Shown here piece after piece: positions 1 through 64,000 of a stretch of 64,000 nt of DNA. Positions within the stretch are counted from its first letter, which is position 1. The number at the start of each line of letters is the position of its first letter. Origin of the DNA: Sabellastarte sp. h YS-2021 (taxonomy: Eukaryota > Annelida > Polychaeta > Sabellida > Sabellidae); NCBI GenBank assembly GCA_964017235.1, contig OZ024930.1:151094221-151158220 (forward strand). The letters run 5' to 3'. The notes beneath the pieces are model-generated. The model saw only the letters and a program-made list of their open reading frames with translations. It did not search any database and was not told where the DNA came from. The position numbers were made by a program, and so were the translations under genes.

Positions 1-79
1 ACACTACAATCCACTCGCCAGGTGGCCTAGTTCCTGCCTCACTCGCCAGAGGGACGTGACGTCATAGCATCTTTTTCGT
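1..79 (+). repeat. Element A left inverted terminal repeat (inner part)
   Basis: Positions 1-79 are the reverse complement of the inner part of 6118-6334. The repeat ends at CATCTTTTTCGT, after which left and right sides diverge. The outer tip is cut off by the window edge. Confidence 0.9.
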
Positions 80-87
80 TTGGCGCG
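57..87 (+). promoter_or_regulatory. Conserved CRE-like and E2F-like promoter module of the left ITR
   Basis: TGACGTCA (57-64) is a perfect CRE/ATF palindrome. TTTGGCGC (79-86) matches the E2F consensus TTTSSCGC. An AT-rich TATTTAAAG follows, and the ORF1 start at 193 is about 100 bases on. The same two sites with the same spacing occur upstream of ORF1 in elements B, C, F and G, which otherwise differ in sequence. Presence is seen; promoter function is inferred. Confidence 0.55.
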
Positions 88-192
88 ATATTTAAAGTTG
101 TGGATTTTTATCTGATAACTTTTTAGTTTTATATTTGTGTTATATCTGTTTAATTTGTGTCGGAATTGTTGCCATTAGTTGACTTTTCTATC

Positions 193-2400
193 ATGGCATC
201 TCCAGGACAGAAAAAGGGTGCGTGTGGCCATATTATGGCTTCATTTGACAAACATAGTAGGTGTGCGCGTTGTTGCGAGAAAGGACAGGGTGATGACCCT
301 TGTGTTCAAAATCGCAGTGTGACTTTTGCAGTGTCCTTACCCCGGAGCAAGTGCTCAAGTTAAGTACTCCTACCTATAAACTCAGAAAGGAAAAGGCTAA
401 AGCAAAGGAAGTGTTAGTCGATCCGTCTTCTGTGGTAGTACTTGATACCCAGCCTGAACAAGAACCTGCTGTTTCTGTTTCTTCTGCTCCGGATTTGTCC
501 CTTCCTGTGCCTCAGTTTAAGAAAGATCTTCAAGAACTGGACGAAAAGTGGGCCACTCGTATGGCCAGGCTTGAGGCACTTATTACCTTAGGACATCGCT
601 CCTCACCTTCTGTGGGGGCCACGGTGGCAGAGTGGTAACACTCTCGCCTCCCACCTCTGCGGCCGGGGTTCGATCCCCGTCATGGCTGTAAGTGGGAAAG
701 CTGGTAGTTGCTTGCCGTTGGTCGGCAGTTTACAGTACAGAACCCTAACGAACTGTATGTACTGGTTTCCTCTGCCCTTCTAACTACCCGTCGTGATATG
801 ACCTGTACAGTGTTGAAAGCGACGTAAAACCCCAAATAAACAATAAACAATAAACTCACCTTCTGTGCAACAAAATCCAACATTTTCTCCGGTCAAAGTA
901 CCGGTCTCTCATGCTGCTCCAGCAGGTGCTCTTTCCCAGACACCCTTTTTTGTCCCTACTTCGGCTTCTTCCGGCCCAGCCGGCCCGGCTGTTGGCCCGG
1001 ATGAGCCTAGAGATCAGGATTTTTCCTTTGCTGACAGACAATCTCCACTTCAAAACCTCTACCCGGAAGCAGAACCTATGTTTAAACACCCTGCTCCGGT
1101 GGCTACTGTTTCGTCAGCTGCTATGTCTGCTTCCTCTCAATCTGCATTTCAACAACCTTCTTCCGGCTCCGGGCCGGTCACCTTCCGCGATGTCAATCCT
1201 CAGGAAACATTTGAAGAGGGCGAGTTATCTGACGCAGAGGAATCCCCAGACTTGGAAACCTCAGACCCGGACCGGGTCCTCAGTGAAGATCAAAATTACC
1301 GCGAGACTGTGAGAGGCGTCCGCGCGTTCATGGGATGGACACACATTCCTGACCTGGAGTTTTCTCCTCAATCCCGCACTGATAATCCTTGGGCAGGTCA
1401 CCGTTCTCAGCCTGTGGGCAAGATTTCTGTGGATCTTCCACCGGAAGATTGGTTGTGCCGAAAACTAGAAACTCTAAACCTTGTACTGATAGAAGGATAT
1501 CCTTCAAAATCTAGTGATCCAGGTGGCCTGCATGTGGACCAATTCCTCAGACCCCCCAAATCCCAGAGCAGATGGTATGGGATACACCCGGCGGAGCCTA
1601 CAGATCCAACTAGGCCGGGTAAATCGGTGAATTCTTGGCCAAATGATGCGGCGAAGATCAATAGTTCATTCCCCAGGATTTCAACCATATCTTCTGCATC
1701 TCCTCAGCCTCCATCCCGCCCACTATCACAAGACACTATGCGTAAGTGGGAGAAAGCAGCAAAAGAGTCTTCATATATTTGCAACCAGTCAGCGGGGTTT
1801 AATCGCTGTATTACCAAAATACAGGATGCCTTCCAAGAACAATTGCATATTTTACAAAGTGAACTTAAGAAAGGCAAGTCCTCTGTCAAAGCTCAAGGTG
1901 CATTGGATGAACTTTTATATTTATCCTCATTTAACCAGAATGTCAGTTTCGCCATGGGTAAATCTCTACAACATTTGGCAGACTTTACATTTGTGCAGAT
2001 GGCGAATTTGACCCTACTCCATAGGGATTCATACTTGGAAGCTGTGAAACCGGGGATTAAACCGGATACTTTCAATTCCTTGAGAAATTGCCCCCTGAAT
2101 GGATATGGGTTATTTCCAGATGCTGCTATTAGAAAAGCTGAGGATGAAATAAACCAATTAGAAGCTTCCCGACGTACTTCCCAGCCCGACCCGGGCCGCG
2201 GGGGGTTCGCCGGTAGAGGCAGGAAACAGAGATACCAACCCTACAGTACTGGTTGGAAACCTCAAGACACTGCTAAAACAACTTCTCAAGCCGGAAAGGA
2301 ACTACCAGCTTGGAAAGCGTTTGGTTCCCGCAATAGAGGCCGGGGTGGTCAGCCCGGACGTGGTACCAAAATGGCTCATGAGAAGACACAGTATAAATGA
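193..2400 (+). pseudogene. Element A ORF1 (gag-like), broken
   Basis: This is the DIRS gag-like protein, presumed to package the element RNA. The ATG at 193 is followed by MASPGQKKG, shared by all copies. The upstream GTG at 157 is in frame but not needed. The N-terminal Cys/His motif (CGH ... HSRCARC) is intact, but a missing T near 315 (AAAATCGCAG here, AAAATCTGCAG in element C) shifts the frame and stops it at 361. The SINE at 615-854 splits what follows. The frame is open again from 865 and ends in an RG-rich basic tail and a UGA at 2398-2400. This copy cannot give full-length ORF1 without repair. Confidence 0.9.
615..854 (+). mobile_element. tRNA-derived SINE inserted in element A ORF1
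   Basis: A 240-base insertion is flanked by a perfect 13-base target duplication, CTCACCTTCTGTG (602-614 and 855-867), and is absent from the sister copy C. The head carries a pol III A box (GGTGGCAGAGTGGT, 623-636) and B box (GGTTCGATCCC, 667-677). The stretch ACTCTCGCCTCCCAC between them resembles the anticodon arm of tRNA-Gly(GCC). The body ends in GCGACGTAAAACCCC plus (AATAAAC)n, a tail style common in molluscan SINEs. The tail shows plus-strand insertion. This is a retroposed copy, not a tRNA gene. Confidence 0.9.
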
Positions 2401-2406
2401 CAATTA
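2391..2406 (+). other. ORF1 stop in readthrough context UGA-CAAUUA (element A)
   Basis: The ORF1 stop TGA (2398-2400) is followed by CAATTA, which fits the type I readthrough consensus CARYYA known from tobamovirus-type stops. It overlaps ATG at 2397. Five bases present in element C (TCAAG) are missing a little downstream in A. The readthrough frame in A therefore meets a second stop after about 16 codons, and the RT frame here becomes the frame of the ATG at 2397. A is thus a mutated version of the arrangement intact in C. Confidence 0.7.
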
Positions 2407-4706
2407 CTGCAAGTCCGGTGCCGGTGGCCCGGCCAGTCAGTTCTGTGAAAAGTGTCGTAACAAGAAACTCTTTTGTATCTGTTCCAACAAATGTTTCTTA
2501 TCATGTTGTATGTTGTGTACCTACTGTAACAAGGTGGCAGTCACAAAAGAAAGACGTAAGGCCAAAATCAAAGATCAAAAGTCAAATAAAGTGTGTGAAA
2601 AGTGCTTCTTTTGTCGGTCACTTTGTTTCTGCTCCAAATGTTCCAAATGTCCCCAATGTTGCAAGTGTCCAACCAGTGGGGGGACGTCTTCAGAGTTTTT
2701 GGGAAATATGGGCTCACAAGGGTGCAAACCCAAAAGTAGTGTCCATATTAAAGGAAGGTTATGTTCTTCCCTTCAAAGTAAGACCTCCCTTAGTAAGGGT
2801 TCCCCTGATAGTAAGTGGCTATGCAAACCCCATCAGAGACTCCCACTTGCAAGCAGCTGTACAAGCTCTGATCGAGAAAAAGGCAGTAGAGAGGGTCAGG
2901 GTTCAAACCTCACTAGCCTTTTTCAACAGACTGTTCATTGTCCCAAAGCCGAACCACAAGTGGCGGCCAATCTTGGATCTCAGTACTCTAAATCAGTTTT
3001 TATGCGTAAAAACATTCAAAATGGAGACTCCAGAGACAATCCGGACCTCTCTACAACAAGAGGAGTGGGTGACATCGCTAGACTTCAGCGACGCCTACTT
3101 CCACATTCCAATTCACTACACATCCCGAAAATTCCTCAGGTTCCACTTTCAGAACCAGTCGTACCAGTTTCGGGCACTTCCCTTTGGCCTGTCAACAGCT
3201 CCCATGGAGTTCACTGGTGTGGTCAAAGAGGTCAAGTTAATGGCTCAGTCACAGGGTATAAGAATCCACCAGTACCTAGACGACTGGTTGATTCGAGCCC
3301 CTACCAAAGAATCTTGCCACCAGGGAACCCAGTCCCTCCTAGCCCTTTGCCAGGAGTTGGGCTGGATGGTAAACATGCAAAAGTCAGAACTGGAACCCCA
3401 ACAAGTCTTCGACTTCGTAGGCTACCAGTACGACCTACTCAACGGAGTAGTCAGGCCTACTCAAAACCGTTGGGAAGCCCTTCAACAAAAAATAACAGTG
3501 CTTTTACAGAACAGATCTTGCCGAGTGAGAACTTTCATGTCTCTTATAGGTCTTCTCACTGCGACAGAAAAACAGGTGACCCTAGGCAGACTGCACATGA
3601 GACATATTCAGTGGCACCTCAAGAAACACTGGAGAGTCCCAGAATCTCTGGAAAAGGAGATCCCAATTCCGAGGTCTCTCCATCAGTACCTGCAGTGGTG
3701 GACCCAAGAGGAAAATGTCCTAAAGGGTCAGCCCTTACACCCCCTGCGACACGCAGTTCAAATCTTTACAGACGCCTCAAAAGAAGGCTGGGGTGCTCAC
3801 TTAGGCGACTTCACAGCAAGCGGTACTTGGTCAGTGCCCGAAAGCAAGTTGCACATAAACTTCTTAGAACTAAAAGCCGTGTTGTTAGCACTAAAAAGAT
3901 TCCAACATTTAGTGCAAGGAAAGGTCGTCCTGATTGCCACAGACAACACTACGGTTGTAGCATACATCAACAAGGAAGGAGGTATGAGGTCAGGCTCACT
4001 CTGTGCCCTTCTTTGGCGGCTCCTATGTTGGTGCAGCCTCAATCAAATAGTACTGAAGGCCAGACACATTCCAGGCCGTCTGAATGTAATTGCAGACAAA
4101 TTGTCTCGCCAAAGGCAGGTCATTCAGACGGAATGGTCCCTCCATCAAGAGACCTTCGACCTTCTTTGTCAAACCTGGCATTATCCCCGAGTGGACATGT
4201 TTGCAACAAGGTACAACTGCAAGCTAGTTCAATTTGTGTCCCCAATTCCAGACCCAAAGGCCTGGTCAGTGGATGCTCTGACATTGTCCTGGGAGGACCT
4301 GGACATGTACCTCTTCCCCCCAGTGTCTCTGATGGGGAAGGTGGTCAGCAAGCTGTCAGATCACTGGTATCGCAGAGCAATCCTGATTGCCCCGGGATGG
4401 CCCAACATGCCTTGGTTTTGGGACCTAGTGGAGCTATCTGCGAGGGTTCCTCTTTGTCTTGCACACCACCCAGATCTAGTGACCCAACCTTTCAACAAGG
4501 CACGTCACAGGGATCTGACAAACCTAAATCTCCATGCCTGGCTCCTAGAGCCCAGACAATCAAGGAGCAGGGGTTCTCTAGCCCAGTGGCGTCAAGAATT
4601 GAGGCGCCTCAAAGACGTTCAACCAGAACAGTCTACGAAGCGAAGTGGGCCGTTTTTGTCAGATGGTGCGAAACAAGTCAGGTGGACTTCAGGAACCCAT
4701 CTATAA
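2397..4706 (+). CDS. Element A reverse transcriptase / RNase H / methyltransferase-like ORF
   Basis: Open for 769 codons. The first ~90 residues are V/S-rich and overlap the cysteine clusters of the other frame. RT motifs follow: WRPILDLSTLN (~188), LDFSDAYFHIPI (motif A Asp), LPFGLSTAP (motif B), and YLDDW (motif C, ~291). RNase H shows FTDAS (~458), LELKAV, ATDNTT (~514) and HIPGRLNVIADKLS. The C-terminal VDMFATRYN ... IAPGWPNMPWFWDLV segment (~598-680) is the Dam-like methyltransferase region usual after RNase H in DIRS elements. It reads through the last part of the overlapping YR ORF's N-terminal region and stops within the YR domain start. The ATG at 2397 is in frame only because of the local 5-base deletion. 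Confidence 0.93.
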   Translation: MTITASPVPVARPVSSVKSVVTRNSFVSVPTNVSYHVVCCVPTVTRWQSQKKDVRPKSKIKSQIKCVKSASFVGHFVSAPNVPNVPNVASVQPVGGRLQSFWEIWAHKGANPKVVSILKEGYVLPFKVRPPLVRVPLIVSGYANPIRDSHLQAAVQALIEKKAVERVRVQTSLAFFNRLFIVPKPNHKWRPILDLSTLNQFLCVKTFKMETPETIRTSLQQEEWVTSLDFSDAYFHIPIHYTSRKFLRFHFQNQSYQFRALPFGLSTAPMEFTGVVKEVKLMAQSQGIRIHQYLDDWLIRAPTKESCHQGTQSLLALCQELGWMVNMQKSELEPQQVFDFVGYQYDLLNGVVRPTQNRWEALQQKITVLLQNRSCRVRTFMSLIGLLTATEKQVTLGRLHMRHIQWHLKKHWRVPESLEKEIPIPRSLHQYLQWWTQEENVLKGQPLHPLRHAVQIFTDASKEGWGAHLGDFTASGTWSVPESKLHINFLELKAVLLALKRFQHLVQGKVVLIATDNTTVVAYINKEGGMRSGSLCALLWRLLCWCSLNQIVLKARHIPGRLNVIADKLSRQRQVIQTEWSLHQETFDLLCQTWHYPRVDMFATRYNCKLVQFVSPIPDPKAWSVDALTLSWEDLDMYLFPPVSLMGKVVSKLSDHWYRRAILIAPGWPNMPWFWDLVELSARVPLCLAHHPDLVTQPFNKARHRDLTNLNLHAWLLEPRQSRSRGSLAQWRQELRRLKDVQPEQSTKRSGPFLSDGAKQVRWTSGTHL

Positions 4707-5608
4707 AACAAATAGCAGATTTCCTCCTGCACCTTTTCCAGGAGAAAAATCTCCAGCCCAGCACTATTGAAGGTTACAGGTCAGCCATTGCAGACAAACT
4801 GGGAAATACCTCGATTAATGTCGGCAAGGATGACAATTTGACTAGACTGTTAGACAGTTTTCACAGGGATAGACCCAAAGGATGCAGGGGGGTTCCTGGT
4901 TGGAACCTCTCCCTAGTTTTACACCAGCTTACAAAAGCACCTTTTGAACCCCTCAGAAAGGCTTCTCTGAAACACCTTACTTTCAAAACTGTTTTTCTCC
5001 TAGCCCTGGCTTCAGGAAAACGCAGAAGTGAGATACACGCTTGGTTAAACAAAAATATCAGACACCAAGCTGATTGGTCCAAAGTTTCCCTCTACCCATC
5101 ACCAAGTTTCTTGGCGAAAAATCACTTGGCAAAAGAGGGACCAGAGTGTGTGGCCCCTGTGGTCATCCCGGCCTTAGCCCCCACTCTGGATAAGTCTTTA
5201 AAGGAAGACAGATCCCTTTGCCCCGTTCGGGCTCTTCGCTACTACCTGGACAAAACACAGGACCTAAGAACGGGAAAGGAGTTAGTTTTTGTTTCTTTCA
5301 AACAAGGTTTTGACAGGGACATCTCTCCTGCCACTATCTCGTCCTGGATCAAACAAACAGTAGTGTTGTGTTATGATCTCTCTGACCAAGAGTCCTTGAC
5401 CTTACATCAGGTCAAGGCCCATGATGTTAGGGCCTTTGCGGCCTCCAAAGCTTTTCAAGGTGGCATATCTCTGGACCAGATTCTAGCAGCATGCCACTGG
5501 AAGTCCCACAACACCTTTACACAGTTTTACCTTAAGGATGTTGCCTGGGCAGATAAGGAGCTTTTTCACTTGGGTCCTGTGGTGGCGGCCCAGCAGATCC
5601 ACCACTAG
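2399..5608 (+). CDS. Element A Cys-rich / tyrosine recombinase ORF3
   Basis: The tyrosine recombinase integrates the circular DNA intermediate. The recombinase domain occupies about 4605-5608, with conserved GKRRSE (catalytic Arg region, ~5015), HDVR (the HxxR box; His 5420-5422, Arg 5429-5431), then CHW and QFY (nucleophile Tyr 5528-5530). The same frame is open upstream through the entire RT/RNase H region. It begins with two cysteine clusters (CEKC ... CCMLCTYC, then CEKCFFC ... CPQCC). In element C this frame is ORF1's own frame past its UGA; in A the link is shifted by 5 bases. The protein probably ends at AAQQIHH. Confidence 0.9.
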   Translation, partial: DNYCKSGAGGPASQFCEKCRNKKLFCICSNKCFLSCCMLCTYCNKVAVTKERRKAKIKDQKSNKVCEKCFFCRSLCFCSKCSKCPQCCKCPTSGGTSSEFLGNMGSQGCKPKSSVHIKGRLCSSLQSKTSLSKGSPDSKWLCKPHQRLPLASSCTSSDREKGSREGQGSNLTSLFQQTVHCPKAEPQVAANLGSQYSKSVFMRKNIQNGDSRDNPDLSTTRGVGDIARLQRRLLPHSNSLHIPKIPQVPLSEPVVPVSGTSLWPVNSSHGVHWCGQRGQVNGSVTGYKNPPVPRRLVDSSPYQRILPPGNPVPPSPLPGVGLDGKHAKVRTGTPTSLRLRRLPVRPTQRSSQAYSKPLGSPSTKNNSAFTEQILPSENFHVSYRSSHCDRKTGDPRQTAHETYSVAPQETLESPRISGKGDPNSEVSPSVPAVVDPRGKCPKGSALTPPATRSSNLYRRLKRRLGCSLRRLHSKRYLVSARKQVAHKLLRTKSRVVSTKKIPTFSARKGRPDCHRQHYGCSIHQQGRRYEVRLTLCPSLAAPMLVQPQSNSTEGQTHSRPSECNCRQIVSPKAGHSDGMVPPSRDLRPSLSNLALSPSGHVCNKVQLQASSICVPNSRPKGLVSGCSDIVLGGPGHVPLPPSVSDGEGGQQAVRSLVSQSNPDCPGMAQHALVLGPSGAICEGSSLSCTPPRSSDPTFQQGTSQGSDKPKSPCLAPRAQTIKEQGFSSPVASRIEAPQRRSTRTVYEAKWAVFVRWCETSQVDFRNPSIKQIADFLLHLFQEKNLQPSTIEGYRSAIADKLGNTSINVGKDDNLTRLLDSFHRDRPKGCRGVPGWNLSLVLHQLTKAPFEPLRKASLKHLTFKTVFLLALASGKRRSEIHAWLNKNIRHQADWSKVSLYPSPSFLAKNHLAKEGPECVAPVVIPALAPTLDKSLKEDRSLCPVRALRYYLDKTQDLRTGKELVFVSFKQGFDRDISPATISSWIKQTVVLCYDLSDQESLTLHQVKAHDVRAFAASKAFQGGISLDQILAACHWKSHNTFTQFYLKDVAWADKELFHLGPVVAAQQIHH

Positions 5609-5814
5609 TCCCCTAAGCTTCTTGGTATATAATTATATATAGTGTACATACTAGTTAGTTTTAGGTGCAGGCTCACTTTTAGCCTATGCCTTGGCTTCTC
5701 AAAGTTTTTTACTTCAGAGTAATTCTCTGGGTATAGGACTTTCCCTACTCTTCCAGGTTAACCGTGGGAATCATGGACTTGAACTCTTGCTCTCTTCCTC
5801 CCCTCAGAGCAGTC

Positions 5815-5838
5815 AAAAAGGGGGGGGGGGGGGGGGGG
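5815..5838 (+). other. Polypurine tract (A5 G19) of element A
   Basis: Five A followed by 19 G between the YR stop and the ICR. The same A-run/G-run sits at the matching place in elements B, C, E, H, J and X with variable G length. It looks like the plus-strand primer tract of LTR retroelements; that role in DIRS elements is speculative. Confidence 0.6.
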
Positions 5839-5966
5839 TGCAGGTAGGTCTAGATATCCTTGAGACTAACATGTCTCCTCAAAGGACTAGAACCTCACAC
5901 CTAAGTATAATAAGAGTTCTTTCCAATCCTCAAAAGGCTGCACTCCTTCCGCTGGGTAGTTATTCT

Positions 5967-6064
5967 AGCTATCGTCTGGTAGGTAAGATGTATTAACGCA
6001 ATGAAATTGCAAATTTTAATTAGTAAATTAAATTTTTATTAGTTAATACCTTACCTACCAGACG
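5967..6064 (+). repeat. Element A internal complementary region (ICR)
   Basis: The first half (to 6002) is the reverse complement of the family's left tip (as seen in C: ATTGCGTTAATACATC...). GAA is at 6003-6005. The second half (6006-6064) is the reverse complement of the right tip (ATTGCAAATTTTAATTAG...). This is the diagnostic DIRS arrangement: a template that reads across the joined ends of the circular intermediate. Confidence 0.93.
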
Positions 6065-6117
6065 GGAAATTCCCACCCGGCCTTCCCCGCTTCCAGCCTC
6101 ATCATTCAATCTTAGGG

Positions 6118-6334
6118 ACGAAAAAGATGCTATGACGTCACGTCCCTCTGGCGAGTGAGGCAGGAACTAGGCCACCTGGCGAGTGGATTGTAGTGTGCCG
6201 GTCCTGCCGGGGGTGAAACCCGGGACGTCTTTTTCTTTCGTTTGGCGGGACCGGCTGGCGCCGGGCTATAGCTATCGTCTGGTAGGTAAGGTATTAACTA
6301 ATAAAAATTTAATTTACTAATTAAAATTTGCAAT
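6118..6334 (+). repeat. Element A right inverted terminal repeat
   Basis: Inverted copy of the left ITR, from ACGAAAAAGATGC to the tip ...TTTGCAAT. The tip has an AT-rich extension of about 30 bases that the left tip lacks, as in classical DIRS-1. It contains TGACGTCA and the inverted CGTTTGGCGGG module. Confidence 0.92.
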
Positions 6335-6337
6335 TTT

Positions 6338-6372
6338 ATTGCGTTAATACATCCTATCCAATGGACAATTGC
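6338..6372 (-). repeat. Element B ICR, left-tip half only
   Basis: On the plus strand this reads ATTGCGTTAATACATCC...ACAATTGC, identical to the corresponding half of the ICRs at 28607, 38346 and 60026. In those copies the other half (...TTAAATTTGCAAT) precedes TTT. Here it is replaced by the right tip of element A. Confidence 0.9.
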
Positions 6373-6529
6373 TGAATAACTACCGCTTGGTAGGCGGGTA
6401 AGCAGCTAGGGACTTATGTGAACTCATAACAACAAATTTAAGCAGGCCCATTTGACCTAGGGTCAGAGAACCCTGAAAGGTCAGGGTCGGCCACTAACTC
6501 ACCGGTTAACCGGGAGCCTACCGACGTTG

Positions 6530-6550
6530 CCCCCCCCCCCTTTTTCTTTC
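6530..6550 (-). other. Polypurine tract of element B
   Basis: Read on the minus strand this is GAAAGAAAAA followed by 11 G. It lies about 200 bases beyond the YR stop and 160 bases before the ICR, the same relative place as in A, C, H and J. Confidence 0.6.
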
Positions 6551-6750
6551 ATTCCAGAGATGGTCTGAGAAGGGAAAGATAGAGAGAGAGAGGGGCTGAG
6601 TTCAGTCCCAGAAGAAATAAACTTCCCAAAGGAAGCAAGTCACAGTTTTTGTTTTTTTTTTGAAAATATATGTACACTCAACATATTTACATTATGTACA
6701 TATCTAACATATTTACAATATGTATATATTTACATATATACAACATCCCC

Positions 6751-9700
6751 TCACTTCTGGGCCTGGTGGTGCACCTGCTGGGCAGCCACTACAGGTCCCA
6801 GGTGGAAAAGCTCTGAGTCAGCCCAGGCAACATCCTTCAAATAGAATTGGGTGAAGGTGTTGTGAGATTTCCAGTGGCAGGCTGACAAGATCTGATCTAA
6901 GGAGATCCCTGATTGGAAGGCCTTAGAAGCAGCAAAGGCTCTTACATCATGGGCTTTAACCTGATGTAAGGTGAGGGCCTCCTGGTCAGAGAGCTCATAG
7001 CACAGAACCACAGTCTGTTTGATCCATGAGGAGATGGTGGCAGGTGAGATGTCTTTATCAAAACCCTTCTTGAAGGAGACAAAGACTAACTCCTTATTCT
7101 GCCTGAGGTCTGCAGTCCTGTCCAAGTAGTAGCGCAGGGCTCTAACTGGACATCGGGACCTGTCACCCTTGAGTGACCTATCCAGAGATGGTGCTAGGGC
7201 TGGGATGACCACTGGAGCCACACTATCTGGACCTTCCTTAGCCAGCTGGTTCTTGGATAGGAAGCTGGGTGAGGGGTACAAAGACACCTTAGACCAGTCT
7301 GACTGGTGTCTGATGTTCTTATGTAACCAAGCATGGATCTCACTCCTGCGTTTACCTGAACCCAAAGCCAGCAAGAAAACAGTCTTGAAAGTTAAAAGTT
7401 TCAAGGAGGACTCTTTCAGGGGTTCAAAAGGAGCCTTTGTGAGCTGATGTAAAACCAGTGAAAGGTTCCAGGAGGGGATGCCCCTCCTGCCCTTAGGTCT
7501 GTCTCTATGGAAACTATCCAGGAGACGAGTGAGATTCTCATCTTTGCTGACATTAATGGTGGAATTGCCCAGTTTGTCAGCAATGGCGGATCTGTAGCCA
7601 TCAATAGTGCCTGGTTGTAACTTCTTGTCTTGAAACAAGTGCAGGAGGAAGTCAGCAATGGCTTTCAGAGGTGGTGCCCTGAAGTCCACCTGATTACGGA
7701 GGCACCACTTTGTAAAAATGGTCCACTTTGCCTCATAGACAGATCTGGTTGATCTTCTTTGAGGAGCCTCAATTCGTGCTGCCATTGCCTCAGAGAAGCC
7801 TCTAGGAGCCAGGCATGTAGGTTCAGATTCGACAGGTTCCTGTGAAGGACCTTGTTGAATGGCTGAGACACTAGGTTGGGTATGCTGGGTAGACACAGTG
7901 GGATCTGGCTTGACATGGCTACCAGGTCCCAAAACCAGGGCATGTTGGGCCACCCTGGGGCAATCAGGATTATTCTGTTGCAGGGGTAGTCCTGGAGCTT
8001 CTCCACCACTTTGCCCAAGATGGCTGCCGGTGGGAAGGCGTATGGGTCCAGGTCCTCCCAGGAGAGGCTGAGTGCATCCACTGCCCAAGCCTGGGGGTCT
8101 GGCACCGGTGACACAAACTGGGGCAGTTTGTTGTTGAATCTGGTGGCAAACAGGTCCACTTGTGGCTGGTGCCACCTTGAGCATACAGCTTGGAACACTG
8201 CTGGATGAAGTGACCACTCTGTTTGAATGGTCTGGCCACGTCTGGATAGCTTGTCTGCTATCACGTTCAGCCGGCCGGGGATGTGACGTGCCCTGAGGGT
8301 TACCTGCTGTCTGGTGCACCAGGACAGGATTCTCCACAGTAGGGCACACAGTGACCCCGACTTCATCCCCCCTTCTTTGTTGATATAGGCAACCACTGTT
8401 GTGTTGTCTGTGGCTATCAACACTGTCTTGTTGCAGACCAGGGTTCGAAACTCCTTTAGAGCTAGAAATACTGCTTTTAGCTCTAAGTGGTTTATGTGTA
8501 ACTTGCTCTCTGGAAGGGACCAAATTCCCCTTGCAGTGTGGTCGTCTAAGTGAGCGCCCCACCCTTCGTTTGATGCGTCTGTAAAGATTTGCAGAGCATG
8601 TTTTAGAGGGTGTAATGGTTGACCTAGAAGCACATTGCTTTCCTCCAGCCACCACCTTAGATGTGGGTGGAGTGACATGGGAACTGGTATCACCTTTTCC
8701 AGTGACTCTGGTACCCTCCAGTTGTTTTTCAAGTGCCACTGTATGGGTCTCATGTGAAGTCGCCCTAAGTGGACTTGCTTCTCTGTTGCAGTGAGTAGCC
8801 CTATGAGGGACATGAATTTCCGGACCGGGCAAACCGGATCCGACATTATGGATCTGATCTTGTCTGTCAGGATCTGCCAACGTTCTTCTGTTGGTCGGAC
8901 CGTGCCCTCCTTTAGGTCGAACTGGTAACCTACGAAGTTGAAGACCTGTTTGGGGACCAGTTCTGACTTTTCCCTGTTCACCAACCACCCTAGCTCCTGA
9001 CATAGTGTGACCAGGGTTTGAGTATGCTGGAGACAGGTGTGGTGGGTAGAGGCTCTCACCAGCCAGTCGTCTAGGTACTGGTGGATTCTTATACCCTGTC
9101 GTAAGGCCATGAGCTTGACCTCTTTGGCCACCACTGTGAACTCCATGGGTGCTGTGGAAAGACCAAAAGGCAGGGCCTTGAACTGGTAGGATTGGCCTTG
9201 AATGTGAAAACGCATGTACTTCCTGGACTGACTGTGAATTGGAATGTGGAAGTATGCGTCTTTGAAGTCTATTGAGGTGACCCACTCCCCTACCTGTAGG
9301 GAGCTTCTTATGGTTTCTGGAGTCTCCATTTTGAACGACTGTGTGTTTAAAAAGATGTTCAAAGTGCTCAGGTCCAGGATAGGTCTCCACCGGTTGTTGG
9401 GTTTGGGAACCAAAAATAACCGGTTGTAAAACCCTAGGGAGGTCTGGTTTGTTACCGGTTCCACTGCATTTTTGCTTGTTAGCTGAGCCAGTGCCTCCAA
9501 AAGGAGGGACTGTCTTTGAGGGTTTACATACTTGCTGATGACCATTGGTGACCTGGTTAGGTTGGGTCTGAACCTGAAGGGAAGGGTGTAGCCCTCTCTT
9601 AGTATTCTGATTACCTTTGGACTCGAACCCAGAGTTTCCCACTTCTCCCAAAACTGCTGAAGCCTTGCCCCTACAGGAAGATTTGTGACAACAGTTGGGA

Positions 9701-9972
9701 CATTTGTGACAATCTTTACAGAACTCAAGTGATCTACACAGGAAACATCGTTCACATGGTTTATTTTTTTGATAGATTGACAATAAACGGGATTTACACC
9801 TTTCTTTTGTGGTGACCCGATGACAAAAGGAACACTTGCAACAAAAGAGTTTACATGTGATAACACAGTCTCGCTCTTGCTTGTCACTGGTGGTGGTGGG
9901 TTCAAACCCTTCATCTTGTTGGATACATTTACAGAGTTCACCAATCCGACCACATTTGAAACACAGTAATTG
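6751..9972 (-). CDS. Element B Cys-rich / tyrosine recombinase ORF3 (in frame after the ORF1 UGA)
   Basis: Open for 1,073 codons immediately after the ORF1 UGA (9975-9973) and in ORF1's frame. It starts CAA-TTA-CTG and then encodes a first cysteine cluster (CFKC...CKC, TCKLFCCKCSFC). A second follows (CERCFLC, FCKDCHKCPNCC, SSC). About 600 codons then overlap RT/RNase H in another frame. The last ~330 residues are the YR domain with GKRRSE, HDVR and QFY. Seven or eight residues before EAPQRRSTR are deleted relative to H. The absence of a good AUG near the YR domain and the in-frame link to ORF1 favour production by readthrough; a spliced or internal transcript is the alternative. Confidence 0.88.
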   Translation of the reverse strand, partial: QLLCFKCGRIGELCKCIQQDEGFEPTTTSDKQERDCVITCKLFCCKCSFCHRVTTKERCKSRLLSIYQKNKPCERCFLCRSLEFCKDCHKCPNCCHKSSCRGKASAVLGEVGNSGFESKGNQNTKRGLHPSLQVQTQPNQVTNGHQQVCKPSKTVPPFGGTGSANKQKCSGTGNKPDLPRVLQPVIFGSQTQQPVETYPGPEHFEHLFKHTVVQNGDSRNHKKLPTGRGVGHLNRLQRRILPHSNSQSVQEVHAFSHSRPILPVQGPAFWSFHSTHGVHSGGQRGQAHGLTTGYKNPPVPRRLAGESLYPPHLSPAYSNPGHTMSGARVVGEQGKVRTGPQTGLQLRRLPVRPKGGHGPTNRRTLADPDRQDQIHNVGSGLPGPEIHVPHRATHCNREASPLRATSHETHTVALEKQLEGTRVTGKGDTSSHVTPPTSKVVAGGKQCASRSTITPSKTCSANLYRRIKRRVGRSLRRPHCKGNLVPSREQVTHKPLRAKSSISSSKGVSNPGLQQDSVDSHRQHNSGCLYQQRRGDEVGVTVCPTVENPVLVHQTAGNPQGTSHPRPAERDSRQAIQTWPDHSNRVVTSSSSVPSCMLKVAPATSGPVCHQIQQQTAPVCVTGARPPGLGSGCTQPLLGGPGPIRLPTGSHLGQSGGEAPGLPLQQNNPDCPRVAQHALVLGPGSHVKPDPTVSTQHTQPSVSAIQQGPSQEPVESEPTCLAPRGFSEAMAARIEAPQRRSTRSVYEAKWTIFTKWCLRNQVDFRAPPLKAIADFLLHLFQDKKLQPGTIDGYRSAIADKLGNSTINVSKDENLTRLLDSFHRDRPKGRRGIPSWNLSLVLHQLTKAPFEPLKESSLKLLTFKTVFLLALGSGKRRSEIHAWLHKNIRHQSDWSKVSLYPSPSFLSKNQLAKEGPDSVAPVVIPALAPSLDRSLKGDRSRCPVRALRYYLDRTADLRQNKELVFVSFKKGFDKDISPATISSWIKQTVVLCYELSDQEALTLHQVKAHDVRAFAASKAFQSGISLDQILSACHWKSHNTFTQFYLKDVAWADSELFHLGPVVAAQQVHHQAQK

Positions 9973-10292
9973 TCATTTATGCTTCTTAAATCCCTTGGCC
10001 GGCTTCTGGCTGAAGTTTGAGGCTTTACCACCACCTTTCTGACCAGTTTGCCGGTCTCTAATCTGCTTCCATGCCGGTGTAGTGGGCTTCCGGTCCGGCT
10101 GGTGAGGGGTTCGATTGGAGGAGACGTATGGATGAAAACGTCCAGGTTTCCTCTGTGTGTTACCAGCAGAACGCCTCTCTTCACTACGTGAGATCTCCTC
10201 TTCAGCCTTGACCAGTAAGCTGTCCGGGAAGAGTGAGAGTTGGTGGACTGGAGACGTGCGTAAGGCAGACAAGGTGTCAGGTTTAACTCCAC
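7665..10292 (-). CDS. Element B reverse transcriptase / RNase H / methyltransferase-like ORF
   Basis: Open frame of 875 codons in the +1 frame relative to ORF1, overlapping the last ~320 bases of ORF1 and running across its stop (reading INDNYC there). Motifs in order: ILDLSTLN, IDFKDAYFHIPI, LPFGLSTAP, YLDDW, FTDASNEGWGAH, ATDNTTVVAYINKEGG, HIPGRLNVIADKLS, then VDLFATRFN ... IAPGWPNMPWFWDLV (Dam-like region). The nominal start is a GTG, and no AUG precedes the RT domain except one deep in the V/S-rich linker. Frameshifting from ORF1 or initiation on another transcript is therefore likely. An in-frame 24-base deletion follows LNLHAWLLE relative to H. Confidence 0.92.
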   Translation of the reverse strand: MELNLTPCLPYARLQSTNSHSSRTAYWSRLKRRSHVVKRGVLLVTHRGNLDVFIHTSPPIEPLTSRTGSPLHRHGSRLETGKLVRKVVVKPQTSARSRPRDLRSINDNYCVSNVVGLVNSVNVSNKMKGLNPPPPVTSKSETVLSHVNSFVASVPFVIGSPQKKGVNPVYCQSIKKINHVNDVSCVDHLSSVKIVTNVPTVVTNLPVGARLQQFWEKWETLGSSPKVIRILREGYTLPFRFRPNLTRSPMVISKYVNPQRQSLLLEALAQLTSKNAVEPVTNQTSLGFYNRLFLVPKPNNRWRPILDLSTLNIFLNTQSFKMETPETIRSSLQVGEWVTSIDFKDAYFHIPIHSQSRKYMRFHIQGQSYQFKALPFGLSTAPMEFTVVAKEVKLMALRQGIRIHQYLDDWLVRASTHHTCLQHTQTLVTLCQELGWLVNREKSELVPKQVFNFVGYQFDLKEGTVRPTEERWQILTDKIRSIMSDPVCPVRKFMSLIGLLTATEKQVHLGRLHMRPIQWHLKNNWRVPESLEKVIPVPMSLHPHLRWWLEESNVLLGQPLHPLKHALQIFTDASNEGWGAHLDDHTARGIWSLPESKLHINHLELKAVFLALKEFRTLVCNKTVLIATDNTTVVAYINKEGGMKSGSLCALLWRILSWCTRQQVTLRARHIPGRLNVIADKLSRRGQTIQTEWSLHPAVFQAVCSRWHQPQVDLFATRFNNKLPQFVSPVPDPQAWAVDALSLSWEDLDPYAFPPAAILGKVVEKLQDYPCNRIILIAPGWPNMPWFWDLVAMSSQIPLCLPSIPNLVSQPFNKVLHRNLSNLNLHAWLLEASLRQWQHELRLLKEDQPDLSMRQSGPFLQSGASVIRWTSGHHL

Positions 10293-10670
10293 CTCGTATG
10301 AACTCTAAATAACTGTCCCGACGGGCCAGGGTGAGATTGGCCATGCTGATAAACACTCCCTCTGAGAGATCCTGCATGGTACGCTGCATAGCCTGTGAAA
10401 TTGACCGGTTGAATGTAACCAGATACTCCAGTTCCTCAACAGCCTGTTGTTGTTTCTCAGCACTTTTGCCCTTTGAGGAATCGAACCTGAGGGACTTCAA
10501 CTGGGTGACCATGGAGTCCTGTACTTTCGTGAGGCATCTGGATAGGCCAGCAGCGTGATTACACATCACTGATTGCTCTCGGAAAGACCTCTCCCACCTT
10601 CTAAGGGTGTCCTGGCTGAAAGTACGGGAAGCTGGAGCAGAAGGTAAGCTGCGCCTTGCAACTCTAGAAA
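9973..10670 (-). pseudogene. Element B ORF1, 3' part (split by element C)
   Basis: C-terminal ~232 codons of gag-like ORF1: SRVARRSLPSAP, FSQDTLRRWERSF, MCNHAAGLSRCLTKVQ and a basic tail ending KKHK. It then stops at UGA (9975-9973) followed by CAATTACTG. It continues at 16858: removing 10671-16857 restores one open frame across the joint (...LNSMF|SRVARR...), matching the uninterrupted LNSSFGRIARK of element G. Confidence 0.9.
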
Positions 10671-10887
10671 ATTGCAAATTTTAATTAGTAAATTAAATTT
10701 TTATTAGTTAATACCTTACCTACCAGACGATAGCTATATGCCGGCGCCAGCCGGTCCCGCCAAACGAAAGAAAAAGACGTCCTGGGTTTCACCCCCGGCA
10801 GGACCGGTACACTACATCCCACTCGCCAGGTGGCCTAGTTCCTGCCTCACTCGCCAGAGGGACGTGACGTCATAGCATCTTTTTCGT
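10671..10887 (-). repeat. Element C right inverted terminal repeat
   Basis: Starts with the long AT-rich tip ATTGCAAATTTTAATTAG and ends at CATCTTTTTCGT. It is the inverted partner of 16667-16854 and contains TGACGTCA. Confidence 0.93.
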
Positions 10888-10940
10888 CCCTAAGGTTGAA
10901 TTGGAAGGCTGAAAGCGGGGAAGGTTGGGTGGGAATTTCC

Positions 10941-11038
10941 CGTCTGGTAGGTAAGGTATTAACTAATAAAAATTTAATTTACTAATTAAAATTTGCAATT
11001 TCATTGCGTTAATACATCTTACCTACCAGACGATAGCT
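10941..11038 (-). repeat. Element C internal complementary region
   Basis: On the plus strand, the right-tip complement (to 10999), TTC (11000-11002), then the left-tip complement (from 11003). Same structure as 5967-6064 in A. TTC predicts the trinucleotide of the circle junction and equals the left flank found at 16855-16857. Confidence 0.93.
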
Positions 11039-11166
11039 AGAATAACTACCCAGTGGAAGGAGGGCAGCCTTCTGAGGATTGGAGAAAACTCTTATATTAT
11101 ACCTAGGTGTGAGGTTCTAGTCCTTTGAGGAGACACGTTAGTCTCAAGGGTAACTAGACCCACCTG

Positions 11167-11182
11167 CCCCCCTCCCTTTTTT
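11167..11182 (-). other. Polypurine tract of element C
   Basis: On the minus strand this is AAAAAAGGGAGGGGGG. It is interrupted by one A where A has an uninterrupted G-run, so the tract is not an expansion unique to one copy. Confidence 0.6.
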
Positions 11183-11388
11183 GACTGCTCTGAGGGGAGG
11201 AAGAGAGTAAGAGTTCAAGTCAATGATTCCCACGGTTAACCTGGAAGAGTAGGGAAAGTCCTATACCCAGAGGATTACTCTGAAGTAAAAGACTTTGAGA
11301 AGCCAAGGCCTAGGCTAAAAGTGAGCCTACACCTAAAACTAACTAGTATGTACACTATATATAATTATATACAAAGAAGCTTAGGGGA

Positions 11389-14300
11389 CTAGTGGTGGAT
11401 TTGCTGGGCAGCCACCACAGGACCCAAGTGAAAAAGCTCCTTATCTGCCCAGGCAACATCCTTAAGGTAAAACTGTGTAAAGGTGTTGTGGGACTTCCAG
11501 TGGCATGCTGCTAGAATCTGGTCCAGAGATATGCCACCTTGAAAGGCTTTGGAGGCCGCAAAGGCCCTAACATCATGGGCCTTAACCTGATGTAAGGTCA
11601 AGGAATCTTGGTCAGAGAGATCATAACACAACACTACTGTTTGTTTGATCCAGGACGAGATAGTGGCAGGAGAGATGTCCTTGTTAAAACCTTGTTTGAA
11701 TGAAACAAAAACTAACTCCTTTCCCGTTCTTAGGTCCTGCGTTTTGTCCAGGTAGTAGCGAAGAGCCCGAACGGGGCAAAGGGATCTGTCTTCCTTTAAA
11801 GACTTATCCAGAGTGGGGGCTAAGGCCGGAATGACCACAGGGGCCACGCACTCTGGTCCCTCTTTTGCCAAGTGATTTTTCGCCAAGAAGCTTGGTGAAG
11901 GGTAGAGGGAAACTTTGGACCAATCAGCTTGGTGTCTGATATTTTTGTTTAACCAAGCGTGAATCTCACTCCTGCGTTTTCCTGAAGCCAGGGCTAGGAG
12001 AAAAACAGTTTTGAAAGTAAGGTGCTTCAGAGAAGCCTTTCTGAGTGGTTCAAAAGGCGCTTTTGTAAGCTGGTGTAAAACCAGGGAGAGGTTCCAAGCA
12101 GGAACCCCCCGGCGCCCTTTGGGTCTATCTCTGTGAAAACTGTCTAACAGTCTAGTCAAATTTTCATCCTTGCCGACATTAACCGAGGTATTTCCCAGTT
12201 TGTCTGCAATGGCTGACCTGTAACCATCAATAGTGCTGGGCTGGAGATTCTTCTCCTGGAAAAGGTGCAGGAGGAAATCTGCTATTTGTTTTATAGATGG
12301 GTTCCTGAAGTCCACCTGACTTGTTTCACACCATCTGACAAAAACGGCCCACTTCGCTTCGTAGACTGTTCTGGTTGAACGTCTTTGAGGCGCCTCAATT
12401 CTTGACGCCACTGGGCTAGAGAACCCCTGCTCCTTGATTGTCTGGGCTCTAGGAGCCAGGCATGGAGATTTAGGTTTGTCAGATCCCTGTGACGTGCCTT
12501 GTTGAAAGGTTGGGTCACTAGATCTGGGTGGTGTGGAAGACAAAGAGGAACCCTCGCAGATAGTTCCACTAGGTCCCAAAACCAAGGCATGTTGGGCCAT
12601 CCCGGGGCAATCAGGATTGCTCTGCGATACCAGTGATCTGACAGCTTGCTGACCACCTTCCCCATCAGAGACACTGGGGGGAAGAGGTACATGTCCAGGT
12701 CCTCCCAGGATAATGTCAGAGCATCCACTGACCAGGCCTTTGGGTCTGGAATTGGGGACACAAATTGAACTAGCTTGCAGTTGTACCTTGTTGCAAACAT
12801 GTCCACTAGGGGATAATGCCAGGTTTGACAAAGGAGGTCGAAGGTCTCTTGATGGAGGGACCACTCCGTCTGAATGACCTGCCTTTGGCGAGACAATTTG
12901 TCTGCAATTACATTCAGACGGCCTGGAATGTGTCTGGCCTTCAGTACTATTTGATTGAGGCTGCACCAACATAGGAGCCGCCAAAGAAGGGCACAGAGTG
13001 AGCCTGACCTCATACCTCCTTCCTTGTTGATGTATGCCACAACCGTAGTGTTGTCTGTGGCAATCAGGACGACCTTTCTTTGCACTAAATGTTGGAATCT
13101 TTTTAGTGCTAACAACACGGCTTTTAGTTCTAAGAAGTTTATGTGCAACTTGCTTTCGGGCACTGACCAAGTACCGCTTGCTGTGAAGTCGCCTAAGTGA
13201 GCACCCCAGCCTTCTTTTGAGGCGTCTGTAAAGATTTGAACTGCGTGTCGCAGGGGGTGTAAGGGCTGACCCTTTAGGACATTTTCCTCTTGGGTCCACC
13301 ACTGCAGGTACTGATGGAGAGACCTCGGAATTGGGATCTCCTTTTCCAGAGATTCTGGGACTCTCCAGTGTTTCTTGAGGTGCCACTGAATAGGTCTCAT
13401 GTGCAGTCTGCCTAGGGTCACCTGTTTTTCTGTCGCAGTGAGAAGACCTATAAGAGACATGAAAGTTCTCACTCGGCAAGATCTGTTCTGTAAAAGCACT
13501 GTTATTTTTTGTTGAAGGGCTTCCCAACGGTTTTTGGTAGGCCTGACTACTCCGTTGAGTAGGTCGTACTGGTAGCCTACGAAGTCGAAGACTTGTTGGG
13601 GTTCCAGTTCTGATTTTTGCATGTTTACCATCCAGCCCAACTCCTGGCAAAGGGCTAGGAGGGACTGGGTTCCCTGGTGGCAAGATTCTTTGGTAGGGGC
13701 TCGAATCAACCAGTCGTCTAGGTACTGGTGGATTCTTATACCCTGTGACTGAGCCATTAACTTGACCTCTTTGACCACACCAGTGAACTCCATGGGAGCT
13801 GTTGACAGGCCAAAGGGAAGTGCCCGAAACTGGTACGACTGGTTCTGAAAGTGGAACCTGAGGAATTTTCGGGATGTGTAGTGAATTGGAATGTGGAAGT
13901 AGGCGTCGCTGAAGTCTAGCGATGTCACCCACTCCTCTTGTTGTAGAGAGGTCCGGATTGTCTCTGGAGTCTCCATTTTGAATGTTTTTACGCATAAAAA
14001 CTGATTTAGAGTACTGAGATCCAAGATTGGCCGCCACTTGTGGTTCGGCTTTGGGACAATGAACAGTCTGTTGAAAAAGGCTAGTGAGGTTTGAACCCTG
14101 ACCCTCTCTACTGCCTTTTTCTCGATCAGAGCTTGTACAGCTGCTTGCAAGTGGGAGTCTCTGATGGGATTTGCATAGCCACTTACTATCAGGGGATCCC
14201 TTACTAAGGGAGGTCTGACTTTGAAGGGAAGAACATAACCCTCCTTTAATATGGACACTACTTTTGGGTTTGCACCCTTGTGAGCCCATATTTCCCAAAA

Positions 14301-14601
14301 ACTCTGAAGACGTCCCCCCACTGGTTGGACACTTGCAACATTGGGGACATTTGGAACATTTGGAGCAGAAACAAAGTGACCGACAAAAGAAGCACTTTTC
14401 ACACACTTTATTTGACTTTTGATCTTTGATTTTGGCCTTACGTCTTTCTTTTGTGACTGCCACCTTGTTACAGTAGGTACAAGACATACAACATGATAAG
14501 AAACATTTGTTGGAACAGATACAAAAGAGTTTCTTGTTACGACACTTTTCACAGAACTGACTGGCCGGGCCACCGGCACCGGACTTGACTTGCAGTAATT
14601 G
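11389..14601 (-). CDS. Element C Cys-rich / tyrosine recombinase ORF3 (in frame after the ORF1 UGA)
   Basis: 1,070 codons plus stop, continuous with ORF1 except for the UGA at 14604-14602. Residues ~15-65 hold cysteine cluster 1 (FCEKC, FCICSNKC, SCCMSCTYC, then a basic KERRKAK). Residues ~75-95 hold cluster 2 (CEKCFFC, LCFCSKCSKCPQCC). The middle ~640 codons overlap the RT/RNase H ORF in another frame and are S/P/R/T-rich. The last ~330 form the YR with GKRRSE, HDVR, CHW and QFY. A Gag-Cys-YR readthrough product would be about 1,720 residues. The first in-frame ATG lies inside cluster 1. Confidence 0.88.
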   Translation of the reverse strand, partial: QLLQVKSGAGGPASQFCEKCRNKKLFCICSNKCFLSCCMSCTYCNKVAVTKERRKAKIKDQKSNKVCEKCFFCRSLCFCSKCSKCPQCCKCPTSGGTSSEFLGNMGSQGCKPKSSVHIKGGLCSSLQSQTSLSKGSPDSKWLCKSHQRLPLASSCTSSDREKGSREGQGSNLTSLFQQTVHCPKAEPQVAANLGSQYSKSVFMRKNIQNGDSRDNPDLSTTRGVGDIARLQRRLLPHSNSLHIPKIPQVPLSEPVVPVSGTSLWPVNSSHGVHWCGQRGQVNGSVTGYKNPPVPRRLVDSSPYQRILPPGNPVPPSPLPGVGLDGKHAKIRTGTPTSLRLRRLPVRPTQRSSQAYQKPLGSPSTKNNSAFTEQILPSENFHVSYRSSHCDRKTGDPRQTAHETYSVAPQETLESPRISGKGDPNSEVSPSVPAVVDPRGKCPKGSALTPPATRSSNLYRRLKRRLGCSLRRLHSKRYLVSARKQVAHKLLRTKSRVVSTKKIPTFSAKKGRPDCHRQHYGCGIHQQGRRYEVRLTLCPSLAAPMLVQPQSNSTEGQTHSRPSECNCRQIVSPKAGHSDGVVPPSRDLRPPLSNLALSPSGHVCNKVQLQASSICVPNSRPKGLVSGCSDIILGGPGHVPLPPSVSDGEGGQQAVRSLVSQSNPDCPGMAQHALVLGPSGTICEGSSLSSTPPRSSDPTFQQGTSQGSDKPKSPCLAPRAQTIKEQGFSSPVASRIEAPQRRSTRTVYEAKWAVFVRWCETSQVDFRNPSIKQIADFLLHLFQEKNLQPSTIDGYRSAIADKLGNTSVNVGKDENLTRLLDSFHRDRPKGRRGVPAWNLSLVLHQLTKAPFEPLRKASLKHLTFKTVFLLALASGKRRSEIHAWLNKNIRHQADWSKVSLYPSPSFLAKNHLAKEGPECVAPVVIPALAPTLDKSLKEDRSLCPVRALRYYLDKTQDLRTGKELVFVSFKQGFNKDISPATISSWIKQTVVLCYDLSDQDSLTLHQVKAHDVRAFAASKAFQGGISLDQILAACHWKSHNTFTQFYLKDVAWADKELFHLGPVVAAQQIHH

Positions 14602-14681
14602 TCATTTATACTGTGTCTTCTCATGAGCCATCTTGGTACCACGTCCGGGTTGACCACCCCGGCCTCTATTGCGGGAACCAA
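12291..14681 (-). CDS. Element C reverse transcriptase / RNase H / methyltransferase-like ORF
   Basis: 796 open codons in the +1 frame relative to ORF1, overlapping its last 80 bases and crossing the stop as INDNYC. RT, RNase H and Dam-like regions are complete (YLDDW, FTDAS, ATDNTT, HIPGRLNVIADKLS, APGWPNMPW). The nominal start is TTG; an ATG lies ten codons before the stop region (MRRHSIND) but is not conserved in the other families. The 5 bases TCAAG absent from A keep both this frame and ORF3 correctly phased here. Its 3' end overlaps the YR N-terminus by a few tens of codons. Confidence 0.93.
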   Translation of the reverse strand: MVPAIEAGVVNPDVVPRWLMRRHSINDNYCKSSPVPVARPVSSVKSVVTRNSFVSVPTNVSYHVVCLVPTVTRWQSQKKDVRPKSKIKSQIKCVKSASFVGHFVSAPNVPNVPNVASVQPVGGRLQSFWEIWAHKGANPKVVSILKEGYVLPFKVRPPLVRDPLIVSGYANPIRDSHLQAAVQALIEKKAVERVRVQTSLAFFNRLFIVPKPNHKWRPILDLSTLNQFLCVKTFKMETPETIRTSLQQEEWVTSLDFSDAYFHIPIHYTSRKFLRFHFQNQSYQFRALPFGLSTAPMEFTGVVKEVKLMAQSQGIRIHQYLDDWLIRAPTKESCHQGTQSLLALCQELGWMVNMQKSELEPQQVFDFVGYQYDLLNGVVRPTKNRWEALQQKITVLLQNRSCRVRTFMSLIGLLTATEKQVTLGRLHMRPIQWHLKKHWRVPESLEKEIPIPRSLHQYLQWWTQEENVLKGQPLHPLRHAVQIFTDASKEGWGAHLGDFTASGTWSVPESKLHINFLELKAVLLALKRFQHLVQRKVVLIATDNTTVVAYINKEGGMRSGSLCALLWRLLCWCSLNQIVLKARHIPGRLNVIADKLSRQRQVIQTEWSLHQETFDLLCQTWHYPLVDMFATRYNCKLVQFVSPIPDPKAWSVDALTLSWEDLDMYLFPPVSLMGKVVSKLSDHWYRRAILIAPGWPNMPWFWDLVELSARVPLCLPHHPDLVTQPFNKARHRDLTNLNLHAWLLEPRQSRSRGSLAQWRQELRRLKDVQPEQSTKRSGPFLSDGVKQVRWTSGTHL
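14596..14611 (-). other. ORF1 stop in readthrough context UGA-CAAUUA (element C)
   Basis: On the minus strand, TATAAA-TGA-CAATTA-CTG. The codon after the stop and the next fit CARYYA exactly, and the downstream frame stays open for 1,070 codons. The preceding TATAAA could alternatively be a core promoter element for a shorter transcript. Confidence 0.7.
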
Positions 14682-16554
14682 ACGCTTTCCAAGCTGGTAG
14701 TTCCTTTCCGGCTTGAGAAGTTGTTTTAGCAGTGTCTTGAGGTTTCCAACCAGTACTGTAGGGTTGGTATCTCTGTTTTCTGCCTCTACCGGCGAACCCC
14801 CCGCGGCCCGGGCCGGGCTGGGAAGTACGTCGGGAAGCTTCTAATTGGTTTATTTCATCCTCAGCTTTTCTAATAGCAGCATCTGGAAATAACCCATATC
14901 CATTCAGGGGGCAATTTCTCAAGGAATTGAAAGTGTCTGGTTTAATCCCCGGTTTCACAGCTTCCAAGTATGAATCCCTACAGAGTAGGGTCAAATTTGC
15001 CATCTGCACAAATGTAAAGTCTGCCAAATGTTGTAGAGATTTACCCATGGCGAAACTGACATTCTGGTTAAATGAAGATAAATACAAAAGTTCATCCAAT
15101 GCACCTTGAGCTTTGACAGAAGACTTGCCTTTCTTAAGTTCACTTTGTAAAATATGCAATTGTTCTTGGAAGGCATCCTGTATTTTGGTAATACAGCGAT
15201 TAAACCCCGCTGACTGGTTGCAAATATATGAAGACTCTTTTGCTGCTTTCTCCCACTTACGCATAGTGTCTTGTGATAGTGGGCGGGATGGAGGCTGAGG
15301 AGATGCAGAAGATATGGTTGAAATCCTGGGGAATGAACTATTGATCTTCGCCGCATCATTTGGCCAAGAATTCACTGATTTACCCGGCCTAGTTGGATCT
15401 GTAGGCTCCGCCGGGTGTATCCCATACCATCTGCTCTGGGATTTGGGGGGTCTGAGGAACTGGTCCACATGCAGGCCACCTGGATCACTAGATTTTGAAG
15501 GATATCCTTCTATCAGTACAAGGTTTAGAGTTTCTAGTTTTCGGCACAACCAATCTTCCGGTGGAAGATCCACAGAAATCTTGCCCACAGGCTGAGAACG
15601 GTGACCTGCCCAAGGATTATCAGTGCGGGATTGAGGAGAAAAGTCCAGGTCAGGAATGTGTGTCCATCCCATGAACGCGCGGACGCCTCTCACAGTCTCG
15701 CGGTAATTTTGATCTTCACTGAGGACCCGGTCCGGGTCTGAGGTTTCTAAGTCTGGGGATTCCTCTGCGTCAGATAACTCACCCTCTTCAAATGTTTCCT
15801 GAGGATTGACATCGCGGAAGGTGACCGGCCCGGAGCCGGAAGAAGGTTGTTGAAATGCAGATTGAGAGGAAGCAGACATAGCAGCTGACGACACAGTAGC
15901 CACCGGAGCAGGGTGTTTAAACATAGGTTCTGCTTCCGGGTAGAGGTTTTGAAGTGGAGATTGTCTGTCAGCAAAGGAAAAATCCTGATCTCTAGGCTCA
16001 TCCGGGTCAACAGCCGGACCGGCTGGGCCGGAAGAAGCCGAAGTAGAGACAAAAAAGGGTGTCTGGGAAAGAGCACCTGCTGGAGCAGCATGAGAGACCG
16101 GTACTTTGACCGGAGAAAATGTTGGATTTTGTACAGAAGGTGAGGAGCGATGTCCTAAAGTGATAAGTGCCTCAAGCCTGGCCATACGAGTGGCCCACTT
16201 TTCGTCCAGTTCCTGAAGATCTTTCTTAAACTGAGGCACAGGAAGGGACAAATCCGGAGCAGAAGAAACAGATACAGCAGGTTCTTGTTCTGGCTGGGTA
16301 TCAAGTACTACCACAGAAGACGGATCGACTAACACTTCCTTTGCTTTAGCCTTTTCCTTTCTGAGTTTATAGGTAGGAGTACTTAACTTGAGCACTTGCT
16401 CCGGGGTAAGGACACTGCAAAAGTCACACTGCAGATTTTGAACACAAGGGTCATCACCCTGTCCTTTCTCGCGACAACGCGCACACCTACTATGTTTGTC
16501 AAATGAAGCCATAATATGGCCACACGCACCCTTTTTCTGTCCTGGAGATGCCAT
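14602..16554 (-). CDS. Element C ORF1 (gag-like), intact
   Basis: 650-residue gag-like protein starting at the ATG of MASPGQKKG (16554); the GTG 12 codons upstream is not conserved. Residues 11-46 form a Cys/His cluster (C11, H13, H21, C24, C27, C37, C43, C46) that resembles zinc-binding N-termini of DIRS Gag. A basic, Ser/Pro-rich spacer with an acidic stretch (EEGELSDAEE) follows. Next come a conserved segment with RGVRAFMGW and EDWLCRKLETLNL...EGYPS, and a predicted helical region (SQDTMRKWEKAAKESSYICNQSAGFNRC). The C-terminus is RG-rich (GRGGFAGRGRK, NRGRGG) and likely binds RNA. It ends YK-UGA. Confidence 0.92.
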   Translation of the reverse strand: MASPGQKKGACGHIMASFDKHSRCARCREKGQGDDPCVQNLQCDFCSVLTPEQVLKLSTPTYKLRKEKAKAKEVLVDPSSVVVLDTQPEQEPAVSVSSAPDLSLPVPQFKKDLQELDEKWATRMARLEALITLGHRSSPSVQNPTFSPVKVPVSHAAPAGALSQTPFFVSTSASSGPAGPAVDPDEPRDQDFSFADRQSPLQNLYPEAEPMFKHPAPVATVSSAAMSASSQSAFQQPSSGSGPVTFRDVNPQETFEEGELSDAEESPDLETSDPDRVLSEDQNYRETVRGVRAFMGWTHIPDLDFSPQSRTDNPWAGHRSQPVGKISVDLPPEDWLCRKLETLNLVLIEGYPSKSSDPGGLHVDQFLRPPKSQSRWYGIHPAEPTDPTRPGKSVNSWPNDAAKINSSFPRISTISSASPQPPSRPLSQDTMRKWEKAAKESSYICNQSAGFNRCITKIQDAFQEQLHILQSELKKGKSSVKAQGALDELLYLSSFNQNVSFAMGKSLQHLADFTFVQMANLTLLCRDSYLEAVKPGIKPDTFNSLRNCPLNGYGLFPDAAIRKAEDEINQLEASRRTSQPGPGRGGFAGRGRKQRYQPYSTGWKPQDTAKTTSQAGKELPAWKAFGSRNRGRGGQPGRGTKMAHEKTQYK

Positions 16555-16666
16555 GATAGAACAGTTAACTAATGGCAACACTTCCGACACAAATTAAACA
16601 GATATAACACAAATATAAAACTAAAAGTTCACAGATAAAAATCCACAACTTTAAATATCGCGCCAA

Positions 16667-16854
16667 ACGAAAAAGATGCTATGACGTCACGTCCCTCTGG
16701 CGAGTGAGGCAGGAACTAGGCCACCTGGCGAGTGGGATGTAGTGTACCGGTCCTGCCGGGGGTGAAACCCAGGACGTCTTTTTCTTTCGTTTGGCGGGAC
16801 CGGCTGGCGCCGGCATATAGCTATCGTCTGGTAGGTAAGATGTATTAACGCAAT
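16667..16854 (-). repeat. Element C left inverted terminal repeat with promoter module
   Basis: On the minus strand it starts ATTGCGTTAATACATC and ends TCTTTTTCGT, followed by TTGGCGCG. It carries CCCGCCAAACG...AAAAAGACGTC near the tip and TGACGTCA...TCTTTTTCGTTTGGCG near the inner end. These two modules are inverted relative to each other, so a single strand of one ITR can fold back. Confidence 0.92.
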
Positions 16855-16857
16855 GAA

Positions 16858-18111
16858 ACATACTGTTCAGTTTTGCCGGTTCCGGAGACCAGTCACCAAC
16901 AGCCTGGGTAGACGCATCCTTCCTAACAGCTTGCATGTCGTACCACCTTGAAGTACGGGGTGTCTTCACAAATTGGTCACGCAGCAGTCCACTGGTTTCT
17001 GTATTCCTGAAAGGATAACCTTCAGCAATAGTTACATTTAGTTTCTCCAGCTTTTTACAGAGCCATTCATCCACCGGCAATTTAACTGACACTTTACCGG
17101 TAGTCTTCACTCTGGAACCGGCAAAGGGATTGTCATCCATAGATGCAGCTGAGGTGTCATAATCCGGAATTTGATGCCAGCCCATGAAACTCCTCACCCC
17201 TCTTAAGGTTTCCCGGTAATTTGCATCTTCAGAGAGGTCCTGGTCAGTGTTTGTTTCCGGTACATCACCCTGGTAGTGAACACTAGCCGGTGAAGCCGGT
17301 TCCGCATCCAACTCAGCCTCGCTGTCAGATTCCCTAGCAACCTCAGTATTCTGGCCAATGGGAGGCGACTGGTTTGACCTGCACCGGGAACCAGTAAAGG
17401 TTGGGTGGCAACAGTCTCAGAGGTACCAGGGCCCTGAACAGGGTGGGTAGCACTCTCATTCACTTCCTTCACAGCTTGTGTACCGGGAACCCCCAGCGGA
17501 GGTTGGGTAGCCGTCAACTGCGTAGCAACGTCACCAGTGCCCTCAGAAAACATAACACTTGTAGAAGCACCCGGATCAAAGAAGGGGTGTTCTCTGGGCA
17601 CCACAGAAGCAGAGTTCACCGGTCTCACAGGAACAGCAAAGGACTGGTTAATCAGCATTGCTTCCAGACGGGAAAATCTCTCACTCCACTTGTCATCAAG
17701 GGACTTGAGGTCGTCTGAAGTGGGCTTACTGCTGTGCTTCCGTTTACTAGACCTTGGGGAGCCATCAGAACGCTTTTTCTTCTGCTTGGGTGTAGAATCA
17801 ACAGGAGACTGCTTTCCTGAATTAACAGGACCCAGCAGTGAAACCTCCGACGGATCAACAAGCTTGGGAGACGTACTTGTCAAATCTTCAGATTTCTTCT
17901 GGCTAGAGCGTTCTTTCCGTTCCTTGTAGGACGGGGTTGCTAACTGGTGGATCTGAGCAGGCGTAAACGCCTTACAGATACTACAATCCAACTTCTTCAC
18001 ACAGGGGTCGTCACCCACCCCCTTGTCACGACAACGCGCGCATTTCTTGTGGTTGTCGAAAAGGGCCATAACGTGCCCGCAAGAACCTCGTTTCTGTCCA
18101 GGAGACGACAT
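16858..18111 (-). pseudogene. Element B ORF1, 5' part (frameshifted, split by element C)
   Basis: Starts at the ATG of MSSPGQKRGSCGH (18111) with the N-terminal Cys/His cluster (CGH, HKKCARC, DPC, CSIC). A 1-base shift between about 17340 and 17390 moves the frame; the downstream piece (SEDANYRETLRGVRSFMGW, DEWLCKKLEKLNVTIAEGYP) is in the next frame. It is interrupted at LNSMF by the left tip of element C. The rest is at 9973-10670. Confidence 0.9.
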
Positions 18112-18234
18112 TATGATCAGAAACGTAGTAGAAGTATACAGCACTAATAAAAAACACGAAACTGGGATGAGTACATTGTAAAAAACACAAAACGTATCTC
18201 TGATGAAATTCGTCTGCACACTCTTTCGCGCCAA

Positions 18235-18421
18235 ACGAAAAAGATGCTATGACGTCAATAGGTAAACAGGAAATGAAGTACTATGCGCCACCTGGCGAAT
18301 GCACACTCTGTGACCGGTCCTGCCGGTAGTATATACAGGAAGTCTTTTTCTGACGTTTGGCGGGACCGGTCGCGCCGACCGGTAAACCAATTGTCCATTG
18401 GATAGGATGTATTAACGCAAT
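18235..18421 (-). repeat. Element B left inverted terminal repeat
   Basis: Minus strand: tip ATTGCGTTAATACATCCTAT (18421 downward) to TCTTTTTCGT, followed by TTTGGCGCG and the ORF1 leader. It contains TGACGTCA. It is flanked outside by AAA (18422-18424). Confidence 0.92.
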
Positions 18422-18592
18422 AAAATGTAAGGTTTAGGAAGTCACTACTTTGTAGGGATATTGGTTAGTGGGTGTAGCTGTGCAATGTCACAGTGAGACC
18501 TTAATTTGACCTTTAAACTTGCCGTAGTTACCTTGAACTTTAAAATCTTGTCCAGGTTGTATCTTGGAAACTATAAAGTGTATGAAGTTAAT

Positions 18593-19859
18593 ACACCCTC
18601 TAAAACATGCTCTGCAAATCTTTACAGACGCATCAAAAGAAGGGTGGGGCGCTCACTTAAACGAACGCACTGCAAGAGGCTCTTGGTCGGTACCAGAAAG
18701 CAAACTACACATAAACTATCTGGAACTAAAAGCAGTGTTTCTGGCCTTAAAAGAGTTTCAAGATCTCTGCGTAGGCAAAATAGTTTTGGTGGCTACCGAC
18801 AATACAACGGTAGTGGCTTACATAAACAAGGAAGGAGGCATGAGATCGGGCCCACTATGTGCTCTACTTTGGAGAATCTTGACATGGTGTTCTCAACGAC
18901 AAGTGACACTAAAAGCCCGACATATCCCAGGCCACCTAAATGTGATAGCGGACAAATTGTCCAGGCTTGGTCAGACCACCCAGACAGAGTGGTCCCTCCT
19001 TCCGGAAGTTTTTCACAGGCTGTGCAACAGATGGCACCGGCCCCTGGTAGACCTATTTGCAACGAGGTTCAACCACAAGTTACCTCAGTTTGTATCGCCA
19101 GTGCCGGACACACAGGCCTTAGCAGTAGATGCACTTACTCTGCCATGGGAGGATCTGGACGCATATGCCTTCCCACCGACTGCCATTTTGGGCAAGGTGG
19201 TGGAGAAACTACAGGACTCTCCATGCAAAAGACTCATCCTGATTGCTCCCGGGTGGCCCAACATGCCTTGATTTTGGGACTTGGTGACCATGTCCAGTCA
19301 GGTCCCTCTCAGTCTGCCCAATTTATTGACTCAGCCCTTCAATCAGATCCCTCCCAGGAATCTGACCAACCTAAATCTCCATGCATGGCTCCTAGAGCCG
19401 CAACAATCAAAGAACAGGGCTTCTCTGAGGCAGTGGCAGCAAGAATTGAGGCTCCTCAAAGAAGATCTACCAGATCAGTCTTATGAGGCAAAGTGGGCCG
19501 TTTTTAAAAAGTGGTGCGGCACTAATCAGGTGGACTTCAGGTCTCCACCTGTGAAATCAGTAGCAAACTTCTTATTGTATCTCTTTGAGGACAAGAAGTT
19601 GCAGCCTAGTACCATTGATGGTTACAGATCTGCCATTGCTGACAAATTGGGTAATGCAACACTGAATATCAGCAAGGATGATAATCTCACTCGTCTCCTG
19701 GAAAGTTTCCACAGAGACAGACCCAAAGGGCGGAGAGGAATACCCTCCTGGAACCTCTCCCTGGTACTTCACCAGTTGACAAAGGCCCCTTTTGAACCCC
19801 TTAGGGAGGCATCTCTGAAGCACTTGACCTTCAAAACTGTCTCAAACTACTCAACCTAT
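18593..19859 (+). pseudogene. Fragment D RNase H / methyltransferase-like / YR N-terminal remnant
   Basis: Begins mid-RNase H (HALQIFTDASKEGWGAH), runs through ATDNTT, HIPGHLNVIADKLS, VDLFATRFN and APGWPNMP, and then has a TGG-to-TGA stop at about 19270. Further on, an indel near 19480 fuses the RT frame to the YR frame (LPDQS|YEAKWAVF), which otherwise lie in different frames. The YR is cut at HLTFKTV, before all catalytic residues. No function expected. Confidence 0.88.
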
Positions 19860-19963
19860 TAGACCCCTAGTAAGCTGATAGCGGGGTCGGTGGGAGGGTT
19901 TTATGTGTCCATTGGATAGGGTATTAACTTATAAAAATTTAATTTACTTATTAAATTTGCAAA
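18593..19963 (+). mobile_element. DIRS fragment D with an inverted joint
   Basis: 18593-19859 is plus-strand RNase H to YR N-terminal sequence. From 19860 the sequence switches to a piece that in the other elements lies between right ITR and ICR of a minus-strand element (GACCCCTAGTAAGCTGATAG ... TGTCCATTGGATAGGG), ending in the right-tip complement (...TTAAATTTGCAA). The two parts are in opposite element orientation. Both element ends proper are missing. Confidence 0.85.
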
Positions 19964-20325
19964 TTACTCAGCTATGCCACGAGCTAGAGGTCTGAAATTT
20001 TACTATGTTATAGCTGACCCAAAAGTAGGTGAATAACATATTTGCACAAAATTCTCTAAATGCAAAAGTTTTCAAGTTACAAGTGATTTTACTCATGATG
20101 GAATTTAGTGAAAAGTCCAAAAGTAGCTATTACTCACTTAGCTATTGAGATAGACACCCAAGTTACTCACCATGTTGTAGCTACGGAAAAAGTAGCTGAA
20201 TAACATATTTTAACAAAGTGCTCTAAATGCAATACTTTTCAAGTTATAATTGATTTAGTGCATGATTTCATTAATTTTAATGCATTAAAAATTATATAAA
20301 AAAATTCATAAAAAAACTTTAGCAT
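19964..20325. other. AT-rich intergenic stretch beside fragment D
   Basis: Contains two degraded copies of a motif (GTAGCTGAATAACATATTT, TAAATGCAA...TTTTCAAGTTA) that foreshadow the ~130-base array that follows. No coding potential or RNA gene seen. Confidence 0.5.
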
Positions 20326-20795
20326 GTGAAAGCTCTCCAAAATGTAGGTGAATGAGTTATTTGAGAAATACTGGCTATCTACAATACTTTTAGAGATAAT
20401 TCGCATTTACTATTTTGAGTAGGTAAGTAATTACCTACGGGTCTGGAACTTCACCATGTGAAAGCTCTCCCAAAAGTAGATGAATGAGTTATTTGAGAAA
20501 AATTGGCTATCCGCAATACTTTTAGAGATAATTCCCATTTACTCATTTTGAGTAGGTGAATAATTAGCTTGGGGTCTGAAACTTCAAGTGAAAGCTCTCC
20601 CAAAAGTAGGTGAATGAGTTATTTCAGGAAAAATTGGCTATCTGCAATACTTTTAGACATAATTCGCATTTACTCATTTTGAGTAGGTGAGTAATTAGCT
20701 ATGGGTCAGAAACTTCACCATGTGAAAGCTCTTCCAAAAGTAGGTGAATGAGTTATTTGAGAAAAATTGGCTATCTGCAATACTTTTAAACGATA
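20326..20795. repeat. Tandem array, ~130-base unit, 4 copies
   Basis: Units start near 20328, 20458, 20591 and 20719 with GTGAAAGCTCT and contain GTAGGTGAATGAGTTATTT and CAATACTTTTA. No coding potential. Confidence 0.85.
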
Positions 20796-21235
20796 AGCCA
20801 CCTGCCAAATATGAAAGAAATGTGGACTGTAGGTCGCTAACAAGCAATATTCCACATTTTAGACATTTTTGTCTACCACAGGCCTAATTTAAGACATAAA
20901 GCCTACCAAAAAGATAGGGTGGCGAGTCCTCTAGCATACCAAGCTACCTGCCAAATATGAAAGAAATCTGGAAAGAAATGTGGACTGTAGGTCGCTAACA
21001 AGCAATATTCCACATTTTAGACATTTTTGTCTACCACAGGCCTAATTTAGACATAAAGCCTACCAAAAAGATAGGATGGCGAGTCCTCCACCATATCAAG
21101 CCACCTGCCAAATATGAAAGAAATCTGGAAAGAAATGTGGACTGTAGGTCGCCAACAGGCAATATTCCACATTTTAGACATTTTTGTCTACCACAGGCCT
21201 AATTTAGACATAAAGCCTACCAAAAAGATAGGGAA
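20796..21235. repeat. Tandem array, ~145-160-base unit, 3 copies
   Basis: Each unit contains CTGCCAAATATGAAAGAAAT, GGACTGTAGGTCGC and ACCACAGGCCTAATTTA. Units start near 20796, 20941 and 21100. The first copy lacks the duplicated GGAAAGAAAT. Confidence 0.85.
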
Positions 21236-21309
21236 CTTGCAAAAGGAAATTCTTAATGAATTCTAATATGACTTTAACAGTGCTTAATCTGCATCAACAG
21301 AAAGACCCA

Positions 21310-21840
21310 AAGGTGCAACAAGATTTTAAAGGTCAATACAGCAAGGTCAATCAGTGTCACATCATGACGTGGCACACCTAAAACCCTCAACCAATGTCCC
21401 TACCAAGTATAAACTTCCTACACCTTACAGTCTCTGAGATATAGCCTGGACAAGATTTTATAGGTCAAGGTCACTACAGCAAGGTCAAAAAGGTCAAATC
21501 AAGGTCACACTATGACGTAGCACACCTACACCCCCTAACCAATGTCACTACCAAGTATCAGCTTCCTACACCTTATGGTTTCCAAGATATAGCCCGGACC
21601 AGGTTTTATAGGTCAAGGTCACTACGGCAAGGTCAAAGGTCAAATCAAGGTCAGACCATGACGTTGCACACCTACAACCCCTAACTAATGTCCCTGCCAA
21701 GTATGAACTTCCTACACCTTACGGTTTCTGAGATACAGCCCGGACAAACTATTTCCCGCTGCCCGCCCGCCTATCCGGACACCATGGGTGAAAACAATAC
21801 CCCGACAGCCCTTAAGGGCTGTGGGGTAAAAAGGGATCAG
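21310..21840. repeat. Tandem array rich in AGGTCA half-sites, ending in a hairpin
   Basis: About three units of ~140 bases with AGGTCAAGGTCACTAC, AAGGTCAAATCAAGGTCA and CTACACCTTA. It ends in CCCCGACAGCCCTTAAGGG..., a perfect stem (near 21803-21829). A second, rearranged copy of the whole block is at 22655-23095, again ending in the hairpin. Confidence 0.8.
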
Positions 21841-22379
21841 ATCCTCGATGGAAATATTTCCAGAGATTATCAAACTTTAGTACATATTTTGACATAACCG
21901 TGTCATACATTGTTATTTGACAGAAACTGAAACTCATATAATGAAGAAATCACTAATGGATGTATTACCTAAACGTCTCTTACGATTGATTTTAATTTTT
22001 TTTTTGTTTTCATTTTTATCCTTTAAACGCCTACCATATAACCACAATATTTTTGTCTGCTACGGAAGAAGTCTGTGTGCTCGATTCTGAATGGACGAGA
22101 ATTAGGGAGTCACGTCTCGACCAATAGAAAAATTCCTTACAGTTGAGTTCACGCATACACATTGACAACTCTTCCTGTCATCTAGCGATGATACAGCAAA
22201 TATTTAGTGTATGTTAAGATCGTGTAAGCTATTCTCTTCATGCATTGGGTCCCTGCATTTGCGTGTAGTAAACCACTAATATACCACACTGTAGTTTCGA
22301 AATCACGCGAGATTTAAAAAAAATTGCGAGATTCTCGCAATCGCGCAGTCTGGCTACATCTCTAAACAGGTAGATAATT

Positions 22380-22570
22380 TTCAAAGAAATGCCCGCAGCG
22401 GCCATCTTGTTTTTCAGAATGAGGCTAATTTCAATCCCAGAGAAGCTTACCTCCCAATGAAGATATCCTGCAAATTTGGTGAAGCTAGCTGGTATAGTTT
22501 TCTTCTGAGAGCATTAACGTCAAAAATCTCTACGCGTGGCGGCGTAGTGAATGCATCCAGTGGATACAAT
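22380..22570 (+). repeat. Dispersed repeat (second copy at 47665-47895)
   Basis: GCGGCCATCTTGT, CAGAATGAGGCTA, GAAGATATCCTGCAAATTTG and a GGATACA end occur here and, in the same order and strand, at 47665-47895. No ORF or tRNA-like promoter was seen, so the class is unknown. Confidence 0.75.
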
Positions 22571-22654
22571 AATTAGTTGCAGCAATCCATATATCTTTGT
22601 CATAAGAGAGGCATGTCTCAAATATGACAGATGAACATATTTTGGCAGAGCCAA

Positions 22655-23095
22655 AGCTAAAGGTCACACCATGATGCACACCTACACCCCCTATCCAATG
22701 TCCCTACGAAGTGTCAATCTTCTACACCTTCTAGAATTCAAACTCAAGGTCACTATGACAAGATCAAATCAAGATCACACCATGATATTGCACATCTACC
22801 AGCCCCAACCAATGTCTCTGCTACGTATCAACTTCCTACACCTTACGGTTTCCGAGATACATAGCCTGTACAAGATTTTATAGGTCAAGGTCACTACGGC
22901 AAGGTCAAATCAAGGTCACACCATGACAATACACACCTATGCCACCCAACCAATGTCCCTACCAAGTATCAACTTCTACACCTTATGGTTTCTGAGATAC
23001 AGCCTGGACAAACTTTTTCCCACCACCCACCCATCCGGACACCATGGGTGAAAACAATATCCCGACAGCCCTTAAGAACTGTGGGGTAAAAATGC
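22655..23095. repeat. Second AGGTCA-rich repeat block with terminal hairpin
   Basis: Same family as 21310-21840, with the same ending CATCCGGACACCATGGGTG and the CCCGACAGCCCTTAAG arm; here one arm has mutated. Spans like the 113-codon ORF crossing it are not genes. Confidence 0.75.
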
Positions 23096-25610
23096 TAGAG
23101 TGGCCTGAGATGTATGAACTGTCTTCTCCTGTGACAGAGGCTACAGAAGGTGGGTTGAAACTCGTGCTAGGACTGATGGTGAAATTAAACCTTCTTGAAG
23201 TTCCCGGTTGTTGATCAACAACAACTAAGTATGGAGTCTGCTGTCCTCTGGGCTGCTGTTGTCCTCTTGACACCACTTGACACCAAGATGGTTTCCAGGT
23301 GGATGGAGCCATGGTCGGGATCAAGAGTTGTGGAGGGTCTGTGAAACATCAAATATGTTTGATATTTTGCCAACCCACCACGACTAGCAGGGAAATCACA
23401 ACCGATCCCAGATGGACTGTATACATTGTTTCAGACCCTTGAAAATTCCATAGTTACTGACAAGACGGCTCCAGCGGAACACCCCCACAAAAGTGCTCAT
23501 AAGTGAACATAAGATTTTGTTCTAGATCTTGGTGTTTTTTGTTGTTTTTTTTGTTTTTTGTTTTTTTAAGATAGACTTAATTATGATTTATCAGTCTTCA
23601 ATAAATTGAACTTGCTGATCTGAAAACCTAGTATGTGTATTTTACTTACCTTTTTAGGGACTACACTAATTACTGACCAATTCAGTTGTTACACATATTT
23701 AGTAAAATATCAGGAAATATGTGTATTTCCTGGTTCCACATGTACAATGCAAATACAAACACGGGTAGTTCTGAAAAAGAAAGACTTTGTTCTCTATGAA
23801 CTCTTTAATAATATAAATGCTCTCTGTATGTATGAATATAATAATTTAATTATGAACAGGAAAATGTATGAAGAGACACCTGACAACAGTTTACATACAT
23901 GAATAACTCGCGCAGACATGTGCATGCTACAGGATACAGAAAAACACTTTTGCACATATAGAAGCCTGGTCATGCCATCCTAACTTAATTCAACACTATT
24001 CCACAAACTTATCACATAATTAAACTTTTCAAGTGCATAAACATATACGGGTTCATATTTCTGTAAATAATTTTTTGAACAAATGCGACAAACCCCAAAT
24101 TTATACGTGATGTGAAGAAAGTCTAAGAATTCAATTCTTCACATTACTTGCTTAAATTGTGAGAAATTATCACTCAGTATACACTGTACCTTAATGAGAC
24201 TCGTATTTTTGCATTATATATTACTCTTTACTTACAAAAAAAAAAAAAATATTTTTAACATAATGTATTTATCACAGATAAAGTTATCCAAAAAAGGTGA
24301 TATATAAATAGCATTGTCATTGAACTAGTTTTGTTGGATGACAGTTAATAGCTGATAGTAACCCACTCTTGGCAAAAGTCAGATAAAAATAATAGTCAAA
24401 ATTTCTGAGAGAAACAAATTTAAACTACACTTTCTTTTTGCTTAAGCAAACCATCCCATATTTAAGTGGAAAATCTGCAAGATGTGTACATTACAGAGGA
24501 TCATTTTGTACTGATTTCAAAGATCTTGTAATTCTGACTCCAACTGATCAATAATCAAAGTTATGGGTTGGTATGTTCTACTTGTAGAACTCACTGAATT
24601 AACCTCCACCGCAAAATAAATCGTTCAAAAAACAAACTTTGGATCAATATAAACAATTTTACTGCTGAAGTTGTGTAAGAAATTTTGACCAACATAATTT
24701 CTTGAAAAATAACAACTTTGGTTGTATGACCTTGTAAAAGATCATACAAGTTAGAAATTTTCCGAGACCATTTATAGAACTTCGCAAGATCTGATTAAGT
24801 TATTATGAAGGAGCCAGTGTATTATAAGTGTCCTGCCTTTTGCACAACACTTGAATATAACAACTTCTGTGCATGATTGTTTTATCTAACATTTCAAAAT
24901 GAGTATTTACTTTGTCATTTGTCACATCAATGAGCAAATTGTTGCATAACTCACAATTAATGGCTTACAGGTTGTTGTTTTTTTATGAATGTTTGACTTT
25001 AATTAAATTTAAAACAATGCCAATTTGAAACAAATGATTATTATAAAAAAGAAAACATGCACCACAGGTATTTAGAAATGAACTATTTTCAAAATTAATT
25101 TTAAATTCCCATGTTCGATTCATTTATAGAAAAGCACATATCCCACAATGCATCAATAGAAACATTGCACAGTTTTACAGTCCAACTTCTAACCAAGTTT
25201 CTAATCTACTTTTTCTCCCTTATTTATCAATTCCATGGAATATACTGTTTTGCAACAGTTCCTGGTACTACAGTTAAATGTCTGTGAATAATGATGAGGC
25301 TCGAATTTATTTTGTTTTATGACACCTAGTATCGTCTATAAAACTTTTATGTGGGAGTTTCAGACATCAGTACACCAATTCACATCAAACTGCCACAAAC
25401 AAGAAGGAATGCTTGTCAGAAAACAATTGCCCTAAATAAATAAATCACACACAATTTCAATTGATACATATAATATTTTATAATAACTTACGACTAGTAG
25501 GGCACTGATGTGATTCTTTATTTGGCTTTAACACATAAATTCCCGAGGATTTGCCAGTGCCACTATTTGCACTTCCCATGACTTACACAGATGCCTATAA
25601 AGGGCCATTG
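23096..25610. other. AT-rich 3' flank of the CHD-class gene
   Basis: No convincing coding sequence, tRNA or repeat structure apart from homopolymer runs at 23535-23570 and 24236-24250. Part of it, directly below 25611, should be the 3' UTR of the minus-strand host gene. Confidence 0.5.
25517..25522 (-). terminator. Candidate poly(A) signal of the CHD-class gene
   Basis: AATAAA on the minus strand, about 90 bases after the stop codon. Other AATAAA sites lie further downstream, so the UTR may be longer. Confidence 0.4.
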
Positions 25611-26477
25611 CTATGAGGGTTCACTATCATTACTCAATTCATCGTCTGTGCGATCACTTTTCCTTGAGAGATCCTGTACGAGTCCTTCCTGTGGACTTTC
25701 TGTCTTCAGTAGCTTCCTATTGGGTGAGCCTTGCTCCACCCCTGAGGGTTTAAGTGACAGGTCTTGTGGACAGTCCTGTGAGCCGCTTGGTTCTGCAGCT
25801 TTCTGCAACACAGGTTTGGCAGGGATGGTTGCGAGTGCTGGAAGCTTAGATTTGACTTTCTCTGAGTGTCGGGAGGGTGTACCTTTCTTTCTGCGGCCAC
25901 TGCTTGCTTCTGCTGATGTCGCCGTGGCAACAGAGGGGATTTTAGGCACTTTTGTTGCTAATTTTGCTTGCTTGTCGCCAGTTTTGACCTCTTCTTCCGA
26001 GTCTAAGTTGGTCCCATTTACCATTGCAGCCTGCTGGGCTTGTATCTGTGCAGCAAGGGCTGCATACTGTGAGTTTGCTGAGGCGTTAGCAAGGCTTTGT
26101 GCATAGAGCTGACTCATCATCAACTGGCTGTACATCTGGTTGTAAGCCGCTGCCTGTGCTGCCCCAAGTTTTTCCTTGTCTCTTGATGTGATTTCACCCT
26201 CCTCTCGATCCTCCTCAGTGGTAGTGCTGCCACTTGGCAGCATTCCAAACTGTGCAAGTTGAGCTGCATACATTGGACTGAGGGCCTGAAGTGAGTTGAG
26301 TGCCATGGCTTTGCCTGACATGGCTCCCAACTGGCTCTGATAGGACTGCTGTAACTGTGTGTAGTACTCGGTGAGTGCTGTCGGATTAATGGACCGTGCA
26401 CTTGAGTTAGGCTTTCGCCCACGCCCACCTTCCCGTGGTGCAAGGATACGGTGCTGCATGTCTTCTGGCAGGATTCC
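25611..26477 (-). CDS. CHD6-9/Kismet-class remodeller, last exon
   Basis: 288 codons plus stop, starting after an acceptor (TTGCAG) in phase 0 at GILPEDMQHRIL. This matches the segment after the second BRK domain in CHD7-type proteins. An AT-hook-like GGRGRKP follows, then a Q/A/Y-rich low-complexity region (YTQLQQSYQSQLG, AQIQAQQAA) and Ser/Lys-rich stretches. PQDLSLK fits the CtBP-binding consensus PxDLSxK, and a second, weaker VQDLSRK lies 30 residues on. The protein ends DELSNDSEPS. It is likely nuclear. The Q-rich antisense ORF on the plus strand is a shadow. Confidence 0.88.
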   Translation of the reverse strand, partial: GILPEDMQHRILAPREGGRGRKPNSSARSINPTALTEYYTQLQQSYQSQLGAMSGKAMALNSLQALSPMYAAQLAQFGMLPSGSTTTEEDREEGEITSRDKEKLGAAQAAAYNQMYSQLMMSQLYAQSLANASANSQYAALAAQIQAQQAAMVNGTNLDSEEEVKTGDKQAKLATKVPKIPSVATATSAEASSGRRKKGTPSRHSEKVKSKLPALATIPAKPVLQKAAEPSGSQDCPQDLSLKPSGVEQGSPNRKLLKTESPQEGLVQDLSRKSDRTDDELSNDSEPS

Positions 26478-26890
26478 CTGCAAGCACAAGTATGCTAGTT
26501 ACAGTGACATATCACAATGACTGCTTTCAGACATACTGGGATACAGTGTTGTATGATACAAAAAACTCTGTTTTAACTAAAGTAATGTGTTCTGAGTATC
26601 CAACAACAAATCAGAAATGCCGACGTCTAAAGAAACAAAAATTGGAAGCTTACTACAAATCATCTGGGTCAACCTTAACTGAAGTACCTGTAGAGTATCA
26701 TTGGAAAACTAAAAGACGACCATAATGCAACATTGAGAAAAGCAGACATTTTGAGATGGCACTCAATTATTTAGATCAACTGGCAAACAAGACTTTAGTC
26801 GATGTACATTTTAACGTTGGTGAGACACTACATGGAAAACAACATTGTGATGGCAGCACTGGGAACACTAGACCAATTAATAGGGCTCAC
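26478..26890 (-). other. Last intron of the CHD-class gene
   Basis: Bounded by GTGAGC (donor after AAAGCAAAG, 26891) and TTGCAG (acceptor, 26478-26483). No repeat or ORF recognised. Confidence 0.75.
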
Positions 26891-27130
26891 CTTTGCTTTG
26901 ATTATGTGTGCCCACTTGGGGTCCACATCAAATGTGGGGTTTCTCTCCAGCCACTGTAGCAGGTGCTTGAGGGGTGGGGCTTTAGCTCCAGTGATGCGTT
27001 TCCCAGTCTCCTTATTCACCACCCATACGTTTTCCTCGCCTGTAAGACTATGTACATCTAGTTTGCTTGGATCCAGTCGACCACGCCGGTAACGCTTGTG
27101 TGGTAAACCAAACTCAATTAGATGCGAGTC
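26891..27130 (-). CDS. CHD6-9/Kismet-class remodeller, exon with second BRK domain
   Basis: 80 codons, phase 0 at both ends. DSHLIEFGLPHKRYRRGRLD leads into DPSKLDVHSLTGEENVWVVN and the BRK core (VVNKETGKRITGAKAPPL, LLQWLERNPTFDVDPKW). BRK domains are small folds found in CHD6-9/Kismet and BRM-type remodellers. The spacing and the PSKLD-LTGEE-VN signature are those of the CHD6-9 subfamily's second BRK. Confidence 0.92.
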
Positions 27131-27398
27131 CTGGAACAAAATGAGGTATATAATTGACAGAAAAGCATGTGTTTGTAACCAAACCCAATGATGTAGGGTT
27201 AAATTTGGTTGTTATGCATCCTTTTCAACAACAAAGCTGTTACACATTATTGAATTTTTCACAACCCTAGTGACCCCAAAATTTTTGACCTACAGCCCTC
27301 AAAGGACTTCAACCCATGTATTTTTTTTTTTTTTTAACTCAGTGAACATGATGCTGCATATTGAATCTTGAGAGTAGTTTCCCTATGGTTTATCATAC
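27131..27398 (-). other. Short intron of the CHD-class gene
   Basis: Donor GTATGA after ACTGAG (27399), acceptor TTCCAG before GACTCG (27131-27136). It contains a 15-T homopolymer. Nothing else seen. Confidence 0.75.
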
Positions 27399-27544
27399 CT
27401 CAGTTTCCTCCTCCTCAGTGTCAGGTCGGGCCACTATCCAGCCCGGATGATCCTCTAACCACTTGTTGACATCTCTGGCCAGAGGAGCTTTGTCACCAAT
27501 TAAAACACTGCCGTCCTCTGTGTTGATCATAGGCACATGCATGT
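27399..27544 (-). CDS. CHD6-9/Kismet-class remodeller, exon with first BRK domain
   Basis: 146 bases: two bases completing a split Asp codon, then 48 codons. Reads MHVPMINTEDGSVLIGDKAP, VNKWLEDHPGWIVARPD and an acidic EEEET end. It aligns with the first BRK of CHD7-type proteins (vPvINLEDGtrLvGeDAP...WLk.HP). The phase matches the donor of the 44518-44742 exon, 17 kb away. Confidence 0.92.
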
Positions 27545-28293
27545 CTGCAATGTCAATACACAAGATTATATGTAACACCATGCAAAATTAATGAAGAAAG
27601 GTCTGAAACGATACAATAAAGGGGTCTGAAGTGCTGTGAACAGGTCTGAAAAGCAATATATTCATGGCACTAAAACACAGTATCTTCCCCTAAAACATAA
27701 TTAACAGGTCTGAAAACTTGCATAATTAATGAATCTGAAATATAATATCATGGATCTTCTATTATTCGACCTTCTAATATCTAATTCTTCAAAATTATTA
27801 AATAATTTCCACTATCCCAAATATGTAACTAGAGATTGCATCTCGACGCAGTGTATCCCCGGACGGGACATGGTTGAAGTGTGACATACAGAGTATTATG
27901 TCAAATCTGACCCCACCAAAAGATTCGGGGCATATGATTTCCTAGAAGTTGTCTTCACATCGAAAACCTCTTACCATCCCAAGCCTCTATGACCAATAAT
28001 AAGCGAGTTATAAGCACTTTTAGGTTTGACTATCCTCGTTTGACCTTGAAGGAGGGGTCCAAGGTCAAATCTGACCACACCAAAAGATTCCCAGCCCATG
28101 ATTTCCTGTAGGTTGGCTTCACATACCAAGCCTCTAGGACCAATAATAAGGGAGATATAAGCACTTTTAGGTTTGGCTATCCTCGTTTGACCTTGAAGGA
28201 GGGGTCCAAGGTCAAATCTGAACACATCAAAGATTCCCACCCCATGATTTCCTATTGGTTGACCTCACATACCAAGCCTCTAGGACCAATAAT
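27545..28293. repeat. Intron start, then ~145-base satellite units flanking element E
   Basis: From about 27940 two to three units of the same satellite as 45600-47520 (GACCTTGAAGGAGGGGTC, CAATAATAAG, AGTTATAAGCACTTTTA). Element E is inserted in a unit at CCAATAAT. 27545-27900 is unique AT-rich intron. Confidence 0.8.
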
Positions 28294-28485
28294 ATTGCAA
28301 ATTTAATAAGTAAATTAAATTTTTATAAGTTAATACCCTATCCAACAATTGCTAAACCGGTCGGCGCAGAAAAAGACGTCCTGTGTTACCACTGGCTGGC
28401 CGGTCCGTAGTACTGTGCACTCCCCAGATGGCGCCTCGTACTTCCTTCCTGTCTAGACTACCTGACGTCATAGCATCTTTTTCGT
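28294..28485 (-). repeat. Element E right inverted terminal repeat
   Basis: Tip ATTGCAAATTTAATAAG to CATCTTTTTCGT; contains TGACGTCA (near 28463). A deletion removes the CGCCAAACG arm (GGCGCAGAAAAAGACGTC). Confidence 0.88.
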
Positions 28486-28545
28486 TGTCTAAACCTAGTA
28501 AGACCCCTAGTAAGCTGATAGCGGGGTCGGTGGGAGGGTCTTGTG

Positions 28546-28641
28546 TGTCCATTGGACAGGGTATTAACTTATAAAAATTTAATTTACTTATTAAATTTGC
28601 AATTTTATTGCGTTAATACATCCTATCCAATGGACAATTGC
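28546..28641 (-). repeat. Element E internal complementary region
   Basis: Right-tip complement to 28603, TTT (28604-28606), left-tip complement from 28607. Same layout as in C and H, despite decay of the ORFs. Confidence 0.9.
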
Positions 28642-28839
28642 TGAATAACTACCGCTTGGTCGGCGGGTAAGTTACTAGGGACTTATGTGAACTCACAAGT
28701 AATAGCAAATTTTAACCTACGGTCTAGGCTGACTTCGTCAGGAGACCTATAGGTCCAGGCCTGGGTTGACTTTAAGGTCAGGAAACCCTGCAAGGCCATG
28801 GTTGGTTGCCGGCAGCCGGGGCTATACCGCCGTCGCCCG

Positions 28840-28876
<37 letters not shown>

Positions 28877-28882
28877 TTTTTT
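28840..28882 (-). other. Expanded polypurine tract of element E
   Basis: Minus strand: A6 followed by 37 G. Longest such run in the window; the length may be uncertain from sequencing. Confidence 0.55.
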
Positions 28883-29015
28883 GGCAGACCTGCTCTGAGG
28901 TAGGGGAAGAGAGGGATGAGTTCAGTCCCAGAATGCAAATAAACCTCCTGAAGGAAGCACGCCACACTTAATTCTTATGTACATGAAGAACTGTTATGCA
29001 CATATACAAATCTCC

Positions 29016-30345
29016 TCAATCTAAGGGCCACTTGTGGATCTGCTGAGCAGCCACTACCGAGCCCAATTGGTAAAGCTCTGAATCAGCCCAAGCCCCACCC
29101 TTCATATAGAACTGTGTGAAGGTATTGTGACTTCAGTGGCAGGCTGACAAGATTCGATCTAAGGAGACTCCCGACTGGAAGACCTTAGAAGCAGCAAAGG
29201 CCCTGACATCATGGGCTTTAACCTGATGTTAAATGTGGGTCTCCTGGTCAGAGAGCTCATAACATAGGATCACAGTTTGCTTGATCCAAGAGGCGATAGT
29301 GGCAGGTGAGATGTCTTTGTTGAAACCTTTCTTAAAGGAGACAAAAACCACCTCCTTATTCTGCCTGATGTCTGAGGTCCTGTCCCAATAGTAGCACAAT
29401 GCTCTGACCGGACAGAGGGACCTGTCAGACTTGAGGGATCTATCCAGAGTCGTGGCCCGAGCTGTTATAACCCCAGGGGCCACACTTGAAACTCTATGGC
29501 CAGCTGATTATAAGATAGAAAGCTGGGTGATGGATACAGGGACACCTTTGACCAATCGGATTGATGTCCAATATATCAGTTTTGCCAGGCATGAATCTCA
29601 CTTTTGCACTTGCCCGACCCAAGGGCCAAGAGGAATACCGTCTTGAAGGTCAAATGCTTCAAGGGGGCCTCCTTGATTGGATCAAATGGAGTCTTAGCTG
29701 GTGCACGGCCAGTGAGGAGTTCCAGGAGGGTATGCCACTCCTGCCTTTGGGTCTGTCTCTGAGGAAACTATACAGGAGACGAGCGAGATTTTCGTCCATA
29801 CTGATGTTGAAGGGTGAATTTCCCAGTTTATCAACAATGGGTGACCTATAACCATCAATGGTGCTGGGCTGTTTGCCAAGCATGTATCTCACTTCTACGC
29901 TTGCCCGAACCCAGGGCCAAGAGGAAAACTGCCTTGAAGGTCAAATGCTTCAAGGAGGCCTTTAATTGGTTCAAAATGAACCTTGTCAGCTGGTGCAAAA
30001 ACCAGGGAGAGGTTCCAGGAGGGGGTTCCCCTCCGGCCTTTGGGTCTGTCTCAGTGGAAGCTATCCAGGAGACGAGTGAGATTTTCATCCTTACTAACAT
30101 TGATGGGCAAATTTTCCAGACTATCAGCAATGGCTGACCTGTGACCATCAATGGTACTGGGCTGCAACTTCCTGTCCTGAAACAGGTACCTAAGGAAGTC
30201 AGCAACTGACTTCACAGGTGGTGCCCGAAGTCCACCTGATGAATGATACATCACTTGGTAAAAAAGATCCATTTGCCTCATAGACTGATCTGATTGACCC
30301 CCCTTTGAGGAGCCTCAATTCTTGCTGCCACTGCCTCAGACAAGT
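29016..30345 (-). pseudogene. Element E tyrosine recombinase remnant with internal duplication
   Basis: YR fragments in several frames: IRQNKEVVFVSFKKGFNKDI, SPATIASWIKQTVILCYELS near the C-terminus, GKRRSEIHAW, TIDGYRS. A block of about 290 bases (GKRRSE back to TIDGYRS) occurs twice in tandem (about 29587-29876 and 29877-30165) with many differences between copies, so the duplication is old. The HxxR region is disrupted. Confidence 0.85.
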
Positions 30346-32090
30346 CCTGCTCCTCGATTGCTGAGGCTCTAGGAGCCCTGCATGGAGATTAAGATTTGTC
30401 AGATTTCTTTGAGGAATCTGATCGAATGGCTGTGAACAGGCTGGGCAGAGCTCAGCGGGATGTGGCTGGACATGGCCACTAGATCCCAAAACCAAGGCAT
30501 GTTGGGCCACCCCGGAGCAATCAGAATGATTCTCTTACATGGGGAGTCTTCAACTCCTCCACCACTTTGCCCAATATGGCTGATGGTCAGAAGGTGTATG
30601 CTTTTAGATCCTACCATGGCCGACTGAGCACATCCACTGCTGTGGCCAGGGGATCCGGTACCGGTGACACAAAACAGAGGCGACTTGTTGTTGAACCTCG
30701 TGGCAAATAAGTCTATTTTGGGCCGGTGCCACCTACTGCATAGAGTGGAAGACCTCTGGAAGGAGAAACCACTGTTTGGATGGTCTGGCCTAGCCTGGAC
30801 AGCCTGTCTGCTACCACATTAGGCCGGCCTGGAATGTGTCGTGCTTTAGAGTCACTTGTTTCCTGGTACACCAGGTCAAGATTCTCCATAGTACGGCACA
30901 AAGTGGGCCCGACCTCATTCCTCCGTCCTTTATGTATGACACTACTGTGGTGTTGTCAGTTGCTACAAGTACTATCTTGTTTGAGCAAAGGTCTTAGAAC
31001 TCTTTAAAGTCAGAAAAACTGCTTAAAGTTCTAGATAGTTTATATACAACTTGCTTCCCGGAGGGGACCAGGTTGCTCTTGCAAAGTGCTCATCTAAGTG
31101 AGCGCCCCACCCTTCTATTGATGCGTCTGTAAATATTTGCAGAGCATGTTTTATTGGGTGTAATGGTTGGCCTGTAAGTGCATTGTTTTCCTTCAGCCAC
31201 CATTGTAAATGGGGGTGCAGGGACCTGGGGACTTGGATCACCTTTTCCAGTGATTCTGGTACCCTCCAGTTGTTTTTTGAGATGCCACTGTATGGGTCTC
31301 ATATGAAGTCTGCCTAGATTAACATGCTTTTCTGTAGATGTTAGTAACCTATCAAGGACATGAATTCCCGGACCGGGCAAGCCGGTAGGGATAGCAGTTT
31401 TAACAGTCTCTTGAAGGTTCTGTCACCAGTCCAGAGTCGGTCGGAACCGATCAGACCAGAAGCCGAACTGGTAGCCTACAAAGTCGAAGTCTTGTTTGGG
31501 CTCCAGCTCTGATTTCTCTAAGTTCCTCAGCCAACCCAGTTGCTGACACATTATTTACTAGTTCCTGTGTATGTTGGAGACAAGCCTGATGGGATCTGGC
31601 TCTCACCAACCAGTTGTCTAGGCACTGGTGGCTTCTTAAATCCTTGTGTATGGCCATCAATTTCACCTGCTTTGGTATCACGGTGAACTCCAAAGGTGCT
31701 GTGGACAAACCGAATGGCAGGGCCTTGAACTGGTATGCCCGACCTTGGATGTGAAATCTCAGGCATTTCCTGGATTGTTCTTGAATTGGTATATGGACGT
31801 AGGTATCCCTCTTCAACAGTTGTACTACCTAGGGTCCAGCCCCCAAGGCTTCCTACACGTTCCCAAAAGGGCTTAGTCTGGACCCTACAGGCAGACTGTG
31901 TGCCACATTTGGGACATTTGGTATTCTGACAAACATTTTCTGTCCCTCCGGACAGTGGTCCGGTCTGGTGACAATGATCCAGGTTAACAGTCTCTCTGTT
32001 CTTATTGTGGTCCGGTGGGGCTGACACAACTTTTCACATTAATAGACTCTTCGCCCTGGGCCAGCAGCCTGCAAGGTGCAGCATTTACAG
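30346..32090 (-). pseudogene. Element E RT/RNase H remnant
   Basis: Recognisable pieces with frameshifts: APGWPNMPWFWDLV (~30490), HIPGRPNVVADRLS (~30830), FTDASIEGWGAH (~31110), TATE-like and RPIQWHLKK (~31290), LPFGLSTAPLEFT (~31690), RDTYVHIPIQEQSRK (~31790). In the ORF1 frame side, CPKCG near 31900 is a leftover of the cysteine clusters. At 32091-32105 the ORF1 stop region survives as AAATGACAATTG, where the last base no longer fits CARYYA. Confidence 0.8.
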
Positions 32091-32105
32091 AGCAATTGTC
32101 ATTTG

Positions 32106-32417
32106 TGAGATGTCTGACCCCTGGCCGGACATGATGACAAAATTTATTACCTCTCCAGTCAAGTCCAGCACCGATAACAGGTTGTTGAGAGGTGTGATAA
32201 GGGAAGGTTGCCTGGCAGTAGCTTGGGACACTGTCATATCACCAAGACCACTGACCGGTCTAAGAATTCTCTGTAACCAAATAAACCTGAGGCAACTCTG
32301 TCCGGTACCCGGACTCCATACTCGGTACTTTACTGTAACTAGTAACTCTCTGTAACAAAAAACTAGCAGGCTGGGGTCATCAATGAATTTTGACAGCTAC
32401 TGGTCTATATTTAGCCA

Positions 32418-32451
<34 letters not shown>

Positions 32452-34110
32452 GTAACCAGTTGGGTTGAAGCACTGTACAGTAAGGACTGTGTAGCCAACA
32501 CCCTGTTAGTAGACTTTGTAACCCGTAGGTTGAAGCAAGTGTACAAGGCTGTGTATCCAGTACCAGCCGGTACACTCTGTAGCCAGTTGTTGAAGCAAGT
32601 GTACAAGGCTGTGTAGCCGGTACCAGCCGGTACACTCTGTAGCCAGTTGTTGAAGCAAGTGTACAAGGCTGTGTAGCCGGTACCAGCCGGTACACTCTGT
32701 AACCAGTTGTTGAAGCAAGTGTACAAGGCTGTGTAGCAAGTACCAGCCGGTACACTCTGTAACCAGTTATTTGAAGCAAGTGTACAGGGCTGTGTAGCCG
32801 GTACACTGTAACCAGTTGTTAAAGCTACTGTATAAGGCTGTGTAGCCGGTCGGTGCACTGTAGCCAGTTGTTGAAGTAACTGTACAAGGCTGTTTAGCCG
32901 GTAGTCGGTCGGTACATTCTGTAACCAATTGTTGAAGTAAATGTACTTACAACTATCTTGTGTTGAAATCAGCTGGCTGTAGGTTTCGCCATTAATCAAA
33001 GTATTTCTTATGAATGCACGTCTTATTGTAGATTTGACAGTTGCTGGGAAAGCCCTTGAGATCTATATATAGAAACAATTGTTGGTCGGTGTGTCACATA
33101 ACCAGTTTCCTGGTCGGAGGGACAACGTGATTGGCTGATTGGAGATGACGATCAGCTTCGTGACCTGGTCGGTGAATCACGTGACCAACTTCGGGGAAAA
33201 GCCCTCACTGGACGCGTTCTTTCTTTATATCACAGTAAACGTGAGCTGACTGGTCGCCTGTAGCAGAGAAGTCTGTACCAGTGTGCTGGAGGTGAATTTC
33301 AGGAACTAAAAACTGGAGTCACAGTAGACGTGAGTGCAAATAATGCACTTCCGATCCTCTTGTTCGGTGAATCACGTGATAAACTTCGTGACCTAGTCGG
33401 TGCACCACATGACCAGCTTCGTAATTTGGTAGAAAGGACACGCGATTGGCTGACTGGATATGACGTCAGAGGTCGCGTTCTTTTGTGCTGGCCGGTCGGC
33501 TGATGCTTTAAAATCAGAGAAGCCTGGACCGGTGCGCTCTGTAGATGTGTAGATGAAAATCCTTCTTCTTTTGTGATAAAACCAGTGAACTGGCCATCCA
33601 CAACCCCCACTACCGACAACAAAGCCGGGTCTGCAAGGGAGGGACTGATATCACCTTCTATTGTGAAGTCGGTTGAACTGGAGCTTGCCGGTCGACTAAT
33701 GCTTTACAGCAAAGATGTCTGGACCAGTGCGCTCTGAAGAAATCTGAAGAATGCATCTCTTGCTTCTGATGAAAAACACTGATTATACTCGAGCTAGGCT
33801 GGTGTGACTGATGCTATACAGCAGAGAAGTCAGTACCAGTGCGCTCTGAAGAAATCTGAAAAATGCATCTCTTGCCTGGGGAATTCCTTCCATTTACAGG
33901 GTTCAAAACTATGTAGACTGAAGTTCCCCGTGATTTTATTTGTACGTAGTACTAGAAAAGACATTTCTATGGTGACTGTAGCTGGAAGGGTGCAGAAGGT
34001 AAATTCAAACAAAGACACGGATAAAAATACCTGTAAGTAGTATATCCATAATTCCTCAATATTGTAGATCTGCCCCTAACAACACAATGGTTGAATGGGA
34101 GGAAACTAGC
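32106..34110 (-). pseudogene. Element E ORF1 remnant, invaded by a 60-base satellite
   Basis: No continuous gag frame. 33480-33860 repeats blocks like GGACCAGTGCGCTCTG that match the repeated ORF1 spacer of element G (about 42990-43160). 32520-32960 is a 60-base tandem array and 32420-32447 a poly(T). Weak support beyond those similarities. Confidence 0.55.
32520..32960. repeat. 60-base tandem array, ~7 copies
   Basis: Unit contains GTTGTTGAAGCAAGTGTACA, AGGCTGTGTAGCCGGTACCA and GCCGGTACACTCTGTA. First four copies are near identical; later ones shrink and diverge. It lies in the position of element E's ORF1. ORFs through it are repeat artefacts. Confidence 0.9.
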
Positions 34111-34113
34111 AAA

Positions 34114-34328
34114 ATTGCAAATTTAATAAGTAAATTAAATTTTTATAAGTTAATACCCTATCCAATGGACAATTGCTAATCCGGTCGGCGCAGACCGGCC
34201 CGCCAAACGTCAGAAAAAGACGTCCTGTGTCTCCAACGGCTAGGCCGGCCCAACACTGTGCACTCGCCAGATGGCGTGTCGTACTTCCTTCCTGTCTAGA
34301 CAGCGTGACGTCATAGCATCTTTTTCGT
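34114..34328 (+). repeat. F/G composite ITR at the F side
   Basis: Right-type AT-rich tip, then CCCGCCAAACG...AAAAAGACGTC and TGACGTCA...TCTTTTTCGTTTGGCGCG. It is the inverted partner of 43898-44086, and it doubles as promoter-like leader for F ORF1 (start 34442). Confidence 0.88.
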
Positions 34329-34441
34329 TTGGCGCGTGCCTGTGCACAAGGAATATTTTACAACAAGTGTTTTCTTCAGATTTTATTCAGACTTCCTAAT
34401 ATTTCATCGTTTATTTTACTTATATCTGCTTCAAGTACATC

Positions 34442-36613
34442 ATGGCTTCTCCTGGCCAACGGAGAGGGAAATGTGGCCATGCAATGGCTCTTTTTGACAC
34501 ACACTCACACTGCGCGCGTTGCAGAGAGAAGGGTAAGGGACAGGATTTTTGCGTAGAAAACCCACAATCTTCGGATCAGTGCCCTATTTGCAAATCTTTT
34601 ACTTCTGAGCAAGTTCTACAGATCTCTACGCCTGCTTATAAAATCAAGAAAGAGAAGCGTGAGGCAAAAACGGCTGATTCCACCCCTTCTAAAGACAATG
34701 AGGAACTTGTCGACCCGGCCAGTGTGTCTGTGATTGGAACTGTGGATGGTCAGGGTACTGTTAAATCACCTACTCCTGCTCCACCTCCAGAAAAAAAGGC
34801 TAAGAAAGATAGCAGAAAAGACACCAAGAAAGTCAAATCCCCCTCTTCTAAAGCCTCTTCATCCCAGCCCACTGCGGATGAGAAATTCACCGAACTTGAC
34901 AACAAGTGGTCTGAGCGCTTTAGCCGCCTGGAAGCCTTAATTTTAGCCAAGAGCTTTGAGCCAGCCTTTTCTGCAGATATTAAAGTAGCACCGACTCACT
35001 CACCACCACCAACTCAGAATGTTACGGAACCTTTCATCCGACCTTCAACCTCTTTGCTTCCTGGATCTGGCTTCTCTGCTGAAAAGCATCAGCCGACCAG
35101 TAAAGCAGTGACCAGCTCACAGACGTCTTCAAGTCAGTTTACTGGATCAGGCTTCTCTGCTACTAAGCATCAGCCGGCCAGTCAAACTAAGAGTAGCCGA
35201 CCGACCTCTTCTGTTAAGTTTACTGGACAAGGCTCCTCTGCAGCTCTGCATCAGCCCGCCAGTAAAACTAAGACTCACCGACCTGCTACTGGGATAGTTG
35301 GTACCGACCCCCAAGATTTGAACCGACCTCCTGCTACTGACCGGTCATTATCTTCTGAACCCACTGACACCGGCTCACCGACCTTGCATAGATCAAGGAA
35401 AGACAGTATATCTAGCCTTTCATCTGCGGCTGATAGCTTGTCGGATCAGCCCCACCTAGAATTATACACTGAGGAAGGGGAACTTTCTGATGACCAGGAC
35501 CAGTCAGTGACCGAACCGGACCAGCCAGTGTCGGAAGATCAAACCTACAGGGACACAATGCAAGGCATCCGGTCCTTTATGGGATGGTCGGATATACCAG
35601 AATTGGAGAGCACCACAAGTGCTGCAGATGACAATCCCTTTGCCGGCCCGAAGACTGTTGCTCCCGGAAAGGTGTCAGTAAGAATGCCGACTGAGGATTG
35701 GTTGTGCCGCAAGCTAGCAAAACTGAATCTCACACTAGTTGAGGGCTACCCCTCCCGTGGTGCAGAGCCTGGTGGTTTGGGAAAGGACGTTTTCCTCAGG
35801 CCGGCTAAGTCCCAGACCAAATGGTATGGGCTTCACGTAGATTCTAAAACCGACCCTAAAGCAGACTCATCTCAGCTTAGTCATTGGTCTACCGACTCTT
35901 CAAAGATCAACAACAGCTATAGTAGGATAGCAAAGTACTCTGGAATGTCTTCAACCCCACCGGCCTCCCGCAGAATTTCGCAAGAGACCTTACGTACGTG
36001 GGAGAGGTCGGCTAGAGAGGCATCAGTTATTTGTAACCAGTCGGCCAGTTTCAACCGATGCCTCTTCAGAGTCCAGCAAAATATGAAGGACCAACTTAAG
36101 ACATTGAGATCTGAAAATAAAGGCAAGGCTTCTTCACAGTTCACTGCAGCAGCTGACGAATTGAATTACCTCATGGACTTCAACTCCAGTATATCTCAGG
36201 CTGCAGCAAAAGCCATGGAACACCTTTCAGAATTTATCTTTGTTTCTATGGGCAACCTCACACTTGTACGAAGAGATGCTTATCTCAGTCACCTCAGGAC
36301 CGGAATAAAACCGGACACTCTGGCAGCCTTAAGATCTGCCCCCCTGCATATTGCTACTCTCTTTCCTGATACTGTAATAAAGAGAGCTGAGGAGGACATA
36401 GCACAGTTTGAGTCCAGGGGTCAGTCTGCTTCATCCCACAGCAAGGGTCGGTACCACCCTTACGAAAGACAGGATAAAAAGCAAAGCTACAAGGATTCTC
36501 GACAGGAGAAACCGGCTTGGAAGACAATTGGCAAGAGACAACCCAGACGTGGTAGAGGACGCACCTCCACATACACATCCCGACCGGCCAAGGGCCAGCA
36601 GTCATATAAATGA
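34442..36613 (+). CDS. Element F ORF1 (gag-like), intact
   Basis: 723 residues from the ATG of MASPGQRRGKCGH. The N-terminal Cys/His cluster is complete (CGH, HSHCARC, FC, CPIC). A KKAKKDSRKDTKK basic stretch and a spacer follow. The spacer has three imperfect repeats of about 40 residues around TGSGFSA.KHQP (near residues 200-290), absent from C. Conserved GIRSFMGWSDIP, EDWLCRKLAKLNLTLVEGYP and SQETLRTWERSAREASVICNQSASFNRC come next. The C-terminus is basic (GKRQPRRGRGR). It ends SYK-UGA followed by CAGTTA. Confidence 0.92.
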   Translation: MASPGQRRGKCGHAMALFDTHSHCARCREKGKGQDFCVENPQSSDQCPICKSFTSEQVLQISTPAYKIKKEKREAKTADSTPSKDNEELVDPASVSVIGTVDGQGTVKSPTPAPPPEKKAKKDSRKDTKKVKSPSSKASSSQPTADEKFTELDNKWSERFSRLEALILAKSFEPAFSADIKVAPTHSPPPTQNVTEPFIRPSTSLLPGSGFSAEKHQPTSKAVTSSQTSSSQFTGSGFSATKHQPASQTKSSRPTSSVKFTGQGSSAALHQPASKTKTHRPATGIVGTDPQDLNRPPATDRSLSSEPTDTGSPTLHRSRKDSISSLSSAADSLSDQPHLELYTEEGELSDDQDQSVTEPDQPVSEDQTYRDTMQGIRSFMGWSDIPELESTTSAADDNPFAGPKTVAPGKVSVRMPTEDWLCRKLAKLNLTLVEGYPSRGAEPGGLGKDVFLRPAKSQTKWYGLHVDSKTDPKADSSQLSHWSTDSSKINNSYSRIAKYSGMSSTPPASRRISQETLRTWERSAREASVICNQSASFNRCLFRVQQNMKDQLKTLRSENKGKASSQFTAAADELNYLMDFNSSISQAAAKAMEHLSEFIFVSMGNLTLVRRDAYLSHLRTGIKPDTLAALRSAPLHIATLFPDTVIKRAEEDIAQFESRGQSASSHSKGRYHPYERQDKKQSYKDSRQEKPAWKTIGKRQPRRGRGRTSTYTSRPAKGQQSYK

Positions 36614-36622
36614 CAGTTATTG
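36611..36622 (+). other. ORF1 stop in readthrough context UGA-CAGUUA (element F)
   Basis: TATAAA-TGA-CAGTTA-TTG. The CAG variant still fits CARYYA. The following frame is open for 173 codons to a TAA at 37133. Confidence 0.7.
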
Positions 36623-37753
36623 TTTAAAGCAAGTACACACACGACTGCTGGCCGGGAGCCCACCCTTTTCACAGACTCTAAAGACATTAAATGTAAAGCT
36701 TCATGCTGTTTCTCATGTTCCTTCTGCGCCCGGGCACTCACAAAAGAAAGAGCTAAGTCCCGGGCGGGCAGAGTGTTATCTAAAGAATTGCTCATTAAAA
36801 TCTGTGAAAAGTGTTTCTTGTGTCACTCAATTGTCTTGTGTCCAACTTGTAGAAAGTGTAAAAAATGCTGCCTTAAATCTTCCTGTAGGGGCAAGACTTC
36901 AAAACTTATGGACAGTGTGGTCACAAATGGGTGCCGGCCCCAAGGTAGTTCAAATCCTAAAACAGGGCTACACCCTTCCCTTCCAAAACCGACCCAAACT
37001 TTCAAGGTTTCCCACAGTCGTAAGCAGCTATGCCAATCTTCACAGGAACAGCTACCTGTTAGAAGCATTGCAGCAGCTTGTCGACAAAAATGCTGTAGAA
37101 CGGGTCCACAACCAGACATCTTTGGGGTTTTTTAACCGGCTCTTTTTGGTCCCCAAACCGAACAACAAATGGAGGCCTATTTTAGACCTAAGCAAATTGA
37201 ATCCCTTTCTCAAGACGGAAAAATTCAGAATGGAAACACCGGAAACCATCAGAACATCCCTCCAGCGAGGGGAGTGGATAACATCAGTAGACTTCAAGGA
37301 TGCCTACTTCCACATACCCATACAGGAACAATCCAGGAAATATCTCAGATTTCATGTCCAAGGTCAGACATACAAATCCAAGGCTCTTCCCTTTGGTCTG
37401 TCAACAGCGCCTTTGGAGTTCACTGTGATAGCCAAGGAGGTGAAATTGATGGCCGGACACAAGGGTATAAGAATCCACCAGTACCTAGACGACTGGTTGG
37501 TGAGGGCGAAATCCCGTTCAACTTGCTTACAACACACACTAACCCTAGTAGAAATGTGTCAGAAACTAGGTTGGCTGGTGAGTGCAGAAAAATCGGAGCT
37601 GGAACCGAAGCAAGTCTTCAACTTTGTAGGTTACCAATTCGACCTCAGGTCCGGCCGGGTCAGACCGACACCGGACCGGTGGCAAAGCCTTCAAGACAAT
37701 ACGAGCACTATTGCTTCTACCGACCTGTCCGGTCCGGCAGTTCATGTCTTTGA
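36614..37753 (+). pseudogene. Element F ORF3 remnant (cysteine clusters and overlap frame)
   Basis: In ORF1's frame after the UGA: cluster 1 (IKCKASCCFSCSFC, then KERAKSR) and cluster 2 (CEKCFLC, CPTCRKCKKCC, SSC), then the RT-overlapping stretch. A TAA at 37133-37135 interrupts it; the frame is open again 37169-37753. No recombinase domain: F is truncated before it. Confidence 0.8.
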
Positions 37754-38285
37754 TAGGCCTGCTAACAGCCACAGAAAAGCAAGTTCACTTAGGCCGCCTG
37801 CACATGAGACCCATACAGTGGCATCTCAAAAACAATTGGAGAGTACCGGAATCCCTGGAAAAGGTTATTCCTCTACCCAGGTCACTTCACCCACACTTGC
37901 AATGGTGGCTACAGGACGAGAACATCCTACGTGGCCAACCTTTACACCCCATAAAGCATGCTCTGCAGATTTTTACAGACGCATCAAGAGAAGGGTGGGG
38001 CGCTCACTTAAACGAGCTCACTGCAAGGGGGTCCTGGTCACTGCCAGAAAGCAAGCTGCATATAAACTATCTAGAGCTAAAAGCAGTCTTTCTAGCCTTA
38101 AAGGAGTTCCAAGACCTTTGTGTAAACCAAATAGTCCTAGTGGCTACAGACAACACAACAGTGGTCGCATACATAAACAAGGAAGGCGGCATGAGGTCAG
38201 GCCCCTTGTGTGCCCTCCTGTGGAGAATCTTAACCTGGTGTTCCCAGAGACAAGTGACTCTAAAAGCCCGTCATATTCCGGGCCG

Positions 38286-38380
38286 TTGGATTGGGTAGGG
38301 TATTAACTTATAAAAATTTAATTTACTTATTAAATTTGCAATTTTATTGCGTTAATACATCCTATCCAATGGACAATAGC
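38286..38380 (-). repeat. Internal complementary region of the F/G composite
   Basis: Right-tip complement (damaged start TTGGATTGGGTAGGG) to 38342, TTT (38343-38345), left-tip complement to 38380. Belongs to minus-strand element G; F's broken RNase H abuts its left edge. Confidence 0.88.
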
Positions 38381-38649
38381 TGAATAACTACCGCTTGGTC
38401 GGCGGGTAAGTTACTAGGGACTTAAGAACTTCTTTTGAACTCATGTTAAGATTGATGGCCAGTTGTTTCTTAGCCTGGGTGGACCTTGAAGTCGCTGACC
38501 CTTAAGGCTATGGTCGAATATCATCATCCGGTTATCCGGAGACAGACCGTCAGAGTCGACCTCCCCCACCCCCCCACCCCTGAGGTAGGGGAAGAGAGGG
38601 ATGAGTTCAGTCCCATAAACATTGAAGCCTCCCTGAGGAAGTACAGCCA

Positions 38650-41601
38650 GATCCATGAGGAGATAGTGGCAGGGGAGATGTCTTTGTCGAAGCTTTTCTT
38701 GAAGGAGACAAAAACTAACTCCTTGTTCTGTCTAAGGTCTGAAGTCCTGTCCAAATAGTAGCGTAGGGCTCTAACTGGGAAGAGGGACTGATCAGCCTTG
38801 AGGGATCTATCCAGAGTAGGAGCCAGGGCTGGTATGACCACTGGGGCTATACTCTCTGGGCCCTCTCTAGCCAGCTGATTCTTCGAGAGAAAGCTGGGGG
38901 ATGGATACAGTGACACCTTAGACCAGTCAGACTGGTGTCTAATGTTTTTGTGCTGCCATGCATGGATCTCACTCCTTCTTTTGCCCGAGCCTAGGGCCAA
39001 GAGGAAGACAGTTTTGAAGGTCAAGTGCTTCAGGGATGCCTCCCTCAGGGGTTCAAAGGGAGCTTTTGTCAGTTGGTGAAGTACCAGAGAGAGGTTCCAG
39101 GAAGGTATACCTCTCCGCCCTTTGGGTCTATCCCTGTGGAAGCTGTCAAGGAGACGAGTGAGATTATCATCCTTGCTGACATTCACTATGGCGCTACCCA
39201 GTTTATCAGCAATGGCAGATCTGTATCCATCAATGGTGTTAGGTTGTAATTTCTTGTCCTCAAAAAGGTACAACAAGAAGTTCGCTATTGCAGTCACAGG
39301 TGGTGACCTGAAGTCCACCTTATTACTGACGCACCACTTTGTAAAAACGGCCCACTTTGCCTCATAGACTGATCTGGTAGATCTTCTTTGAGGAGCCTCA
39401 ATTCTTGCTGCCACTGCCGCAGAGAAACCCTGTTCTTTGATTGTTGAGGCTCTAGGAGCCATGCATGGAGGTTCAAATTTGTCAGATTTCTGTGAGGGAT
39501 CTGATTGAAGGGTTGAGTCAACAGGTTGGGCAGATTGGGTAGACTGAGCGGGACTTGGCTGGACATGATCACCAGGTCCCAAAACCAAGGCATGTTGGGC
39601 CACCCCGGAGCAATCAAAATGAGTCTTCTGCAGGGAGAATCATGTAGTTTCTCTACTACTTTGCCCAAAATGGCAGTTGGTGGAAAGGCATAAGCATCCA
39701 GATCCTCCCAAGGCAGAGTGAGTGCATCTACCGCTATGGCCTGCTTGTCCGGCACTGGTGATACAAATTGAGGCAGTTTGTGGTTGAACCTCGTCGCAAA
39801 GAGGTCTACCTGAGGCCGGTGCCATTTGTTGCACAGCCTGTGAAAAACTTCCGGAAGGAGGGACCACTTTGTCTGGATGGTCTGACCCAGTCTGGACAGC
39901 TTGTCCGCTATCACGTTTAACCGGCCTGGAATATGTCGGGCTTTTAGAGTCACTTGACGTTGGGAGCACCAGGTCAAGATTCTCCAAAGTAGGGCACATA
40001 ATTGACCCGACCTCATGCCTCCCTCCTTGTTTATGTAGGCCACTACGGTTGTATTGTCTGTTGCTATCAGAACTATGTTGTCTGTGCAGAGATCTTGGAA
40101 CTCTTTTAAGGCCAGAAAAACTGCTTTGAGTTCCAGATAGTTTATGTGAAGTTTGCTTTCGGGTACTGACCAAGAACCTCTTGCCATGCGTTCGTTTAAG
40201 TGAGCGCCCCACCCTTCTTTTGATGCGTCTGTAAAGATCTGCAGAGCATGTTTTAGAGGGTGTAGTGGTTGGCCTAGTAGCACGTTCTTTTCTGTCATCC
40301 ACCACTGTAAATGGGGGTGCAGAGACCTGGGTAGAGGAATGATCTTCTCTAGAGACTCCGGTATTCTCCAATTGTTTTTGAGATGCCATTGTATAGGTCT
40401 CATATGTAGTCGGCCTAGATGAACCTGTTTTTCTGTGGCCGTTAGCAGGCCTATCAGGGACATGAATTGCCGGACCGGACAGGCCGGTAGTGACAAAATC
40501 TCTGAAATCTTTTCCTGAAGGTTTTGCCACCGGTCCGGTGTCGGTCGGACCCGACCGGTCCTGAGGTCGAATTGATAACCGACGAAGTCGAAGACTTGTT
40601 TCGGTTCCAGTTCCGACTTGTCCAGATTCACCAACCAGCCTAGACTTTGACATAAAGCTACCAGATCCTGAGTATGTTGATAACAGACCTGGTGGGATGT
40701 GGCTCTGACCAACCAGTCGTCTAGGTACTGGTGGATTCTTATACCCATGCGTATGGCCATTAGTTTTACCTCCTTTGCTACAACCGTGAACTCCAGGGGG
40801 GCTGTTGACAGACCGAAAGGCAGTGCTTTGAATTGATATGTTTGCCCCTGGACATGAAATCTCAGGTATTTCCTGGATTGCTCTTGTATTGGTATATGGA
40901 AGTAGGCATCCCTGAAATCTATTGAGGTCACCCACTCCCCTTGTTGGAGGGAGGTCCGGATAGTTTCCGGAGTTTCCATTTTGAATTTCTCGGCCTTGAG
41001 GAATTGGTTCAGATTGCTGAGGTCCAGTATGGGCCGCCACTTGTTGTCCGGTTTGGGGACTAGGAAGAGTCGGTTGAAAAAGCTCAGGGATGTTTTGTGT
41101 TTTACCAGTTCTATGGCATTTTTGTCCATAAGCTGATGTAATGCCTCTAACAGGTAGCTGTTCCTGAGAGGATTGACATAGCAGCTTACGACTGTGGGAA
41201 GTCTTGCTAGTTTTGGCCGATTTTGGAAGGGTAGGGTGTAGCCCTCCCTTAGGATTTGAACCACTTTTGGACCGGCACCTAGATGTAACCAAGTTTGCCA
41301 AAATTTCTGGAGCCTGGCTCCGACAGGAGGATTGGGCACAACATTTCCGACACTTTTGACAGGATTGACACAAGGTAATTGAGTGACACAAGAAACACCT
41401 TTCACATATTTTAATGAACTCTTTGTTACATGACAATCTGACACGCCGGGACTTACTCCTTTGTTTTCCGAATGCCCGGGTGCAGAAGGAACAGGTGTGA
41501 CAACATGCAAGTTTACATCTAAATTTGAAAAGTTCATTAAATGTTCCGTGAGGATGCTCCCGGCCAGCAGCCGTCCTTGTGGCCTGTTGTAACAGTGATT
41601 G
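38650..41601 (-). pseudogene. Element G Cys-rich / tyrosine recombinase ORF3, broken
   Basis: Open from the ORF1 UGA through both cysteine clusters (CKLACCHTCSFC; CERCFLC, CQSCQKCRKCC, SSC) to a TGA at about 39638 (GGA in the relative D). It continues in the same frame through IEAPQRRSTR and GKRRSEIHAW. A deletion near 38650 joins SPATISSWI to 3' UTR sequence, removing HxxR, the Trp/His and Tyr. This recombinase cannot be catalytically active. The G-run tract just beyond (38562-38580) is degraded and lacks its A-run. Confidence 0.88.
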
Positions 41602-41816
41602 TCATTTATACGGCTGCTGGCCCTTGGCAGAACGTGAAGAGAAGTTTGAATTCCTGCCCTTGGGTTTCCTGAACTGTCTTTTGCTGATGTTTTTCCATGC
41701 CGGCCTTTCCTGTTTGAACTCTGACCGACCTTCCTGTTTACGTTCCTGCCTTTCATATGGATAGAAACGTGCCTTAGCCCGTGAAGATGACGCAGCCGGT
41801 TGGCTCTTACTATCAA
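39294..41816 (-). CDS. Element G reverse transcriptase / RNase H / methyltransferase-like ORF
   Basis: 840 open codons, +1 to ORF1, overlapping its last ~215 bases (reading INDNHC at the stop). Motifs ILDLSNLN, IDFRDAYFHIPI, LPFGLSTAP, YLDDW; RNase H FTDASKEGWGAH, LELKAV, ATDNTT, HIPGRLNVIADKLS; Dam-like VDLFATRFNHKLPQ and APGWPNMPWFWDLV. Open although both neighbouring ORFs are broken. The nominal start is TTG; no conserved AUG. Confidence 0.92.
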   Translation of the reverse strand: MIVRANRLRHLHGLRHVSIHMKGRNVNRKVGQSSNRKGRHGKTSAKDSSGNPRAGIQTSLHVLPRASSRINDNHCYNRPQGRLLAGSILTEHLMNFSNLDVNLHVVTPVPSAPGHSENKGVSPGVSDCHVTKSSLKYVKGVSCVTQLPCVNPVKSVGNVVPNPPVGARLQKFWQTWLHLGAGPKVVQILREGYTLPFQNRPKLARLPTVVSCYVNPLRNSYLLEALHQLMDKNAIELVKHKTSLSFFNRLFLVPKPDNKWRPILDLSNLNQFLKAEKFKMETPETIRTSLQQGEWVTSIDFRDAYFHIPIQEQSRKYLRFHVQGQTYQFKALPFGLSTAPLEFTVVAKEVKLMAIRMGIRIHQYLDDWLVRATSHQVCYQHTQDLVALCQSLGWLVNLDKSELEPKQVFDFVGYQFDLRTGRVRPTPDRWQNLQEKISEILSLPACPVRQFMSLIGLLTATEKQVHLGRLHMRPIQWHLKNNWRIPESLEKIIPLPRSLHPHLQWWMTEKNVLLGQPLHPLKHALQIFTDASKEGWGAHLNERMARGSWSVPESKLHINYLELKAVFLALKEFQDLCTDNIVLIATDNTTVVAYINKEGGMRSGQLCALLWRILTWCSQRQVTLKARHIPGRLNVIADKLSRLGQTIQTKWSLLPEVFHRLCNKWHRPQVDLFATRFNHKLPQFVSPVPDKQAIAVDALTLPWEDLDAYAFPPTAILGKVVEKLHDSPCRRLILIAPGWPNMPWFWDLVIMSSQVPLSLPNLPNLLTQPFNQIPHRNLTNLNLHAWLLEPQQSKNRVSLRQWQQELRLLKEDLPDQSMRQSGPFLQSGASVIRWTSGHHL
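41593..41607 (-). other. ORF1 stop in readthrough context UGA-CAAUCA (element G)
   Basis: Minus strand: TATAAA-TGA-CAATCA-CTG. The CAATCA variant again satisfies CARYYA, and the frame beyond is open for over 650 codons. Confidence 0.7.
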
Positions 41817-43774
41817 AGTGGGCGATCTCTTCTTCAGCCCGTTTGATAGCTGACTCCGGGAACAGAGTTGGAATGTGAAGAGGCCCAGTCCTCAGGGCAG
41901 CAAATGTATCCGGCTTAATCCCATTTTTTAAGTGGTTGAGGTAAGCGTCTCTCCTTGCCAGGGTAAGATTACCCATGGTAAAAAACACAAATTCAGTCAA
42001 ATGTTCCATCGCCTTTGCTGTGGCGTGGGAGATGTTTGCATTAAAGTCCATCAAAAATTGCAACTCGTCGGTAGCCTCTGACACTTTGGATGAGCCCTTA
42101 CCCTTGCCTTCACTGCGGATCGTTTTGATCTGAGATTGCATGTCGGCCTGTACCTTGAATAGGCACCGATTGAAACTTGCGGCCTGATTACAGACGACAG
42201 AAGCCTCTCTGGCAGTTCTTTCCCAACGTCTTAAGGAGTCCTGGGATATTCTGCGCGAAGCAGGGGGTGTAGAAGCTAAGGCCGCCTTACGAGCTATCCT
42301 TCCAAAGCTACTATTTAACTTGGGAGTGTCCTGTATTCCATGAAGTAACTTTGGTTTGGTCAGTCTGTTGTTCGGCGTATAGGCCATACCATTTTGCTTG
42401 AGAGCGCGGGGGTCTCAAAAAGTGGTCCATAGGAAGACTACCGGCCTCTGCAGTGCGTGAGAGGTATCCCTCCACTAAGGTAATGTTAAGTTTACTTAAT
42501 TTTTTGCAGAGCCACTCCTCTGTTGGCATGTGAACAGCTATCTTACTGGGGGCCGGGGCCTTGGGACCGGCGAAAGGGTTGTCATCTGATGGATTAGAGC
42601 TGTCTATCTCTGGTACATGCGACCACCCCATAAATGCACGTATGCCCCGCATAGTCTCACGATACGTCTGCTCCTCTTTAGTCGGTGTATCTTGTTCCGT
42701 TAGCTCTTGATCATCAGAGAGCTCCCCTTCGTCTACAAAGATTTCCAAGGGTGGAACATCAGACAAGTTACCGGTACTCTCTACATCTGAATCCATGCTG
42801 GAGATGCTGTCCCTACCGGAAGATTTGTGAAGGGTCGGTGACTCTGAACCAGTGTGGCTTGCAGAGGAAGGTCGGTCAGAACCTGGTCGGTCTGATAAAA
42901 CCTTGCTGGTTTTCTGGGCCGACGATGAAGCTGTTCTGTGAGAATCTGAATGTGGCTTGCCGGTCGACTTGTGCTTACTAAAAGCGACGTCTGGACCAGT
43001 GCGCCCTGATGCAGTCTGTGCAGGCAGAGTCTCCACCTTTTGCTTACCGGCCGACTTTTGCTTGGGAGCAATAACGTCTGGGCCAGTGCGCGTAGATGAG
43101 GTCTGAGAGTTCTTGTCAGTAGGTAGCTTGCCGGCCGACGGCTGCGATGCAGCAACAGTGTCTGGGCCAGTGCGCTGAGATGAAACTCCAAGTAGGTTAG
43201 TAGGCTGAAAGAATGGTTCTGAGTCCTTAGAAACATTGGCTGGAGGTGAGTGTTTAGGGGTAACCCTAACATCAGCAGAAAAGGACAGTTCCAGAGATTT
43301 AGCCATTAACAACGCCTCTAACCTGTTGAATCGGTCGGACCATTTAAGGTCTAAAGCTGAGATCCTATCATCTGCACTGGAGGAGGCTGATTTCTTAGCT
43401 TTTGAAGTGGGCTTGTCCTTCTTAGCCTTCTTTTCAGGCGGGATAGATGTTGAAGGGGAAGCAACAGATTCACCCACAGCTCCGATGACAGAGACGCTAG
43501 CAGGGTCTACAAGAGCAATTTCCTCTGTGGGGGTAGGGTTATCCAAACGTTTAGCTTCCCTTTTTTCCTTTTTAATTTTGTAAGACGGCGTGGATATCTG
43601 GGCACGTTGTTCAGGGGTAAATAGGTTACAGAACTTACAGTCCGTGGTTTCCTTATTTGCAATGCAAGGTTCTTCCCCCTTTCCTTTCTCCCTGCAACGG
43701 GCGCAAAAGGCGTGCCCATCAAATCCAGCCATGGCATGCCCACAGCTGCCCCTCTTTTGTCCAGGAGATGCCAT
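41602..43774 (-). pseudogene. Element G ORF1 (gag-like), one frameshift
   Basis: ATG at 43774 (MASPGQKRGSCGHAMAGFD). N-terminal Cys/His cluster intact; a spacer with repeated RTGPDV...K.KS.GK units (three to four copies, residues ~195-270); RGIRAFMGWSHVP and EEWLCKKLSKLNITLVEGY. A 1-base indel near 42320 ends the frame (HSQVK-stop), and the rest (PKLNSSFGRIARK onward) continues in the next frame to the UGA at 41604. Confidence 0.9.
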
Positions 43775-43897
43775 CGTATGCTATAAGTATGTAGGATCCC
43801 AACACAATACACAAAAAAGTTAATATTTATCAACACGCAGTATGATCCACAAAAATCTATGAAGAATTTTCAAAGCTTGTGCTCTAGCTCGCGCCAA

Positions 43898-44086
43898 ACG
43901 AAAAAGATGCCATGACGTCACTCTGTCTAGACAGGAAGGAAGTACGACACGCCACCTGGCGAGTGCACTAGTACTAGGGACCGGTCTGCCGGTGGAGACA
44001 CAGGACGTCTTTTTCTGACGTTTGGCGGGCCGGTCTGCGCCGACCGGATAAGCTATTGTCCATTGGATAGGATGTATTAACGCAAT
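43898..44086 (-). repeat. Element G left inverted terminal repeat
   Basis: Minus strand: ATTGCGTTAATACATCC tip to TCTTTTTCGT, with TGACGTCA and then TTTGGCGCG. Very similar to the ITR at 34114-34328 apart from the tip extension. Flanked by AAA (44087-44089). Confidence 0.92.
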
Positions 44087-44089
44087 AAA

Positions 44090-44335
44090 ATTTAAGACCC
44101 AAAAATCTTAAAAGTGTTGCCATAGCAACAGTTGTTACTGGATACCCCCCAAAACCTAATCAGCCCTAGATCCTCTTGGGATAAACATCCCCTGAAAATT
44201 TGGTGAAAATCCGTGCAGGGATTTAGACTGTGGGACACCTACAAGCTTTGTGCCCCCCGCTGCCTGGACGGCGCAGGGGACGACTATAACCCCAGCCTTT
44301 ACGGGCTGGGGTTAATAAAATGTTATAAAAATCAG
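44090..44335. repeat. Short dispersed repeat ending in a perfect hairpin
   Basis: Ends with AACCCCAGCC-TTTAC-GGGCTGGGGTT (near 44289-44315), a 10-bp stem. This is the same style of ending as the CCCCGACAGCCC hairpins at 21.8 and 23.1 kb, but different sequence. Confidence 0.6.
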
Positions 44336-44517
44336 ACAGTTTCAGGGCAAGAAAAAGCAGTGTTCAAAAGCTGATCAAGATGTCACCAGGTGGAAATTAA
44401 GGGTGTTAGTAAAAAACCACCATGCATACTTCCACACTTACATAGATTTATGTTTTCATATTACACAATCCAAGACACAAGTCGAAAGAAAAACCTATGT
44501 TCCAAGTATTTACTCAC

Positions 44518-44742
44518 CTGGATCCAGCATACTGAGTGACAAGGCCCTCCTCTTGCTAGGAGGGGTTCCCTCCTGACCTATGGCAGCCTCTAGCATGTTC
44601 CGTTTCCTCACCAGTCGCTCCAGCTTCTCAATCTCACCACCATCACCACCTGGGGACGCTGTGTCCTCATCATACATGCCAGAGAGGTTAGACTCACTCT
44701 CTGGGTCACTCATTATTACTCCCATCTCACGCAAACGCAGAT
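44518..44742 (-). CDS. CHD6-9/Kismet-class remodeller, internal exon
   Basis: 225 bases, completing a split Tyr codon, then LRLREMGVIMSDPESESNLS, an acidic GMYDEDTASPGGDGGE, and a basic helix EKLERLVRKRNMLEAAIG and PPSKRRALSLSMLDP. Donor GTGAGT, acceptor ACTCCAG. It lies just N-terminal to the first BRK. Function of this segment unknown; the helix may be coiled. Confidence 0.88.
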
Positions 44743-45079
44743 CTGGAGTATACATACAAAGACTTAAAGATATAGGTGAAGATGAGTATATCAAGGGATT
44801 CACTTCAAGAGTCGTACATCACTGGGTCATGAAACAACTGTATTTTCCTTTTTAGGTATCCTCATAATGTAAATCCGATATCAAAAGGATTGGGATGGTT
44901 AACACACATACTTAATTTCAGGGCCTTCTACTCATTATTCCTCTACAAAGTTACATCCACACATTGTCGGTGGTTTCTAGAAATCTAGCCTAGCCATCAC
45001 ACACGAATGGTTTTTATCTGTCTTACACTCTTCAGTAGTGGACACTGTGAGCTGCTACGGCATAGAATTTGACACTTAC

Positions 45080-45158
45080 ACTGTTCTGCTTCCAGCTCTG
45101 CCTTACTCTTCCTGCCTCGCTTCTTCTTGTGAATGGTGAGCTTCAGCCCCGCCTCTCC
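45080..45158 (-). CDS. CHD6-9/Kismet-class remodeller, small basic exon
   Basis: 79 bases: GEAGLKLTIHKKKRGRKSKA then ELEAEQ, ending on the first base of a Tyr codon. KKRGRKSK resembles an AT-hook core. Acceptor ATTTAG, donor GTAAGT. Too short for ordinary gene finders, but the phases on both sides fit. Confidence 0.85.
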
Positions 45159-45599
45159 CTAAATGCAGAGACACAAACATACAAAGTATGAAAGGGGATG
45201 TGATTAAAGAAAACTACCAATAGTACAGTGTGACACTAGTAATGGTTCCAAGTAAAACAAAACGAGCTGTGGAAAAGACATAAAAGCATAATATTAACCA
45301 ATGATTATAAATATCATTATTTTTGTTGGGTTTTTTTTTCTGTTATATCCTTAAACTTTAATTTCTTATTAAAAAGTCAATGCAATATAATTTCCTTAAA
45401 ACATCAAACTAGCTGGTTCATTTGTAATTTCCAAAAGTACTCCATGATATGTGCTGCAAACAAAACCTGACAATGGAAGTCTCTCAATTCTAGGATATAA
45501 CTAACACAGGGTGATTATAAAATTCATACATAAACTAGACCTACGCATCGGAGACCGATGCAAATTTGTATCCACCGAAAAGACAACTCACCAAAGCCA

Positions 45600-47520
45600 G
45601 TGAACCACTGTTTGACCTTGAAGGAGGGGCCCAAGGTCAAATCTAACATCAGAAAATTCCTAGCCCAAGATTTCGTATGAGTTGGTTTCGTACTGTAAAC
45701 TTCTAGGATCAATAATAAGCGAGTTATAAGCACTTTTAACTTTGGCTATCCTCGTTTGACCTTGAAGAAGGGGCCCAAGGTCAAATCCGACCAGACCAGA
45801 AGATTCCCAGCCCATGATTTCCTATATGTTGGTTTACCATCCCAAACCTCTAGGACCAATAATAAGTGAGTTATAAGCACTTTTAACTTTGGCTATCCTC
45901 GTTTGACCTTGAAGGAGGGGCCCAAGATCAATTCCGTCCACACCAGAAGATTCCCAGACAATGATTTCCTATATGCTGGTTTACCATCCCAAACCTCTAG
46001 GACCAGTAATAAGTGAGTTATAAGCACTTTTAAGTTTGGCTATCCTTGTTTGACCTTGAACGAGGGGTCTAAGGTCAAATCCGACCACACCAAAAGATTC
46101 CCAGCCCACGATTTCCTATATGTTGGTTTACCATCCCAAACCTCTAGGAGCAATAATAAGCGAGTTATAAGCAATTTTAAATTTGGCTATCCTCTTTTGA
46201 CCTTGAACGAGGGGCCCAAAGTCAAATCTGATCTCACAAAAAGATTCCCAGCCCATGAGTTTCTATAGGTTGGTTTACCATCCCAAACCTCTAGGACCAA
46301 TAATAAGAGAGTTATAAGCACTTTTCACTTTGGCTATCCTTATTTGACCTTGAAGGAGGGGCCCAAGGTCAAATCAGACCACACCAGAAGATTCCCAGCC
46401 CATGAGTTTCTATAGGTTGGTTTACCATCCCAAACCTCTAGGAGCAATAATAAGCGAGTTATAAGCAGTTTTAACTTTGGCTATCCTCTTTTGACCTTGA
46501 ACGAGGGGCCCAAAGTCAAATCTGACCTCACAAAAAGATTCCCAGCCCATGAGTTTCTATAGGTTGGTTTACCATCCCAAACCTCTAGGAGCAATAATAA
46601 GCAAGTTATAAGCACTTTTCACTTTGGCTATCCTTGTTTGACCTTGAAGGAGGGGCCCAAGGTCAAATGCAGACCACACCAGAAGATTCCCAGCCCATGA
46701 GTTTCTATAGGTTGGTTTACCATCCCAAACCTCTAGGAGCAATAATAAGCGAGTTATAAGCACTTTTAACTTTGGCTATCCTCGTTTGACATTGAAGGAG
46801 GGGCCCAAGGTCAAATCCGACCACACCAGAAGATTCCCAGCCCATGATTTCCTATATGTTGGTTTATCATCCAAAACCTCTAGGACCAATAATAAGTGAG
46901 TTATAAGCAGTTTTAACTTTGACTATCCTCGTTTGACCTTGAAGGAGGGGCCCCAGGTCAAATCCGACCACACCAGAAGATTCCCAGCCCATGATTTCCT
47001 ATATGTTGGTTTACCATCCCAAACCTGTAGGACAAATAATAAGAGAGTTATAAACAGTTTTAAGTTTGGCTGTCCTCGTTTGACCTTGAAGGAGTGGCCC
47101 AAGGTCAAATCCGACCACACAGAAAGATTCCCAGCCCATGATTTCCTATATGTTGGTTTACCATCCCAAACCTCTAGGATCAATAATAAGCGAGTTATAA
47201 GCACTTTTGACTTTGGCTATCCTCATTTGACCTTGAAGGAGGGGCCCAAGGTCAAATCCGACCACACAGAAAGATTCCCAGCCCATGATTTCCTATCTGT
47301 TGGTTTACCATTCCAAACCTCTAGGACCAATAATAAGCGAGTTATAAGCACTTTTAACTTTGGCTATCCTCGTTTGACCTTGAAGGAGGGGTCCAAGGTC
47401 AATTCTGACATCAGAAGATTCGCAGCACATGATTTCCTATATGTTGGTTTCAGATTGCAAACCTCTAGGACCAATAATAAGGGAGATATAGGCACTTTTA
47501 AAGTCCGCTATGTTGGTTAC
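45600..47520. repeat. Intronic satellite, ~147-base unit, ~13 copies
   Basis: Units carry TTTGACCTTGAAGGAGGGGC, CCAAGGTCAAATC, GATTCCCAGCCCATGATTTC and CAATAATAAGCGAGTTATAA. Each unit has an everted pair TGACCT...AGGTCA about 15 bases apart. The same unit flanks element E at 27.9-28.3 kb. Long ORFs on both strands are repeat artefacts. Confidence 0.9.
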
Positions 47521-48535
47521 TTCGGCACTCCATGGATAACCTTGAATTAAGAGCTTCAAGGTTAAATGTGTGCAAGGTTGTAGAGGACATGTATATCTGT
47601 TATACATATCACCTATAAAGAGGTTCAACCTTCTACCTATGAGAAACAGCCAGTAGAAAAATGTCGATTATTTTCAAAGAAATGCTCGTGGCGGCCATCT
47701 TGTCTTTCAGAATGAGGCTATTTTCCTTCCCAGAGAAGCTTACCCCCCCCCAATGAAGATATCCTGCAAATTTGGTGAACCTAGCCACTGTCGTTTTCCT
47801 CTTAGAGCGTTAACGCCGAAAATCTCTCTACGCGCGGCGGCGGCATAGTGAACGCTAAACCAAAGTATCCACCGGATGCTTCCGGTGGATACAAAAAGAA
47901 ACCATGGATGTCAAAATCTTGAAACCAGTTCAAAACAGTAACCCTTATCTTTCAAAATTGACAAACTTTCATGAAAATTAAGTAGCAGTATTAACCCCAG
48001 TATTAACAAAATGACTGCTACATCTGACTCTGAACGCAGGTCCCTCACATATTACCCAGGTAGCATTTACAAAAGAGTCTTCTCTTTAAATTTAGTTATT
48101 AAGAGATTAATCTGACCAAAACACTTGGATCTAAATATGTGATACAGCTTCATGGTTTCACAACTCTTCTGGCTGGTTTCTGTGAAATGTTAATGATGTA
48201 TACAGGTTTAGAGTTAAACAGATTAATTTGCTGTACACTGTTTACACCGACTACATACTACACATTTAAAACAAATATATAGAAGCTTCACATCCAACAT
48301 TTTACCCAAAGCAATAAGCCAATTTCTAATTAGCATGATCAAAGCTCAGTGCTAGAGATAAACCAAGGCTGTGAGATTAAAGAGTACCAAATCAGGTAGA
48401 AAGTTGTAAATCATTCCGCCCATTAAAGCTTCAACACCACGAGGAAACATGGAAGCCAAATAACCAAAATGAAAGGAGCAAATACAAATAACACTATTGT
48501 GAGAAACAATTTTAAATTGCTAATAACAGGTAAAC
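47521..48535. other. Intron sequence between satellite and element J
   Basis: Contains the dispersed repeat at 47665-47895 (see 22380-22570). The remainder is AT-rich unique intron; no genes seen. Confidence 0.6.
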
Positions 48536-48726
48536 TTGTAAATTTTAATTACTTAAATGTAGCTTTTATAAGCTACAAGCTTACCATGTGGGACTTAATG
48601 CTGTTCTCGGGTTGCCACACCCGGGGCCAACGTCTTAGAAAAAAAGACAGTTCTTGTTAGCCACCGGATACACTGCTAGTTGTCGTCACGTGATAACCTC
48701 TGACCTCTCGCCCTACTTTCTCGTTG
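48536..48726 (-). repeat. Element J right inverted terminal repeat
   Basis: Inverted copy of 54559-54720 with an AT-rich tip extension (TTGTAAATTTTAATTACTTA). It contains TCACGTGA (E-box) where A-H have TGACGTCA. Confidence 0.88.
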
Positions 48727-48788
48727 AAATTTTCTAAAACCTACCCCTCAGCTGTAAACAGCGGGGAGGCAGGGTGGGACTCTTCTAA

Positions 48789-48890
48789 GTCCCACATGGT
48801 AAGCTTGTAGCTTATAAAAGCTACATTTAAGTAATTAAAATTTACAATTTTATTACGCTACAATAGCTTACCATGTGGGACTTAATGCTG
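48789..48890 (-). repeat. Element J internal complementary region
   Basis: GTCCCACATGGTAAGC...AAATTTACAAT (to 48848), TTT (48849-48851), ATTACGCTACAATAGC...CTTAATGCTG. It joins complements of both J tips. Confidence 0.92.
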
Positions 48891-49357
48891 AATTCAACCG
48901 CCCGGTGGCGGGATTACAGCTGAGACTGGAAGGTATGTCATTTTTTCTAAGATTTTGAATTAATATGTATAGAATAGTGCCAGAAATACCAGTCTGAGTC
49001 CCATTTACAGTGCCCCGATCCCGAAGACCGGGCCTGTAATGAGCCAAAAACCTAAATAAAATGAGAGACAGTGCTGAAACTGTCTAGATGTTTGATTGTA
49101 GGACGGAAGTGCAGCAGTGCTCACTTCGAGGTCTAAGGGTCCCTGAGGGCCCTTCACTAGTGACTGACCAACCCATGGTTGGACATCTCATAAATTGTTT
49201 ACAACCTGAATATGAGATTAATGACAACTAAATAAGTCCTTAATAGAAGTTACTTGATAACTGAAAAACAAAAATGACCTTACCCGTAACATCTTGAAGG
49301 TAAAGGAATACCTAGTTCCTGGGAGAGACTCCTGAAGACTTGGTTGTAGCGGATGTG

Positions 49358-49380
49358 CCCCCCCCCTTTTTTTCTTTCCG
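49358..49380 (-). other. Polypurine tract of element J
   Basis: Minus strand: GGAAAGAAAAAAAGGGGGGGGG-type tract (A7 then G9), at the same place as in B and H although J is otherwise very divergent. Confidence 0.6.
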
Positions 49381-49384
49381 AGGA

Positions 49385-50644
49385 CAACTGGTCTGAGGGG
49401 AAGGATCTAGGACTTGTTGTGCCGCCACTACGGGTCCCAGATACATATTGTTGTCGGTGTCCGACCAAGTAAGGTCTTTTAGGAAAAAATTTGTAAATGT
49501 GTTGTGAGCTTTCCAGTGACAGGCTTGCATGATTGGTCCACCGATACCCCACCGTAAAAGGCCTTAGAGGCCGCAAAGGCCCGGATGTCATGCGCTTTGA
49601 CTTGGACCAAGTCCAAGGCTTGTTGATCTGCTTGTTTGTAACAAAGTAGGATGGTTTGTTTCAACCATGAAGAGAGAGTAGGGGTCTGATGTCTGAGGTA
49701 TGTCCTTTCGTAAAGGAGATGAAAAGGAGAGAACGAGACCCTCTCAGGTCTTTGTTCGGTCCAAATAAAACCTCAGGGCCCGCACGGGACACAGGGTCCT
49801 GTCTTCCTTAAATTGTCTATCTACAATGGTAGTCAAAGCAGGAATAGTCACCGGAGCTACACTTTGAGAACCTTCTCTTGCTAGTTGGTTTTTGGCTATG
49901 AAATCAGAAGAGGGGAACAAGGCAACCTTTTCCCATTGGCCTAGATTAGATACTTGTTTGCGACCCAGGCATGGATTTCGCTGCGGCGATTGCCGGAGGC
50001 CAAAGCTAGCAAGAAAGCAGTTTTAGAGTAAGATGTTTGAGGTCTGTGTCTTTCATGGGCTCAAATGGTGCTTTAGTGAGCTCGTTAAGGACAACAGAAA
50101 GGTTCCACTTGGGTAAATTTCTGGAACTCTTAGGACGATCCCTGTGAAAACTGGAGAGTAACCTATGAAGGTCTGCATTGTGTGCAATGTGTTGGGCCGT
50201 TGGGCCCAAAGTGTCAACGATTGCAGTCCTGTAACCATCAATGGTCGAGGGGCGCCTGTTTAAGTCTTGGTACAGGTACATGAAAAAATCTGAGATTTGT
50301 TTCACAGATGGAGTGGAGAAAACCACCGAATTTTCTCTGCACCATTTTTCAAATAGGGCCCACTTTGACCTGTAGATGGTCCTTGTTGATGACCGCTGAG
50401 GGGCAGCAATTCTCTCTGCCACCTCCACAGAGAAGCCTTGTTCTTGGAGTTGTCCACTCCTAGACACCAGGCGTGGAGGTTCAGCTGTTGTGGATTGTTG
50501 TGGAACACATAGTTGTGGGACTGTTTGAGTAGGGTCGTTGACACTGGGAGTTGTAGTGGGATCTCTGTTGAGAGCTGCACTAGGTCCCAAAACCAGGGCA
50601 TCCCTGGCCAGCCTGGGGCTATTACGATGATCAGACAATAACAT
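49385..50644 (-). pseudogene. Element J tyrosine recombinase remnant
   Basis: Pieces in several frames: ERIAAPQRSSTRTIYRSKW (N-terminal side, ~50400), PSTIDGYRTAIVDTLG, HRDRPKSSRNLPKWNLSVVL, LTKAPFEPM, then VQVKAHDIRAFAASKAFYGG (HxxR box, ~49590) and ACHWKAHNTFTNFFLKDL. In the last, the nucleophile position reads Phe-Phe where others have Phe-Tyr. Multiple frameshifts; inactive. Confidence 0.85.
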
Positions 50645-50660
50645 TGCCTGATCTTTTGGA

Positions 50661-52301
50661 TTACTTTGTGAAGGAGCCGTAGGAGGGTACGCCTAGGCCG
50701 TGAGGTTGGTCTAGTTTATGTTTAGAGCATCTATGTCCCAGGCCCTTGGGTCTGGGATAGGAGACACGTACAGTGGGAGCTTGTGGTTCAGGTGAGTGGT
50801 AAATAAGTCTACATGAGGTGTGAACCACTTCTGGCAGATCTGTTTGAACACCTGGGGGTGAAGAGACCATTCTGTTGACTGCACTTGGTTGGACCTGGAC
50901 AGTAGGTCGGCCATCACATTCAGGCACCCTAGAACGTGCCTGGCTTTCAATGTTATGAGGTAGTGATGGCCCCAGGTCGTGATCTTCAACAGGAGAGCGC
51001 ACATCTCTACTGAGTGTGTTCCTCCTTGTTGTTGATGTAGGCTACCACTGTTGAGTTGTACATCGCAACGAACACTGTTTGATTCTGGCACTGGTCCTTG
51101 AAGTCTCGAAGGGCCAGGGAGACCGCCTTCAATTCTAGGACATATATGTGTAGCCTTTTTTCCCGATCTGACCACAGACCCTTTGTGGAATTTTTGGTCT
51201 AAGTGAGCGCCCCAACCTTCGTGTGAGGCGTCGGTAAAGAGTTGGATACTGTGGTGTTTGGGATGAAGGTCTGCACCTTTCATCACGTTTGAGGGATTTT
51301 GCCACCAATCTAGGTGGGCTGCAATGGCTTCTGTCCAAGGAAGGAGGTTGTCCAGCGACTGAGGATATCTCCAGTGCTCCTTGAGATGAAAATGAAAGGG
51401 CCTCCTGTGAAGGCGTCCCTCCGGGACCATTTCTCCGTTGAGACTAGCAACCCAATTAGAGACATCAAACATCTTGCAGTCAAAACACGTTTTGACTTGA
51501 GTAGTAGGATCAAATCCTGAAGTTTGAGCCATCTCTCTTGAGTGGGTTTTACAAGGGCTGAATCTAGGTGGTATTCGTAGCCCATGAACGAAAAACACCT
51601 GAGTAGGTTTCAGTTCTGATTTTTCCTGATTTATTATCCACCCCAAGGACTGAGTTAGGTCTACCACTGCCTATGTGTTCACTTGGGCTTCCTCCTGAGA
51701 CTGGGACCTGATCAGCCAGTCGTCCAGGTATTGGTGAATTCTGAGTCCTCTTGAGAGGGCCATTAGTTTCACTTCCTTTACGATCATTGTAAAGACCTGG
51801 GGGGCTGTGACTAGTCCAAATGGGAGGGAGGGAATTGGAACACCTGTGACTTGTAGCAAAACCTTAGGTATTTCCTTGAGTTTGGATGGATGGGGATGTG
51901 TAGGTAAGTGTCTGATAGATCTATCGACGATACCCACTCCCCTGGAATCAGGGAGGTCCTGATGAACTCTGGAGTTTCCATTTTGAACTTTTCTACGTGT
52001 AGAAAAGTGTTGAGCCTGTTTAGGTCTATGACTGGCCTCCACCTTAGGTGAGGCTTGGTACTAGGAACAGGCGACTGTAAAACCCGAGAGATTTTACATT
52101 TTCCACCCTTTCTATTGCGTTCTTTGACATAAGAGACTGGATACAGAGGCCAGGACTTGGTCTTTGAAGGGCCTTGTATTCTGACCGGGTCAGGAGTCTG
52201 ACTGGACTTGGATTAAAAAGAATGACAGGATTTGTTTGCCAGTCTAATCTGAAAGAACGGAGAACTCCTACTGGTGGACTGAGTGAGGCTGGAGGAGTCA
52301 T
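50661..52301 (-). pseudogene. Element J RT/RNase H remnant
   Basis: SKNAIERVENVKSLGFYSRL (~52110), HQYLDDWLIRSQ (~51710), LGWIINQEKSELKPTQVF (~51630), RRPFHFHLKEHWRYPQSL (~51400), LFTDASHEGWGAH (~51230), ARHVLGCLNVMADLLSRS (~50930), VDLFTTHLNHKLPLYVSPIP (~50800). Frameshifts and stops are frequent. Motif order is that of the other elements. Confidence 0.87.
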
Positions 52302-54558
52302 TGGCGGGAAGGGTTTTTATGCCCTCGTCCCCTGGAGTGGGTCAAAAGACCTTGGAGCCTCGGCTACTCGATTTCCCCCTACCTGGGGAAAACGATGGAT
52401 ACTGCTAGGGATGGAATGACCCCCATTGGGGTGGTTCCTGTAGGAGCCTCTAGATGTGGGGAATTGGAAAGGGTTAATTAACAGGGCCTAAACCCTAAGT
52501 GTTATTACAGGTGCCTTGATGAGGGACTCCTGTCCCTCCTAAAGTAGTTGTGAATGGGGAACTTTAAGATCTAAAGATCCAGTATCTCACCTGAATTCAC
52601 CATACCCCTTCTGACTACTTATATGCACCATGGAATTGAGTTTGACCTGTCTGGTAGTAGCCTTGCTACTGTTTTAACATATATATATATATAACCAGGT
52701 TGTATTCAGAAAAAAACCTAGTGAAGAGCAGCTTGAAGCTCAACTCTTGCTGACCAGAAGGGGAGGAGGGGCTTACCCAAGGAGGCCCCTAAGGAGATAC
52801 AAATTTGAAAACTTGTTCCATTTTAAGGGAAATTAAACTGCCCAAGTTCCTGTTGGCCTAGTAAATCATTCAGAGTCCAGACTGTGGAGGATCTAGGCAT
52901 AATTCCCTGGGGGCAGGGAGGTTCAAAAAACTGCCTAAGTTTCAATGTCCTCAAAAATTGGTTAGGGTGAAGTCAGGCAACCTACTTCCCTAAAATATAG
53001 AGCCAGGACTGGATGAAGGACCTTGTTTAGAAGGCCTCTTGGGATTGAGGACTTGGACATTTTGAACTTGGACCCAAGCCTCCAATAGGTGATATCTACT
53101 GCCAGGCTGGTGAACTATTACTCCAAGTGTGTGTTAGAATTGTTCAGAGTTCTGATCTGGAACCATCATCCGAACATCAGATTTAAGATCTGATCATCCG
53201 AGGATTAGATCTAGATACAATCATCCGAGCATCGGATTTTAGATTAGATCATCCGAGCATTGGAACTTAGTGTGACATCCGACCATCCGAGCATAGGATG
53301 GAGAAGCAGACATCCGAGCCTCGGATCTGATATCTGAGCATCGGGTCTAGATGCAATGAAAATCCGAGTATCAAATCATACTTGGAATACTGCATCCGAT
53401 TCTCGGATGCATTAAAATCTCGGATGAACTAAGATCTTATCTGAATTTAAGCAGGGATCTGATCCACCCTGGAGAAAGAAGTTGGATATTATAATTTCTA
53501 TGTAAGCTTTCCTTAAGGTAAGCTTCGATGTAAGCTTTGTCTTTCCTTCTTGAAGGAACTACACAACTAGATTTACGTAAGTAAATCTACTGTGACACAA
53601 GGTCACCTGCCCCACCCGCCTCACTGCAGGTAGGGTTAGTTGTGAGATAAGGAAAGCAGAAATTACACAGAATTTTATTAAATAACATAGAATCTAAAAA
53701 GCAAGTACAATATTTCTTATATTATGAATTTGGATGAATTAAAATAATAATGCCAAACTAAGGTTACCTTAGTTTGAAGAAACACGTAATGTCTAGACGA
53801 TTTGATGAAGGATTCTATTCCTGTATATTTAAGTATTAACATTATAAATGGTAATAATACAGGAAAGAAGGGATAAAATATTATATTTCATTTTATTTAT
53901 TTATTTTATTGATAAACGTACTGTAAGAAACCCGCGTCTCTCAGCACATGCGGTCTAGACGTGACGTCATCACACGGGTTTCCCCGAGGATTCCCCCAGT
54001 TGGAATCGTGCTTTATATCATATTTTAACCCTTAAAATGGACCAATAGAGTAGAAGAACGGGGATAAACCCTTGCAAAATTTATTTTATTTGATTTCAAC
54101 AGGCATATATTCCTGTATATAAGCTACTTACACGAGACGTGCAAATTGGAAGAAATGCTGTCTCGATAAAAAAACGGAAGTGGTTTCGATTATTTCACTC
54201 GACAAGGACTCGTTTGTGTTACATTTATACACTTTTAAACCCTAAAAATGGTCAAATAATGAAGCAGATAGGGGTTAAATATTTTATTTTATTTTATTCT
54301 ACTGACAGGCATATATATATATCCTGTATTAGAAACCACATAAACGAGTCGCCATTGCTTTACAACGTGAACCCGGAAGTGGACTTCCGTTGTAAAATAT
54401 AGTAAAGATACTTATCTGAACTATGAAAAGACATCGAATTGTGATTCTATGTAATAAAATAAAGAAACTGATGTAGTTTCCAGATCCAACGACAAGTATA
54501 TCCTTGTAAAAAAGAAATAATATTCCTTGTAAAATAAAGCATTGTAAATTCGCGTGGC
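52302..54558 (-). other. Element J 5' region, ORF1 not recognisable
   Basis: The ORF1 position of J. No Cys/His gag cluster or conserved gag segment was found. 53150-53440 is a degenerate array of a palindrome-like motif. 53650-54550 is very AT-rich with AGGCATATAT...CCTGTATA repeated three times. Confidence 0.55.
53150..53440. repeat. Degenerate array of a near-palindromic motif (ATCCGAGCATCGGAT)
   Basis: ATCCGAGCATCGGAT and variants (ATCCGAGGATTAGAT, ATCCGAGCCTCGGAT, ATCCGATTCTCGGAT) occur about ten times at irregular 25-40-base spacing. The TCCGA/TCGGA arms are often both conserved. Confidence 0.7.
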
Positions 54559-54720
54559 CAACGAGAAAGTAGGGCGAGAGGTCAGAGGTTATCACGTGAC
54601 GACAACTAGCAGTGTATCCGGTGGCTAACAAGAACTGTCTTTTTTTCTAAGACGTTGGCCCCGGGTGTGGCAACCCGAGAACAGCATTAAGTCCCACATG
54701 GTAAGCTATTGTAGCGTAAT
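54559..54720 (-). repeat. Element J left inverted terminal repeat
   Basis: CAACGAGAAAGTAGGGCGAG to the tip ...TTGTAGCGTAAT. Inverted partner of 48536-48726. Followed by AAA. Confidence 0.9.
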
Positions 54721-55595
54721 AAAATGAATATTACTCATTATCATCTGCCATGGAACATGCATACAAACTTTTTTTTTTTTTGGTTTTTAATAAAAGCTTT
54801 GCAATTGTGATTCAAACATTTTATTATCAGTTTATTGTGTCAATACATGCATGGATATTATCTCTTCCTACTGAACTACGGGGTGGCCAAAGTTGGTGTT
54901 TTACATCAAATTCAACAGCCAGGTCATATTGGGACAGGTCCTCAGCATTGTCACATGTGGGAGTCTGGCGAGGTAACTAGCGGGTGGCAGACAGACAGAC
55001 AGACATAATATTAGCTGCGACAATACACCACCAAATACCTACTCACTAACATGTTATTAGCTGGGTTAATATACCACAGCCTAGTGTGGTACCTCGTCAC
55101 TGGACACTTTCGTAGGTATTTTTCATCAAATTAGTGGGATAACCTATGAATTCTACACACAACAGTACATGGTATGAGAAGGAAAAGAAGCAGTCACACA
55201 TTTCTGTTCCACAGAGACATATTTACAACATCGATGAATGACTGTGACAGATCACATATGGCACCGAAGCATGAAAACGTGCGCTTAATTCTAAGTTTGT
55301 GATGTCACAATGGAACAATTATTTGATGTAATGTACAATGCATCATAGCTCTTAAGCATCAGCAATGTAATAAAACAAGGGGGTGGGGGGTGTTTCAGGT
55401 TTGTGCTATAATAGTTCAGAGGGTATGCCGCATAAGGCAACACATTTGCAGATTTTGCATTATGCTTAGTGATGGATAAACATTGTCACCCTATGTTTAA
55501 AGGCAAGGAGTGGGGTACTGAAACAGAGATGTGTGTGAAGCCCACTAGAAGCAGAGAAAAGATTAGAGAGGATAGAGTACATGCAAAAGTCACAC
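54721..55595 (-). other. Intron between element J and the 55596 exon
   Basis: Unique AT-rich intron with short (CAGA)n near 54990. No exon, RNA gene or repeat family recognised. Confidence 0.6.
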
Positions 55596-55874
55596 CTCTG
55601 CCATGCTAACTTTAAAGTCACGACTTTCATCGCTGCTAGCTATGCCTGCATCTACTTTGTGCTTGTGTCTTTTACGACTAACCGAGCCTTCCGAGGGGCC
55701 ACCCACAAAATATTCGCTGTTGGATCTGCCAAGATTCGGGGGTACAGGTGTGTTGGAGCGAGAATCAGGCAGCCCACCCAGGTTCTCATAGGCTGAAAAA
55801 CGGCGCAACTGTGGCCACTCTCCCTGTTCGATGCAATAGCAGACGTTCTCAAGGCGGCTGAAGACCACTCGATC
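55596..55874 (-). CDS. CHD6-9/Kismet-class remodeller, WPKDR exon
   Basis: 93 codons, phase 0 at both ends. Starts DRVVFSRLENVCYCIEQGEW, continuing the WPK of the previous exon. This matches the conserved WPK-D-R-V...R-L-e-n-i-c...g-W-P segment found between SLIDE and BRK in CHD6-9 proteins. A Ser/Pro-rich linker and a basic RKRHKHK cluster follow. Donor GTGTGA, acceptor ATAAG. Confidence 0.9.
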
Positions 55875-56299
55875 CTTATAACACAGAAAATATAAGAATG
55901 TAGATTATTGGCAGAACTGAGAAAGAGAACGGTGTTCCACAGAGGAAAACAAATTACAGGGTCTGAAATTAAAATGGCTGTATGACAGTTTCCTGAAACT
56001 CAAATATGCATAAAAGGGGTGCAAGGGATGGACCTGGCAACAGGTATGGACAGATGATTTTTTTAATTTGATTTTGGTGTTGCGCCTTATAGTCTGCCTA
56101 GTAGAGATTAAGCGCTATAAAAGTACAGAATAGAATAGAATAGAAAGAAAAGAATTACATTACATCCTTGATTGTCTGACATGTGGTTTTCTATAAGGTC
56201 ATTTAATTTAGTAACAAAACTATAATGCCACAAATTGCACACATTGATGATCATTTAACTTTTTATCAAACTTGGGCCACAGACAGCCAGGTTACATAC
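55875..56299 (-). other. Intron with a retroposon tail
   Basis: 56065-56150 has GTTGCGCCTTATAGTC...AAGCGCTATAAAAGTACAGAA followed by (TAGAA)n. This looks like the 3' end of a SINE or LINE with a short simple-repeat tail. The rest is unique. Confidence 0.6.
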
Positions 56300-56386
56300 C
56301 TTGGGCCACATGAGAGCTGGATTCATCCAGGGTTGTGTCATCATCATACGCATTCGATCCTGGTCCATATCTGCATCCTCGTCAGC
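56300..56386 (-). CDS. CHD6-9/Kismet-class remodeller, small exon
   Basis: 29 codons: ADEDADMDQDRMRMMMTQPW then MNPALMWPK, phase 0 both sides; donor GTATGT, acceptor CCACCAG. The MWPK end completes the WPKDRV signature with the next exon. Confidence 0.88.
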
Positions 56387-56591
56387 CTGGTGGAGGATAA
56401 ATAGATTCATCATACACAACATGTTCACATTTATACTCCATTACAGGATGACGTTTACAAACACTTCACAGTATTTTGTTGCTATAGGGAAGCTACTTTG
56501 CTTTTAAAATTTCTCACCATGTACTACACGCGCCCTTTTATTACAACTTGTCACCAAATAACAACTTGACTCAACAATTTCTACAACTCAC

Positions 56592-56734
56592 CAAATCGTT
56601 GCTCTTTAATGAGGCTTTTGAGTCCTCCATTTCATCCTTGATGGGTGAAGCACCTTCTGGCTTGATGCTTTCCTCTTTGATAGGGTTTTGCTCTTCTTTC
56701 AAGTCACAGTCACTGACACTTGATTCTCGTTTCA
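56592..56734 (-). CDS. CHD6-9/Kismet-class remodeller, SUMO-motif exon 2
   Basis: 143 bases: completes a split Met codon, then KRESSVSDCDLKEEQNPIKE and ESIKPEGASPIKDEMEDSKA, ending SNDL. Five psi-K-x-E motifs (MKRE, LKEE, IKEE, IKPE, IKDE). Donor GTGAGT, acceptor TTTTGCAG. Disordered, acidic. Confidence 0.87.
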
Positions 56735-57622
56735 CTGCAAAATATATACAATTGCTTTGTCAACACACATACTTTAATTGGTTTGTCGATACATATACTT
56801 ATTGTATCAATGTCTGCAAATATTTCACCTATTTGTTCAATTTAAGAGTTTTTTAAACTTTAGATTTATATTCTGCTGGCCAAACTAAGAACATTGTAAC
56901 CCTCTATTAGACTATTCTCATTTTAACATAGCCTGTAACATGGAATTTGTGTAATTAAGTAAAAAAAAACGTCTAGTTCAGTGAAGGATTATTTTCTTAA
57001 ACTCCATTCATACAAAATGTTACTGTATATCCACAATTCCAATCATTCTTGTCCTTGTTTCTGCACAAGCTTCCCTAAATCTAAGCAGATAGCTCTCCTG
57101 TCACCTTTTTCCACCTCACTTTCCAAAAATCTGGTCACACAACTTGCATCACAATCGCTCACTCCTTCTTGATTCTCTTCTGTTTATATACTTTGTGCCA
57201 CACTCATGAGTTTCTCCCTGAGATTTCACACAATCCTTAGTTTTTCCAGAACTTTTTTATATTACCACACACTTACCACTACTTCACAACTTTTCCAAAA
57301 CCTGTTCATATAACTGCAGTCACATTCACCCGTTTCTCCTTGATTTTCCACCAAGTTGTTTAGATAACTGTTCTCACACTCACATGTTTCTTCAACTTAT
57401 ATAACTGCAATCACACACATTTTTTCCCTTTATTTCCACTCTTGTTCATATAACTGAAGTCATACTCCAACAAATCGTCCTAAGATATCGCCAACCTGTT
57501 CATGTAACTGCCACACACTTACTAGTTTCTTCTAGGACTTTCCCCAACCTGTTCGTATGACTAGTCAAACCTTTCTCCTTGATTTTCTGAAAACTTGCTC
57601 ATGTAACTGCAATCACACTTAC
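56735..57622 (-). other. Intron with degenerate C/T-rich repeats
   Basis: 57170-57600 repeats a loose motif (TTCATATAACTG...TCACAC...) about seven times at ~55-70 bases. No coding potential. Confidence 0.5.
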
Positions 57623-57865
57623 TCGTTTCTCCCTGATTTCCCCCCTCAGTCTTCACTTCAGTCTTCACATTCTCCTTGTTGTCTTCACTCTGTTCTGTAT
57701 CATCCCCTTCACTTTTCACACTTTCACTTTTGATTGTTTCACTTTTCACACTTTCACTTTTGATATCTTCACTTTTCACACCTTCATTCACTGTTTCGCT
57801 GGGCTCACCCTTCACAGGACTACCAGATTTGTCATCCTCGGGTTGAATCACAGCATCTTGCTTGG
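57623..57865 (-). CDS. CHD6-9/Kismet-class remodeller, SUMO-motif exon 1
   Basis: 243 bases in phase with the next exon. Acidic Lys/Glu/Ser-rich: KQDAVIQPEDDKSGSPVKGE, then alternating VKSE/IKSE in five consecutive copies (VKSEDIKSESVKSE...), then VKTEVKTE. Eight psi-K-x-E matches in this exon. Acceptor CTCTAG; donor GTAAGT. The previous exon is not in the window or not recognisable. Confidence 0.85.
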
Positions 57866-58624
57866 CTAGAGAAAATGCAATTAAAATGTACTGAAGCTTT
57901 TTCAAACATTTTGAAGCTAACAAGATAATCCTTTCTTGCAATTTGCAATAGCATTACGAGCTATACCTTGCACTTATAGACAAAATAAGTTAAAAGTTTG
58001 ACTTTATAGGATTCCATAATAATGCAATTTGGATTGAAAGATAAGAACATCTATAGAACCAAACATGGAACTATTTATATAGTATAACCCCTTTCATACT
58101 ACAAGCAGTATAACCCAGTTATAGGCATTTGACAAAACGCCCCTGACCTTCAACTACAGTCTGTATGTGAACTTGAGATACAATGGCCCACCGTCCCAAT
58201 CCTTCAGTGTTCTACAGAAGTTTATTAATGTTTAAAATTTCTGGTTCTGAACATCACAGCGTTAGTTATCATCATTCACCTTCCCTCATCAGCCCTACCA
58301 TCCTAACTATATTCATTGTGTCAGTGCCTGTCCCTCCATACCAGTGACCTTCCGCAGATAATTTTTTTTATATGGCAACAGATGGCATGATCTGTGGTTT
58401 ATAAAAAGTTGTGCCTTGGTTTACCTGAAGGCGATATAAGGTGAGAAGAGACAAATGGAGACTGTCTCTCAGTGTTAGACATTTGTACAACTCTAAATCT
58501 AAGGTTACCGACGGTTACACAACGCATCACATCAGTGGCTGTGTGCAACATACCTTATGGATACTCTAAATCTCGGCAGATATGAGGCGTCCAGGGAGGC
58601 GTTCCGCTGCCAAGTAAAACTAGC
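57866..58624 (-). other. Start of the next upstream intron of the CHD-class gene
   Basis: Unique AT-rich sequence. No exon with convincing splice sites was found between here and the right edge, where elements X and H take over. Confidence 0.5.
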
Positions 58625-58828
58625 TGTGGGTATACAATCTGTAGTGTACATGGGGCAAAATGAAAGGATTCACATACCGTCTGTAGTGTACATGGGGCAT
58701 AACCAAAGGATTCACATACCGTCTGTAGTGTACATGGGGCAAAATGAAAGGATTCACATACCATCTGTAGTGTACATGGGGCATAATGAAAGGATTCACA
58801 TACCGTCTGTAGTGTACATGGGGCATAA
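58625..58828. repeat. 42-base tandem array, ~5 copies
   Basis: Unit contains GTAGTGTACATGGGGCA and GAAAGGATTCACATACCGTC. Element X begins inside the last unit. The plus-strand repeat ORF is an artefact. Confidence 0.9.
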
Positions 58829-58829
58829 C

Positions 58830-59689
58830 TTGCAAATTTAATAAGTAAATTAAATTTTTATAAGTTAATACCCTATCCAATGGACAATTGCTAATCCGGT
58901 CGGCGTAGACCGGCCCGCCAAACGCCAGAAAAAGACGTCCTGTGTTGCCAGGAAACCCTGCAAAGCCATGGTCCCCCCCCCCCCCCCCCCCCCCTTTTTT
59001 GCAGACCTGCTCTGAGGTAGGGGAAGAGAGGGATGAGTTCAGTCCCAGAATGAAAATAAACCTCCCAAAGGAAGCACACCACACTTAATTCTTATGTACA
59101 TGAAGAAACTGTTTATACATATATACAAATCTCCTCAATCTACGGGCCACTTGTGGATCTGCTGAGCAGCCACTACCGAGCCCAATTGGTAAAGCTCTGA
59201 ATCAGCCCAAGCCCCGCCCTTCATATAGAACTGTGTGAAGGTATTGACTTCAGTGGCAGGCTGACAAGATTGGATCTAAGGGGACTCCCGACTGGAAGGC
59301 CTTAGAAGCAGCAAAGGCCCTGACATCATGGGCTTTAACCTGATGTTAAATGTGGGCCTCCTGGTCAGAGAGCTCATAACATAGGATCACAGTTTGCTTG
59401 ATCCAAGAGGAGATAGTGGCAGGCGAGATGTCTTTGTTGAAACCTTTCTTAAAGGAAACAAAAACCACCTCCTTATTCTGCCTGATGTCTGAGGCCCTGT
59501 CCAAATAGTAGCATAATGCTCTGACCGGACAGAGGGACCTGTCAGACTTGAGGGATCTATCCAGAGTCGAGGCCAGGGCTGTTATAACCCCAGGGGCCAC
59601 ACTGGACACTCTATGGCCAGCTGATTCTAGGATAGAAAGCTGGGTGATGGATACAGGGACACCTTTGACCAATCGGATTGGTGTCCAAT
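58830..59689 (-). mobile_element. DIRS fragment X (deleted, then interrupted by H)
   Basis: Right tip at 58830, the outer half of an ITR to about 58950 (ACGTCCTGTGTTGCC), then a deletion joins it to 3' UTR sequence (AGGAAACCCTGC) and a tract of A6 plus 22 G (minus strand, 58973-59000). The ICR is lost. The YR C-terminal part runs to 59689, where the right tip of H is inserted. Same subfamily as E by the YR tail. Confidence 0.87.
59135..59689 (-). pseudogene. Fragment X tyrosine recombinase C-terminal remnant
   Basis: KSDRSLCPVRALCYYLDRAS, NKEVVFVSFKKGFNKDISPA, IKQTVILCYELSDQEAHI; then the HxxR region is frame-disrupted. Further down AAQQIHKWP ends the ORF. Cut upstream by H within the segment corresponding to HQSDWSK. 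Confidence 0.85.
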
Positions 59690-59904
59690 ATTGCAAATTT
59701 AATAAGTAAATTAAATTTTTATAAGTTAATACCCTATCCAATGGACAATTGCTTTACCGGTCGGCGCGACCGGTCCCGCCAAACGCCAGAAAAAGACGTC
59801 CTGTATATACTACCGGCAGGACCGGTCACAGAGTGTGCATTCGCCAGGTGGCGCATCGTACTTCATTTCCTGTTTACCTCTTGACGTCATAGCATCTTTT
59901 TCGT
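59690..59904 (-). repeat. Element H right inverted terminal repeat
   Basis: ATTGCAAATTTAATAAG tip to CATCTTTTTCGT, with TGACGTCA near 59883 and CCCGCCAAACG...AAAAAGACGTC near the tip. Confidence 0.92.
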
Positions 59905-59964
59905 GTCTAATCCTAGTAAGACCCCTAGTAAGCTGATAGCGGGGCCGGTTGGGTGGGCCTTGCC

Positions 59965-60060
59965 TGTCCATTGGATAGGGTATTAACTTATAAAAATTTA
60001 ATTTACTTATTAAATTTGCAATTTTATTGCGTTAATACATCCTATCCAATGGACAATTGC
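59965..60060 (-). repeat. Element H internal complementary region
   Basis: Right-tip complement to 60022, TTT (60023-60025), left-tip complement to 60060. This intact example shows what element A replaced in B at 6337. Confidence 0.93.
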
Positions 60061-60217
60061 TGAATAACTACCGCTTGGTAGGCGGGTAAGCAGCTAGGGA
60101 CTTATGTGAACTCATAACAACAAATTTTAACAGGCCCATTTGACCTAGGGTCAGAGAACCCTGAAAGGTCAGGGTCGGTCACTAACTCACCGGTTAACCG
60201 GGAGCCCACCGACGTTG

Positions 60218-60237
60218 CCCCCCCCCTTTTTCTTTCC
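60218..60237 (-). other. Polypurine tract of element H
   Basis: Minus strand: GGAAAGAAAAAGGGGGGGGG (A5 then G9). Confidence 0.6.
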
Positions 60238-60452
60238 TTCAGAGTTGATCTGAGTTGGAAAGATAGAGAGAGAGAGGGGCTGAGTTCAGTCCCAGACGAA
60301 ATAAACTTCCCAAAGGAAGCAAATCACAGTTTTTTTTTTTTGTTTTTTTTTTTGTTTTTTTTTAAACATATATGTACATTTCCCATATTTACATTATGTA
60401 CATATCTAACATATTTACAATATGTACATATTTACATATATACAACATCTCC

Positions 60453-63400
60453 TCACTTCTGGGCCTGGTGGTGCACCTGCTGGGCAGCCACTACAGGTCC
60501 CAGGTGGAAAAGCTCTGAGTCAGCCCAGGCAACATCCTTCAAATAGAATTGGGTGAAGGTGTTGTGAGATTTCCAGTGGCAGGCTGACAAGATCTGATCT
60601 AAGGAGATCCCTGATTGGAAAGCCTTAGAAGCAGCAAAGGCCCTAACACCATGGGCTTTAACCTGATGTAAGGTGAGGGCCTCCTGGTCAGAGAGCTCAT
60701 AGCACAGAACCACCGTCTGTTTGATCCATGAGGAGATGGTGGCAGGCGAGATGTCTTTATTAAAACCCTTTTTGAAGGAGACAAAGACTAACTCCTTATT
60801 CTGCCTGAGGTCTGCAGTCCTGTCCAAGTAGTAACGCAGGGCTCTAACTGGACATAGGGACCTGTCACCCTTGAGTGACCTATCCAGAGATGGTGCCAGG
60901 GCTGGGATGACCACTGGTGCCACACTATCTGGACCTTCCTTAGCCAGCTGATTCTTGGATAGGAAGCTGGGTGAGGGGTACAAGGACACCTTAGACCAGT
61001 CTGACTGGTGTCTGATGTTCTTATGTAACCAAGCATGGATCTCACTCCTGCGTTTACCTGAACCCAAAGCCAGCAGGAAAACCGTCTTGAAAGTTAAATG
61101 TTTCAAGGAGGACTCTTTCAGGGGTTCAAAAGGAGCCTTTGTGAGCTGATGTAAAACCAGTGAAAGGTTCCAGGAGGGGATACCCCTCCTGCCCTTAGGT
61201 CTGTCTCTATGGAAACTATCCAGGAGACGAGTGAGATTCTCATCTTTGCTGACATTAATGGTGGAGTTGCCCAGTTTGTCAGCAATGGCTGATCTGTAGC
61301 CATCAATAGTGCCTGGTTGTAACTTCTTGTCCTGGAACAAGTGCAGGAGGAAGTCAGCAATGGCCTTCAGAGGTGGTGCCCTGAAGTCCACCTGATTACT
61401 GAGGCACCACTTTGTAAAAATGGTCCACTTTGCCTCATAGACAGATCTGGTTGATCTTCTTTGAGGAGCCTCAATTCGTGCTGCCACTGCCTCAGAGAAG
61501 CCTTGCTCCTTGATTGCTGAGGCTCTAGGAGCCAGGCATGTAGGTTCAGATTCGACAGGTTCCTGTGAAGGACCTGGTTGAATGGCTGAGACACAAGGTT
61601 TGGTATGCTGGGCAGACAGAGTGGGATCTGGCTTGACATGGCTACCAGGTCCCAAAACCAGGGCATGTTGGGCCACCCTGGGGCAATCAGGATTATTCTG
61701 TTGCAGGGGTAGTCCTGGAGCTTCTCCACCACTTTGCCCAAGATGGCTGCCGGTGGGAAGGCGTATGGGTCCAGGTACTCCCAGGAGAGACTGAGTGCAT
61801 CCACTGCCCAAGCCTGGGGGTCTGGCACCGGTGACACAAACTGGGGCAGTTTGTTGTTGAACCTGGTGGCAAACAGGTCCACTCTCGGCTGGTGCCACCT
61901 TGTGCATACAGCTTGGAATACTGCTGGATGAAGTGACCACTCTGTTTGAATGGTCTGGCCAAGTCTGGATAGCTTGTCTGCTATCACGTTCAGCCGGCCG
62001 GGGATGTGACGTGCCCTGAGGGTTACCTGTTGTCTGGTGCACCAGGACAGGATTCTCCACAGTAGGGCACACAGTGACCCCGACTTCATCCCCCCCTCTT
62101 TGTTGATATAGGCAACCACTGTTGTGTTGTCTGTAGCTATCAACACAGTCTTGTTGCAGACCAGGGTTCGAAACTCCTTTAGAGCTAGAAAAACTGCTTT
62201 TAGCTCTAAGTGGTTTATGTGCAACTTGCTTTCTGGAAGGGACCAAGTTCCCCTTGCAGTATGGTCGTCCAAATGAGCGCCCCACCCTTCGTTTGATGCA
62301 TCTGTAAAGATCTGCAGAGCATGTTTTAGAGGGTGTAATGGTTGACCTAATAGCACATTGCTTTCCTCCAGCCACCACCTTAGATGAGGGTGGAGGGACT
62401 TGGGGACCGATATCACCTTTTCCAGTGACTCTGGGACCCTCCAATTGTTTTTCAAGTGCCACTGTATGGGTCTCATGTGGAGTCGCCCTAAGTGGACTTG
62501 TTTTTCTGTTGCTGTGAGGAGACCTATGAGGGACATGAATTTCCGGACCGGACAAACCGGATCCGACATCATTGATCTGATCTTGTCTGTCAAGGCCTGC
62601 CAACGTTCCTCTGTTGGTCTGACCTTGCCCTCTTTCAGGTCGAACTGGTAACCTACGAAGTTGAAGACCTGTTTGGGTGCCAGTTCTGACTTTTCCTTGT
62701 TCACCAGCCACCCTAGTTCCTGACAAAGTGTGACCAGGGTTTGAGTATGCTGGAGACAGGTGTGGAGGGTAGAGGCCCTCACCAGCCAGTCGTCTAGGTA
62801 CTGGTGGGTTCTTATACCCTGTCGTAAGGCCATGAGCTTGACCTCTTTGGCCACCACTGTGAACTCCATGGGTGCTGTGGAAAGACCAAAGGGCAGGGCC
62901 TTGAACTGGTAGGATTGGCCCTGAATGTGAAAACGCATGTACTTCCTTGACTGACTGTGAATTGGTATGTGGAAGTAAGCGTCTTTGAAATCTATGGATG
63001 TGACCCACTCCCCTGCCTGTAGGGAGGTTCTTATTGTCTCTGGGGTCTCCATCTTGAAGGACTCTGTGTTTAAAAAGGTGTTCAAGGTGCTCAGGTCCAA
63101 GATAGGTCTCCACCGGTTGTTGGGTTTGGGAACCAAAAATAGCCGGTTGTAAAACCCTAGGGAGGTCTGATTTGTTACCGGTTCTACTGCATTCTTGTTT
63201 GTTAGCTGAGTCAGTGCCTCCAAAAGGAAGGACTGTCTTTGGGGGTTTACATATTTGCTGATGACCATTGGTGACCTGGTTAGGTTGGGTCTGAACCGGA
63301 AGGGAAGGGTGTAGCCCTCTCTCAGAATTCTGATAACTTTTGGACTGGCACCCAGAGTTTCCCACTTTTCCCAAAACTGCTGAAGTCTTGCCCCTACAGG

Positions 63401-63695
63401 AAGATTTGTGACAACAGTTGGGACATTTGTGACAATTTTTACAAAACTCAAGTGATCTACACAGGAAACATCTTTCACATGGTTTATTTCTCTGATAGAT
63501 TGACAATAAACGGGATTTACACCTTTCTTTTGCGGTGACCCGCTGGCAATAGGAACACTTGCAACAAAAGAGTTTACATGTGGAAACACAGTCTCGCTCT
63601 TGTTTGTCACTGGCTGTGGTGGGTTCAAGCCCTCCATCTTGTCGGATACATTTACAGAGTTCACCAATCCGACCACATTTGCAAAACAGTGATTG
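60453..63695 (-). CDS. Element H Cys-rich / tyrosine recombinase ORF3 (in frame after the ORF1 UGA)
   Basis: 1,080 codons plus stop, directly after the ORF1 UGA and in its frame. Cluster 1: CKCGRIGELCKC, STCKLFCCKCSYC, KERCKSR. Cluster 2: CERCFLC, FCKNCHKCPNCC, SSC. RT-overlapping middle with LYRCIKRRVGRS. YR domain from APQRRSTRSVYEAKW with GKRRSE, HGVR (HxxR kept, Asp replaced by Gly), CHW and QFY. Uninterrupted. Confidence 0.9.
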   Translation of the reverse strand, partial: QSLFCKCGRIGELCKCIRQDGGLEPTTASDKQERDCVSTCKLFCCKCSYCQRVTAKERCKSRLLSIYQRNKPCERCFLCRSLEFCKNCHKCPNCCHKSSCRGKTSAVLGKVGNSGCQSKSYQNSERGLHPSLPVQTQPNQVTNGHQQICKPPKTVLPFGGTDSANKQECSRTGNKSDLPRVLQPAIFGSQTQQPVETYLGPEHLEHLFKHRVLQDGDPRDNKNLPTGRGVGHIHRFQRRLLPHTNSQSVKEVHAFSHSGPILPVQGPALWSFHSTHGVHSGGQRGQAHGLTTGYKNPPVPRRLAGEGLYPPHLSPAYSNPGHTLSGTRVAGEQGKVRTGTQTGLQLRRLPVRPERGQGQTNRGTLAGLDRQDQINDVGSGLSGPEIHVPHRSPHSNRKTSPLRATPHETHTVALEKQLEGPRVTGKGDIGPQVPPPSSKVVAGGKQCAIRSTITPSKTCSADLYRCIKRRVGRSFGRPYCKGNLVPSRKQVAHKPLRAKSSFSSSKGVSNPGLQQDCVDSYRQHNSGCLYQQRGGDEVGVTVCPTVENPVLVHQTTGNPQGTSHPRPAERDSRQAIQTWPDHSNRVVTSSSSIPSCMHKVAPAESGPVCHQVQQQTAPVCVTGARPPGLGSGCTQSLLGVPGPIRLPTGSHLGQSGGEAPGLPLQQNNPDCPRVAQHALVLGPGSHVKPDPTLSAQHTKPCVSAIQPGPSQEPVESEPTCLAPRASAIKEQGFSEAVAARIEAPQRRSTRSVYEAKWTIFTKWCLSNQVDFRAPPLKAIADFLLHLFQDKKLQPGTIDGYRSAIADKLGNSTINVSKDENLTRLLDSFHRDRPKGRRGIPSWNLSLVLHQLTKAPFEPLKESSLKHLTFKTVFLLALGSGKRRSEIHAWLHKNIRHQSDWSKVSLYPSPSFLSKNQLAKEGPDSVAPVVIPALAPSLDRSLKGDRSLCPVRALRYYLDRTADLRQNKELVFVSFKKGFNKDISPATISSWIKQTVVLCYELSDQEALTLHQVKAHGVRAFAASKAFQSGISLDQILSACHWKSHNTFTQFYLKDVAWADSELFHLGPVVAAQQVHHQAQK

Positions 63696-63907
63696 TCATT
63701 TATACTTTTTAAATCCCCTGGCCGGCTTCTGGATGAAGTGTGAGGCTTTCCCACCACGTTGCTGAGCAGTTTGCCGGTCTCTAATCTGCTTCCATGCCGG
63801 AGTAGTGGGCTTCCGGTCCGGCTGGTGAGGTGTTCGATTGGAGGAGACGTATGGATGAAAACGTCCAGGTTTCCTTGGTGTGGTACCAGCAGAACGCCTC
63901 TCTTCAC
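61367..63907 (-). CDS. Element H reverse transcriptase / RNase H / methyltransferase-like ORF
   Basis: 846 open codons, +1 to ORF1, overlapping its last ~210 bases and reading INDNHC at the stop. Full motif set: ILDLSTLN, IDFKDAYFHIPI, LPFGLSTAP, YLDDW, FTDASNEGWGAH, ATDNTT, HIPGRLNVIADKLS, VDLFATRFN, APGWPNMPWFWDLV. GTG as nominal start; first AUG before the RT lies in the V/S-rich linker. Confidence 0.93.
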   Translation of the reverse strand: MKRGVLLVPHQGNLDVFIHTSPPIEHLTSRTGSPLLRHGSRLETGKLLSNVVGKPHTSSRSRPGDLKSINDNHCFANVVGLVNSVNVSDKMEGLNPPQPVTNKSETVFPHVNSFVASVPIASGSPQKKGVNPVYCQSIREINHVKDVSCVDHLSFVKIVTNVPTVVTNLPVGARLQQFWEKWETLGASPKVIRILREGYTLPFRFRPNLTRSPMVISKYVNPQRQSFLLEALTQLTNKNAVEPVTNQTSLGFYNRLFLVPKPNNRWRPILDLSTLNTFLNTESFKMETPETIRTSLQAGEWVTSIDFKDAYFHIPIHSQSRKYMRFHIQGQSYQFKALPFGLSTAPMEFTVVAKEVKLMALRQGIRTHQYLDDWLVRASTLHTCLQHTQTLVTLCQELGWLVNKEKSELAPKQVFNFVGYQFDLKEGKVRPTEERWQALTDKIRSMMSDPVCPVRKFMSLIGLLTATEKQVHLGRLHMRPIQWHLKNNWRVPESLEKVISVPKSLHPHLRWWLEESNVLLGQPLHPLKHALQIFTDASNEGWGAHLDDHTARGTWSLPESKLHINHLELKAVFLALKEFRTLVCNKTVLIATDNTTVVAYINKEGGMKSGSLCALLWRILSWCTRQQVTLRARHIPGRLNVIADKLSRLGQTIQTEWSLHPAVFQAVCTRWHQPRVDLFATRFNNKLPQFVSPVPDPQAWAVDALSLSWEYLDPYAFPPAAILGKVVEKLQDYPCNRIILIAPGWPNMPWFWDLVAMSSQIPLCLPSIPNLVSQPFNQVLHRNLSNLNLHAWLLEPQQSRSKASLRQWQHELRLLKEDQPDLSMRQSGPFLQSGASVIRWTSGHHL
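63687..63704 (-). other. ORF1 stop in readthrough context UGA-CAAUCA (element H)
   Basis: Minus strand: AGTATAAA-TGA-CAATCA-CTG; fits CARYYA and leads into 1,080 open codons. Confidence 0.7.
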
Positions 63908-64000
63908 TACGTAAGATCTCCTCTTCAGCTTTGACCAGTAAGCTGTCCGGGAAGAGTGATAGTTGGTGAACTGGAGACGTACGTAAGGCAGACAAGGTGT
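63696..64000 (-). CDS. Element H ORF1 (gag-like), C-terminal part
   Basis: Last ~100 codons of ORF1 entering from the right edge: SALRTSPVHQLSLFPDSLLV, KAEEEILRSEERRSAG, a basic Pro/Arg/Lys tail, ending KKYK-UGA. Nearly the same as B's 9973-10250. Confidence 0.9.
   Translation of the reverse strand, partial: TLSALRTSPVHQLSLFPDSLLVKAEEEILRSEERRSAGTTPRKPGRFHPYVSSNRTPHQPDRKPTTPAWKQIRDRQTAQQRGGKASHFIQKPARGFKKYK

Follow-up and report, generated by a model that had tools for sequence, protein, structure and literature searches.

The Gag gene of each of six DIRS-type retrotransposon copies (A, B, C, F, G and H) within a 64-kb stretch of Sabellastarte sp. DNA (hereafter the window) was found to end with UGA followed by CAAUUA, CAGUUA or CAAUCA, as had been claimed in an initial annotation of this DNA, and all three hexamers fit the CARYYA consensus. 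Readthrough of this stop to yield a fusion of Gag with a cysteine-rich (Cys) module and a tyrosine recombinase (YR) is, based on the sequence comparisons presented here, the best explanation of the site and probably the correct one. By this model, the Gag stop would be a programmed weak stop, composed of UGA and CARYYA (mostly CAAUYA or CAGUYA) and preceded by a lysine codon, AAA. A minority of ribosomes would insert an amino acid at UGA and continue in the reading frame of Gag (frame 0), and the product would be a minor Gag-Cys-linker-YR fusion, with Gag presumably in excess, that may serve to co-package the recombinase with Gag. The occurrence and level of readthrough we infer from the site itself, its near-invariance, the openness of frame 0, the conservation of its cysteines and the lack of an AUG codon in most of the families read; this comparative evidence supports the low-level Gag-Cys-YR fusion that the initial annotation had proposed.

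Copy C, a DIRS-type element, lies on the minus strand. Its right-hand (10715..10887) and left-hand (16667..16839) inverted terminal repeats form 173-nt arms that are 100% complementary to each other and are accompanied by complementary inner arms (copy C only). Its internal complementary region (10941..11039) includes 10941-11010, which is 94% complementary to 10660-10729, and 10999-11039, which is 100% complementary to 16818-16858. Reverse transcriptase (RT) and RNase H were detected in copies A, B and C by Pfam (PF00078, E about 3e-22 to 4e-22; PF17917, above cut-off). The putative YR was matched by PF00589 with E values of 0.0007-0.0033, which are below the curated cut-off; the frame-0 ORFs of copies B and C were among those matched, and catalytic residues were recognized by eye. 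A methyltransferase domain is present in many DIRS-type elements, although not in all, and no match to such a domain was obtained in the Pfam scan of copies A, B and C. Gag, RT/RNase H, YR (putative in the present copies), inverted terminal repeats and an internal complementary region are likewise shared by the DIRS1-like elements described previously (PMC3266345).

The Gag ORF of copy C spans 14602..16554 of the minus strand from the first Met (MASPGQKK) to UGA and ends in (G)TATAAA TGA CAATTA (14596..14611, minus strand, with TGA at 14604-14602), the proposed readthrough signal. By motif search and frame analysis, the corresponding stop and hexamer were located at 2398..2406 (plus strand, CAATTA) in copy A, 9967..9975 (minus, CAATTA) in B, 36611..36619 (plus, CAGTTA) in F, 41596..41604 (minus, CAATCA) in G and 63690..63698 (minus, CAATCA) in H. 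TGACARYYA occurs nine times in the window, six of these being the Gag stops and three not, compared to 5.76 expected; at least nine were found in 11 of 100 shuffles, and the excess is not significant. Thus, the density in the window is by itself uninformative, and it is the location at the Gag stop that informs, since a random hexamer matches CARYYA with a chance of 1/512 at equal base frequencies. No unusual folding energy was detected for the RNA 3' of the stop in seven copies (z of -0.81 to +1.45), by a method that covers folds free of pseudoknots. Stretches resembling GCCGGGAGC and GCCCGGGC, which in copy G lie about 37 and 119 nt past the stop, could pair with each other in several families, but with ordinary energies (window 41470-41601 and 36614-36745; L090:259-390; L095:309-440).

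Frame 0 was found to be open past the Gag stop for 1073 codons in copy B, 1070 in C, 1080 in H, 653 in G and 173 in F, which confirms the in-frame extension described by the initial annotation for these five copies and its 1,070-1,080 codons for B, C and H. In copy C, the Cys-YR ORF begins directly after the stop (11389..14601, minus strand) and has its PF00589 match, below the curated cut-off, at residues 862-1047. The equivalent ORFs of B (6751..9972) and H (60453..63695) and frame 0 of G (39640..41601) are likewise on the minus strand. Copy A counts against readthrough, as its frame 0 closes after 15 codons and its Cys-YR frame (2162..5608 from stop to stop, plus strand; ORF list, Pfam and shuffle test) is out of frame with Gag. 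A CAAGT repeat lies just 3' of the stop, with one unit in A (2410-2414), two in C (14583-14592) and three in locus L039, and a change in unit number shifts the frames relative to Gag; two units were retained in 27 of 28 C-family loci.

Beyond the Cys module, about 1.8 kb of Cys-YR is shared with the RT/RNase H gene. The number of stops in this overlap was compared to 2000 synonymous shuffles of the RT codons in five copies, with F left out as its RT frame is broken and with A included in its Cys-YR frame, which is not the frame of Gag. By this approach, the Cys-YR frame was found to have no stops through RT in A, B, C and H and one in G, compared to shuffle means of 28.6-36.1, with no shuffle as low, and we conclude that this frame has been kept open. 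By the same test, stops in the third frame exceeded the shuffle mean in each of the five copies. The first 450 nt of the Cys-YR frame similarly had no stops, compared to 8.8-10.3 expected from RT-codon shuffles (A, B, C, G and H). Inside RT, the frame-0 peptide displayed little constraint beyond openness, with changes mostly at RT third positions.

The Cys module of copy C extends from first to last cysteine over frame-0 codons 17-91 (14329..14553, minus strand). Cysteines within codons 1-150 of the frame exceeded those of RT-codon shuffles in all six copies (P of 0/2000 to 0.0055), and 12 cysteines were invariant among 19 aligned sequences of 35-85% identity to the first, comprising five window sequences and 14 database proteins chosen because their N-terminus reaches the module. 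The initial annotation had traced a path through cysteine clusters to the recombinase; the clusters are borne out by this alignment, and the recombinase-like domain was recovered in B and C by a Pfam match below threshold. AlphaFold prediction of the module was poor (mean pLDDT of 51.6).

Initiation within frame 0 was considered next to readthrough. No AUG was found in the first 300 codons of frame 0 in B, G and H, and the first AUG is codon 99 in F and codon 39 in C. The codons ahead of the Cys module lack an AUG in B, F, G and H, and the AUG of C lies inside this module. When 24 family representatives were read (about 69 codons each, some broken), 14 had neither an AUG nor a stop in frame 0. 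These findings bear on the suggestion that the TATAAA box before the stop is an internal promoter driving a shorter Cys-YR messenger. The box, which the initial annotation described as conserved, is indeed TATAAA in five of the six copies but is CATAAA in B and in members of other families, and a promoter gives no reason for CARYYA or UGA. As frame 0 of B, G and H is without AUG over 300 codons, a promoter by itself would be of no help, and we judge this explanation to be very unlikely.

We examined conservation of the stop in the 1.79-Gb genome assembly. All 106 loci fetched by homology have TGA at the Gag stop, and 104 of these have CARYYA, the two others being L019 (CAATAA) and L028 (CCATCA). 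The loci came from four fetches (58, 30, 8 and 10), include window copies C, G and H (as L001, L009 and L061) and are mostly close copies of about five families (C, G, B/H and two related to database protein P0043); window copy F represents a sixth. The stop was located by alignment alone in the sets of 58 and 30 and by short flanking patterns in those of 8 and 10, in which every locus fetched for that purpose showed the stop. By pattern search, the canonical site ATAAATGACARYYAYTG was detected at 6144 places genome-wide (5 for the backwards control), compared to 99 for its UAA/UAG version (control 10), 13 for its CGA (sense) version (control 7) and 73 for its +4U (TGA-T) version (control 3). 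The initial annotation had named UAA or random hexamers at neutral frequency as evidence against its proposal; UAA and the two off-signal versions are rare here. Twenty canonical sites were sampled, 19 of them at intervals of about five places and one for its rare CAGCCA, and all 20 proved to be DIRS Gag/Cys junctions; frame 0 stays open throughout the fetched piece in 16 and is broken in four. When 141 of 142 sites searched were clustered at 85%, 27 clusters were obtained, of which three are not DIRS; of the remaining 24, 12 were found only by the canonical and six only by the UAA pattern and are therefore conditioned on the pattern used, and the finder required AAA and a YK/HK ending and so can test neither.

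Sixteen of the TAA/TAG places were read, and 12 proved to be DIRS junctions, all with TAA, while four were not DIRS by eye. These 12 junctions all differ in sequence, each with a different downstream peptide; in this sample, therefore, UAA represents scattered mutations and not a family. UAG accounted for 11 of the 99 places, about the background of 10, and the two that were read were not DIRS. The one-step versions, each near 1%, could simply reflect the decay of dead copies. The near-absence of CGA points to a need for the stop itself, in keeping with a requirement for excess Gag, although CGA holds a CpG, the possibly rapid loss of which may add to the deficit. The rarity of +4U is not independent of the reading in frame 0, since this change also creates a second frame-0 stop. 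Natural type I readthrough generally uses UAG (PMC3542737), whereas UGA is present in all 106 loci here. CARYYA promotes readthrough about equally well after UGA and after UAG, in both cases far above UAA, and UGA-CARYYA in the OPRL1 reporter gave about 15% readthrough (PMC4132726); the UGA-rich and UAA-poor pattern found here fits these values.

The site also encodes part of RT in the overlapping frame, as the peptide [ILTV]ND[NS][YHQ], and could in principle be conserved solely for this peptide. All 63 of 120 RT homologues that matched a motif search read so, as did 22 of 120 in a second set; the search pattern had N, D and one of Y, H and Q built in. Counting against the readthrough site, the other 57 of the first set did not show it in their first 300 residues, but nearly all of these start after it or have gene models that skip it; P0073 has the site further on, and P0044 and P0058 may be exceptions. 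Base use at the site was counted in the first 100 canonical places listed, all on contig C1, by a pattern restricted to R at +6 and to Y at +7, +8 and +10. Position +7, which is RT-silent too, was T/C at 99/1, a preference beyond the demand of CARYYA, and +6 was A/G at 88/12. Position +10 is also RT-silent and varied (C/T at 61/39), and +8, which is not RT-silent, varied to the same extent (T/C at 60/40). The CGA and +4U versions are silent in RT (AAT to AAC and GAC to GAT, respectively) yet, unlike the changes at +10, are rare compared to the 6144 canonical places, which argues that something besides the RT peptide holds the site and leaves little probability to this explanation.

Frame 0 could alternatively initiate at a near-cognate YUG codon following the hexamer, as CTG or TTG is the third codon in most copies read. 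The 6144 places do not count in favor of such a start, since the pattern itself demanded YTG, and 12 of the 63 RT homologues carry a residue other than Cys at the matching position, which means that the frame-0 codon there is not YUG; we regard initiation at YUG as highly improbable. Splicing that removes the stop, or that joins exons into separate messengers for Cys-YR and RT, is unlikely as well. Some database gene models (P0001, P0005 and P0080) do join the frames as if by introns, which may be annotation artefacts, but no shared donor or acceptor flanking the stop was seen by eye in the families listed, and splicing leaves both the retention of UGA-CARYYA and the rarity of CGA unexplained. 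In the gene models P0001, P0018 and P0089, RT is fused to YR with a few residues skipped, possibly by introns invented over a frame change. Database protein P0188 has Arg at the stop position and is continuous from the Gag tail into the Cys module, which may be an effect of the gene model.

While readthrough would account for Cys-YR, the RT frame is faced with the same start problem at the same stop, which was not seen in the initial annotation. The RT/RNase H frame is +1 to Gag in B, C, F, G and H and extends over 12291..14840 (minus strand, stop to stop) in C, 7665..10304 (minus) in B, 39294..41891 (minus; RT by similarity to copy C) in G and 2397..4706 (plus) in A. Upstream of the Gag stop, openness of the RT frame was at chance level (P of 0.115-1.0 in B, C, F, G and H), and an RT-frame AUG was absent in B, F and H and from the last 50 codons in 17 of 24 family representatives, three of which have a shorter open stretch of 8-29 codons. 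In the pair G/L034, Gag third positions account for 27 of the 34 changes upstream of the stop, so that RT is not visibly constrained there; the pair L090/L095 gave p1, p2, p3 of 4, 3, 24 and 3, 7, 12 upstream of the stop. RT may thus also become meaningful near the Gag stop. The same weak stop could, in addition to readthrough, shift some ribosomes +1 at AAA_UGA_C to give Gag-RT/RNase H, an extension of the readthrough explanation and not a replacement, which we consider possible but not established enough to favor. The last Gag Lys codon is AAA in the C, G and B/H families, where AAA was not a search condition, and also in F, L089 and L094, compared to 43% AAA among internal Lys codons of Gag tails (60 AAA to 81 AAG), and AAA would suit +1 slippage; AAA in 24 of 24 family representatives means little, since the script that located the sites required it. 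Weak stops are known to yield readthrough and both frameshifts in competition, and stop-dependent +1 frameshifting in OAZ1 and prfB (PMC9841425) provides a model for what is only proposed here for the RT frame. Against this, the shift could take place at any point within the final 200-330 nt of Gag or could follow readthrough, copy C has an RT-frame AUG seven codons before the stop, seven of the 24 representatives have one within 50 codons, and the pairs B/H and C/H are without a Gag-only substitution pattern. Tentatively, a single leaky UGA might act as a hub, with termination giving Gag, readthrough giving Gag-Cys-YR and a +1 shift at AAA_UGA_C giving Gag-RT/RNase H. If so, two overlapping enzymes in two frames would be metered from one codon, and this dual-frame version is testable with one three-frame reporter.

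Gammaretroviral Gag-Pol readthrough (type III) uses UAG and likewise bypasses the Gag stop to make an enzyme fusion. It uses a pseudoknot (PMC3542737), whereas folding energies revealed no strong 3' structure at the DIRS site, and the enzyme of the fusion proposed here is a recombinase. The tobamovirus type I signal, UAG-CARYYA, has the same six bases directly after the stop and a long in-frame extension (PMC3542737), whereas the stop here is UGA, the element is a retrotransposon in an animal genome and not a plant virus, and the readthrough is a predicted one. The retrotransposon Tca2 of Candida similarly has UGA between gag and an in-frame enzyme ORF, although its gag-UGA-pol junction did not by itself direct readthrough in yeast, and the description of this junction mentions a possible pseudoknot and not CARYYA (PMC2194720). 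For DIRS1-like elements, a long pol/YR overlap is already known in half of 28 elements, and what appears to be new here is the proposed readthrough signal in a known kind of element; the passages of that account on gene organization treat YR as a separate ORF, naming the overlap but mentioning neither a translation mechanism nor a post-Gag Cys module (PMC3266345). In the accounts of DIRS elements covered here, the overlap is named but no mechanism for translating YR and RT from such frames is given. A search of the open literature at the level of titles and abstract openings found no description of readthrough in DIRS elements. UGA-CARYYA at more than six thousand places in one genome would provide a large natural set for the study of readthrough.

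Loci L059, L060 and L061 (copy H) are 100% identical over 501 nt on three contigs and, together with the fully complementary terminal repeats of copy C, point to recent activity of the elements. One scan of viral contigs found no relatives. Diverged, separate Gag fragments lie beside copy C at 16841-18114 of the window, and a tandem repeat at 32391-32840 translates as repeated ASVQGCVAGTSRYTL-like units next to a chance TGACAGCTA.
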